Below are positions 1 through 64,000 of a DNA stretch of 64,000 bases, piece by piece. Source of the stretch: Panopea generosa (lineage: Eukaryota > Mollusca > Bivalvia > Adapedonta > Hiatellidae); NCBI GenBank assembly GCA_029582155.1, contig CM055902.1, positions 13,050,041-13,114,040 of the forward strand, written 5' to 3'. How positions within the stretch are numbered: the first letter of the stretch is position 1; each line of letters opens with the position of its first letter. The translations under genes were made by a program, and so were the position numbers. The notes beneath the pieces are model-generated. The model searched no databases and had not been told where the DNA came from. It was given only the letters and a program-made list of their open reading frames with translations.

Positions 1-177
1 ACTCACTCACTCACTCACTCCCCACTCACTCACTCACTCACTCACTCACTCACTCACTCACTCACTCACTCACAAACCCACCCACCCACCCACCCACCCA
101 CCCTACCACTCACTCACTCACTCACTCAACTCACTCACTTACTCAATCAATCAATCACTCAATCAATCAATCACTCG
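1..177. repeat. Compound tetranucleotide microsatellite
   Basis: The window opens in a simple repeat: ACTC units to about 75, CCCA units at roughly 75-105, ACTC again, then CAAT/CACT units ending near 177. The repeat probably continues upstream of the window. The change of unit within one tract suggests slippage with point-mutated units spreading. Confidence 0.95.
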
Positions 178-3100
178 TTTATTTATTGATGTATGTATGC
201 ATTTATTATAAACATATATTTAAACTCAAACGACTTACTTTCTAGTTGTCGTTGTAAAAATATTATTATCGCATGTACATATTAAGCAGTTTAGCGTTAA
301 CGAAATCAATATTTTAAAATATATATTATAAGTTTCTTTTCAAAATGTTTTCAAACATACTTAAATCATAAAACAAAATAATGTAGATTATTTTAAACAG
401 TAGATGTACGTTTAGCAGTTATAAAAATATTGCTTATTTTTCTTATATTGCTATAACAACGCGTGTCAAATATGCATTGTGTAGATCACAAAGGAAGACC
501 TTAAACGTGTCAGAGTAAAGAAATGCCTGTATTTCGTTAAATGCCATGTAATCATATGCAAATACGAGTAAGAATATTACTGAAGAACATAACACAACAC
601 ATAGCTTTCGATCATGTGTCTAGTGTTGTAAATATATGAATATATATTGCTGATAAGTAAATTAACATTCCGCGAATGGAGGTTATACAAGAGCATAAAG
701 TTGTTGTTATTGCAACTGTCACAGTTTCAAAAAATGAGATAAAATTGTAAACAAAACATATTTACATATATATGTTGCATTAAACATTGGTATTGGCATT
801 TATTATGGTACATAATAATAACTAGTTATATATGTTTCATAAGTTTAAAGAAACAATAATAATTATAGCTTAATCCATTTATTTATGTATATTTAATGCA
901 TACTTTTAGAAACCCATTACCATCTAAAATGCTCTTCAACACAATTAACAAGCCGCGATGCCAACGGTATATAATTCTAACTCTGTTTTGTCTGTCTATT
1001 GAAAACATATGACCGTTGAAGTTACTGAAAAAAGATTGCAACACCAATAAATTATCTTTTATTCCGTTATTTACTCGAAAGTAATTATAGGGCCTTTTTA
1101 CTCTAAACATTGCATCATAAAACAATACGTTAAATGTCCGATCTGCTGGGATTACACTTGTACAAAAATTCATTATATTTATTTTCTTTTCTTTTATTCA
1201 TTTAGATTTTGATATAGTAGAATATTTTTGTTACTGGTGTTCGTTGGCTTTTATATTTTCGAACAGTCAATAGGCAACCCTTTGCTACTGCCGAATGAGA
1301 TAATCTAACACATTCGTTAGTAATTGAGTTTAATGGGAGTGTCACACAATGGTGTGAGTGAGATTCAGCTTTTTGTTTAACCTTTGTATAAAAATAAAGT
1401 TTCAACCAAATTGCTTTTAGTGATACTTTTTATTACACTTTACTATAATAATGAAATATTCAAACACACTAAATAATTCACACAGTACTCAAGATAGCAT
1501 ACTCATTTATGTACTTTTTATTTATGAAATATATTCAACGTGTTAATAGGTCATTGGTATATTAACAACAAGTAGTTATAAATATAAATATATTATGATT
1601 AATCGGTGTATTAATTGCGTCAGTCCTGTTGTGATGGTGTTGTTCTTTTCTTATGGACATATGATCTCAAATGTTTGGTATTGTTATCTTTTTAATTTCT
1701 TAACACGTACTTTTCTTTATATTAAATATATTGAAGTTGAAGTCATGAAGCGTAAATACTGGGTGCAATCAATCATATCACCTAAATTGTCAAATACAAA
1801 TTATGAGCTGAGTGTCATGACTCTTGTGAATTTTCACAGCAGCGTAAATACAAGCTACATGCAACTTTATAAAATTCCATAAAGGTTTTGATATATTCAA
1901 GTCATATCAGTCATATCTAGCAGGGTGTGTCATTAAATGCATATACAGTGCCAGTTTAGCATCAATGGTTGATGAAGTGCAATGTTTTAATTAATACAGT
2001 GTACGGTCATATCTACCTATTAACCCAAATATATGTAATAAATTAAGATATGTGTATATTTACACGTACTGCGCATAAGACTTTATACCAATCCATCATT
2101 ATTGTGCTAAAGTACTAAAGCATATACTTTAATAGAACATACGAGATTGCAAATCTGCATTTGCACCACACAGGATGAGAGGCAAAAAAGGCCTAAACTT
2201 TTATTAGATCCAGGCTTCAAAAGAAAAACTATGACTAAATGAGAGACACGAATGTCTATAAGTAAACAAACAAGATAACATTATAGTCTGTATTTTATGA
2301 ACACAATACCATTTTTGTTACATATAGCATCACCTGGGAATGCAATAAAGATTTAATCCAATGAAACGTCTTTTTTTTAAATATTTATTGATAGTTTTGC
2401 ATCATGTTTTGCCCAGTTATGGATTTTTTTATGCTATGAAATACAATTCAATTAATTAATTAACGATGCTCTTGATTTGTTCCTTTCCTTAATGTACATG
2501 TGCTTGTGGTCAGAAAACAGAAGCTGCTGTATAGTTTTTGCATGTTATCTATCATCAAACAACGATGCTAACTATATCAAAGTGCCCCTAGGACCTCTTC
2601 ACATGTAACATTAACACATTTTTGATGAAAGACTTACTTCGTTCATAAATATAACGTCGAACTATTATGCATGTAACATTCGTCCATGTCGATCAACTAT
2701 TACCATTTGCGAAGTTTGACTGTACGACAAACCTCGCGAATGGTTATAGACAACAATAATTAATGGCAATAGACAACAATAATAATAATAAAATTAATGT
2801 TCCTGAAATATACAATAAGCCGGTAAAAAAAAACAACCACCGACCAATTAAGAAAGTAAGTGCCTTTTTCCTTTGAAAACATTAGGAGCGATTCTCAATA
2901 CATTAGTCACTAATATATCAGGTCGTTCTACAATTTAAAAGAAAATGGGAAGACTAAACCTGTAAAAATAACAAGTTCCAAATGTTGCATATTGTAGTCA
3001 ATCAGGATTAAGAATAATTTCAATATCATTTAAGCCGATGCAATATTGGGAAATGACATAAGAACTTTGTAAATATTGTGGAAATGATTTACAATTATAT

Positions 3101-3374
3101 TTATTAAATTTGACCACAGGGCAGCAAACTCTGGTAAACAGAATAAGTGTTGTAGAATTATGCATTTATAATCTACTTTTTGCATAATGTCAATATAGTA
3201 CAACATCACCCGTACATCAACCATGGACTGCCTCACACACGCTAATGTCATCTTCAAAATCAAACGATGCTAAAATATACGTATCAATAGTTCATGAAAA
3301 TAGAACAATATGAAATAAATATTTCAACTTATTTCAAATTGACAGTGTTATAACGCCTGTTTTTCTGACTTTAG
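178..3374. other. AT-rich non-coding DNA, probably intron or 5' flank of the EGF gene
   Basis: I see no conserved coding exon, RNA gene or recognisable transposon here. Open frames at 883-1405 (-), 1595-1882 (+) and 3030-3263 (-) have low-complexity AT-driven composition and no domain motif. Because the first EGF exon begins with a spliced acceptor in phase 1, at least one upstream exon must exist. None is visible here, so it is probably beyond the left edge or too short to recognise. Confidence 0.6.
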
Positions 3375-3488
3375 ATATAGATGAATGTAAGCAGAATCCT
3401 TGTCAGCATGGTGGCACCTGTGCTAATCAAGTGAATGCATACACGTGTAAATGTGTTGCAGGCTGGAAAGGGACGAATTGTGAAACAG
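3375..3488 (+). CDS. Exon: calcium-binding EGF module 1
   Basis: This 114-nt exon (38 codons) follows a TTTAG acceptor and precedes GTAATA. It begins with the cbEGF signature DIDEC (the D is split across the phase-1 junction). Cysteine spacing is C-x4-C-x5-C-x8-C-x-C-x8-C, the standard EGF fold. The stretch [12 protein letters not shown] fits the Asx beta-hydroxylation consensus C-x-[DN]-x4-[FY]-x-C-x-C, which together with the DxDE start predicts calcium binding. Confidence 0.9.
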
Positions 3489-6400
3489 GTAATAATGTTT
3501 CGTTCTGGATGACGAGATGCGATTCTTTTCAATGCTAGATAATACATGATGTCTCAAATTATGTATACATTTTATCAAAATACACAACGAGAAAATCTAT
3601 TTTAATGAATTTAGTATATTTTCTATACCCTCGTTTCGAATAACTATAGAGACGTTACAACATAGGTGAAGGTGACTACGCTATTTATCCAGCTGACCAA
3701 CATATGTATTGGTTTTAAGTAAATCTTTATTTTCTTTCTTTTCGTGTATATGACGGTCTAAGGTGAGATTTATCAAGTCAATGTGTATCAAATATTCATA
3801 ATGACCATCAGTAATACTATATAATTTTATGTGCATAGAATACGATTAACAGTTAGGAACAAACAGATATAGCATTTGCAGTGAAAACAAATGAACAGAA
3901 GAGTCTATCTATAATTTCTCTGATTTGTCTTATATTAGCTCCGACAGAGACTCTGGCACAGATAAAATACTCCTTGTTACCATTTGTTTGATTCCCGATA
4001 GCAATAAATACACACTATTGATTCTTTATTTTCGGGATTTTGGTTTCAAAATTTTGGTGAATAAAACGGGTAAACGTTCTATATATATATATATATATAT
4101 ATATGTCTATCAGTAATTATGTAATAGTAGATTGCATCTTGTTCTGCCCGTTAATCCATATTCCTGTGACAGAACATATAATTTCGGTTACATAATGCCT
4201 TACTCAGTTAGGCCTAAAGTTAAAACATGTGATCTACTGAACGCTCACTCAGATTTAACAGTAAACATTTAGTGAAAACTCGCTCAGGTTAAGCAGTAAA
4301 CATTTAGTGAACGCTCACTCAGATTTAGCAGTAAACATTTAGTGAACACTCACTCAGATTTAGCAGTAACATTTAGCAGTTTATAGCATTAAATAGCACA
4401 TTCATTCTCTGTTTGCATATTTAAAAAACATATCTTGAAATTTGATACAGTATTTTTTTATACTATTTGGTTTACATGTATGTAGATCTAATTATATCCC
4501 GAAGATAAACTTTTATCCTCAGGATACTTTTGTTCAAAATCCCATGTGTAGTTCAATGCCCATATGTCCATAATACTGGAGTAGGGACGCATTTAATTTA
4601 TCATTTGGAAGAACTACAGAAATGTAAGAAATAATGACGAACAGTTTCTGTTAATATGCTAAAGCATTATAAACATTTTACAAATACCAGTTCATGTCAG
4701 TCAGAAGCAGTCGGAATCAATATTTGTATCATTGTTTATGGAACAAAACGTGAAAAAAATTTCCAAATCCTTTTGACCGAATTACGGTGTAAATCATCAA
4801 GGTACCTTAGAATAGGTCTGACAAATACGGTGCTGGTATATACATAAAAGAAACAGCATGTAAACAACAATGAAAATGTACTTTATGTGTCAATAAATAT
4901 AGTACAGTGAAAATTGCTATTGATCGTTATTGCCAAGATATGTAAGACATGATACATAAACCCATGTACACACATATATTAACATTACAATTCTCCAACA
5001 CAGCTACTCTTGGTATTGACTGTTCTGGTAATAAGCCATGTGAAGCGGCTAACAATGAAGTGTGTGGTGCAGACGACAATAAATGTGGTTGTAAACCAGG
5101 CTTTCAAGTCGATTCTGGAATATGTAAAAGTAATATTTTACAATGAAATATATTCATTTCAGTTAAAAATAATTTACCAATTGGTAGTATATGATAATTC
5201 ATGATATTAATCATTTATGAAGTTATGTTTTTCCGACAACGTCAGGTTCGATTAGCTCGGTAGGTTACGCGTCTGACTATCAATACAGTGGTCGTGAGTT
5301 CGAGTCCCCGTCCGGCAACATTCTCCGTGATGATGATATACGACACTTTGTGTCATTATCATTCATTTCTCACCGCTCTGATTCAAGTGGGAAAGCTAAC
5401 AGTTACTTGAGAAGCTGGGGGGTTCTCGAGTATAACGTAAACTATGAAGTTATCGACATAGTGAGATGTTTTACAATTATCAATTGTATGTAAGGAACAC
5501 CCCATTGGGAGAATTTTTTTTTTATAATTGTTATCAACCTTTAACGCCAATACAGCAAAAGTCGCCTGTATATATTAATAGTAGCAAATTTATTTAACAA
5601 TTAATGTGTAAGCACTTATACTTTAACTATGTCTTAAACTTCTGCAAAATTGAACAATATACTTATTCACACTATAACATGAAAAGTGGGTTAATAATTT
5701 CTAATTTCCATCTGGCTTTAAAATAATATCTGTTTGAGACAATCGAAGATTGAAAATTAATTTCACATAAAAAGGGCCTGCAACTATGTATGTGTTATTC
5801 TTTCAATTCAGGTGGATGTTGATTAGAAAAAAAATCTGTTTTTATAACTGAATTTCGTATATATATATATACAAAGATCTCCATCAAGACTTAAACTTGT
5901 TATACGTGTACCACATTGGTTGTATATTAATATGCGAAATCACATAACACGCCTTTCACTTAGAATGTATTATATTTTCACACAGAATGATATCTTTTTT
6001 TATTATCACTAAGGTTAATACCGTGACTCATATATTATATATACATATCACCTTAGCATAGTTGATTCATATTTACTGACGATTTGTAAATACATGTACC
6101 ACTAAGGTTGCAAAGGCTACATGTCACATCTCATCAACTTATAAACTCCTATTACCCTTAAATCATCTACGATTATACAAAACATATGCACATTCTGTAC
6201 ATACTGAAAAAAATATCACATCAGACGTTCAGAGAAAACACTCCAGTATTTCAGAGATTTTAACTCTAAAAATTAAACTTCTCACAATATCGCTCCTTCT
6301 GATTCTCTTGAGTATTAATTTATGTCTTTCTCTCTCAGATATCTGACTTCCAATGACCACTGCTTGTATCTAACAACTTCACACTCACTGTATGTGTCTT

Positions 6401-8787
6401 ATTAGAACTGTGTATTATTTGACGGATAAATAGTGAAGTTAATAAACGAATTATACATGTGCGTATCACATTATTAGCTACACGAAATGGCAAAAACAAT
6501 TAATTATAATAATAAAATATATATAAAACCTGATGGGAGATAAACACGGACCAATATGTCTTTGCTTACTAGGGAATGGTCTTGTTTGTTCATACCCAGA
6601 TCCTTGGGTTTCTATATTTGTGCGCTAAAATGTATGGCCTCCATATTAAGTACATAGCTGAATCGTTCCCAAAATTTGAATAATACATATATCAGTCAAT
6701 TTACTAACATAAATTCACATAGTAAAATAAATGTATTCATTAAAACAGGAAAAAACGGAATTAGGATAACTTTAAGACAGATAATCACAGCGAGGCGGTC
6801 ATACTAGATACTTAAATGTTTTTTTTTTAGTTTCGAACAGCTGACCTGAACACCCGTGACGAAATTGAAATATAGTTGCTCATAAAGCAGTGTGACGTGT
6901 TCAGAAAGTGATATTTGTTATTTGAAGTAATCGAAATATTAATATAAATTGAAATATTTTGTGTTAAAGTTGAGGTGCGTTTATTTTTCTTTCAGTATTT
7001 ACTATTTTGCGACTTATTCTGGGTATTGTATATGTTTCGTATGTTTTTCCTGTTGTGATATGTTTTTTCAATAATATATCTTCTATTAGACGTTTATTAT
7101 TTAACGAATGTTTAATTTCTTAATCAATCGTTTTCTTTATTTTAGACATAGATGAATGTCTGTCGAATCCGTGTTTGAATGGCGCTACCTGTGTCAATAC
7201 CGAAGGGTCATACACTTGCACCTGTGTTGCAGGGTGGTTAGGAGCAACCTGTAACAGTAATAATGTTTTATTAAGAGTTATAAAATATAATTATGAGGAG
7301 GTTTAATTATTGATCTTGTTCCGAACTCATGACAAAACACATTTGCCAATAGATGATTTTTATGCAATATGTTGCATTTGCAATTTGTAATAAAATATGT
7401 TTTAATGTATTTAATAAAAGTATGTATATTGTTTAAAAACCTGTGTTTAAAATTATAAATATAATTATATTATCAGACAGAAAATATCATCATAATTGTA
7501 TCGTTTAAAATTATTGGAGAAGTAGTTTTCTTTATAATGATCAGATTTCTATAAAATTGAAACTAAAGTTAAACATTTTCTGATTGTTCGCTTTGATGTA
7601 ATAACGGCGGTATAAAACGTTGACAAAATCTTATCTAAACTTTAAGTTATTATATATTGTTAATGATGGGGTCCTATTCATTACCTTATCTATAGGCAAA
7701 ACCTCTACTTTAAAAATACGATTAACAGACAATTATACAATAAATGATTCTTTTCATCTGCAACCAAATATAGTGTATGTTTTTAATATACAGCATATAA
7801 TAAAATATAGGTCCGTAATATTTGATAATTTTATATCTACGATATATTATCTTTGACATTTGGTGTCACTGATCTCCATATGTCACTGATATTTGATTTT
7901 GATTGATGTAAATAACAGTAACATCAATAATGTGTAAGATGATAAGACAATGATTTTTTTTTATACTGATATATATATAATTTGCAGTTGTTTATTTACC
8001 TAACATTTTTCAAAACTTACATTTAAACGACGTAACATATACGTAACATATTTTTGAAGATACATATTGAAAACATTTTGATGAAATAAACTATTTTACA
8101 GCATTTGATTGCACCGGTGTCACTAATGCCTGTAAGAACGATGGTACCTGCGAGGCCGGGAAAACAGCGTGTACTTGTGTGGCGGGATATACGGGAGATG
8201 ATTGTGGAACAGGTAAGTGACGAATATAAAACTATCATCTATGTAATGACACGTTTCTTTGATTATGATATTATCATTTAAAAATTGTTTGCATAATTTA
8301 TATATTTAGGTTACGAAATGTATTTCATTTCCACTAGTTATTATTTTAGGTATTATAAGTTCATATCATGTCTCTTAAGTCATCTTTATGTTTTGTCCGT
8401 CATACTGATGTTTATTTTAATATTTGTATTGATATTTCTGATTTTATCGAAACATTATTGTTTTAGCTAGTAATTGATTGTTATCTCTAAACTTTGTATC
8501 TGATATCTTATCTTAACAATGAATTATTTGTGTCTGTTAAGTTTACTTTTCTTGATCTGACTAAAGAACTTGTATAAAGTGAACTGTTTGGACAATGGTG
8601 TCTAGTATGATATTATACAAAGAAAAAAATCTCTAATAAATTTCATTAATATTTTACATTTGGTATTTTTCCCATTGTGTATAAATAATATACTTCAGCT
8701 CCTGATAACTCGGCTGGCAAGACAGCGGTGGCTGCAGTTACACTGATGATGGCAGTCCTGACAAACATAATAATACAGATGTTTTGA
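3375..8787 (+). CDS. 3' part of a multi-EGF-domain, probably GPI-anchored, extracellular protein gene
   Basis: Five exons can be read: 3375-3488, 5004-5129, 7146-7256, 8102-8212 and 8699-8787 (stop TGA at 8785-8787). Each internal exon is a multiple of three, starts after AG, ends before GT and sits between phase-1 introns, so each encodes one exchangeable EGF-like module. The order is calcium-binding EGF, variant six-cysteine module, calcium-binding EGF, short EGF, then a tail with a small-residue cluster followed by about 16 hydrophobic residues to the stop. That layout is typical of a secreted protein tethered to the outer membrane leaflet by GPI. The signal peptide and any earlier modules lie upstream and are not seen. 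EGF modules usually mediate protein-protein contacts (Notch-ligand, fibropellin or matrix type), but no specific partner can be assigned. A single transmembrane helix with almost no cytoplasmic tail is the alternative. Exon calls are confident; the assumption that all five belong to one transcript is inference from phase and order. Confidence 0.82.
4080..4104. repeat. (TA)n microsatellite in intron
   Basis: About 12 perfect TA units within the intron between the first two EGF exons. Confidence 0.9.
4239..4375. repeat. 35-bp minisatellite, about four units, in intron
   Basis: Nearly four units built on GAACGCTCACTCAGATTTAG followed by CAGTAAACATTTAGT occur head to tail, with small substitutions and a shortened last unit. 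The array lies in the first visible intron of the EGF gene. Confidence 0.85.
5004..5129 (+). CDS. Exon: variant six-cysteine EGF-like module
   Basis: This 126-nt exon (42 codons) lies between AACACAG and GTAATA, again in phase 1. Its six cysteines are spaced C-x5-C-x7-C-x6-C-x-C-x10-C, longer than a canonical EGF between cysteines 2-3 and 5-6. It lacks the DxDE calcium motif and the hydroxylation consensus. The segment CGCKPGFQ keeps the C-x-C...GF core of EGF and EB-type modules. It may be a divergent EGF or an EB-like domain. Confidence 0.82.
5240..5440 (+). mobile_element. tRNA-derived SINE, family A, 3'-truncated copy
   Basis: The head reads like a tRNA: box-A-like TTAGCTCGGTAGGTTACGCG and box-B-like GTTCGAGTCCCC, followed by a body (CCGTGATGATGATATACGAC, then TTCAAGTGGGAAAG) shared with copies at 19285-19566, 36636-36755 and 38493-38773. 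It ends after CTCGAGTA, missing the last 70 bases seen in the 38.5 kb copy. It lies in the EGF-gene intron, in the sense orientation. Confidence 0.85.
5441..7145 (+). other. Intron sequence without recognisable features
   Basis: AT-rich intron between the second and third EGF exons. I checked candidate acceptors, for example near 5811, and found immediate in-frame stops. No further cysteine-rich exon is visible. Confidence 0.6.
7146..7256 (+). CDS. Exon: calcium-binding EGF module 2
   Basis: This 111-nt exon (37 codons) follows TTTAG and precedes GTAATA. It starts DIDEC like module 1 and has the same C-x4-C-x5-C-x8-C-x-C-x8-C spacing. [12 protein letters not shown] matches the Asx-hydroxylation consensus. 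The first intron bases (GTAATAATGTTT) equal those after module 1, suggesting the two exons arose by duplication that included intron sequence. Confidence 0.9.
8102..8212 (+). CDS. Exon: short EGF-like module
   Basis: This 111-nt exon follows TTTTACAG and precedes GTAAGT, a strong donor. Cysteine spacing is C-x6-C-x5-C-x6-C-x-C-x8-C with the typical [10 protein letters not shown] ending. It lacks the acidic cbEGF start, so calcium binding is not predicted. The frame continues in phase 1 into the terminal exon. Confidence 0.9.
8699..8787 (+). CDS. Terminal exon: probable GPI-anchor attachment signal
   Basis: After acceptor TACTTCAG the phase-1 frame reads [10 protein letters not shown], then a hydrophobic run ([19 protein letters not shown], 19 residues) directly before TGA. 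A small-residue omega region (N/S-A-G), a short spacer and a hydrophobic end with no basic cytoplasmic tail is the classic GPI signal layout. The cleavage site cannot be fixed by eye. A tail-less transmembrane anchor is the alternative. Confidence 0.8.
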
Positions 8788-10145
8788 TGTGATCTAATTT
8801 GCTGTGCTGCTTTTTAACTATTTATTTTTCATAGTTTGCTGTTGCTGACTGTTGCCAATGTATAAATTGAGACAGTGTTTCTTTATTTTCTAATTGAGTT
8901 TTTTTTTTTCAATGTGAAGTAACATAAAAAATTATGCCAAAATACAAATAGCATATTTTGTTAAAGTACTGATGTTTTATTACACCTCTCGGAATAATTT
9001 GCTTTGATGTTTATTAATCAGAACTACATTGTTTTTCCTTTATTGTTTCTCGTGGTCGTTCTCGTTGGTTATGAACTTTGGAGGAGGACTGTTGACACAC
9101 CAAGTAAATAGAATACTTGTAAAGAACGAAAGGCATCTGAACTTGTATTATTGACTATATTATAAACATTATTTGCTGTTAATTGCAAATACTTACAGAT
9201 GTGTGTCCAAACATTATGATTGAATTAATTGTGTATTCACCATATGTGTTTATCATGTGACATGGATCTTCAAGTGTATGTACTTTTAAACGAATATTGC
9301 AGCATTGCTAGTAGTTTTAATTAGTATGAATTTGTTGGTTGTTGAAATGTGCATGACACAAAAGATCTGGCAAGTATGAAGTCGAGTATGAACTGAATAT
9401 TACAATGATGAAAAAGTCGTAATTATATGGTTATCTAAATATACATTCCAATGATGAGTTGAAAGTCGTCATATAATGATATAGTTAGCTTCATTTTAAA
9501 CTGCAATGACGAGTAGTAAAAGTCGTAGATGGATTCAAGAACCTCTATCCAGATTACATTGTTTAATGATAAAGGTTAGAAACAAAGTTTTTGATCAAGT
9601 TAGGTAACAGATACTCTAAAACAAAATTGCTTATATTGGTTTTTATATTCCTGCAGAAAACCAAATGAACATGGATAAATGCTCAACCAGACACGTAATC
9701 TTCTAAAATCTAAAACCAGACTGTTCTCGTAGCACACAATGTCGAGTCTTTCCAATTAACATTCCATTCATTACTATGGAAGAATGTTAACAATGTAAAC
9801 ATAGCATTTAAAGCGGCATAGCAAGTATTTTTGTTCTTTCAAATCAACAAACAAACTTGCATAACTGCAATATTTAGTATGAAATTGTGTCAATCTGGAA
9901 CATGTCTGGTGTGAAATACCTATAAAGAAATGTATTAGCTGTTATAAATGAATCGAAGGCCATGAGAATTCACGAAAATGTTTTGTCATTCATAATCATG
10001 CTTCTTTTTTATCAAAGAAATACTGGCTATACCACTTTAAATAACTTGGCTTCACGTTTGTTATCGATAATGTTTCAATATCAATATTGTTTTTATTTGT
10101 GTGTTATGTGTGCTTACAAAATAAAGAAAACAGTTTATAAAATAT
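8788..10145 (+). other. Probable 3' UTR and downstream flank of the EGF gene
   Basis: No coding signal follows the TGA. Three loosely similar segments, each with CAATGA(T/C)GA followed by AGTCGT, lie at about 9400-9530. The first clean AATAAA I see is at 10120-10125, followed by T/G-rich sequence, which would give a 3' UTR of about 1.3 kb. The UTR extent is inference. Confidence 0.4.
10120..10125 (+). terminator. Candidate polyadenylation signal AATAAA
   Basis: A canonical AATAAA lies about 1.33 kb after the EGF-gene stop, with TGTCTGTTT about 25 bases further on. In AT-rich DNA such hexamers arise often by chance, so this is only the best candidate. Confidence 0.35.
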
Positions 10146-10517
10146 TGTCTGTTTAATTTCATATCAAAAAAGCGTGTAGACCTATCAAAATATGGATTAC
10201 GAAAAGGAAATACAAATGACCGGACCGTGACTTTGATTTTCACACTGATATTTTTACAAACTTTTAAGGAATTTCCCCCGTAGTAGTTAAATGTGAAAAT
10301 GAATGTCATATATAAATGGCATATTTATGAGAAATATATGAAGATTACAGCGAAAACACTAGTCAAACGTATTATAAAATGGATATCTGTTTCGATCCAC
10401 CCTATTAGGCCGAACATATTAATGTACAGCACTTAATTGCAAACTTTGTTCAAAGGATATTAAATGAAATGTAATTCAATATGAAAAAAAAACGAATCAA
10501 GTACGGGTTCACTAAAT
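10146..10517. other. Unassigned AT-rich spacer
   Basis: No gene or repeat family recognised between the candidate EGF-gene polyadenylation site and the tRNA-like array. The minus-strand open frame at 10061-10309 has no domain signature. Confidence 0.5.
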
Positions 10518-11020
10518 CGCTGTGGTGGTCTAGGGATAGAGCGTCCGCCTTGCGTATGGATGGTCGTGGGATCCATCCTCGGTTTGGTGGTCTAGAAATA
10601 GAGCGTCCGCCTTGTATACGGAAGGTCGTGGGTTCACTAAATTGCTGTGGTAGTCTAGGAATAGAGCGTCCGCCTTGTATACGAAAGGTCGTGGGTTCAC
10701 TAAATCGCTGTGGTGGTCTAGGGATAGAGCGTCCGCCTTGTATACGGAAGGTCTTGGGTTCACTAAATCGCTGTGGTGGTTAGGGATAGAGCGTCCGCCT
10801 TGTATACGAAAGGTCGTGGGTTCACTAAATCGCTGTGGTGGTCTAGGGATAGAGCGTCCGCCTTGTATACGGAAGGTCGTGGGTTCACTAAATCGCTGTG
10901 GTGGTCTAGGGATAGAGCGTCCGCCTTGTATACGGACGGTCGTGGGTTCACTATATCGGTTTGGTGGTCTAGGGATAGAGCGTCTTGCGTACGGAAGGTC
11001 GTGGGTTCGAGCCCCGGCCT
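10518..11020 (+). repeat. Tandem array of about eight tRNA-like SINE heads (63-bp units)
   Basis: Eight head-to-tail units of 61-65 bp each carry a box-A-like TGGTCTAGGGATAGAGCGTC, an anticodon-arm-like CCGCCTTGTATACGG and the start of a box B (GTCGTGGGTTC). In the first seven, box B is cut short and runs into CACTAAATCGCTGTGG and the next head. Only the last unit (from about 10955) has a full GGGTTCGAGCCCCGGCC. Because 63 is divisible by three the array is open in several frames, but that is a by-product. The array sits directly upstream of, and in register with, the body of the SINE at 10955-11252, so I read it as a polymeric SINE promoter head rather than functional tRNA genes. Confidence 0.85.
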
Positions 11021-11252
11021 GATTAAAACAACTTATAATAAGACTTAAAAACTGGAACTAGAAGCTTTTTTCGCTTGGCGCTCGGCATTTTGAGAATACA
11101 TGTATTGTTCAAGGACTGGTCGACCTGGTGTCAGTCTAATGTGACATGGTTGGGTATCATACCTTGCATTTGCGCATGATGCTCCAGCGTGGCAGCACTT
11201 TGAATACTGTCTAAAGTATACTCCGTAGCGATATAACTGAAAATGTGTTGAA
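10955..11252 (+). mobile_element. tRNA-derived SINE, 5' portion, split by LINE insertion
   Basis: The last tRNA-like head is followed by a body with CGCTTGGCGCTCGGCATTTT, CAAGGACTGGTCGACCTGGT, CAGCGTGGCAGCAC and GATATAACTGAAAATGTGTT, an arrangement I associate with mollusc SINEs. The element stops at 11252 and resumes at 17235/17248 with AACGACACTAAACACA, so the LINE between landed in its 3' tail. Confidence 0.8.
11240..11252. repeat. Left 13-bp target-site duplication of the LINE
   Basis: AAAATGTGTTGAA here is repeated without mismatch at 17235-17247. It borders the 3' end of the minus-strand LINE. Confidence 0.85.
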
Positions 11253-11470
11253 TGAATGAATGGTGTTTTACGGCACGTCGACACATAAATAGGTCATTTT
11301 GTGCGTGCAAAGATTAATGGACGTGATGATGACAAAAATATATTAAATAAATACGGTTAAAAATGTATTAAAACTATTTACAAATAAATAAATGAAAATT
11401 ATTTACAAATAAATAAATGAAAAAAAACAACAACAAATAAGTGAACAAGGTCAATAATATAATAATTGTA
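11253..11470 (-). other. LINE 3' UTR with ATTC-repeat end
   Basis: After the ORF2 stop the element continues through T-rich sequence with two direct repeats of ATTTATTTATTTGTAAATA, then GTGCCGTAAAACACC and three CATT units before the duplicated target site. Short tandem 3' ends instead of poly(A) are usual in the I-type group. Confidence 0.75.
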
Positions 11471-14400
11471 CTAAAAATGATTAAAAAGCTTAACCTCTTT
11501 AAGGAAACCAAATATATGTGAAACATCAATTTTATCAAATAATTCATTCATACTGTCGACTCTGTAGTATTTTTTCTCGCATTGGAGAAAAGTCCACACA
11601 GTCGATCAGTATGTGCTTCACAGTAAGCGGTGCAAAACAGGGCACACACTCTGGAACAGGTTCACGTTTTTAAAAGATATGAATGTGTATAGCGCGTATG
11701 CCCAATTCTACACCGAGCTAATACAATTTCTTCTCGACGAATACACCTATTGCTAGGATGCCATTCGCCAAGTTTTGGTTTAATAACATGTAATTTGTTA
11801 TTTATAGCAAGATCCCAAGAGGACTGCCATGACCTAAAAATATATTTATTAATATGAGATTTAAAATCTGTAAAAGGCAGTTTAAAAGTAATAATATTCA
11901 AGCTTAAGGCTGCTTTTGCAGCCTTATCAGCTTTATCGTTTCCTCGAATTCCTGAATGGCTAGGAAGCCAGCAGAAAACAATAGTATTATCTTTACATAG
12001 AACATTGTATTTATTTAAAAGTTGAAGAACAAGAGGATTATCATCTTTCATGCCATCTATGGCTTGAAGAGATGAAAGTGAAATCAGAAAATATAATAAA
12101 CTGTTTTTCCTCAGAATCATTAATGTAGTCCAATGCCAAATCAATGGCTTTGAGTTCAGCTGAAAAGATGGAGGCTCCGTTTGGTAATCGGCTCTTTGAG
12201 GTGTGCTGTTCTGTAACAGCAGCTGCAGCCACGGTTTCTCCATCTTTAGAACCATCTGTATATATGTGACAATAATGATTATAAGACGATTTGATTTCAT
12301 TAAATTTACTTTGGAAGATAGTGGAGTCTGTTTCAAATTTTTTTGTCTTTACAAAGTTCAAAAATTATTTTTGGTTTCTCCAAAGTCCATGGTGGTATTT
12401 GTGAGACTTTGTACTTAGCAATTAAATTAAGATCAATATTGGCTTCGGTTAGTTTTGGTTTGATCCGGAGACCGAAAGTTCGAATAGCTTTAGGTTTTTT
12501 ATCAAAGAGAGTTTCATAATTTGGGTCAAAAGTAAGATTAAAAGCAGGATTAGATGGATTTGAATGAAGTTTAATTGCATATTGAAGAGCCAGTTTTTTC
12601 ACGTCTTAAATACAACGATGGTTCATTTGCCTCTACATAAAGACTGTCGGCAGGGGACGTACGAAAGGCACCAAGGGCGAGTCGTAGTCCTTGGTTGTGT
12701 ATAGGATCAAGCATCGCTAAGTAAGACTTGCGAGCTGATCCATATACAATAGAGCCGTAGTCCAATTTTGATCTGATTAGAGATCTGTAAAGTCGAAGTA
12801 AAACTTTACGATCTGCACCCCAATTAGTATTGGCAAACAACTTTTAATAAATTTAGTGCTTTATTACACTTTGTCTTAAGATATTTAAGATGAGGAATAA
12901 AGTAAGTTTACGGTCAAAAATAAGACCTAAAAATTTTGTTTCCTCAACAACAGGTATAGGTGTCCCATCTAACGTTAGATTGGGATCATCGTGATGTTTA
13001 CGTAGTTGACAAAAATGCATACAATTTGTTTTAGACTTAGAAAATTTAAAACCGTTTTCATCAGACCAAGTCTGAAGTTATTAAGGCATTGCTGTAGTTG
13101 CCTTTCAATAGTTTTCATATTTTTGAACGGTAACAAATTACAAAATCGTCAACATATAAAGAGCAATCCACACCAGGATTTATACTCTTAACAATATTAT
13201 TAATTTTAATATTAAAAGTGTGACAGACAGAATACTGCCTTGTGGGACGCCCATCTCCTGTTTGTGAACATCGGAGAGGTCTGTTCCCATTCGGACATGA
13301 AACTGTCTATCATCTAAAAAGTTTAAAATAAATGTAGCTAAACGGCCACGAAGGCCCATATTATGAAGATCTTTCATAATGCCATACTTCCACGTGGTGT
13401 CGTAGGCTTTCTCCAAGTCAAAAAATACAGCGACTAAATGTTCTTTCTTTATGAAAGCCTCCCTAACAAACGATTCAAATCTAACTAAATGGTCTGTAGT
13501 GCCCTTTGGCGTCGGAATCCACTTTGATACTTAGTAATTAAGTTGTTGGATTCCAAGAACCAAACGAGGCGACCATTAATCATACGTTCCATGGTTTTAC
13601 AAACACAACTTGTCAAAGCAATTGGACGGTAATTAACGGGATCCGTGTTATCTTTTCCAGGTTTGGGTACCGGAATAACGATAGCTTCCCTCCAAGACTC
13701 GGGGAAGTTTCCAGTCACCCAAACAGAGTTAAATATATCAAGTAGAATTAATAAGGACGATTCGGGTAAATGTTTTAAAAGTTGATAATGGATATCGTCC
13801 GGACCAGCTGATGTATCATGTGCCTTCTTTAAGGAATTTTTCAATTCATTCAAAGAGAACTTCTTATTATATTTTTCTGAATTATTTGATTTGAAGTTTA
13901 GTTTCTGCTTTCAGTCTGATGTTTATGTTTTAAAAATTTTGGATTGCAATTAGTGGTAGATGAATTTTTTGAAAAAGTATCTGCCAAAGTATTAACGATG
14001 TCTTTGGCAGATGTGGCAGTATGATTTTCAGTTTTTAAATGGTTAACGCAACCTGGAGTACCCTTACCGTTGATTTTTCGGACCATGTCCCACGCCTTCT
14101 TAAGGGAAGTACGAGAATTAAGCCTAGAGACATAATCTCTCCAGGACTTTCTCTTACTCTCCTTAAGAGTACGTCTTGCTTTCGCACGAAACACTTTAAA
14201 ATTGTCTAAATTATGTTGTGTAGGTCGTAAATTAAATTGACTTAAAGCTTTTTTACGATCCTTGACTGCATTCTTGCAGTCATCATCATACCATGGTTTT
14301 TTAGGGCGTTTTGGATTTGTCGAGGTTTTTGGGATAGATTTTTCGGCTATACTGTATAATATTGATGAAAACTGACCAGCAGGATCATCCGTATCGTTAA

Positions 14401-15166
14401 ATAAATCAGGCTTTAACTGTTCTTCGCAAAGAGATTGGAACATATGCCAATCTGCTTTGCGAAGTTTCCATCGTTGATTTCTATCAAGAAGTGGAGGTCC
14501 AATATTTTCAAGAAATATTGGATAATGGTCACTCCCGCAGAGGTCATCACCAACACTCCATGAAAAGTCTAACAAAAGTGATGGCTCACAAACTGATAAA
14601 TCGATGGAAGTTTTCGATCCTGAAGCAGGATGTAAATATGTATGAGATTTATTATCATTATAAAGACATAGGTTATTTTGATTTAAAAAAGATTCAACTT
14701 TATTACCTTATCATTAATGTCTTTACAACCCCATATGTAATTGTGGGCATTAAAATCCCCCAAAAGCATAAAAGGTGATGGCAATTGTGCAATGAGTTGA
14801 TCGAGATCTTTCGGATCAAGGGTTGCACTTGGTGGTAAATATAAAGAGCAAATTGTAATAACTCTATGCATTGTAACACTAACTGCAACTGCTTGCAGAT
14901 TAGTGTCTAATGCAATTGTACTGTGTGGGACGTTTCTATTGACAAGAATAGATACGCCACCAGTTGCTTTTTCACCTGTATCACAAATTGTGTTATATAA
15001 AGAATACTGTTTTAAAAGTAGTTTTATCAATAGACTTCAAAAACGTTTCTTGAAGACAAAATGCAATAGGGTTATGTTCATTTAAAAGTAAACTAATCTC
15101 ATCATAATTTGGTTTTAAACCTCGACAATTCCATTGTATTATTTTATTTGAATTTGAATCGTTCAT
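11471..15166 (-). pseudogene. LINE ORF2: endonuclease-reverse transcriptase-RNase H polyprotein, frameshifted
   Basis: The start at 15166 gives MNDSNSNKIIQWNCRGLKPN, the opening of an APE-type endonuclease; later endonuclease marks are QET, LLGDFNAHNYIWG (about 14740) and GSDHYPI (about 14530). Reverse-transcriptase motifs follow: AGPDDIHYQLL, NYRPIALTS, LEKAYDTTWK (motif A, about 13416), GVPQGSILS (motif B) and YVDD (13145-13156). The RNase H region has IYTDGSKDG, AELKAIDLA, IIFSD and the C-terminal SGIRGNDKADKAAK, so all four acidic positions can be found. A CVPCF...TVKHILIDC zinc-like end follows, and the tail KEVKLFNHF stops at 11471. At least seven frame changes are needed to read through, including ones near 15010, 14690, 13880, 13470, 13200, 12600, 12340, 12075 and 11560. 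Exact indel positions are estimates. Confidence 0.9.
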
Positions 15167-16580
15167 TTAGGTGGAAGTATAGGTGCTAAAGGGACTTTTA
15201 ACTTAACGACCTTGGAGGAATCCGATGATGCATCATCGGTTTCCATATCAAGGTAGGAAAATTTATTTTTCAACCGTATAGAGTCATCAGACTCCTCCGG
15301 TTGCTTCCCTGTTACGCATAATTTTGCAGTGGCTAGATGTATCTTAGCCTTCTGCGGAGTAGTTGGACTCTTGGTAATACCAGAGCCCGATGGTTTGGGG
15401 AACTCGGGACATTGCCCGAGTTCTCCGGTTTTTGGGGTACTCGGGACATTCCCCGAGTTCGCCGTTTTCTTATTAGAAATAGATGTAAGATTTTTCTTGT
15501 TTTGTTTAATATTTGGTTTAGGTAGTATAATTGGTTTAATTACCGGAGTTGAAGTCTGAGTCTCAGATGAGACTTTGGAATTACCAGGACACGACAGCAA
15601 TATATGGTATGGGATTATCATTAAGCCAGGTAATATCAGTTTGAATTTCCATACATCTTGTGGTCTTTTTCTCAACAACTCTACTCACTTCAGCATATGA
15701 TTTACCTGAAGGAGCAGATGGAGATTGGAGTTCAACAAGACGTCTGGCCTCTGGGAATGATACTTTATTTTGTAATTTAACTTTTGAATTTCGCGTTCTT
15801 GTTTCCATTTTGGACAATCCCTCGAGAAAGCCCCGTGGTTCCCTTTGCAATTAATGCAAAGGGCGGGTTTTTTTTTCAAGACGAGAAGTCTGTGTGTCCT
15901 TGTTCGCCACAGCGAGCACACAGGGCAATTCGTCTACATCTCTCTCGATGGTGTCCAAACTGTTGACAGTTAAAACAACGAAGTGGGTTGGGTATAAAAA
16001 GGTCAACGGGTAAAGATATATAACCGATTTTTACAGATTTTGGAAGGTTTGGAGAATTAAACGTAAGAATAAAAGTATTAGTCGGTTTTATATTGCCATC
16101 TTTCCTGGTATTAATTCTGGTCACCTCTGAAACTCCCTGTGGTTTCAAATTGACACTCATCTCCTCAACAGTACATTGTTCCAGTTCCCTGGAACGAATG
16201 ACTCCTTTGGAGGAGTTGAGTGTAATATGAGGACGGACTTCTACAGGTATGTCAACAAATTTTTTTAATGAAAGGAGATTGTCAGAATGACTTTTTTTCT
16301 GACATTCAATCAAAATCTTATCAGATTTGAGCTTTTTCACCTCTCGCGGCTCACCAGCAATACCAAGTATTTGCTTGTGAATCGCAAAAGGTGAAAGCTT
16401 TGTTACTGGTCTAGATGGATCTGTTGATGTAACTGTTAAAAATCTTGGCCAATTAGTTGAAGTCAATAAATCGTCATCTGATTCAGTCTCCACTGAATCG
16501 TGTCGAGCACGCTTCAGAACAGACTGAGCAGGTGTAGGTCGTTTTGTAGTATCGTTTTGGTGTCTTTTTTTGGAAGCCAT
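15163..16580 (-). pseudogene. LINE ORF1: CCHC zinc-knuckle nucleic-acid-binding (gag-like) protein, frameshifted
   Basis: I place the start at the ATG at 16580 (MASKKRHQNDTTKRP), after an in-frame upstream leader with no conserved features. A basic, S/T-rich N-terminus leads to an RRM-like central part and then three zinc knuckles: CFNCQQFGHHRERC (C-x2-C-x4-H-x4-C), CARCGEQGH followed by a displaced cysteine, and CINCKGNHGAFSRDC. The C-terminal third is P/T/S/K-rich and ends PLAPILPPK. The frame shifts at a run of nine A/T near 15869-15877, again near 15755 and again near 15600, each time continuing the expected protein in another frame. The stop TGA (15163-15165) overlaps the ORF2 ATG as ATGA. 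In the family ORF1 coats element RNA and acts as a nucleic-acid chaperone. Confidence 0.85.
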
Positions 16581-17234
16581 AATGAGTTTGTGTTTGTTTC
16601 GGTTGTTCACGTTTCTCACCCGCCTCGGAGCCCAACAAGGGGACCACATGCTGTGGATATCCGACAGACATGATGCCAAGAATACGTGGACAATATACTC
16701 CAGCAAAGTAATACATCAGATCCCGCATACCACCCGATGGATGTAAATTCAAGTCCCGACAAGACAAGAACCGCACCAACATCCATCTAAAATGGCATAC
16801 GTATAACCATATAGCATTTCACTTTACAAGATTAGCCCATAAGCCATGATAGTTTTCAAGAATTTGAGAGTAAGATAACTAATATATATATTCATAGAAA
16901 ATAAATATAGACAAGTAAATGAGAATGGAAAAAATCAATGGGGATGAAATAATGGAGAAAGGATGATACATGACAAAATATAATCCAAGAAAAATATCAT
17001 GACAGACCGATTGATCAAGACCGGGCCCATCCGACCTCCCGTCTTGACTTGAAATCCGGACCAAAGTGGTGTGTTGCGTCGCAGACTCCTGCGGCGCTCA
17101 ACCACCAGGACTCCTTCATCCAACCGCACGGGTCGCCACCCACGGTCAACAGGTGGGTTCCTTTTCGGGGAGGATCTTACCCCTCTGCTTGGAACGAGCA
17201 GTCGGTAAATTCTAATCCCTACCGACAGGGGGGA
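16581..17234 (-). promoter_or_regulatory. LINE 5' UTR / presumptive internal promoter region
   Basis: On the minus strand the element starts with a C-run and CTGTCGGTAGGG, followed by a GC-rich stretch (17234-17000) and then AT-rich DNA up to the ORF1 ATG at 16580. The first part is markedly richer in G+C than the surrounding DNA and contains the inverted match CTGTCGGTAGGGATTAGAAT with a nearby TTTACCGAC, which could form a stem. Internal promoters are usual for full-length LINEs, but no specific element is proven here. Confidence 0.5.
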
Positions 17235-17247
17235 AAAATGTGTTGAA
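17235..17247. repeat. Right 13-bp target-site duplication of the LINE
   Basis: Second copy of AAAATGTGTTGAA, bordering the LINE 5' end, whose first element bases on the minus strand are TCCCCCCTGTCGGTAG. Flanking bases differ on both outer sides, so the duplication is 13 bp. Confidence 0.85.
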
Positions 17248-17275
17248 AACGACACTAAACACAATACAACAGCGG
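17248..17275 (+). mobile_element. 3' remnant of the split SINE
   Basis: Immediately beyond the right-hand target-site duplication, AACGACACTAAACACA continues the GAAAATGTGTTG end of the SINE at 11252. Removing the LINE plus one 13-mer restores one continuous SINE tail. Confidence 0.75.
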
Positions 17276-18868
17276 TTACTAACTGAAGGTTTTTTGTTTT
17301 TTTAAGAGTTGTTGTCATTTTTTAACTTTGTTATTTGCTGCCACTATTGTTCCATGGCTATACGTCACTTCGATAGTCTGGCTAAAGTAAATTATGTTTA
17401 TTGTTTTATATCGCCCCGTTTGAAGTAGTTGATTTACAGTAAATCTAATATTATTTTGGAAGTACTGTGCACCATTTATGTGAAATTTTTGACATTCATC
17501 TTTTGAATGAGGATACAATGTATGTGTTTAACTTCTATAAACATGGTTTATACCTGGTAAATGTTGTTTAATAACACAAAATATAAAAAAAAAATCATGT
17601 TAAAAAAACTATGTTTAATAAATAAAATATATGACACATGTAAGTATGTGTGTGTGTCTTATTACTCTGCCTTTCAAAATTGCCAAGATTCACACAATAT
17701 CTAAATTCAAATTATTACTATAAAAGTAAATTATTGTCGTTAATGACAACATTTAAAAAGATTAAATTACAATAACAAGACGACACGGGTTTTGTATATT
17801 GAAATAAACTAGATGTATAATAAAAAGTTGAAGTATTACATATCGTGTAAGGTAGTAAAAGCTATGTCAATTTCACAAATGGACTAGTTTTGCTCTAATG
17901 AAAAACTAATTATGCACTATAGGAGACGTAATATTACAAAAAAACACATAGTCATGACAACATCACAATCCCAAATGATGAATTAAATAATCATTTTATG
18001 GCATTCCAAACATACTCGGGTTATAACAACGAAAAAAACCAGACTGTGAAATAAACTATCAATGGAGATCTGAGTATCGTTATATTCAAATCTAGAAACA
18101 CATATCGCAAATCGTTGTACCCTGCAAATAAAGCCTTTGTAGCAAAACATGTTACACTTTAAATAAAGAACTCTTGAACCGACATGCAAAGTTAGTATAC
18201 ATTAATGAATGACACACTATATGTACAACACAAACATGAATGCAAATCAACTACAAATAATTACGTATTGGGACTAAGATTATGTTACTTAGTTATATAA
18301 GATATATAAATATGACTGAAGCCAGGCAGCAACTGAAGGACCGATCTAAAACATTGTAATTTTGTCAGTCGAGTTACAAATTATGACCCTAATTCTATGT
18401 AGCTTTCTTGTTTACCACAATTGAGCCTACATTTATCGTAACGCTGATTTAATAAGCACCAATGGTTGTTTATTATAGTTATTTCTCCTTTAGAATGTAA
18501 GTGCCTTGCCCCTCATGGGGCTTGTTTATAAATGATCTGTGTACCATGAATAAAGGAAATTTCTTCCGTTTACACTTTCTGTCGTTACCTTTAAAACTTG
18601 ATACCAAAACAAATAGTATTATAGTACTTGGTTCTATACGTTGTTTTTATGATATCGATGTTGACAATATTGGTAAACAGGTTTCCAACTCGAGAGATAT
18701 CGTAGTTAATTTAAAACACAAATTTATTAGCAAGGGAGGTAAGTGAATAATGAGACGATTCCTGAATATATCCCGATTATTGCTCGTGAATGATGTTTTG
18801 ACCTGTGTAATGTGTTTGTTGTCTTATACACTTTACATAATATTAAGATAATATAAAGTTATAGTAAA
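17276..18868. other. Unassigned AT-rich DNA
   Basis: No recognisable gene. The open frames at 17315-17518 (-) and 18501-18746 (+) match nothing I recognise. A short inverted repeat GCCCCTCATGGGGC lies at about 18509-18522. Confidence 0.5.
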
Positions 18869-19125
18869 GTGTATGTTAATTATAGTGTCACCCAAATAGA
18901 TAGAGCCAGCCATAATAGGCTTATGAGACACATCATGTTATATACCGTTCTTGCCAGACGTCAAACTGTTACACATTCGATACCCTTTGATTTAACTAAT
19001 GCTGTGCAGGCAATAGGCTGCATCAGAAAAAAAAACAACTGCTTCCATCAGGAATTGAATTTTCGACCTAGCGCTTCAAAGGTACACGCCTCAACCACTA
19101 GACCTTGGGAAACGGTGTCGTCCGG
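18869..19125 (-). mobile_element. tRNA-derived SINE, family D (minus strand)
   Basis: Read on the minus strand, 19125-19055 gives a tRNA-like head: box-A-like AAGGTCTAGTGGTTGAGGCG and box-B-like GGTCGAAAATTCAATTCC, followed by a T-run and an unrelated body down to about 18869. The head sequence differs from families A, B and C. The long plus-strand open frame here is only the reverse of the SINE. The body's 3' limit is uncertain. Confidence 0.65.
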
Positions 19126-19284
19126 ATATATGTCCGTCAGGAGATGTAGCATTAAAAAGACACAATCAGCTGACACTTCGTTCTTCCACTGTCTTTTAAC
19201 GAGTCAGCGTTAATATAAGTTCCGCTTGTCACAATTCTTTGTCAAATGGGCTTATTAATTCTTAATTTTATATTGCATAACATC

Positions 19285-19566
19285 GGACCCTGTTTGCTAA
19301 TTCTGTAGCGCGTCTGATATCAATTCAGTGTTCGGGAGTTCGAATTCGTGACTGGCCACTTCGACGTGGTGATTGATTTACGATATTGCATTTTATTATC
19401 ATTCGTCTCTGATCACTGATTCAATTGGAAAAGTTGTCTGTTACTTGCGGAGATGGGTGTGCTCGAGTAGTGTTTAACCGTTCAAGATCCCATGAAAGAG
19501 CGGTAAGGTTAACTGATGATCCGTTAGCCCTCGAGGACATAAAAGTGACGCTAAGAATTCAAACAC
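19285..19566 (+). mobile_element. tRNA-derived SINE, family A, near full length, diverged
   Basis: Head AATTCTGTAGCGCGTCTGAT...GGGAGTTCGAATTCGTGAC, then the family-A body (GTGCTCGAGTA, GGTTAACTGATGATCCGTTA) and tail TAAAAGTGACGCTAAGAATT. Alignment by eye to the 38.5 kb copy covers the full length with many substitutions, so this is an older copy. Confidence 0.8.
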
Positions 19567-21399
19567 GTTTACATTCAATACATTCTTTAATTAGTGTGGC
19601 AATGATAATTACATTCTATACTATATTGTATATCTATAATTTCCCCCAAATCACCCTTGTTACACTATGCATGGTTATGTATTTTTTTCCTTTTTTGCCA
19701 AATATTTTAACTAAGCATATTTTATTGTCCGCAAGGTTTTTCCTGGCACCATGAATATTCCGTGTATATCCGTAAATTAATTGTCGGTGTTCGGACGTAA
19801 ATAGTGAAACTACTGTTGATAAATCGACACCAATACTTTTTTAAATCGACATCATATCTCACTCACAAATAGCTCCACGGGGAATGCAACTTAAAGTATT
19901 GGGGAAGATTAATGAACACCAGGTTAAACCTTACGGACAATAGTACTGCATTTTGTTTTGTATCGTAATTATAATCTGATTAATTATCCGTAATGGAATT
20001 ATGAGTTACTCTAAATTTTACATTAAAACACGATATGCCATTGCAAATTTGTCAAGAACGAATTTCTAGTTGAATATTAATACGCATACTTTTGTGTTCT
20101 GTCTGACACTGCATATACACAATCAGATACGTCTTTTAAAATAAAACACTCAAATTGTTAGCGTCAACGCAAGTTTTTCATTTCAACGACTGGCCTCATT
20201 ATCCAGATTTCTGTACGAGTCACGTTTTATATTGACATCGTCACATAGGTAGGATTTGTGTAAACAATGGGATTTTCGAAGCGGGTGAATAGTAAACGTG
20301 GCGATCTGTATAAGTGTTTTAGTGAAAAAGTGTATCAGCTAACTTAAAGTTTAAATGACATTGGGTACTATTTTTTATTCTCCATATTAACAGAAAAAAA
20401 AACAAGTTCTGAATACGTTTTAACATTGTGTTCAATTATATGATAAACATTCTACCGTCACCTTTTTTTTTGTTTTGTTCACTTTCTTTTCGTGGTATAA
20501 TTTATTGTGTCATTACCATTTAACTAATATTTAAATTCAGATAGTTATAAATATAATGTCAACATCTGTTATTACATTCACAAAGAACTGTGTTTTATTA
20601 TGTAAATAAGAGAATATTTGATATTATAATTAAAGTGTTATATTGTTATAGTAACAATATATTTGTTTGTAATTAAGGATTCGTTTTTTATGTGTTTGAG
20701 GGTGTATTTTTGCTATGTTATTTAATGTTGTTAAGGGATTAAGTTTGTTTGCTAGATTAGATAGTTCAGATATACAGTGTATTTTGCAATTAAGATACTT
20801 TTCGTGTTTTTTTTATCATTAAGAAATAATGTATATTTGTTATGTTATTAAACGGTAACATGTTTTATTTTGTTATTAAGGATTGATGTGTGATGTTATG
20901 TGCCACAAATACTTCAACGATATTTGTTTCAAAGAAATGCTGCTTAACTATTGCATTAAACATAGTCCTTACTCTTTTTACTGTATGTCTTGTGACTGCG
21001 TAGTTGTATGCAAACACTAAATCCAATGTGACATATCAATAGCAATCAAGTCTTCAACAGGTACATTTTATTCAAATACATTTTGCGAAAACAAAAAATA
21101 TACGTTGATTAAGTTTAAACTTTATTATCGGGGAGGGTGAAAGCTAAAAAGTGCTTCTTTATATATCTGCACTTAGACCTTTTTCGTGTTTCACCCCTCG
21201 ATATATCATCAAGTACTATACAGTGTTTCTACGATACACTAATCTACCTGTCTATTTCACGATTTAAAAAAAAGAAATATACTTATAACAGTGACCAATT
21301 AATGCTTCAAGTGTGCATGTTTCTTTAGATCGTTTTAAGTTTATGTTTTTTAATATCTACCAAACGGTTTCATTACCCCTTCACCGTTACATCGTCTTG
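19567..21399. other. Unassigned AT-rich DNA
   Basis: No gene, RNA or transposon recognised. Open frames at 19425-19754 and 21137-21328 (+) have no domain pattern, the first being partly SINE. Confidence 0.5.
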
Positions 21400-22556
21400 T
21401 CATTTAAGATATTTACTATCACTTCGTAAATACAATATTTCATTTTGAGGGTCAAACGGGTCAAACTGAATACACTCAGGTTGTATTTTATGGACGTTAT
21501 CATTGAGAGCTATATGCACAATGATTACTTGGAGTGTTTCATTTGAAAATTGTTCTTTCCAATTAGAGTGATTCTCATACCAGTACGCATCAGTTGTATG
21601 AAATACATTCTTTGGAGTCTGGAAAAGAGCCTCACATGATGGGTTTCTCTTAGACAGATATTTGTCAAAACTGTTGACCGGGCACATTTTACCGTTACTT
21701 TCATGCATTCTCACATTTTTGTCTTCAACTTGATTAGTTGCTTCTCCCTTTTTTTGAGATTTCTGAATCTTTCTGGCATTCATACTTTTTACCATTTCCA
21801 TCAATTCGAATGTCAAACATAGAAACCTTCAGCTGTCGTTGGTTTTCTCGTCCCCGTCTACAAAATACATGCAGAGTTCAAATCAAGACCACATGGATTG
21901 TCGACATCAAACGATACCGAAGAATACACCTGATAATATCTGCCTTCTCCACATCTGCTTTATGCTTGGCCCCACCTTTGCCTCTTTTGGATGTATCATT
22001 ACACATGGATTCAATCATCTCATTCTCATTATCAGCATTATGCTGATTGTAGATTTGGAGGGTCAAATACGTTTCCTCTTTAACACTAAAACTTTCTTTA
22101 TACTCTATCCCTTCTTTACTCTCTACATAAACAACTTATTTCTTATGTTATACATACAGACATTACTATTACACATTGTGACAACTTTAAGTTATAAAAT
22201 GTAAACTATAAGTTGTATATATAACAACCAAATAATGTGTTTATTTTCATATTCTGCATTATTTTAAAGGTCATATGTTATTATTGTGAACGGCTTTAAT
22301 ATACAATTTTGGAATTTATAAACATAGTATGAAGGCATTTATTAATATAAAATGTACATCTTAACATGCTATCATCCTTATTATTGTGTTATGAACACTG
22401 TGTTGCTATTTGCATATATGTATAATGAGAAATAAAACATTTAAAAACACAAACATCTTATTCGCTGACTTGAAAGCATCGTTTTTAACTACATCCACAC
22501 CTTTCGTCTTGTTAAGGAATCTGCAATCAACAAAATACATTATTTAATAAAACAGT

Positions 22557-22735
22557 ATGGTTGGTAGTCAAGTGGATATAGTGTTGGTTGCTAACGCCAG
22601 AGGTTGCGGGTTTCGATTCCAAGCAAAAAACAACAACACTCAGAACTGGTTCTATCAGGAAGCGGACTCGAGAGCAACACATCTGTGATTTCTTTACAAT
22701 CGAGCTAAAATAGATTAGTATAAACTAAACTAAAA
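22557..22735 (+). mobile_element. tRNA-derived SINE, family C, in intron 1 of the Crypton-derived relic
   Basis: Head TATGGTTGGTAGTCAAGTGG...GGGTTTCGATTCC, then ACACTCAGAACTGGTTCTAT, GGAAGCGGACTCGAG and CAATCGAGCTAAAATAGATT. The same body occurs at 62578-62720 (+) and, inverted, at 32625-32715. It is antisense to the host relic. Confidence 0.8.
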
Positions 22736-23033
22736 AATAATTATTTGTATCTAAATTTCGTTTAATAAATATCTAACCAAAAGCATCTGTCAAATTAGGA
22801 TCATATATTTTTTATTTATGTGGGTGGGGTTGACAGCTAATATTTTCAACTCTGGGGACGTTAAATGTGTTAACCATTTCACTGGAGTTAGTACACTGCG
22901 TTTGTTATATTGACAATCCCATGCCGCTATATATTCTCCGGTGCAAAAAGTTGGTCAGATATTGTCAATTTTATGGAATCTTATAAAAACTGTAAATAAA
23001 ATCAAATAAAGCTAATCTGTTTATAATTCTTAC
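22736..23033 (-). other. Remainder of intron 1 of the Crypton-derived relic
   Basis: AT-rich sequence between the family-C SINE and the donor site of block 1. I see no further coding block. Confidence 0.5.
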
Positions 23034-23298
23034 GTAGTTATTCCACTTTTAATGGCTAGAAGGCTAGTTTGTTTGTAAATGTCACCATTTGTATTGCGAA
23101 TTTCAGAGTAGAATGTCCGTAGCCTTTTATTTAACTCATCGTCACTGAATTTTCGAGGTCATCTTTAATTTTTGTTTCCATCAAATAGACTTTTAATAAT
23201 TTGACGGCATGCTTTGTAGCATTCTCTGTATTTAATGGCATTCTAATATCAGTAAATTTCTTTTATTCATCTTCACCAAGTGTAGCAAACCGCTTCAT

Positions 23299-23654
23299 TT
23301 TGTTTGTCGTCTGACAGTGTGAAAGTCGCCATATAGGTGTGTCGTAAAATAAGCACATCCGTGAAATTAGCACTTCTATATTGGCCCGGGGCCGTTCAAT
23401 ATTCTATTATATTGACCGGATGACGTCACATTGAACAAAGAAGGAAATAAGCAAATGAGGTATAATATATATATATGTTTAAACATGAATTATTCTTACA
23501 TTTTATTCTTGAGGATTTTCGGTATCATTGATTTTATGGAACAGATTTTCAATGATATTAAATCTCAAAAATAACCGTTAAATTATCATGAAGCGTTCCG
23601 TCACAGTGCCTGTTTAAACAACACCAATGTTTAAAAAAATTAAGGATTGGATCA
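23299..23654. other. 5' flank of the Crypton-derived relic
   Basis: Contains the CRE-like site, the short GC-rich patch and otherwise AT-rich DNA. No coding signal seen. Confidence 0.45.
23421..23428. promoter_or_regulatory. CRE-like palindrome TGACGTCA
   Basis: A perfect 8-bp CREB/ATF-type site lies 123 bases upstream of the block-1 ATG of the Crypton-derived relic, close to a small GC-rich patch (GGCCCGGGGCC, about 23384-23394). Its position would suit a promoter, but a single 8-mer is weak evidence. Confidence 0.3.
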
Positions 23655-24190
23655 ATAACGGGTATTGACACGACACATTTGGATGTTGTCCCATTCTTTC
23701 TGCAATACATCCTGGAGCTGTTGGAGCGTTTGTGGCAAAATAACGCGACGTCTAATGCGACGGTCTAGGTCGTACCATGAATACTCAATGCATGAGGAGT
23801 CCGGTGTGTATGACCGACGACGTTGTTTGTGGCTAGAAGCTCTTGCTATGTTGGGTCGGGCGTTGTCCTGCTGAAAAACGTAAACACATGGAGCGTTATA
23901 GGCATGAAGTGTGGCTGGAGAACTTCATCTCTATATTTCACAGCTGTAAGGCTACCATTAATTACCAGGGTTGACTTGTGATATGCTATGGTTCCACATA
24001 CCATTACAGAACCACCACCAAAACGGTCATGTTCTATGACACAAGCGTCTACGTAACGTTCGACCTGACGAATATTTACGCGTCATGACACATGGACGTC
24101 CGATTCGTGGTCTATCAACAGCTGTTCCAGTATCACGCAGCCGACCCAAAAGACGACTTGCAATCTGTTTTGAGACCTGCCTTGTAATGA
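23655..24190 (-). pseudogene. Tc1/mariner transposase relic with internal deletion
   Basis: On the minus strand 24190-24080 encodes the second helix-turn-helix and linker, QVSKQIASRLLGRLRDTG then DRPRIGRP. It runs straight into the catalytic half: NIRQVERYVDACVIEHDRF, GGGSVMVCGTI, NGSLTAVKYRDEVLQPHF, then in other frames the FQQDNARP-like acidic motif and a C-terminus ending near 23660. Roughly a third of the usual 340-residue enzyme is missing between the two parts, and at least two frameshifts follow, so it is inactive. Terminal inverted repeats were not found. Active members cut and paste at TA sites. Confidence 0.82.
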
Positions 24191-25545
24191 TAACATAATT
24201 GCATTTTCACGTTGATTTGACGTAGTCTTGGCTTAAATGAAACACGTTGCGAATATATAAGAACAACTAAAACTTGTACAATGTTGTACAGAAATGATTT
24301 AAGACGTGTACAACATATACAATTGTGATTGGAAACCGCTTGCTTTACCGCGTTAGTTTCAGAAAATGATTGTCTTCTTCTTATTTTATGTTATTAATAC
24401 GAAAATTTCGGTGATAATGAAAATATATGGTATTATTGTTTCTCTGTAAAAATAACGATGTTCGTAATTTCTTCTTTTATATATTTCTTAAAAACGTATC
24501 TGACAATAGGTCAAAAATGCATTCGACTGTTGCTGGGATTAGTGTGAGTTATGGAGATATAAATAATAAATAGCAACTACCACAGTCCGCTAACGCAATC
24601 ATGGGATGTGTTTTTAACGAACTTAAATAAGTTTTATCTTGTCGTCTTTGTTTATTGTCAATTGATATATTTCCTTCTGTTATGGTGATTTTGTATATTC
24701 ACTTATCATTCAATGCGATTATATTGACATTTTACATTTAAAATAATATCGATTGCTTATAAAAACATCGTAACCAGATCTTGTTAGAGATGTTTAGAGT
24801 CTTAACCGGTTGGTTCTTCTTATGATGACAGACTGTGTCATTAATATTATTTTTTCATTAAATTTTGTTTAAACAAAAGTATCTCCTACCTTGCACACTT
24901 TATGAAAAGAAACACACACATTTGTATGAGTATAAAACACAGCGGTTGTAATAAACATGGAATATTCGAGTACTTAGTTGCTTTAAAAGTAGCAATATTG
25001 TAATAGCGGTTATCATTATTTTACAACCGACAACTATCCCAGTAGGAGATAATTACTTTTTCACCGTTTTATCCATCAGGCAATGTTATATATACTGGTG
25101 TGCCATATAGCACAAACATTAAGGGGAAAGAGACGAACGCGGTGACTATGGTGATTTTTCATTCATGTAAAATGCTTATATTTAGATAAAAACGATTTAT
25201 GTAGACAAAAACAAATAATATTTAATAATTATTGTTATTGTTACACATTTATTAATTATTTGTTTTAGAGAATGCCATACGGTGAGAAAACAATATATTA
25301 AAATCTTCACATAGTACTTTATCAACTACTACATGTAGTACGTGTATTATGTTGTTGTATCCATTTAAGACATAACATACTATTGAAGTGTATTCTATGT
25401 TAGGACAATAACAACATACCATGCTGTTCGATTTTGTTTAATAACCTGGGAGTAATCATGAATAAATTGATATATGCACATTTTGATTCTGTGAGGTATA
25501 TTCTAAAATATGTGGTTTGGAATTTATATAGAAATGTGCAAGTAT
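24191..25545. other. Unassigned AT-rich DNA up to the assembly gap
   Basis: No recognisable feature. Confidence 0.5.
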
Positions 25546-26045
25546 NNNNNNNNNNNNNNNNNNNNNNNNNNNNNNNNNNNNNNNNNNNNNNNNNNNNNNN
25601 NNNNNNNNNNNNNNNNNNNNNNNNNNNNNNNNNNNNNNNNNNNNNNNNNNNNNNNNNNNNNNNNNNNNNNNNNNNNNNNNNNNNNNNNNNNNNNNNNNNN
25701 NNNNNNNNNNNNNNNNNNNNNNNNNNNNNNNNNNNNNNNNNNNNNNNNNNNNNNNNNNNNNNNNNNNNNNNNNNNNNNNNNNNNNNNNNNNNNNNNNNNN
25801 NNNNNNNNNNNNNNNNNNNNNNNNNNNNNNNNNNNNNNNNNNNNNNNNNNNNNNNNNNNNNNNNNNNNNNNNNNNNNNNNNNNNNNNNNNNNNNNNNNNN
25901 NNNNNNNNNNNNNNNNNNNNNNNNNNNNNNNNNNNNNNNNNNNNNNNNNNNNNNNNNNNNNNNNNNNNNNNNNNNNNNNNNNNNNNNNNNNNNNNNNNNN
26001 NNNNNNNNNNNNNNNNNNNNNNNNNNNNNNNNNNNNNNNNNNNNN
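25546..26045. other. Assembly gap of exactly 500 N
   Basis: A run of 500 unknown bases. The round number suggests a fixed-size scaffold join whose true length is unknown. Apparent open frames through it are meaningless. Confidence 0.99.
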
Positions 26046-26440
26046 AATAGCAATTCGGTTTCTTTGCTATAAATTGACAATGGTAGATGACTGTGTATGT
26101 TAAGAATTTCAATCACATTTAGAAACAAGATAAATTTATAATTTATTTATTGCTTTTCTGTCAATTCGATGTTTACATCTTTAAGAATTCATTTTGTTGA
26201 TTATCTAAAAATAGAACGTGACACAGGCAGATTGGATATTTTTAGAGTTGTGAAATGGCTGGTGAACATAAAGAGTTCCAGGTGAATTTCCAAAACTCAA
26301 TTTGCCGTCTTTAACTACATGCACAGCGAATAGTGAGATTTATAGATCGCTTGTCATCACTCGTGAGGCGCACTGCAACCTTACTTTGACTGAAACGTTT
26401 ATGTTCAGGTTACAATTCACCTGATAACTGTATTTTAAAT
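26046..26440. other. Short unassigned spacer between gap and satellite
   Basis: No feature recognised in this 395-base stretch. Confidence 0.5.
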
Positions 26441-26480
26441 GATTGGTTGATTGATTGAGTATTTAGCGTCATTTTATGCC
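26441..26480 (-). mobile_element. SINE family-A-like 3' tail abutting the satellite
   Basis: GATTGATTGAGTATTTAGCG then TCATTTTATGCC matches, with one change and one missing T, the inverted tail of the family-A SINE at 38493. The satellite begins immediately after. Confidence 0.75.
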
Positions 26481-29275
26481 AGCCTGTCTTGAACGCACTA
26501 TCAGTAAGCACATCCTGACGTATCACGAGCGGATAAGGCAACACCAGCCTGTCTTGAACGCACTATGAGCAAACACATCCTGACGTATCACGAGCGGATA
26601 AGGCGACACCAGCCTGTCTTGAACGCACTATGAGCAAACACATCCTGACGTATCACGAGCGGATAAGGCGACACCAGCCTATCTTGATCGCACTATGAGC
26701 TAGCACATCCTGACGTATCACGAGCGGATAAGGCAACACCAGCCTGTCTTGAACGCACTATGAGCCAACACATCCTGACGTATCACGAGCGGATAAGGCG
26801 ACACCAGCCTGTCTTGAACGCACTATGAGCCAACACATCCTGACGAATCACGAGCGGATAAGTCGACACCAGCCTGTCTTGAACGCACTATGAGCAAACA
26901 CATCCTGATGTACCACGAGTGGATAAGGCGGCACCAGCCTGTCTTGAACGCACTATGAGCAAACACATCCTGACGTATCACGAGTGGATAAGGCGGCACC
27001 AGCCTGTCTTGAACGCACTATGAGCAAACACATCCTGATGTACCACGAGTGGATAAGGCGGCACCAGCCTGTCTTGAACGCACTATGAGCAAACACATCC
27101 TGACGTATCACGAGTGGATAAGGCGGCACCAGCCTGTCTTGAACGCACTATGAGCAAACACATCCTGATGTACCACGAGTGGATAAGGCGGCACCAGCCT
27201 GTCTTGAACGCACTATGAGCAGACACATCCTGACGTACCACGAGTGGATAAGGCGGCACCAGCCTGTCTTGAACGCATTATGAGCAAACACATCCTGATG
27301 CACCACGAGTGGATAAGGCGGCACCAGCCTGTCTTGAACGCACTATGAGCAAACACATCCTGACGTATCACGAGCGGATAAGGCGGCACCAGCCTGTCTT
27401 GAACCCACTATGAGCAAACACATCCTGACGTATCACGAGCGGATAAGGCGGCACCAGCCTGTCTTGAAAGCACTATCAGTAAGCACATCCTGACGTATCA
27501 CGAGCAGATAAGGAAACACCAGCCTGTCTTGAACGCACTATGAGCTAGCACATCCTGATGTACCACGAGTGGATAAGGCGGCACCAGCCTGTCTTGAAAG
27601 CACTATCAGTAAGCACATCCTGACGTATCACGAGCGGATAAGGAAACACCAGCCTGTCTTGAACGCACTATGAGCTAGCACATCCTGATGTACCACGAGC
27701 GGATAAGGCGACACCAGCCTGTCTTGAAAGCACTATCAGTAAGCACATCCTGACGTATCACGAGCGGATAAGGAAACACCAGCCTGTCTTGAACGCACTA
27801 TGAGCTAGCACATCCTGATGTACCACGAGTGGATAAGGCGGCACCAGCCTGTCTTGAACGCACTATGAGCAAACACATCCTGATGTACCACGAGTGGATT
27901 AAGCGGCACCAGCTTGTCTTGAACGCACTATGAGCAAACACATCCTGACGTATCACGAGCGGATAAGGCGGCACCAGCCTGTCTTGAACGCACTATGAGC
28001 AAACACATCCTGACGTATCACGAGCGGATAAGGCGGCACCAGCCTGTCTTGAACGCACTATGAGCAAACACATCCTGACGTATCACGAGCGGATAAGGCG
28101 ACACCAGCCTGTCTTGAACGCACTATGAGAAAACACATCCTGACGTATCACGAGTGGATAAGGCGACACCAGCCTGTCTTGAACGCACTATGAGCAAACA
28201 CATCCTGACGTATCACGAGCGGATAAGGCGGCACCAGCCTGTCTTGAACGCACTATGAGCAAACACATCCTGACGTATCACGAGCGGATAAGGCGACACC
28301 AGCCTGTCTTGAACGCACTATGAGAAAACACATCCTGACGTATCACGAGTGGATAAGGCGACACCAGCCTGTCTTGAACGCACTATGAGCAAACACATCC
28401 TGACGTATCACGAGCGGATAAGGCGACACCAGCTTGTCTTGAACGCACTATGAGCAAACACATCCTGACGTATCACGAGCGGATAAGGCGACACCAGCCT
28501 GTCTTGAACGCACTATGAGCAAACACATCCTGACGTATCACGAGCGGATAAGGCGACACCAGCCTGTCTTGAACGCACTATGAGCAAACACATCCTGACG
28601 TATCACGAGCGGATAAGGCGGCACCAGCCTGTCTTGAACGCACTATGAGCAAACACATCCTGACGTATCACGAGCGGATAAGGCGACACCAGCCTGTCTT
28701 GAACGCACTATGAGCAAACACATCCTGACGTATCACGAGCGGATAAGGCGACACCAGCCTGTCTTGAACGCACTATGAGCAAACACATCCTGACGTATCA
28801 CGAGCGGATAAGGCGGCACCAGCCTGTCTTGAACGCACTATGAGCAAACACATCCTGACGTATCACGAGCGGATAAGGCGACACCAGCCTGTCTTGAACG
28901 CACTATGAACCAACACATCCTGCCGTATCACGAGCGGATAAAGCGACACCAGCCTGTCTTGAATTCACTATGAGCAAACACATCCTGATGTATCAATAGT
29001 GGATAATGCGACACCAGCCTGTCTTGAACGCACTATGAGCAAACACATCCTGATGTACCACGAGTGGATAAGGTGATACCAGCCTGTCTTGATCGCACTA
29101 TGAGCAAACACATCCTGATGTACCACGAGTGGATAAGTCGATACCAGCCTGTCTTGAACGCACTATGAGCAAACACATCCTGATGTACCACGAGTGAATA
29201 AGGCGACACCAGCCTGTCTTGAACGCACTATGAGCAAACACATCCTGACGTATCACGAGCGGATAAGGTGACACC
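26481..29275. repeat. 65-bp satellite, 43 units, no net indel
   Basis: The unit starts AGCCTGTCTTGAACGCACTA, continues TGAGCAAACACATCCTGACG and ends GGATAAGGCGACACC. From 26481 to 29275 is 2795 bases, exactly 43 x 65, and the unit start stays in register wherever I checked. Variants mark subfamilies: GACGTATCACGAGC versus GATGTACCACGAGT, and GAAAGCACTATCAGTAAGC. A 130-bp dimer repeats three times from 27456, and the two main variants alternate at about 26900-27350. Minus-strand open frames at the right edge are by-products, since 65 is not a multiple of three. Confidence 0.97.
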
Positions 29276-29608
29276 ATCCTCTCTTTGATAATTGTTTGTA
29301 CACCGCATCGTCGGCGCATGCGCTAAATCGTTTCAAGTATGACACCTATTGTCACGCCTTACATAAGTATATATTGTAATTCTTATAACCAATCTTTATA
29401 TTAATTGTGTTCAGGCTGCTTTGGTCGCTCTATCCTTTGATTGTTTAGTTTCTGTTGGTTGTATATAATAACTGATAAATATGTTCATCCTCATCAAACT
29501 TAGTTTATGTAAAGTAAATGTGAGTGTATACAAACTAAAATCTAATCTATATAAGTTCTGAAATGTCGATAGTAAGCGCTAATACGTGTGATGGTGTGCG
29601 AACATGTT
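29276..29608. other. Right flank of the satellite
   Basis: Unique-looking sequence. The satellite ends abruptly at ACACC and no SINE head is visible beyond it on the minus strand. Confidence 0.5.
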
Positions 29609-29734
29609 GTATGTATGTATGTATGTATGTATGTATGTATGTATGTATGTATGTATGTATGTATGTATGTATGTATGTATGTATGTATGTATGTATGTTT
29701 GTATGTATGTATGTATGTATGTATGTATGTATGT
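29609..29734. repeat. (GTAT)n microsatellite
   Basis: About 31 ATGT units with one GTTT interruption near 29698, ending in GTGCGTGTGTG. Open frames reading CMYV or HTYI repeats in both strands are artefacts of the repeat. Confidence 0.97.
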
Positions 29735-32624
29735 GCGTGTGTGTATGTGAAAATATGTGCATGTTATTTACTCAACTTGTTTTATGTTTATGTGTTTAAT
29801 TATTTACATGTTATTACAACATTGTAATTTGATGAGAAGCTGTGTAGAGTTTAAATCAATGAAATATTCTTCTTCTATATTTTTTCTTTTTCAAACTCAT
29901 TATTTCGTGCATATAACAATCGTATATTCCAAGGTGTAACATCTCTAGAGAAATTTAGAACAACCGCCGCCATCATTAAATGTTAATGACATACCATCTT
30001 TGAATTATGTGACTTGACTGCAAAATCGCTAAACTAAAGGAAATCGTCTTTCTTTCTTCAATCCCCTAAACAAATGAACCATTGATTTATAAGGGAAATT
30101 TAAAATTAGATTGTGTGACGGAAATACAATTTTGATTACGTTTACCTAACAAAATAACATTGATTCAAGTTCGAAAATTCTTCCCACAATGGTCGTATAT
30201 ACCTACTTTGTACGGCCAGTATATATGTATTAATGTTTCTAGCTTATTTACAAATAATAGAGACTGGAAACAATAAGAAATATTGAAAATGCATTTCTGA
30301 GACATATACAATCACACTTCAAGATTATGTCACAAAGTGATCTCTATATTTTAATAACTCTTTTCCTAAATAAATATATATCTATTAACTTTAATATATA
30401 AACTTTAAGGTTGAATTAATTTGTTCCTCAAAAAACGTTTAAAGAATCTTAAAAATTCTCTGTTTCATTTTATTTTATAATTGGGATTACGAAAACAAGT
30501 CTGTCAAAAAATATATTGATTTTTATATAGCAATGACTGTATCTCTCAGGCATAAAATTCTAAAACAATTTTAATTTCCAATGGATAATGACAATGTCAG
30601 ATTAAATTATAGCTTTACGTTTATTACTTCATTATTGACTAAACGAATGGTATGATAGATTATTTTCGTTAAAAAACACTTAATTTCATAAAACTATCAT
30701 AAAAACGATATGCTATAATATGAAGAAAAGAAAACCATTATTCGACTTTTATTTTCATTACCAAATAGATTTTTTAATCGGATTTTGTATATATTTACGA
30801 TGTCATATGTGACAGTCGTATATATTGTAGACAAACTTAATATATAGTCATTATAGTAATATAAACACAATAAATGAAAAAAAATAATGGAAATTCGTGT
30901 TTTCAGAAAAATTGTATTAATAATTAATTAATAATAAGAGTAGTTTTTCATTATATTTATAGATAAAAGTATTTTAGCCAATGAAAAGCTTACGATATAC
31001 TATAATTTGAAAGAAAAATGCAATATATCCGATCATAACACGGTATTAGTATATTACTCAGTATATTATTAAGCGCTAAAATAGACATGCGATGTAAATT
31101 TGGTAACTATAATTTTTTTATTCATTTTACCTTATCTCATAGTACCAATATCAAATGAACAAGATTCATACGGCTCGGGTTAAGTTCAGGAAAGTCTTTG
31201 GTTTGTCAGTGAATATATATATATTATATATATTGAGATAATTATTTGTGAATAACCAAGACATAAATGTACAGACCAGACTACGGCGAGTGCGCCTAGC
31301 TACAAAGCAAACCATAGATACAGACTTATATACTATGGAATTACATGCAACACATCTGGACAGGGTGGACAAATTTACATACATGAAGTGATAGCTTTAT
31401 ATGAGTAGGATCCAGTTAAGGATTCATGACTACTCACATGCTATATTAAGGACAGATTTATAAACCCGTTGGATCATATAGATACAGTGAATTCATATAT
31501 ATGCATATATGTATATATATATATAATACATGTACAATAAAGAATAACACAGCATTTTAACTGTGTCTAAACATAATTATGCGCTATATAATGTGTCAGC
31601 GTCTTATGCAAGTATATACAGTTATGAAAACTTTCTGAAAAAAATGTATTCATAGAATTGTTATATCCTATCACGATTAAGAATAACAAAGCAATATATA
31701 CAACAGCATTCACTAAATAAATGAAACAACTACCACAAAAGCATAAAACAACTGCCCATAAATTGTACCTTGTCAAATATTGTATGTTGCTTAGTCATTT
31801 TCTATCCGTTAAAAAGGATGCGTTAAAATTTCATTTAAACATATTGCTGTTTGGTGATTGAATACTAACAATTGACAGGTTTCATATGAGCGATTAGACG
31901 TCACAAAAATCTAAAGATGTGACGATATAAACAGATCAATACAACGTCACTGCTTGTTTTAACCTCGTCATGAAATCGGAAAAAGTCTTAATCATTTCGA
32001 AACGCGTTGTAAGAAGTCAGGATTGCTTGGTTGGATTTAAAAGGAGATTCTACTTACGTTTCTTTCCAATCATTGAAATATGCATGTACTTTTCTCATAG
32101 TGTTAGTGATCTTAAAAAAGCTAGCAACCGTTTTAGAATATTCTGTGTATCATAGTGTTGTATACTTTAGTTGTCATTGCTCTTTGCCCGGTTTAAATAG
32201 CATAAAACATTAAATTTTGTACATTCATTTTTTTATTTTGATTAATAAATTACTGAATAAATTTCGAAGAGAGCAAAATGGAGGCTCATGCATCACAGTG
32301 TTGTAAGATCTATACCCAACAGCATTGTTTTTTTTTTGTAATGAACAAATTAATGAGGATACTGTCAATGTTTCTATCGAACGTGATAGTAGATGTACAC
32401 GAAAGCTTCATAACTGAATACTGCTGCTTTTAAAGAAAAACGAAAAGAATATCGTGGCAATTGTGCCAGTCGTTTAGATAATCATACCATTACGCTGTAG
32501 ATGCATTAAAACAATGGTATTTGTCACGTGCAAAGTAGCTAAAGAGATACACATAGACCCTGCCTGTTATATTAAAGAAATTCTGGCCGGACGCCTTAAA
32601 TTGTATTTCATTTGATTAAAACTA
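29735..32624. other. Unassigned, very AT-rich DNA
   Basis: No gene or repeat family recognised. Short (TA)n tracts occur near 31217-31232 and 31495-31525. Small open frames lack motifs. Confidence 0.5.
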
Positions 32625-32715
32625 ATTGAATTTAGCTCGATTGCGACGAAAGCTCAGAATTTATACGAACTGTTTTCGAGTCCGCCTCCTGGGCAGAACT
32701 AGTAAGGTTATGATT
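32625..32715 (-). mobile_element. SINE family C fragment, inverted
   Basis: On the minus strand it reads CTAGTTCTGCCCAGGAGGCG then GACTCGAAAAC and CAATCGAGCTAAATTC, matching the body of the copy at 22557-22735. The tRNA-like head is missing. Confidence 0.7.
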
Positions 32716-35075
32716 GTTGTTTTATGAGAGATATTGAATCGACCGGGGGATCTAACAAATTTGGTATATATGCATACCATATGAATTTATTGATATTATG
32801 AATTGAGAAAATCTGTAAGATTGCCATGGAAATTATATGTTAGAGACATTACATCACAGAACCAAGTACAAATCTGGCACATGAACATGTGTCAATACTA
32901 CCCATAAACTATCAGTTTGCAATCTGAACTGATATTTATTTATTAGGAGTCTTCTTTGAATAAGATTACAGTTTAAACCCCCGGGGTGGGCGAGATATGA
33001 CGTTCATTGTATTATTTCATAAATCGTTGTACATGTAAGGAACCATAATCTGATCAAAGGATATGATTTCGTGTCCTTTTATTAGAAAATGTAACGAAAC
33101 CAAACTTGATAGAATATCCCGATTCCAGACAACGTATTAATTAACTAAGAACTACCATGTTAAGTGTCAGAGAAGGACATATTTGTGTAAATTGGTAACT
33201 ATAGATGACAACGGACGACTGGCACAGGCTTGTGAAATATTCCGCATATAGATAAACACGTAACTATGTAAAGGTATATTCTTCATGACAGAGCCTTAGA
33301 TATAATTTGATATTTTTGTATTTTATGTTCTGCAAAGTCATCGGCTAAATCTGCGAGTAGTATAATGTGTTTGTTTACTATTGATGGTTTCAGTAAAATA
33401 TGCCCCGACAGTGAGTCATTTCTTCTGTATGTTTGCAGCCATGCACATTTGTTGTAATTAATAAATATTTCAGATCTGCTATTACAGAGAGTTGCACTGA
33501 GAGACATGTTTATGTGAACCATTACTATAATTTGAAAATGTTTTCAAATGTTGCGTGCAATTTAGACCATTAATATTTTAACGTTATTCGGAAGAAATGA
33601 CATTTAACATTTTGAGTTTTGTGGATATCATTTGAGATGTTAGAAGTACGAGATTGTTCATTAAAACAACGGCACGCACCTTGCTCCCGGGCAGCCTCCT
33701 ATCCAATAGCTTACACATTTACATATTTACTTGTTTTCTTGAATAAATCAGCATTTGAGTTGATATCTTTGGTGTTATGGATCTTACAGAAACAGAAACA
33801 ATTGTGTTAACTTCTAGGAAGTGATATTTTTACTTTCAAATTGATTCATTCTCTTTGGTGACAATATGTTAATATTTAACCAAAAAAGAAAATTGAGAAT
33901 AATATTTGTATGAGAATTTCTCTCTGCTAAAATAAACAGTTATTGCTTTTGAAAACAAATTACCCCGCCATGAATTATGTCTTATGACCAACCATTGATT
34001 CGATGTCCTATACCGTGGGCTCTTGTTAGTTCATTCAGATGTTTTATCATTAGTACCAGTTGTCATTTGCAAAATTTTATAAAAACAAATAATATTGAAA
34101 TCAATATTGGATGAAATCATTTTTTTTACAAATATTTGTGTTCAACTTACTGGTCCGCTTGAAAACATTTGACCTTTTTTTACAGTTTTGATTTATTGAG
34201 TATGAATAATATATATTTTCACAAGCAAAAGTTTTTTTTTTATATCTTCTGTTAACTTAAATCCAAAACGTAAAACTTCGTATTTTTCATTGATATTGCA
34301 GGCTGATTTAAATATACTTTCATAATTAATTATTTGTTCATATCATCATAAATTGTAACACATTGTTTTGTTTCAATCAGACACAGTGTTAAAACATTTA
34401 CCGTATAATACTTGCTTATTTCAGACTCACATATCTTTGTGAACATGCTATATTCACATCGTTTCAATCTCAATTGTAGTTGTTCAAGGCATTTCAATAA
34501 GAGTTAGTCTGTAGTATATTATGGTTATTAAGTTGTTACAATATGATTTAACTGGCATCCACAGCTTTCGCCTGTCATTCAGTTTAGACGATATTTTACA
34601 TAGCTAAATAAAAATGTGGTAGTATTTGGAAAGCTCGCGGTTGTTAAATTCCCAATATAAAGATGGAAAACTATTAAGATCGGTAATGGCTTCACCGATG
34701 TTCGAAAGAATATTATAAAAACGTCATTGACTTTGATATTACAAATCTTAATAGGATAATATTACGCTAAATCTGTCTTAAGAGAAAATGGAAACTATAC
34801 ACAAATACAGTTTCGTGAACCAATTGCTATACCAATTAAACATAATTAGATATTAATCCCTCAAACGAAGTACAATTCAAAAAGTAGATCAGCGCCATTC
34901 ATACAAACTCCAAGGGTGACAACACAACAGTAACTTATAGTACACTCAGGGACATTGAAAACGAACCACTCCGAACGTGCAGCATCTTTATCTTTGAGAT
35001 ATATTTTTGAAAAAAAAATGTTTATCTGTGATAAGGTTTCAACGCGATCAGTTAGACACATGGAATAGAGGATAT
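32716..35075. other. Unassigned AT-rich DNA
   Basis: No supported feature. Open frames at 33283-33522 (-), 33619-33810 (+) and 34861-35061 (-) have no recognisable domain. Confidence 0.5.
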
Positions 35076-35222
35076 TTGTTTGTTTTAGTGTAAGATCAAA
35101 TTATATTTCGTCAAGTGATCACCAAAAGTCATATTCTCACGAGTGGTTTGCCACAAGTGAAAATATCATTGTATGGTGATCACGAGATGAAATATCAGTT
35201 GATCTACACCAAATCAAACAAA
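35076..35222. mobile_element. 147-bp palindromic, MITE-like element
   Basis: The whole segment is an imperfect inverted repeat centred near 35150. Paired arms include TTTGTTTGTTTTAGTGTAAG with the complement of CTACACCAAATCAAACAAA, GTGATCACCA with TGGTGATCAC, and TTCTCACGAGTGG with CCACAAGTGAAAA. It has no coding capacity, so it could only be a non-autonomous foldback element or a hairpin-forming site. Target-site duplications are not obvious. Confidence 0.75.
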
Positions 35223-36162
35223 TTTTCTTTTTATTTTATGCATTTACATAAAATTTTGTTTATTTTGACCTCAATTTGACATTATATATTTTGAGCTAAT
35301 AAAAAAATTAAAACATTTAAAAAAAATTAAATTAATATTCAAGGATTTTTTAAAAATAATTTCACTGTTTAAAACGATGAATTACCATAAATACTATAAT
35401 CTCTGTAATTCACTAAAAGCATAAAATAAAAAATCCGACAAGGACACAGTTAGTACAGTTTTGCATTTTTTTTCTAAATTAACTTGAAATGTTACTTAAA
35501 GATATAACTCTATGCTTTTTTATCATACTATGATGAAGAGCTGAATGTTTGATGTTCTCAATGAGGGTTTTACTAACGTAATCTAAGATTTATACTGATT
35601 TGCTGGACTTAAAGTGCAAGCTTGGAATGTTCCATATAACATCATGGTAATTTACGTAATCGATAAAATCTGATTTGTTTTCGTAGATAACACAGGACAT
35701 TTTAATCTCATCCATAATAAAACGTATAGCAGGAAACCATAAAGAGAAAATAGCAGATTGGATCGATTTAATTACTGTAATACTCAGTACTAAACAAGTT
35801 TCATAAAAACTTATTATTCTGATTATCAACCGGTTTACACGAACCTACTATTTATCTCTAGCACTATAACAACTTTTAATGATTAAATGATTGAAGAACG
35901 TTTATAATGTTCTAATTATATACACGTACTATATTCTCTTTAAGCTAGTTGCTCTTTGGAGAGTCAAGGACCTGGTTCAGTATCATACAGTGTATACATT
36001 GTGATTGTCACTTTAAAGTATTAACAGAATCATCAGCGAAATGATGCGTGACATTGATAATATATGCGTGTGTCAGTGATTAAAGTTTTGAATATCTAAA
36101 ATCATTATTTAATCTATTTTGAAACCATGACATTAATGGTATAAAATTTGGTGTTATTATGA
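35223..36162. other. Unassigned AT-rich DNA
   Basis: No recognisable feature; the minus-strand open frame at 35590-35829 has no motif. Confidence 0.5.
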
Positions 36163-36186
36163 CCCCCCCCCCCCCCCCCCCCCCCC
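36163..36186 (+). repeat. Poly(C) tract of 24
   Basis: Twenty-four consecutive C bases in an otherwise AT-rich region. Long runs of this kind are error-prone in assemblies, so the exact length is uncertain. Confidence 0.95.
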
Positions 36187-36635
36187 ACATATATCACACA
36201 ATCCTCTAAAAGGGATTATATGACAGGAGCTAACGCAATATTTGTCATAAAAATAGAATTATTTTGGCATGTTTAAATAGATTTCATCTTGGCAATACGT
36301 GATCGATGGGTATATATTGGAAAAGATGATTTAAGCCAATTTTAAAATTTTGAATTTTTATACTTCTTTTAACGTGGCGAATACTGTGCTGCTTGAAAAG
36401 TTCATCCTTTTCTTTATTTTTTTACGATATTATTACGACATAAAACAATCAGGTCTGATTATTATTCAAACTATAATATTATTTATTGTAGATTTTATTA
36501 TTATTATTAATTTTGAGACGTTTTAAGAAAATGATCAAGGTGTATTCTATGTTGATTTAAAGAAAGAATACGATTTAAACCTTAAGCATAACAGTAAAAG
36601 TGCTGCACGTTAAGGTTATTTCACATTTGATTGCC

Positions 36636-36755
36636 CAAGGCCCGGTTATCACAGACGGCAGTGCATCTGACTATCAACATTGAGGTTGTGAGTTCGACTC
36701 CCGATCTTGCAACATTCTCCATGATAATTAAATAACGACATTGAATTTCGTAAAA
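36636..36755 (+). mobile_element. SINE family A, head and proximal body
   Basis: CAAGGCCCGGTTATCACAGA, GCATCTGACTATCAAC, GGTTGTGAGTTCGACTCCCG and CAACATTCTCCATGAT follow the family-A order. It stops after TGAATTTCG, directly before the duplicated segment at 36760. Confidence 0.75.
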
Positions 36756-36759
36756 TGTC

Positions 36760-37640
36760 AAACAAATGTTTTAGAGCTAGTAATCAAACTGATATAATCC
36801 AGCGCCTTTTTCATAGAGAGTCATCAATGGTCGATTGGTCTAAAACGCCATTACAAGATCACTTACCTTACACCGCTTAATTCGAAGGTTTGAACCCCGC
36901 TCGCTCCCAGAACTTTTTGTGAGAAAGTTTTTCAGTTACTTATGGAAGAACGGTTGTTCTACTCAAATTCATTCTCAGGTCTTTTTCCACATATAAAACT
37001 GGATATGCCATATATAACCTGAATTGTATTGAAAATTTTACTACGTGAAAACCTGTATCAAATTTTTTAGCCAATTTTAAAAGTTTGAAAACTAACAAAT
37101 TCCATTAAAACCCCGATAAAAATATAAACATAAAAAAATAAAATTTTGCCTGACAGCTTTGCCAAATGATTTTACGGCTAAAGGATAGATTGACACTCTC
37201 CATCTATCCAGTACCTTTCTTTCAATATTTGACAATATATCTTATTTGCATGCAGTTTCTTGGAATTTCCTGGAACATAAGTGATTATTAGTTAAACATT
37301 GCTCGCGTGCGCATAGCTTCCTATTAATATTCATCCTTTTAACAATACATTGATATTCAATCTGAAACTACTCTTTCTTTATACACGCTATGTAGTCACC
37401 GATTTCTTTTATATCTGTGTTACATTTCAGATAAACTTGACCTGGTTACCATTGAATTATTAGCATTTTGCGTTCTCTAGAAACGATATCGAAGATAAAT
37501 CTGTTTATTGCGGTTTTAAATCTGTCATCAACTATCTTAACACAGACATTAGTTTTAGTAATAGATTTTTACCTTTTTCAAGGATGTGACAGAAGAAACA
37601 GCTTCTATAAAACAAAACTGAGTTATTTTTTTATAAGGTC
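36760..37640 (+). repeat. Diverged duplicated segment, copy 1 (partner 59640-60430)
   Basis: The segment begins TTTTAGAGCTAGTAATCAAA and contains the family-B SINE, then AGGATAGATTGACACTCTCC, TCTTATTTGCATGCAG, CTTTATACACGCTATGTAGT and GAAGATAAATCTGTTTATTG. Corresponding blocks occur in the same order and orientation near 59640-60430. Homology continues well past the SINE, so this is either a larger repeat or an old local duplication 23 kb apart. A short open frame (37468-37725) shares ETISKINLFIAV and a following VIDF.F.QG pattern with the partner. Confidence 0.75.
36790..37020 (+). mobile_element. tRNA-derived SINE, family B
   Basis: GATATAATCCAGCGCC leads to a tRNA-like head with a box-B-like GGTTTGAACCCC, then ACTCAAATTCATTCTCAGGT and ACTGGATATGCCATATATAA. 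Related copies: 41390-41560 and 59665-59890. Confidence 0.75.
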
Positions 37641-38124
37641 GTCATTAATTCAAGTTATATGGAAATGTTGCCTATTTAAGCCGACAAAACAGTTTGAATG
37701 CATGAGCTTTAACGTTAGTTATTAGACCTGTCAGAGTAAATGTGGCATATCAAGGTTTCTTGGTGGAAGAAAAAATCTGAATTGAACCACCGTCTTTTCA
37801 AAATAACCAATTCCATAAGTAATATTTTGTTGCACTATCTGCTAACAAATGCCAGCATTTATCAATTACGTTTGCTCATTCAAAAAATTCCGGATACATT
37901 ACCGCATATACCATTAAAACTCTTTTCGTTATCATGTTTGTGGATATTTTATCAAACGTTTTAACTGTAATTAATTATTCTAACCTTAGAATACAACAAT
38001 GTTTACATGACGAGACTTCAAACAGAAAAGTTTTAAGCTAAATTTCTTTTGGTATGGCAATAAATGCTGGCTATCGTTTACTTTCCGAGTATAAAGTATT
38101 TCAATTTAATTATCTCCTTATTTT
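37641..38124. other. Unassigned DNA
   Basis: No supported feature. The open frame at 37740-37964 (+) has no motif. Confidence 0.45.
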
Positions 38125-38485
38125 CAAAAAGACGCTTTTCTGATTGTAAACACTTCTATATGGTGCTTTTTTTATAGCGTTTTTTTCTGATTGTAAACAC
38201 TTATATATGGCGCTTTCTGATTGTAAACATTTCTATATGGTGCTTTTCTGATTGTAAACACTTCTATTTAGCGTTTTTTTTCTGATTGAAAACGCTTATA
38301 TATGGCGCTTTCTGATTGTAAACACTTCTACAGGTATATGGCGTTTTCTGATTGTAAATACTTATATATGGCGCTTTCTGATTGTAAACACTTCTATATG
38401 GTGCTTTTCTGATTGTAAACACTTCTATATGGCGTTTTCTGATTGAAAACATTTCTATATAGCGCTTTTCTGATTGTAAACACAC
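38125..38485. repeat. About 33-bp minisatellite, roughly 10-11 units
   Basis: Units on the plan TTTTCTGATTGTAAACACTT followed by CTATATGGTGC repeat head to tail with length changes in the T-run. Several units are 33 bp, so the minus strand stays open over 38264-38485 with a repeated VYNQKAPY motif. I treat this as a by-product of unit length. Confidence 0.9.
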
Positions 38486-38492
38486 GGGAACT

Positions 38493-38773
38493 GATTGATT
38501 GAATATTTAGCGTCATTTTTATGCCATCGAGGGCTAACAGACGATCAGTTAACCTAACCACTATTTCCTGGGATTAACCAGTACTCGAGCACACCCCGTC
38601 TCTGTAAGTAACTGATAACTTTCCCACTTGAATCAGTGGTGAGAGACGAATGATAATTAGACACAATGTCGTATATCAATCATCACGGAGACTGTTGCCG
38701 GGCGGGGGATTCGAACTCACGACCCCTAGATTGATAGTCAGACGCGTAACCGACTGAGCTAATCGGGCCCGGC
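38493..38773 (-). mobile_element. tRNA-derived SINE, family A, most complete copy
   Basis: On the minus strand it starts GCCGGGCCCGATTAGCTCAG, continues TCGGTTACGCGTCTGACTAT and GGTCGTGAGTTCGAATCCCC, a clear tRNA-like head with boxes A and B, then the body and ends AAATGACGCTAAATATTCAA with an ATCAATC tail. At about 280 bp it is the reference copy in this window. It starts 8 bases after the minisatellite. Confidence 0.9.
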
Positions 38774-41389
38774 TTCACACACGGGAACATGGTCTCTGAG
38801 AGTGTCAAATTGAGAAAGAATTAATTAAATTTTACGATCATTTACAAACGATTCCACGTTTTGTATTGACAGAAATTGTATTTAGGATAAGTATGAACAC
38901 TGTATAGTCATTGACGCCGCAATATAAGTCATTTAAAAAAGCACCCACAATGGTGGCTGAAAATAAAACAGTATGGCTGTATATTGGTGAAACCATGGGA
39001 CTATATCTCTCCGATTCATGTCTAATTCCTTGGTGAAAGTTATTTGAAATGTGTAAGTTGAAATTTCAGTTTTAAAGATACGTACCAAGTCCAGCAACGA
39101 AGGTTAAGCTATCAAAGAATTGATTACATTTTCTAAACGTTTACCCGAACTATGTTAACAAAAGGTAATCCAAATTTATTCCTCTCAATTGAATGGTCGT
39201 GTTTATAATTCTAACGAAAACAATCAGAAAACAGTTGAGTAAACATCGCTACACATAAGGTAATCAATTAATATTGTTTAGCTACAAAAAGCATGATAAT
39301 TATTTAAAAATATTAGTTTTCTAATCTGGTGAAGAACTTATTCTAGAAACCCAGTTAAATCCGTTAAAACACATACTGTTTCCTCTAACTTGCGAGGTAA
39401 TATAGAGAAGAATATCTTCTCTGACAGTTTTATATTTTGCAAATTCGAATTTGATGCTTAAATAACCTATTAATACAATGGAAGTGTTTACATTAAATAT
39501 CCAAACATATGTTAAATGTAAACAAAAGTCTTAATTAACAATTTAATTATTTGATTGATATATGATTTTTTTTCAAGACTGTCGATTAATACTTGCTTAG
39601 TTTTTGTATTTCGTTAAATTGTAAAATACATTGCACTAGATGTATATGTTAACTGTCTAATTATTAAATCACTGTTTTAAATATAAATAATACAGATGAA
39701 CAATTGACATTTAAACATGCAGCAATTAGAACTTATATAAGAGAATTGAAAGAAATTACAACTAAACTATTTATTCTATGGATACACTCTACCTTTCACC
39801 CAATTTTGCAATAAACATATTCAAGTATCTGGAAATATATTGACAAATCATCTCAATTTGAGGGTGCACTCAAATTGAAATATCATTTTTAATTAACTCT
39901 ATTTCTAAACATTCCCAATATCTAAATACTTAATTTCCTTTTGTATTAAATTGTTTTATTTCATATTCTTAACATATATGTATTATATTTTTACAGCACA
40001 GTACAAATTTCGCCTGCAAACGAATTATGTTAACAAATACAGAATAGTAGTATTGTCCATATGTTTCCATTTCAAGCATCAAACATTTTTCTTTTGTGGA
40101 TGTTTTAATATGTGAGTGCTGACGTCTTCTGTGTGATGAAATATATTTTTTTATTATTTTTTAGAAAAAATAAATAATATGAAAGGAAGAAAAAAAATAT
40201 AATTACCTGTGCATTCGTTGCATGTTTTTTTATAATGTGTACTTTTCCGATAGTACATCTGAGATAAGAAAAACCATAATGCCATTTTAAAGTCATCCTT
40301 ATACAAAAGGGAAGATTTAAACAATGTTTGCTTAAAGAGCATAATTTATGATGGTGTAATGTGTATTTGAAACGAAGAACAGGCAATATTTGCAGTAGAG
40401 AAAAATATCAATACAGATTACTCAGCTGCAATTAAATGGAATGCATTAATGTAAAACCTTATTTCCAAGAAGTTACCATAAATGTTTCATATGTTTTTGT
40501 TTCTAATATTTGAGAATATTTAAATAAGAATATTGATCTTTCTATGACATGCGATTCTTTCGCCTGATAACTGTTTTCTACACTATTAGCAAATTTAATC
40601 ACAGTAATATTTTTTACAAACACAGTAAGGTTAAAACAGATGCATCGGCAAATATTGTATGAATTCACAATACAAACAATTGTTTGCGATAAACTAACGA
40701 GAACGTTGTTTTTGTTTTTAAATTTAACTGTACGAGGAACTTTCAGATACGAATGCAACTGGGCGTACTACAAACAATTTATAGCGAAATGCATTGATAT
40801 TTTGTTTTGATTTCCTCAAATAGTCCCAGCCAACTGACAAACACAACATCAATCAACTAATCCCATTATGAATGCTTTTTCTAAATATTTTCTGTTCATA
40901 CTGTGCATACACTGGAATTTTGAAGATCCGATATGTTTCCATAGCTGTTGCACAACTTTATTTCGTTATGAGCATGGGGAACACAGAAAAAAACAGAAGG
41001 AGCTAGGTAAGACAGATAAGGTTGGTTGGAAAAGCAGAACACATGATTAAGGCGTGGAAATTTAGACTTTGAAGTGATATCATGCAATAGCGTATTTGCG
41101 ATGTCCTTTTGTAGGACGGCATTTAATGAAATATTTATTTAATTTTGTCAGCACCTCTCTCTTGTCAAACAAAAACACTATTATATAAATGTTTCAATAA
41201 CCCAAAGTGTCTTACAATTGTGACGTTCCCAAACAAATTTTAGACACATCTGTCTCTCTACGGCAAGATTGTCTGGCGTGTTAAAGGTTTTTTACTAGTG
41301 CATCAGGTCGAAAAGCCATTGATAGGCATAGGAAATAAATGTTGTTTTAGATAGAGTAGACAAATGTTTTAAAGGGTATTTCATAGCTG
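38774..41389. other. Unassigned AT-rich DNA
   Basis: No gene recognised. Contains a 10-bp perfect stem at 39853-39878. Open frames at 40105-41087 have no motif. Confidence 0.5.
39853..39878. other. Small perfect hairpin
   Basis: TCAATTTGAG, a six-base loop GGTGCA, and CTCAAATTGA form a perfect 10-bp stem. No run of T follows on either strand, and no neighbouring gene gives it a role. Confidence 0.5.
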
Positions 41390-41560
41390 AGTACTCTATG
41401 GTGCCGACTCAAGATCACTTACATCTCACCGCTGAGATTGACGTTTCGAGTCCCACTTGGTCCAAAACATTTATGCGAGAAAGATTCCAAAATGACTTTC
41501 GAAACTACGGTGGTTCTACTCAGTTCCAGCTTGAGGTCTTACTCCACCAGTAATAAAAAG
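41390..41560 (+). mobile_element. SINE family B, diverged copy
   Basis: AAGATCACTTACATCTCACC, GACGTTTCGAGTCCCACTTG, TGCGAGAAAGATTCC, GGTGGTTCTACTCA and TTGAGGTCTTACTCCACCAG follow the order of the copies at 36790 and 59665. Confidence 0.75.
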
Positions 41561-42728
41561 CTATTTTACAATGTTTTGTAAAATATGGGAATATATTGAA
41601 CTCGTACGTATTGTGGTGGAAACCATATTAGACGAGACGCCGTTATCAGTACTTTCCAATTTAGAAAAGATAAGTGGAACTATCAACAAAATTCTCCATT
41701 TTCATTTTCTCCCTCTTCAACATGGATTCAAGTACAGTGAAATGGTCGTTTCAAATCCCATTATTTTAATCTCAGTAAACGTGATAAATGCTCAATGGCG
41801 AAAAGTAACCGGGACCACATTTCATATATATCTATAGCATAAATAACATATAGCTTTATAGGCCGTGTGTAGAATAGCTTTCGAATGAGATGACATTCAA
41901 TTCTGCATTTATAACTTTTCATAAATAGTTCAAATCGTTCTGAAAACAACAAACTTAGATTTATGACAACTGCCTACACGACCAGCTTATCGAACCGATT
42001 CCCAACGGTCTCTGCGGAAATCAAGTTGAATAAAGTCAAACCATATGTCAGGTATATACATATCATCAGGGAGAAAAATTATAATGTCAACATCTCTAGA
42101 AAATATAAAACACTTAATTCGCACGCTATAATGGAAAGACACTTGGTATAAATTAATACACCATTTGGATGCTGGAAATATAAATTTAAAGTCGTGGTTA
42201 ACTTAGAATTTACGTCAGTATTCATAACCGTTTTTAATGCATACTATAAAATAGATGCCAATTTCTAAAGGTTTGACCTTAAATAACTAACGGTCTCAGT
42301 CATTTACATGCCCACGAAAACAAAACTTGCAATTGGTTAACGTTCAAAGTATATTGCATGCATATATACATACACATGGAATAAATATAAGTACATTTAT
42401 ACTGGACCGATTTATATAAACATTTGATTGATATGCTATTTGTACGACAAAGTTTACCTAAAAGTAAAACAACTGGCGGGTTGTCCAATGACTGCTCAAT
42501 ACATTATCTCCTGATGTCACTTTGTCTGTTGTTTTCCTTACTGTAATATTATTAAATAATAATAGTACAAATTAGCCATGAATTACTATACTTATTAAGT
42601 ATGGTTGTGGTGCCTGTGTCCATTGAGTACCAAGTCCATTGTGGTTATAAATCTGTTTATTACAACACAGGACACGTCTTAGTTATTCAAATGTGTGATC
42701 TTATTTAAATGGATACAATACTGAGACA
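41561..42728. other. Unassigned DNA
   Basis: No supported feature. Open frames at 41571-41837 (+), 41963-42151 (+) and 42300-42488 (-) lack domain patterns. Confidence 0.5.
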
Positions 42729-42804
42729 AAATATATATGTAATGTTAGTGTAACGACAATATCACGTGCTATATATGTAATATAAGTGTAACGGAAATAT
42801 CACA

Positions 42805-42855
<51 letters not shown>

Positions 42856-43250
42856 ATGTAAGTGTAACGGAAATATCACGTAATATCTATGTTATGTAAG
42901 TGTAACGGAAATATCACGTAATATATATGTAATGTAAGTGTAACGGAAATATCACGTAATATATATGTTATGTAAGTGTAACGGAAATATCACGTGATAT
43001 ATCACGTGATATATATATGTAGTGTAGGTGTAACGGAAATATCACGTGATATATATGTAATGTATAATGTAAGTGTAACGGAAATATCACGTGATATATA
43101 TGTAATGTAAGTGTAACGGATAAATCACGTGATATATATGTAATGTAAGTATAACGGAAATATCACGTGATATATATGTAATGTAAATGTAACGGAAATA
43201 TCACGTGATATATATATATAATGTAAATGTAACGGAAATATCACGTGATA
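42729..43250. repeat. 37-38 bp minisatellite, about 12 units, each with an E-box palindrome
   Basis: Units consist of TATATATGTAATGTAAGTG followed by TAACGGAAATATCACGTGA. In most later units the end forms the perfect palindrome ATATCACGTGATAT centred on CACGTG; earlier units read CACGTAAT instead. A (AT)n tract of about 48 bases (42805-42852) has grown inside one unit. Confidence 0.92.
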
Positions 43251-46200
43251 TATTATATTCAGTAGCAAAAGGCGATTCAATAAATAGTTTTCAAATAATG
43301 TGTGTTTATAAATAATGTTTTTTTTATTTGATGACATTAACATGATATAGCAAATACCTCATTAGTTGGTAATTTGTACGACAGACCATGTCTGAGTAAA
43401 TAACGGTGAGCTCAGCCTGAAAAATATGTCTTTGCTATCTGAGAGTGTCGGTGGAAGTAGTTATATAATCATTTGGTCTGTGCTTATTTTCTGTGGTTGA
43501 GAGACATCTGGAGAAAATATATAAAAAAGTATATACCAGCAACCCGATATCGTCCGTTTCCAATGAAAGAAAATCGAAATGACATCTAGACTTTATATTA
43601 AACAGTGAACTAATTATGATGAGCAAAATTTAAAAAATCATGCGGCAGAATGATTACAACACTTAAATAACAAATATTATTTTCATGTCTTTGATATCAA
43701 AATAAAAAGTAACAGTACATTTTGCTGTAAAAATACAAATATATATCACTTTTAGGACATATTATCTAAGATAAATAATAGATCAAAACAGCTTGAAACG
43801 TGGTCTTACGTTTGTTTATCCATAAGGAGTATCGCTGCTACAAAACAAATATCTTACACATTTAGCTGCGCAAATTGAAAAGAATTGAAAATTATTTCTA
43901 ATGTATTACTTGTCTATCGTCTTGTAGTTAGTAAACAAATTTGTAAACAAATAACATTCGTAAAAACTAATTACAAACATGACAACAGCAGACGAAAAAA
44001 ATAAAGTTTGCATTCACTAAAGTAGCATGAGCACAATCAATAAACAGAAAAATATAAAACGATCAATGCAAACAAAGCGGAGTGGAAACAGGTGCATCAC
44101 CTCAGAACGGCCTTTAGCGAAACTCGTCATTTGTAAGCCTAACTAGTGTAACATGTAACGGGTGAGCCAAACCGATACCGTTGGTGCAGCTGGAGATGGA
44201 TACCAACTAGTCTCGGGAGTGTTTAGGACATTCTTTAATGTAAAAATACTTGTAACCGCATGCTATTACATACTTTGGATTTTCTATTTTTACCTGAAAT
44301 TTGCCTATGTTAGTAGTCGCGTTTCAAAGCAACGTAGGATAGATGTTCTATAAATAGTAATAACTTTAGAATATCGAAAGACATTCCCGAAATTCTACAG
44401 CTGAAAAGATAGTTCAACTATTGAGTTCCGATTCGCCGCTTATCTTAATTCATAAAATACCAGCATATTTTGGAATTATTTCACGTATTTTTTAATTGTT
44501 TATTGTATCTTTTATGTTGATTTATTACTTATTCGTTTGGTATTCATTTCCAAAATATATAATTCAACTTGGATTGAATAATCCAAAGTTTATATCAGTT
44601 CGTAGATAAATAGTTGAACTTTAGCATGGAAACATATAAAAACATTTAGGTCAACTTTTTTTTCACAATACGGCAATATGTACAGTAAATAATTTAGGGA
44701 TAAATAATTAGAGATTTAGAACATTTTTTCTTTTGTTTAAGCTCTACACATCTGTATAATTTAATATAAAGACTTACGTTTTTCTTTTAAAATATACATA
44801 TTTAGATCATATTGGATATTTTTAGTTAAACACAGTAATATATGGATTTTTAATGACTACCACCTAATGTATCTCCTCGTGGACAATGAACAGTTTTTGG
44901 AATATAACATGTAACTTGGAGGTTGAGCTTTCTTTGAAAATACATTCGTATATACAAATATCTATCATCTTGAATACTGAAATGTAATGCATTTTCGTCG
45001 TTTAATATAATAAATAAAAGTTATTTAAAAAAACTAGTACCCTGTCTTCTATCTTATTGTACTTGTAAACAAACACCAGTTTGTAAAGAAATGACTTTCC
45101 ATCATTATGTTTCTATAATGTCCCGGGATAAATATGAAACAATTGTTATCAATTTCATTTATTGGTTATAGTTTAAACATATTTATATTTATATTTACAG
45201 ACATTTGGGTGGGCCACAAGTTCTTCAACATTACATTCGGCCCTCCCTCTACTGTTAAGCAAATAGCATATTCCATTTTGGTTTCAGTACTCCAACTACT
45301 TTGATTTGCTATTTTTGTTTCATCTCAATATTTTGTATCACAATGCCTTTTGTTTTGTTCAATTAAAGTGCATACATACGGAACATACACATATCATTAA
45401 AATCATGATGGCAATTGTGTAGTAGCCAACATATGCAACCACGACAGTACGTCATAACGTGCGTCTTTTTGTGTTTAAATGTCAAATGTAAAACGATATC
45501 AGCCTTATACACCTTATTTTATAAGACAATTTATCATGTATATATATATATATGTCTGAAAGCAGACAATATATGCAAACATTTGCAATGGACATGTTTA
45601 AGTCTTATGAATTAAGGGAAAAACAATGTTTATAAAGTAATAATTTTGTAAATCTGCTTTTTTGTTTAACAAGTAAATTATTTGATATTTAGAAATATAT
45701 GTTTAACTAGTAAATATATGCTTATTAGAGATATTGCTGTTCTCCATTCATTATTGGTAAATTTTAGCCATGTCAAATTTTTTGAAAACATTTTCATTTT
45801 TTTGTTTGTTTTATTTGATAAATACTTGTACGGTTTAGTGTAAGATGGCCTTCATCCGACAAGACTTATTACGAGGAAATAAAATACTCTCATTCTTTGT
45901 CATGTACACGCACCAAATGATCAGTTTCTTAACCACGCCTTGCATAACCAAGTAATCACTTTAAATGTGCATATGACGAAAGTATTTTATTTAATCAAAA
46001 TATATCGTTCTGGTTATATAACTCTTCACCATTAAATTTACTGAATTGTATAATATTACTTGCTAAATAATTTATATTTAAGAATAAGTACACGAAGATA
46101 GTTCCCAGTATTAAAGCATTCATACCATATATAACAAAAAAAAGCAATAGAAAACTTAATGCAATAAAAAAATACGAAAACAAATGGGGAAACATGGAAA

Positions 46201-47794
46201 ATATAACAACGAAAACTTTACTGCATACAGCTTCTCATTTTCTCATTTGTAAATTTCTACTTGTCTTATCTTTGCTCCTTCTCTTCTCTCTTTAATCCGG
46301 TTTAATGTTTTCGTTTTATATTCATCCTTAAAATGTTGCTTGTAAGACATTGTATGCATGTTATGTTATCTAAAGTTATCATGTTATGTGTTAAGTTTCA
46401 AACTTACAGAGCTTGTATTGATACATGAACAGTTTTTTGTATAACATTGTATTATGTCTTACACGGAATAAAATATATTCATCATAAAAAAAAGAAAGTA
46501 TTTAATTGAGGATCGGGTTTATTTTTATATTTTCCGGGTTGAGAAATATACAAAAATAATACATGGTTGTATGAATAAATTTTATAATATTAAGCAATAA
46601 TTCTGATGAAATAATCCATCGGAAGAACAGAGTGCAACCATAAAAAGAACGTAGCTGACTCGGTTTTATTGAGTTTGTTCATGAGGGGTGGCTAAATATA
46701 CAATGCCCTCATGCACCATACTTACGTCTTCACTCTAATTTCGAACAACACTGGATGAACTCTATGGTACTAAAGAAAATGAAATAATATTTGTTTACAA
46801 AATTAACTTAACAACAAATTTCACTGCACATATACAATATATTCATTTACGTGAAATTTTGAATGCAAAAAAAAGTTGAATTATGCGATAGGAATCAATC
46901 TTATATAAGTAAAATTGGTAAATTATTACAAAATAAAAGCTCAATTATATCTATCGGAAAGTTTATAGAAAGTGCTCTAAAAACGATGCAAATCTAAACA
47001 CTTTTTATTTTTTCATTGCATTGATTGATCAATTTTGTTATTCATTTTATTTTGCTGTTGTTGTATATTATATGGTGAGCAATGCCATGAAAATTTTCAT
47101 TATTATTTATGTGTTAAAGCTATTGAAATTTTGATAACATAGTGACTGATAAGCCTTACTAGGCTGGGTATTTCTTTGTATGTACTAACGCATTTGCAAA
47201 TGTTGTAATTTTAAAATGTATTGTACCTGTCACCTTAATAAATAATATATATATATACAAATAAAATTCCCCTGTAAGGAAAGCATATCGCAACAATAAA
47301 AAACAAATCATTATCTTGATATTTTGGAATATAACTTCTGCAAAAACACCATAATATTTATTTTATTCTGCTAACGGATAAATGCCTTTTAGGAAAAGAT
47401 CTGAATAAACAAAAGAGCAATTTGTTCATATCATGACATGGTGATATATTTCTAATACAATTCTCTTCTCCAATCCTGTATTCAGTGACTTATTTTGGAG
47501 CAAGTTAGGGACGTTTAGCACAGATGGCCTAGCTGGAGGCAATATGAAAGGTTATAGCAACTCTCTCAACGAACTTAAACTTGAAAATTCATCACATACA
47601 ATTGTTTTTTATTATCTTAAATTCTTTATATTCTATGAAAAAAGGGTCATTATTAAAGGAAAATCTTTGTCAAATATCCCTGTCAAAACGAGGTAAGTAT
47701 GTGCCTACTACATGTATATATGCAATATATTATTTTTGCCACACCCGACCTCTCATAACCCACTTATATATCCATCCTTTAGTATATCAAGTGT
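43251..47794. other. Unassigned AT-rich DNA
   Basis: No gene or repeat family recognised in about 4.5 kb. Small open frames on both strands have biased composition and no motif. A short (TA)n lies near 45539-45553. Confidence 0.5.
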
Positions 47795-49505
47795 AGCATA
47801 AATGACCAAGGGCCGACAACTCACGAGGTTAGAATACAAGTAAACTCAAAATAAAAGGTACAATTATATTTTTACATGAATAAAATTATAAATATAAATT
47901 ATAAAATATATACAAATTATAGCAAATTACTCATTAACAAAAAAATACCCTGGTTTAAAGATGTCCTATGATGGAATTAACACTTTTTTAATCACACGTT
48001 CTTTCTCCTACACTCTCTGAATATTTATATCGCGATACAAACTGCTTACATTATATGAATGTTATAACTGTTATTAACATACACTAATGTTTGTATTTAA
48101 GGTACTCTACTACCGCGTCCAAATTATTGTAGATGTAGCGTCAATCGTCCCTCGTGGCGACGGCTATGGCGATGGTTATCTTCCCTAGAACTCTGTATTG
48201 AGCTATCTGGCTTTACGTCGCCCCGTACCGACTGTACTTCGGCTATACTCCGACGCCAGGATCGTAAATTTGTCCATATAACGATTGTGTGGGTTGCTGT
48301 CCCTATGACGGTACTACTATCAGCTGACTTCCTGTCACTTCTATACGTCGTTAACGTAGCTGACACATATCTCGAGTACGTCTAAAAATGGCTACAATAT
48401 ATATATAAACTCAGATTTACTAGTTACTCAATGCGTAATGACATTGCGTTTATTACTTACCACCTATCAATATCATGACATTTTTATCAATATAGGATAA
48501 CGGTGCATACAGTTCTTACCATCTAACAGTTTCATGGTAGATTTATCAATATATGATAACAGTTCATTCAATTCTTACTATCAGCAGTTTCATGGTAGTT
48601 TAAACAACATCTCATATATGAGCTTCCGTCAATCCCAAAGTAGCACATAAAAACTCATAAATACTATAAACAATTACCGACAAACTCTGTACCTATTCAC
48701 TTTGTGAATATCAGAATAAGCATCCACAAAGTTTAATTACACATATCAATCAATTCTAAGATGATAAATTTCAATACTTCATCGTAAACACGATATCAAC
48801 AGCTCATAATACGTTCTCAGATTCCTCGGCTTATATTCTACCAAAACAACTCTCAATATCGCGGATGTGAAAATAAATTACAGACATTCTCGTTGGAATG
48901 GATATGAACAAAACTTAGATATGATTAAGTCAAAAAATATATATCAGACATTTAAATAACTGAACAATATACAACATAATATAAAAATCACATACTCATC
49001 CGCCGTTATGTAATGGAACAGTAACATGCTCAATCCTTCTCGTCATGACAACTCCGAAAGATGTTTCTGCTAGACTGGACAGTGTTTCCATAATACCGTC
49101 AGACATATATAGTAAAACACTCCACATACCTTAGTGAATTTCGTGCAAATTATGAATCAACAACTTTCAAATATCGTATGATATGGTACGATGCGGATTT
49201 TACGCTATTAGGCCCAATGTAAAATTAAATTAGTTTTATAAAATATAAACCCGTTTAATTGTCCTAACATTCTGAATACTTTATGGAATTCCATAAAATA
49301 AATATCAAAATGATTTATTCTTTAATCAAAGAATGAATATGTTAAAAGATCTTAAAAACGTTACTCCTATCGAGCTATCGATACGTTTAAACAATTCCAG
49401 GCTACCTGTTCTAAATATAGCCTTCATAATTCCAATAGACACGTACTAGTTGACACTACTAAATTAGGCCACAACAACCTAACTATTGTGTTACAAATTG
49501 ATAAA
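47795..49505 (+). repeat. Interspersed repeat R, copy 1 (about 1.7 kb)
   Basis: Starts near AATGACCAAGGGCCGACAAC and ends near CACAACAACCTAACTATTGT. The same start, middle and end occur in the same order at 52832-54985. A GC-richer core (48110-48365) with CCCTCGTGGCGACGGC and CAGCTGACTTCCTGTCAC is conserved, followed by short internal repeats (TTTCATGGTAGATTTATCAA). No intact protein frame is shared between copies, as core indels are not multiples of three. Solo LTR or another non-autonomous element are possible. Confidence 0.75.
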
Positions 49506-52500
49506 TAATGTGATTCCTGTTAGTATCATTTCTGTTTTGAAAAGGTTGTTGTAGAAAACATGCTGGCTGTAATGCAATTAATTGTTGAAAATAAAGATTA
49601 TTTAATATATACTTCTTTTCTTCAACCAAGTTTTGGAATTATGTTTCGCCATATGTAGAAAAATATCAAGCATTTTCATCCTATACAGAGCAAATAAACA
49701 CTGTTAACATTTCACGCTGTGTGAGAATGCGTAAGTTTGAATAATTATTTGTTTTATTAAAGTTCCTCAAAGAAGTGCTATCATATCTCAGTGCTCAGCT
49801 GAACAAACTCTTAAGTTTGGTAAATGAATAAATAAAAAAAATCACCGAATGAGGTACGGAATGCTTATGGAAGTGTTTTGCAATATAAAGAGACTTTAGA
49901 CTATACTTAACCATATTTCATTGATGACCAAGTAATTAATTGCATTATGAACCTATAAATTGGGGTCAAAAGTAACTAGGTGAAAACATGTTAACCTTTT
50001 GAATGTCGCGATGTTTCTGATATACTCAAACATTAGAAATTGTATTTGAGTATTTATTAAAAATGGAATACATATATTTGCTCATTATATATATCATAAC
50101 CTTGCAAAGTTATCTTTGTATGTGAATTTCTGAACCAAACAATCAAATAATCAAAAAAAGTATAAAAGTATCAAAAGTACTTCCGAAACCTGAATTTAGA
50201 TATTATGGATTATTAACAACATATTTGTCATGAAGGGTTTAAACGAAAAAATTCATATCGTAAACGTATGTACCTCATACCAATCTTAACAAACATATTT
50301 TGATTATTTAGCAATGTAACACATACAAAGTAAGTGTTGGCTTGAGAGTTTCTTCCGTTTAAATGTACACTAGAAATAATAGCGATAAATGGCTCGAATA
50401 TGTTTATGCATTTCCAATATGATTAAATGTTTGTTTAAATTTTAGATATAATTGCGTATATATATATACATATGTAAAATACATTATATAGATACTAAAG
50501 GGAGTAAATCAAAAGTTTTGAAATTGGCTAAAAATACTACCTTGCAAAGAGTCCGAATAACGATGTGAATGTCGTAAAGCAATATTAAAGTGCTGTCTAT
50601 TTTAGAATATGGATTTTGTTTCAAGTTTACCAATCCGATTTTAATATCGATTGCGTCATGTTTAGGTGGATTTAATATATCAAACCATTCGTATCGTCTT
50701 TATTTATAATATTAAGATGCTTTTTATTAATTTAAAAATTATTTTAAGACATTTATAATAGTATTTTACCTTTACAGTAATATGATATTTGTATATCGTG
50801 TTTTAATTGGCAAAAGATTAAAGAAGTTATTGTAGTAGAACAAAGCTTTATGTAGCAAAAAATAGTTTGCCTTAATGAAAATAACCTAATCTTTTTTATA
50901 CATAATACTCGTTGTAACGGTGATGAATCTGATTGCCATGCACTCATGTGTCCATAAACAAACCGTATCGTTTTGTATTTCAACGAACCTTAATGACTGG
51001 AAATATATTTTGATATATCTTAACAATGCACAGGTATATGTTGTTTTAACAGCTATCTTAGCATTGTATATGTTATCAGCTGCCAGAAATACATTTGACC
51101 TATGGGTCGTTCTAAATAATTTGACCTTAGTGATGAACATGATTCTTATACATTGCTATGTTCACTTCTTAAAATAACCGATTCACTGTCACAACGCATG
51201 TTCACTTGAATGCGTATAAATCACAGAATTAAGATACACTAATGTATCTGTTTCTCTGTGATATGCTGTAAGAAAGATCACAGCAAATTTTCCAGTTGTA
51301 ATAATTTCTGCATTCATGTTCCAATATAGTCATCAAGATATTAAACAAAATATGGTTTTCATATTTTGGTAAGATCAATGAATTGTGTCCAAAAGGACCA
51401 TATTTGATGGAAAAGCAGGATAAACTAGATCAACTAGATCAAGATTTTTAAATCGGAGCAAGAAGAACAGAAAACAGATCATGTTGTGACAACTGTGGTA
51501 AATCAATATTTTAATATATGTACATGATGTTCTTGACCAGTTACACACATTACACACTGCTTGTTCGATAGTTATATTTTGATTGATATACTATAAAGTA
51601 ACCTTGTTATGTTTCCTCATATTTGCTAAATACAATGATCACAACCGTGTATAATACGTGTGGTAGTAGATTGAAACCAGTCAATAAATGAAGGTATTCG
51701 AGTTTTTTTTGAAAATGATAACAGCTGATCTTCTTAAACATGCACTGGTTTTTGCTATAATAATTCCAACAATTTCTATTAACATTTGAGTAGGACTTCA
51801 ATGGTTAGTTAAGCTTTCCATTCCTTATATACATTTAATATGATTTCGGTATCAGATCATATCAGCTGCATTTCTGTTCAAACTGAACTTTGGCGCAGAC
51901 TTAAAACAGTCAGATTCGGCAAACTGATCACTGATTTTCCAAGATTTATTATTCATATGAGTTTAACCATTGTATTTATTTCCTTTGTCGTGCAGTACTA
52001 CTGTTACAGATTTCAACTTAAAAAAAATATATTCATACATTTATAGATTACCTTTCATTGAGTTTCATTTTTTATGACTTGTACTAATGCACTGAGAAAG
52101 GACAGGAAGCCTCTTATACATTTGTCTTTGTCTGGTAATGCTCCAGATATAATAATGATAACAATATAGCTGCTTAATGGTGGAATTGCTTTTCAAAATG
52201 TAGGGTTCGGTATAGATTATGAGATATCTATATATCTAAAGTTGCTGACGTTTTTTTGATTTTTAATGTTTACTGGTGCAGTAAATGTTTAGTGCTTAAA
52301 GTTTATTTTTCCAATTTAATTATTCTATAATAAAAAGTGATCCGGCTCTATATTTTATATGATTGCATTCTGCGCCATGCAATTAAGTGCTTATAAGCTA
52401 GAGCGATAACAATAACATTAATTTAATTTATACAATACAGGAGTCTGCAGAGAGGTAACCAGTTCTACTAGTGACTTTTACTGTATGGCCCGACGGATAT

Positions 52501-52831
52501 TTATGCCTAATTTAATATATTTTGGTGCTATATATATATATAATGTCTCGTGTGATATTGAGTACTGAATTACAAGTTTACATATCGGCACCTTTTTGCT
52601 ATCATACTCTGCATCACTTCCTATGAAAAAGAGTAATTTTAACAAATATAGACTTTCTGGTTCATATACTACTGTGGATGCATTTTCAATACTAATACTA
52701 ATAATTTCATAGCTACCAAGTTCGGGTGTGCCTTTAATATAATTTTCTTTTCTTCATTGCTGTATTATATGTTGCTAGTAGCACATGTGTGTATCCTACT
52801 TTCTCAGAGACAGTTTCAATGATTTAATTGT
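49506..52831. other. Unassigned AT-rich DNA between the two R copies
   Basis: No supported gene. Open frames at 50753-51177 run on both strands over the same bases, typical of chance. Confidence 0.5.
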
Positions 52832-53794
52832 GAAGCAAAATGGCCAAGGGCCGACAACTCACAAGCGTAGAATACAATCGTACACAAAGAAAAAATTTAA
52901 TTTTACATGAATAAAATAATGAATATACAAGTATTCAATATATACAAATTAAAGTAATTTCTCAACACATAAAAAAAAAAACTGGTTTAAAACAAAGTCT
53001 TTCGGTGGTATTCACATTCTAATTTTCACTCAGTTCTAACTCCTACACGTACGTAACCTACATCGCTATCCAAACTGTTTCTATCACTCATGTGTTTATA
53101 AAATGCACTATATACTTTACGCGTCCGAATTTCATAGATTTAGCATCACTCGTCCCTTGAGGCGGTGGCTATATAACTGGGTTGTCTCCCCTTTGACTCT
53201 ATACCGAGTATATGGCTTCACGTTGCCCTGTACCGCGATAGTATTCCGATGTCAGGAACGTCAAGTCGTCCATATGACGAATATGTGGGTTGCTGTCCTA
53301 TGACTGCCATCAACTGACTTCCTGTCACGTCCATACGTCGTTATTGACGAAGCTGACACATTTCTCGCTTATGTCTAATAACGGCTACAATATAAATATA
53401 AACTCAGATTTACTAGTTACTCAAATATGTAATTACATGGCGTCTATTACTTACCATCTATCAATTTCATGGTATTTTTATCAATATATGATAACAGGGC
53501 ATTCTTTTCTAACCATCTTATAGTTTCATGGTAGATTTATCAACATATTATAACAGTGCATTCAAATTTTACCAACTTACAGTTTCATTGTAGATGTATC
53601 AATATATGATAACATTTCATTCAACTCTTACTATCGGCAGTTTCATGGAAGTTTAAACAATATCTCATATACGACCCTCCGTCAATCTCAATATAGCAGT
53701 TATATCTGTACATAACTGCTCATCATAATATTAACACTTACAGACCAATTCTGTACTTTGTGAATATCAGAATAAGGATCAACAAAATTAAATT

Positions 53795-54212
53795 AAACTT
53801 AAATTTCCGAAAGTTTTTTTTCTCCATACACAATTCAAACATGAAAATGCTTTCAGACTGCTCTAAATACAACGATAATGCCATTCAAATAATAAATAGC
53901 ATTAAAATAAGGAAAATGCATTTTTAAACATTCAAGAAGAAACAAGGATTAATTATCATTGCCATTTATGCAACTATTATGCCATTCTACTACTATTATG
54001 CCATTCTGCTACTATTATTCCACTCTGCTACTACCCAGAGGAAGTATGTCCTGTTTCCAATTAGTGTGCTAGCCATTCAAAATTAGAATAACAAGAGATT
54101 ATCGCTATAAAATCATTTTATTTAATTTCAATCACTGAAAAGTGATCCATTTAATACCCCGTAATAGGTCTGTGAGTGTCGGGGTGGGCCGTCCCTCAGC
54201 AAACCGTACAAA
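53795..54212. mobile_element. Insertion of about 420 bp inside R copy 2
   Basis: Copy 1 passes from CACAAAGTTTAATTAC (48728-48743) to TTCAATACTTCATCGTAAAC almost directly, while copy 2 has this extra DNA. It includes three short repeats of CTACTATTATGCCATTCTG and a patch with GAGTGTCGGGGTGGGCCGTC. Probably a nested non-autonomous element of unknown family; its ends are approximate. Confidence 0.5.
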
Positions 54213-54531
54213 ATTAATCAGTCAATTTTAACATGGTGAATCTCAAGACTTCATCGTAAACACAATATCAACAGCTCAAAATACGTTATCAGATTCCTCG
54301 GCCTTTAGTCTAATAAAACGCTTCTCAATACTTTATCGTCACAACTACACCTAAAGATAATTCTGTTTACTGGACCTTGCATTCCTAACAGAGTCAGTAT
54401 TTATAGCAAAATCGTCCACATACCTTAGTGAATTTCGTGTAAATCATGAAACAACAATTCTCAAATATCGTACGATGCGAATTTTACGCTATTAGGCCAA
54501 TGTAAACCTAAATTAGTTTTATGATAAATAA

Positions 54532-54929
54532 AGCCGTTTAATTATTCTAACTTTCTTAATATTTAATGGAATTTGATGAACTTAACTTCAAAATGATTTA
54601 TTCTTTAATAAAAGAATGAAAATGTAAAAATACCTTAAAAACGTTGCTCCTATCGATCTATCAATACGTTTTAGCAATTCCACACTACCTGGCCTAAATA
54701 TAGCCTATATCCCTACAATGGACACGTATTAGCCGTTTAATTATTCTAACTTTCTTAATATTTAATGGAATTTGATGAACTTAACTTCAAAATGATTTAT
54801 TCTTTAATAAAAGAATGAAAATGTAAAAATACCTTAAAAACGTTGCTCCTATCGATCTATCAATACGTTTTAGCAATTCCACACTACCTGGCCTAAATAT
54901 AGCCTATATCCCTACAATGGACACGTATT
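54532..54929 (+). repeat. Perfect 199-bp tandem duplication
   Basis: 54532-54730 and 54731-54929 read the same by eye, starting AGCCGTTTAATTATTCTAAC and ending ATGGACACGTATT. Copy 1 of R has only one such segment. Confidence 0.88.
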
Positions 54930-54985
54930 AGCTGACACTACTAAATTAGGCCACAACAACCTAACTATTTTGTTACACATTGATA

Positions 54986-56501
54986 CACCCATCTTCAATT
55001 TGATTTGATGTTTTATTTGTTAGGGTTGTAGAAATGAAAAGTGATGTGATGATTGTGGGGGTGTATAATGCTCATGATATATTGATTAATAGTCATATTT
55101 TACATTCTAACTACAAATCACATTCAATTTTAAATATGAGAGTTCTCATCAGATTTGCCAAACCTCAGGTAATGTTGTATACAACGTATTGCTACCGACC
55201 TGATTATACAAAGATTTCGGGGACCAGAACATTCAATGTGCTAGGCGGTTAGTGGTGAAGCTTATCTGTTATTGTGATACACTGCTGTAATGCTACCTTA
55301 TGTCATATTTATTGTCTTAATATCCCCTACATGTGTAGAAGCATAACCTCTAAAATGTTGCTACATACAGCACATCTATTACGTTACATGCAGCTGCATT
55401 TTGTACAAAATACTGAATAACTGCATGTAAAGTCAAGTTACTTCCAACTATGTATATATCAATATACCCATAAATAACAAGAATGAATCAGTTCTGTTCG
55501 TAAAATATATAACAAACATTTAAATTTGAATATTGTTATTATATAAATACACACATACATATCGTATTGTGAGCAATTCTTCAGTATTTCAGTTGCTTAC
55601 TTTTGACCCAATGACCTCAATGAATAATACATGTTGGTAATTTAAAAAAAAAACAATAGTAATTGTCAAAACAATCAACAAATGTCTTAAATATGAATGA
55701 TTTTGATATTATTTCGTCAAGTTTAAATGTTTGCTAGTGGTGACCTTTGACCTTACATCTCAGTCAAAAGGTCAAATATTTTTTGGCAACCGATTGTAGG
55801 TTATAGTGGTAAACTCATTTAGCCAGGTTGCCGCCCATGAACACGCCATACGACATGCATCGATTTCTGTCCACATATATGAAGTTTTCTCCAGACCATT
55901 TTGCAATCTATGACTATTTCTTTCAAAAAGATGCTTTGTTCAGCTGTTTTTAATGCGCCAACATTGTGCATTGCAAAACATTGTTAATGGCAAAACAAAC
56001 AAAACAATAATTGTTTCTTACAATCGGTATATTCCATTACAATGCATCAAAGCAAGAAATATAATTTTTTTTATAGTTTTAAGAACTGTTGCCTTTCCAA
56101 TTTTTCCCCAAGTATATTTAAAGATTTTCAAAATGGAGCAACTTGTAGATGAATAAAGATAATCAAATATTGTTTTTTCATCTACTGACGTAAAACAATA
56201 CACTTATGGGCTATTAAGGCTCCGTTAAAACATGAAACTATTTCAAAGGAGAAGACATAGGTTATTTATAATCTGATAAAACGATCCATTAGAAGTATAG
56301 AACAGAAATAAAATAACAGTGTTGGTTCACCAGGCGTAATTAAATATGAGCCTGTGTGGGTTGGGTTAGAGTTGCCACAATGCTTTATACATATAAATAT
56401 TTCATGTCAGAGCGATAAGAAATATGTGCATTTTCTGTATGGCTAGTTTGTGCAATGGGAATTCAAGAGTTCTTGTAATGATTCGCATCTATGACTATGT
56501 T
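54986..56501. other. Unassigned DNA with a DR1-like motif
   Basis: No gene recognised. TGACCTTTGACCT at 55741-55753 is a perfect DR1 on the minus strand (two AGGTCA half-sites spaced by one), and another half-site lies near 55770. Open frames at 55034-55252 and 55953-56156 lack motifs. Confidence 0.45.
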
Positions 56502-58775
56502 GTATCAGACATATGTCAATGCTTTGCGTTTATAATTAGGAGGTGTCAGACAGCTATAAATACTTGACGTAAATAATTATGTGATTCCAGATAATTTTGA
56601 ATACTTGACGTAAATAATTATGTGATACCAGAGAGCTATAATTGCTAGACGTATATAATCATATGATTCCAGAGAGCTTTAAATGCGTGACGTTTATGAT
56701 TATGTGGTACAAGAGAGATGTCAAAGTTTTACGTCTATAATTTTGAGGTGTCAACGAGCTTTAAATGCTTGACGTATATAATTATGTGATACCAGAGAGC
56801 TGTAAATACTTTGCACCTATATTATGAGGTGTCAACGAGTTTTAAATGCTAAATATATATAATTATGTAATACCAGAGAGCTTTAAATGTTAAACGTATA
56901 TGTTTATGTAATACCAGAGAGCTTTAAATACTTGACGTATATACTAATGTGGTACCAAAGAACTTTAAATGCTTGACGTATATAATATAATTTGGTACCA
57001 AAAAGCTTTTAAATGCTTGACGTATAAAATTATGTGGCACCGGAGAGCTGTCAATGCTTTGCGTCTATGATTTTGAGGTGTCAGTGAGCTTTAAATGTTT
57101 GACGTATATAATTATATGATACCATAGAGCTTTAAATATTTGTCGTATATACTTATATGATACCAGAGAGTTTAAAATATTTTACGTATATACTTATATG
57201 ATACGAGAGAGCTTTAAATGTTTGACGTATATACTTATATGTTACCAGAGAGCTTTAAATGCTTGACGTATATACTTATATGTTACCAGAGAGGTTTAAA
57301 TGCTTGACGTATATTATTATATGATACTAGAGAGCTTTAAATGTTTTACGTATATAATTATATGATATCAGAGAGCTTTAAATACTTGACGTATATTCTT
57401 ATGTGGTACTAGAGAGCTGTTAATGCTTTGCACCTGTAATTTTGAGGTGTCAGGGAGCTTTAAATGCTTAAAGAATATAATTATGTGATACCAAAGAGCT
57501 TTAAATGGTTTATGTATGTAATCATGTGATACCAGAGATCTTTAAATGCAAGACGATTATAATAATGTGCTATCAGAGAGCTGTCAACGCGTGCTGGCGG
57601 CGAATTTAGGGTTATATTATTTCAAAGTGCTTGAAATTTTTGGCACCTATGAGTATGTGGTACCAAATAGCTGTAAATGCTTGATGCCGGAGATCTGTAG
57701 TTTCTTTACGTTTATAATTCTGTAGTGTCAGAGACCGGTCACTACTTTATGGTTATCATTTCGTATTGTCAGAGACCGGTCAGTGCTTTACGTTTATTAT
57801 TTTGTGGTGTCAGAGACCGGTCAGTGCTTTACGTTTATCATTCCGTAGTGTCAGAGGCCGGTGCTTGAAATTTTTGGCACCTATGAGTATGTGGTACCAA
57901 ATAGCTGTAAATGCTTGATGCCGGAGATCTGTAGTTTCTTTACGTTTATAATTCTGTAGTGTCAGAGACCGGTCACTACTTTATGGTTATCATTTCGTAT
58001 TGTCAGAGACCGGTCAGTGCTTTACGTTTATTATTTTGTGGTGTCAGAGACCGGTCAGTGCTTTACGTTTATCATTCCGTAGTGTCAGAGGCCGGTCAGT
58101 GCTTTACGTTTATTATTTTGTGGTGTCAGAGATTGGTCAGTGCTTTACGTTTATTATTGGTTGGTGTCGGAGACCGGTCAGTGCTTGACGATTATTATTC
58201 TGTGGTATCGAAGACCAGTCGGTGCTTTACGTTTATTATTATGTGGTGTCAGAGACCGGTCAGTGCTTTATGTTTATTATTATATGGTGTCAGAGACTGG
58301 CCAGTGATTGACGTTTATTATTCCGTTGTGTCAGAGACCGGTCAGTGCTTGATGTTTATTATTCCGTTGTGTCAAAGACCGGTCAGTGCTTAATGATTAT
58401 TATTCCGTTGTACCAGACACTGTTCAGTGTTTTACATTTAATATTTTGTGGTGTCAGAGAACTGTCAATGCTTTACGTTTATCACTATGAAGTGTTAGAG
58501 ACCGGTCTGTGCGTTACGTTTATCATTATGTAGTGTTAGAGACCGGTCATTGCTTTACGTTTATTATTTTGTGGTTTCGAAGACCGGTCAGTGCTTTAAT
58601 TTTATAATTTTGTGGTGTCAGAGACTGATAAGTGCTTTACAGTTATTTTGTTGTGATGTCGGAGACCGGTCTGTGCTTTATGTTTATTATTTTGTGGTGT
58701 CAGAGAACGATCAGTGCTTTACGTTTATCATTCTGTGGTGTCAGAGGCTGGTCATTGCTTTATGTTTCTCATTAC
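56502..58775. repeat. 41-bp minisatellite, about 55 units, two subfamilies
   Basis: The left part (to about 57600) has units on the plan ATACCAGAGAGCTTTAAATG followed by CTTGACGTATATAATTATGTG. The right part has GTGTCAGAGACCGGTCAGTG followed by CTTTACGTTTATTATTTTGTG. Both are 41 bp and align base for base at conserved positions (CAGAGA, TGCTT, ACGT, TTATG/TTTTG), so they are one family. A period of 41 cycles through three frames, giving the long plus-strand frames at 57959-58918 with a 41-residue repeat; these are not taken as genes. Confidence 0.95.
57627..58094 (+). repeat. Perfect 234-bp tandem duplication inside the minisatellite
   Basis: 57627-57860 and 57861-58094 are the same by eye, including the non-repeat piece TTTTTGGCACCTATGAGTAT. 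234 is not a multiple of 41, so the break fell out of register with the unit. Confidence 0.88.
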
Positions 58776-59639
58776 TCGACCAATACCAAGCACATGTGCT
58801 TATGGGTGATGGCTACGTTTTGGGAAAGATGTCTTATTTGTACAATTTTATCAATAAATGTAAAACATTTCATGTGACAGCTGGAACTATGTGTCATTAT
58901 GATGGTGATCCTGAATAATGATGTATTCATGGAAAATCATCAACGGTACAGTTATTGACAACGTCAGCACGAGCAAAATGTTTATTTTAAATTGTTTTAC
59001 AGCAAACATATGCACATTTAGTCATAAAAGACAAACCCGTTTACCGAGGGAATTGCATTGCACATTTTCATATAAAACTATACATATAAAACATTTTGTA
59101 TTCTTGTATCTCGTCGTGTTTATTTTTAAGTCAGCAGTAACATATTGGTAACCAATGATTTAATATTGCGCATAATTGTCATTTACTTTATGCAGTAAAA
59201 TAGGTCTAAAATGATTATATTAATATTCAAACAAACATCTAAATAAAGTTATCTAAATATGACTTTCTGTTTAATTCGAAATAACAACCCGAAATATTTC
59301 AAACGTTGGTTTGGTGGCTAATGGTAACTTCAGTTTGTGATTTTTTTTCAGCTTAAAATTTCAATCATAAATGTAAAAATCACTATGTGTGTTCTTGAAG
59401 TATGATAATTGCTTTAATATTAAGATGTTAAGAAGTTCATCATAAAAACACTTGAAAATAATGAACTAAGAAAATGAAAAATGGCGTGTTATTTTGTGAT
59501 GTTATTGCCTAATTCACGTACAGTCGGGATATAATAATGATTAAAAATATGATATGTATGTAAAATATTAAATTATTGTGGTATAGAGTCACGTGATATA
59601 TATATATTTTACATACTTACAATACATACACAATATATC
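58776..59639. other. Unassigned flank with a coding-like tail
   Basis: The plus-strand frame leaving the minisatellite continues to 58918 with a more balanced composition (LMGDGYVLGKMSYLYNFINK, then HVTAGTMCHYDGDPE) than the repeat. It may be a captured coding fragment, but I do not recognise it. The rest to 59639 is AT-rich without features. Confidence 0.35.
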
Positions 59640-60430
59640 AACTGGATAGTTCAGAGCTAGTTATTAAACTGATATAATCCAGCGCATTTTACATAGAGGG
59701 TCCTCGTTGGCCGAGTAGTCCCAATATCACTTACCTCTCACCGCTAGGTCGTAGGTTCAAATTCCACTGGCTCCAAAACCTTTTTGAAGGACAAATTCTA
59801 GTTACTTGCCATGGGAAGGTGGCTCAAATTCATTCTGAGGTCTTCATCCACCATTAAAACTGGTTATGCCATATATAAACTAAACTGTGTTAGAAATGGC
59901 GTAAAACCAAAATCAATAAAATTAACAACTAAACATGATTTGGCGACTGTAGTATAGTATTGCACTCTCCATCTCCTCGGTAACCTTCTTCCAAAATTTG
60001 ACCAAAATATATTTTTTGCATGTTGTTCCTTGATATTTTCAGGAACATTTATTAGTGATCATAAGTTATACATAGCTTGCGCGCGCATGCCTTTTGTTCT
60101 ATCAAGTTGGCCCCTCAAATCTTCAGCTCTTTCCTATGAATATTTATTCTGGAAACAAATAAATAAGATATGATCTGAAACAATTATCATTTTCTCCCTC
60201 GATGCTATGTTATCACCTGTATCTATTATTTCAGTGTTGCAATTCAAACAAACATGACCCGGTTATGATTGAACCATTAGCATTATGCGTAATCAAGAAA
60301 CTATATCAAAGATAAATCTGTTTATTGCCGTTTGGAGTCTGAAATATTCATCAAAGATCCTAAGACAGGCGTCAGCTGTAGTAATAGATTTTCACTTTGT
60401 ACAAGGAAGTGCCAGAGAAAGTCGTTATAC
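59640..60430 (+). repeat. Diverged duplicated segment, copy 2 (partner 36760-37640)
   Basis: Starts AGTTCAGAGCTAGTTATTAA, contains a family-B SINE, and goes on through TGCACTCTCCATCTCC, TATTTTTTGCATGTTG, CGATGCTATGTTATCACC and AAAGATAAATCTGTTTATTG, in the order seen in copy 1. A short open frame (60285-60506) carries QETISKINLFIAV and VIDFHFVQG. Divergence is high, so the event is old. Confidence 0.75.
59665..59890 (+). mobile_element. tRNA-derived SINE, family B, best-preserved head
   Basis: GAGGGTCCTCGTTGGCCGAG (box-A-like) and GTCGTAGGTTCAAATTCCAC (box-B-like) give a clear tRNA-like head, followed by GCTCAAATTCATTCTGAGGT and ACTGGTTATGCCATATATAA. Confidence 0.82.
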
Positions 60431-60593
60431 TAACACCGGGTCGACCATGAGAAGCGGAGATCTATCTCTTTGCCAGAGTTGCACTAATATTAATTTACTA
60501 TTATAATTGTTTGAATGGTAATGGAATCAGATTGCTAAATGTCATAATAGAATAAAAACAGCAAATGATTCACCATTGCAACAGGATTCACCA

Positions 60594-60815
60594 TATGTGA
60601 TGGATATGGATATAAACTGGATATGCCACACATGACCTGAAATGGCATTAAACCCAAATAAAAAATAAAAGATTATGATCAAAATTACTTTGCCCGACAG
60701 CTTAGAAATCACCTTAAAGTAATTTGGCTGCTATAGGATAGTCTCGCTGTCTCCTTCCCCTCGACGCCCATCTTCCCATATTTTAAGCTATCTTATTTTC
60801 ATGCTGTTGTTAATA
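60594..60815 (+). repeat. Third, partial copy of the duplicated segment
   Basis: AACTGGATATGCCACACATG (the family-B tail) is followed by GCCCGACAGCTTAGAAATCA, GGCTGCTATAGGATAG and TTATTTTCATGCTGTTG, matching 37000-37260. It lacks the SINE head and sits 160 bases after copy 2, arguing that tail plus downstream block is a repeat unit of its own. Confidence 0.65.
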
Positions 60816-62577
60816 TTATCTTTTTTATGTTTCAATGTATTATTTCAATAATGGTTATTGAAATATTACATGATACATTGTTTAAATGTGTTGTGTTGTA
60901 AATATATTTTCTTTATTTAATATATTATGTATCTCATTTATTAGAACATACAAATAAATATTCTTCTATCAGTGAAAATATTAGTGTCATTGAGACATAA
61001 AGTAGGTCTGTGTTAACCGGCTGAAAGTAAATGATTATTAAACTTGGTTGGTAAAAGAAGTGACTTAGTAAGTAGATTCTGCTATTTTCTCCTTTTGGCT
61101 TCATTCTGTTATTTTAATCATGGATGTGATCAAATGTTCTGGGTTATCAATGAAATAAATCAGATTTTGTCGATTATGTAAATAGGCCTTGTTGTTTTAT
61201 CGAATATTCTCAGAATTATATATTTTTGCAAACGAGTTTAATAAATCTAATAAAAAATGATAGTCTCTCGTGTCACGTCTTCTCTGTATACATTCCCTTT
61301 ACTCGTCAAAACAATTCGATCTTAGCATTGTATTACAGGAACTACAGCAGATTCAATTATAACATTTCCATTAGATTGAAATTTATCATGCCATAAAACA
61401 TTATATTTCATTTTATTTTTTGTTTTCTTTTGTTAACTTTCATAAGAACATTGTTTGTATTTTAGACATCTTCAAGATAAGCCATAACGTTTTTAACCTA
61501 ACTATCGAGTTCTTCCAAAATTTAATTTGTATTACATGTGCATGATAATTATGACAAATATTGATTAAAACAATCTCATGGTTAACGAATCAATATGTCC
61601 AGTAACATTATAGTACTCAGGACATTCCATTGGACATATCATTGTTTTCAAGCCAAGGAACCGTGTAAAATCGTTATCTTTCTCAACAACACCATTTCCT
61701 TAAATAACATCCAACAATACTGACACATATGTTGTCATTTGGAAAGAAGCACTGACATATCGTTAATTCATTTCTTTGTCACACTGTGTTGTAATGACCT
61801 CCCACGTGTTTAGTCTTAGTTCTACATTTTCACAGAGACACGCTTAAATATATGGATACTGTCAAATCCAAGACCTTCCAAATATTTAAACTTCGCTGAT
61901 TGTATCTTTAATGGGACCCCACTTGTAATATATTACGTAATGTTGAACTAAGAATGTGATAAACATTTAATGCTTTAAAACTTAACGGTGTTTTATTCAC
62001 ATTATAGTTTCCATTTTAAGAATGGTAACAGAATGAACCGACAATTTAGTTTATTTTACCAATTAAGACGTTTCAAAAATAGTTTAGATTGTTTTTAAAA
62101 TTTATAGACTTCTGCTCCAAAACGTCATTAGAGTAAACTGAAATGAGGTCATAGTATACGTCAGCCACCTACATTTTGACACGAAAGCTTACTGTAATTG
62201 TCAACAGTTTCAAAATACAAGATATATCTTAAGGAAGAGAAGACCCTTGGGTAAAATGAAATATGATATTCGGATGCTGCAAATATAAGTAAAACCTCGT
62301 TGTTCAATTTATATTTACATCAGTATTCATAGTATTATATCATTGTGTATTCTATCTGAAATTGCGCTTAAAGTTGTATGTACAACAGATCACTCCAATA
62401 GTAATACCTCAAATACCACGTTAATATGATAAATATCGATATAATTTAAATTTTGATCACATGTTATTATGAAATAAAGCGTCCATATAGCCTGTTGTTG
62501 CTGATGTTTGGTCTTAAACGTTTTTACATATTAAGCAATTGTCCACATTTGGTGCGTGTTTTTTTTAAATTATTCCA
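60816..62577. other. Unassigned AT-rich DNA
   Basis: No supported feature. Confidence 0.5.
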
Positions 62578-62720
62578 AACGGGTTGGCAGTGCAGTGGAT
62601 AGAGCGTTGGCATACTGGCGCCAAAGATCGTGGATTTGATCCAAGTTTCGACTCTATGACCTCTCATAGGCAACACTCAGTACCGGTTCTTTCAAGAAAC
62701 GGACTTAATATCTATTTATA
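62578..62720 (+). mobile_element. tRNA-derived SINE, family C
   Basis: Head GGGTTGGCAGTGCAGTGGAT then AGAGCGTTGGC and GATCGTGGATTTGATCC, followed by CAACACTCAGTACCGGTTCT and AAGAAACGGACTTA. It shares head and body with 22557-22735. The open frame over it is the usual read-through of a tRNA-like head. Confidence 0.82.
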
Positions 62721-62799
62721 TATGTTCTTAACTATAGGATTATCTCCTGATCCGTTACGTAATGTCCATCTGAGTTCCCGATTAACTTTTTTCACCTTT

Positions 62800-63040
62800 T
62801 TATATACTTATTATAAATTTTGCCTTGTTCACGTTAAATGCCATGCCATACAGTAATGTTTTAAATTATTTAAAGAATCTTGTAAGCCCTCTTTTGATAA
62901 AGAATACAGCACAGTGTCGTTAACAAATTAAATCTGCTCCATAGAAATTTCAGCATCTAGACTGCGTTGTAAATGATGCTTAATATCGTTTCGTTTAGAA
63001 AATGGACAAAATATGATGTTCCCTTGTTACATTTTTTTTC
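62800..63040 (-). pseudogene. Reverse-transcriptase fragment of a second non-LTR retrotransposon
   Basis: Minus-strand frames around 63030-62800 give a motif-B-like QGNIIFCPF, then KHHLQRSLDAEISMEQI, and after a stop FVNDTVLYSLSKEGLQDSLN and NLKHYCMAWHLT. This follows the usual order in non-LTR reverse transcriptases, where a [FY]ADD catalytic box (here VND) is followed by a GLQ..LN.L..YC..W.L motif. Stops interrupt it and one catalytic aspartate position is changed, so it is dead. It differs from the 11-17 kb element in this region. Confidence 0.65.
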
Positions 63041-64000
63041 ACTTTTTAAAATGTCGGATAAAGAATTCAAATGCTAAACACACAGTTTTACCTCATTTAG
63101 CATTTATCAGATTAATGTGAACACTTTACCATTTATATCAGATATAAAAACTAGTCTGTTCAATCCATTCATCAGAATTTGTTTATGCCTACAAAATAAT
63201 TACTTTGATATAAATCTGTGAATTCAGGATGTGCATAGCATCCATCGAGTCATAATTGGATTTCAACCCGAACCATGCGTCCGTCGATATGTCATTTTTA
63301 TATGGATTATGTTTTTAATTTATTATATATTACAGCAGTAAACAATTTAGTCATAACTCTTACATTACAAGGAATCCTTGATGTCTCCTCATTTACAAGT
63401 TATAATTTCAGTTGAACAATGAAACATTTCCTTTAAATTATTCCATTATAATATTATGAAACGGACAGTGTTTAGTGTCACTTTAACGTTTGATGTTGCA
63501 ATTATTATTTGTGCAGTAATCAGCCGAGACTTTTGCATACTGTTACATGTCGTTAAATGACATACTTTCATAATTTTAACACATCCCTCATGTTTATGTT
63601 TTTTTCAAGTGTAAAGTTAGATTGTTATAAATAGTATAGAATTGGCCTTTCGGTATATGGTAGCTGCTCGGAAAAGATTTTGTTGTTGAAATAGTTGTCA
63701 GTACTCACGATTACCTCTACGTCTTATTTCATAAATGAAATAAATCCATTTTTTTTGTTCGATACATTTTCAACGATAGTATATAGTATTTTATATAGAC
63801 GATTTGATTGCGTATATATACCTCTGACTTCTAGTTTCGTTTCATCGTCTTTATTTATATTATACTAACCAATAGCTTTTTAATCACATTTCTGTTTGCC
63901 TCTACCAGTATACTATTGAGGTCTCACTACATAGTTAAATGGTGTTCCTTGTTCTAAATAAAAAAAGGTTCAGGATTTCCAAGGTAAAAAAGGTTATATA
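63041..64000. other. Unassigned AT-rich DNA to the window end
   Basis: No supported feature; more of the decayed LINE upstream region may lie here but I could not read it. Confidence 0.45.

Follow-up and report, generated by a model that had tools for sequence, protein, structure and literature searches.

Origin of a tandem array of tRNA-like heads at a SINE insertion in Panopea generosa

How does a SINE come to be preceded by a whole row of tRNA-like heads? The question is raised by a locus in the window, by which we mean the entire 64,000-nt stretch analysed (C9:13050041-13114040 in the 1.47-Gb, 39-contig genome of Panopea generosa). An earlier note on this DNA had described about eight tandem heads in front of a SINE body, and the count was borne out: TRF returned a tandem array at 10505-11008 (period 63 bp, 8.1 copies, 89% match, score 791) that contains eight box-A heads, of which only the eighth runs on into the SINE body. 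The units start at 10505, 10567, 10630, 10693, 10755, 10818, 10881 and 10944. The features of the locus, including its relation to paralogues on the same contig (L009-L013), are as follows.

10504..10516, + strand: 5′ flank of the SINE insertion, CGGGTTCACTAAA, probably the 5′ target-site duplication; a similar flank stands before the single heads of L012 and L013
10517..10943, + strand: seven truncated tRNA-like head units; box A present; in all but unit 1, whose box B is whole and degenerate, box B stops after GGTTC
10944..11022, + strand: last head (unit 8), with a complete box B, GGTTCGAGCCC, and a 4-nt deletion common to L011
11023..11252, + strand: SINE body, which with its head is ~76% identical to single-head copies elsewhere; T6 run at 11066
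11253..17234, - strand: LINE, antisense in the SINE tail, with matches to zinc-knuckle (weak), endonuclease, RT and RNase H in broken ORFs
17248..17272, + strand: remainder of the SINE tail, from comparison with L011
17273..17283, + strand: 3′ flank, CGGTTACTAAC, probably the 3′ target-site duplication, from comparison of flanks
5998..21741, no strand: stretch common to the window and L011, the LINE aside, 92-98% identical in pieces; its limits are those of the stretches compared

The SINE itself is a dispersed element, with at least 40 matches on many contigs (40 of 3895 candidates were scored), and all seven of the dispersed copies compared (L014-L020) have one head. The last head of the window is tRNA-like, with no mismatch in box B and one in box A. 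ARAGORN called tRNA-Ala in two of the eight loci scanned (the single head of L018 and unit 1 of L009) and no tRNA in the window, while an Rfam search of window positions 10001-11700 (E up to 1) gave a snoRNA as its sole match, at 24.1 bits against a cut-off of 100 bits. A literature text search with pieces of the SINE body returned no matching paper.

Some details of the earlier description required amendment. Seven heads are indeed truncated, but the box B of unit 1 is whole and degenerate, and the supposedly complete eighth head is missing 4 nt between box A and box B, though its box B is whole. The body does follow the last head, but the impression that it ends normally at 11252 arose because the LINE splits the tail, which resumes at 17248. 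The LINE is bounded by a 13-bp target duplication, AAAATGTGTTGAA, at 11240-11252 and 17235-17247; it is present in the window and absent from L009-L012. The body of L013 stops earlier, at the equivalent of 11163. Other repeats in the window include a 65-bp tandem array of 43 copies at 26479-29285 (94% match), in a stretch with a higher G+C content than the adjoining DNA, 41-bp arrays at 56518-58767 together with a perfect two-copy repeat of 234 bp, and a perfect 199-bp tandem duplication at 54532-54932, which is either very recent or an effect of the assembly.

The units had also been said to meet at the same box-B position each time. This holds for six of the seven joints, which are of the type GGGTTC followed by ACTAAATCGC (four exact, two with one or two changes). 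Units 1 and 2 meet differently, a degenerate full box B being followed by the next head; in L009 and L010 the same joint consists of an intact box B followed by TGTGG, as does that between units 2 and 3 in L010. The presence of two joint types in the array indicates that at least two kinds of duplication happened. In the form GGGTTC followed by ACTAAATCGCTGTGG, the first six letters are the start of box B and equally the window flank, and the next six are flank. The flank letters after GGGTTC are ACTAAA at five of the window joints and ACTATA at one, and the last 6-12 nt of the 5′ flank at 10504..10516 belong to every typical repeat unit. The single heads of L012 and L013 are preceded by GGTTCCGCTAAACCGC and GGTTCTACTAAACCGC, respectively, with GCTAAA beside the head in L012 and ACTAAA in L013; the flanks of the four dispersed single-head copies compared differ and are unrelated. 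Because the units carry the 5′ flank of the site at their joints, the array is best explained by DNA-level tandem duplication after insertion, and the insertion-site flank inside the unit is a useful proof that the array originated in place. Support for target duplications at the paralogues is modest: the candidate in L009 (CGGTTTCACTAAA / CGGTTTACTAAA) was equalled by 36 of 2000 shuffles, and those in L010, L011 and L012 by 133, 116 and 511 of 2000, respectively.

Comparison along C9 revealed that 5998..21741 is a segmental duplication, parts of which are shared by L009 and L010 and, more distantly, by L012 and L013. The flank upstream of the array (window 6000-10500) is ~87-92% identical in pieces to L009, L010 and L011, and ~72% identical, in parts, to L012 and L013; among the close paralogues ~2.7-4.5 kb of it is continuous. 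Beyond the LINE, the shared stretch resumes at 17235 and in L011 reaches 21741, the end of the stretch compared. An unrooted tree of ~2 kb of upstream flank, ((L012,L013),L010,(L009,(window,L011))), had support of 1.0 for the split of L012 and L013, 1.0 for the window with L011, and 0.81 for the node with L009, and flank identities were 92.8-97.2% within the array group versus 76.3-77.2% to L012 and L013. In the one genome assembly on which the counts rest, there are eight heads in the window, eight in L009, seven in L010, two in L011, and one each in L012 and L013.

The relative age of the array can be approached through its units. Mean unit identity within arrays (86.0-92.0%) is close to that between arrays (87.4-90.0%), which suggests that the array is older than the duplication of its neighbourhood and that there has been little homogenisation within arrays. 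The odd full-box-B joint between units 1 and 2, found alike in the window, L009 and L010, also makes the array appear to predate the duplication. Unit-by-unit correspondence is clear only between the window and L009, where the first units are 96% and the last 95% identical. The first units of L010 match less well (85%, with 91-93% for the last), and its same-position means (86.8-91.3%) are about equal to the all-pairs means (87.4-90.0%); judged from these identities, its array could have undergone separate growth or exchange. Since L011, the sister of the window, shares the deletion in the last head, its two heads are most simply explained by contraction.

We consider it highly likely that the locus began as a single-head SINE insertion, gained its array by tandem duplication in place, was copied by segmental duplication, and then underwent contraction in one copy. 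A tRNA-derived SINE with one head, taken as the ancestral state by parsimony, would have inserted once at the site. Its box B (GGGTTC) would then have been joined by DNA-level tandem duplication to a similar, GGTTC-like stretch in the 5′ flank, yielding a 63-bp unit made of flank and a head truncated in box B. Short homology probably mediated this initial duplication; this microhomology spans 6 nt in the window and 3-5 nt in the paralogues, and conversion by the adjacent array may have altered the window flank. Unequal exchange or slippage would next have enlarged the array, with duplication of the surrounding region along C9 following, and would later have cut it to two heads in one paralogue. 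One head in two distant paralogues, flank within the units and an array in four close paralogues are observed, and from these we infer the order of events and the recombination mechanism. The array has changed length like a minisatellite; it is a small SINE-derived satellite and probably has no function. 'A satellite born from a SINE promoter', one of the two origins that the earlier note had offered, is a fair description.

Two other explanations appear very improbable. The first is that polymeric-head SINEs form a mobile subfamily, transcribed and retroposed whole, for which one might cite the similar flanking repeats that bracket array and body at C1:7.14 Mb, C6:22.3 Mb and, less clearly, C5:16.1 Mb; none were clear at C4, C1:94, C7:55.8, C8 or C7:76.4. 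Against it, the C9 units contain insertion-site flank, the other arrays each have their own unit consensus, and the C9 body contains the T6 run. In addition, the four best array-plus-body matches all lie on C9 (40 of 3895 candidates scored, so that counts are lower bounds), as do the four best array matches (40 candidates scored, likewise a lower bound). With 40 candidates scored in each search, matches of at least 89% over most of the array were confined to the C9 paralogues, the long matches on C4 and C5 being only 69-70% identical and made of other units, and no polymer common to independent insertion sites was found.

The second, also raised in the earlier note, is a multi-promoter Pol III element, in which the heads would be repeated promoters or TFIIIC sites under selection. 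Scored against consensus boxes, box A has at most two mismatches in all eight window heads, and box B is intact in three of the seven heads of L010, two of the eight of L009 and one of the two of L011. In the window, however, box B is free of mismatches in one head and has three in the other seven, and it is at least three mismatches off in six of the eight heads of L009 and four of the seven of L010; L011, moreover, has two heads only. The T6 run would end a Pol III transcript early. The proposal is left unsupported because box B is degenerate in most heads and the body contains this run, and on these motif scores a multi-promoter role for the array is unlikely. That the array is an assembly artefact is scarcely credible, since tandem arrays are error-prone in assemblies but seven or eight heads with different unit variants are present in three paralogues. 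Tandem insertion of separate SINEs, against which the earlier note had already argued, is rejected because the same joint recurs in most units and these contain flank from the site.

Tandem duplication of SINE heads is not confined to this site. A search of the 1.47-Gb genome for paired box-A motifs spaced by 36-66 bp gave 201 matches, and its reversed control none, so chance is not the cause of the pattern; a single box-A motif had 8604 matches genome-wide. The matches listed of the 201 (up to C9) comprise 12 loci if the C9 paralogues are taken together as a single locus, and a thirteenth array locus, on C4, came from the array similarity search. Arrays without a SINE body, which the earlier note regarded as evidence against its reading, were not common: the body of the same SINE lies in line with the heads in 11 of the 13 array regions, the window's included (10 of the 12 further ones), one array is joined to the likely body of another SINE, and one has none in the stretch compared. 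In 10 of the 11 regions this body is a direct continuation of the last unit. By eye, the unit consensus varies by locus; main unit lengths elsewhere range from 28 to 66 bp, and unit numbers in the further arrays from ~4 to ~137.

The largest of these numbers belongs to L053 (C7:76386000-76395500), where 137 copies of a 37-bp unit, derived from the box-A portion of the SINE head, fill ~4.8 kb. This array abuts the body at SINE nt 151, beyond which lies a SINE copy in inverted orientation. At C2:87286900-87291900 (L057, L068), at least 75 copies of a 58-bp unit from another tRNA-like head run into a piece that is 78% identical over 85 columns to L060, a putative SINE of another kind, and, by this similarity, looks like the body of a second SINE family. 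The array at C2:45.8 Mb (35-bp units, with 25-bp stretches) has no body within the stretch compared. L051 (C4:20836500-20842000) has 57-bp head units in a 178-bp three-unit higher-order repeat, and sits between other, unrelated tandem arrays. At C9:25805600-25807800 (L061, L069, L070), a single SINE copy has two arrays, one of the head (54-bp units) and one of the body (62-bp units, at least 11.2 copies).

It might be that these SINEs have, at their promoter end, a hot spot of tandem duplication that seeds 5′ head satellites in two or more SINE families, one conceivable cause being that replication stalls at TFIIIC-bound heads, but we regard both the hot spot and this cause as rather unlikely. 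The array searches used head sequence and so cannot show that the head is favoured over the body, and the body array at C9:25.8 Mb speaks against exclusivity of the head. If the hot spot were real, a dispersed Pol III element would keep seeding head satellites in this genome. The arrays offer useful material for studying the birth of satellites from mobile elements and any preference for the promoter end.

In the literature search, the closest reports on SINE satellites or multi-head SINEs were papers on squamates (PMC10702118) and on a limpet (PMC11121367). In squamate SINE-derived satellites (sSats), a segment of a tRNA SINE is repeated in tandem, and the terminal unit is longer, extending to the SINE end (PMC10702118). 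The C9 array is similar in both respects: its head-to-tail units are part of a SINE, and terminal unit 8 runs into body and tail, interrupted by the LINE. The sSats form many few-unit loci and some very long ones, mostly of independent origin; unequal homologous recombination is proposed for the initial duplication, and restriction to squamates is considered uncertain (PMC10702118). Subtelomeric preference is a feature of sSats; on C9, which is 73.8 Mb long, the window is located at 13.05 Mb. By contrast with sSats, the arrays sampled here, by searches that asked for head sequence, comprise the box-A end with the body 3′ of them, while the main snake sSat unit spans box B plus some of the body (PMC10702118). 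The C9 unit contains insertion-site flank, whereas some gecko and teiid units carry extra letters whose origin is given as unknown in the same paper. PcH-sat of the limpet Patella caerulea is, like the C9 array, a satellite with SINE-derived sequence (Nin-SINE), but it has 179-bp monomers, makes up ~10% of the genome and is mainly pericentromeric, in contrast to the short arrays at single sites described here (PMC11121367). Dimeric and multimeric SINEs such as Alu and Dip also place several small-RNA-like units in a row; Dip multimers are full-length SINEs and Alu amplifies as a dimer, according to PMC10702118, whereas the truncated C9 heads arose in place. The window array is the same phenomenon as the SINE-derived satellites already known from squamates, and here one genome shows its steps: single-head insertion, array with flank, segmental duplication and contraction.
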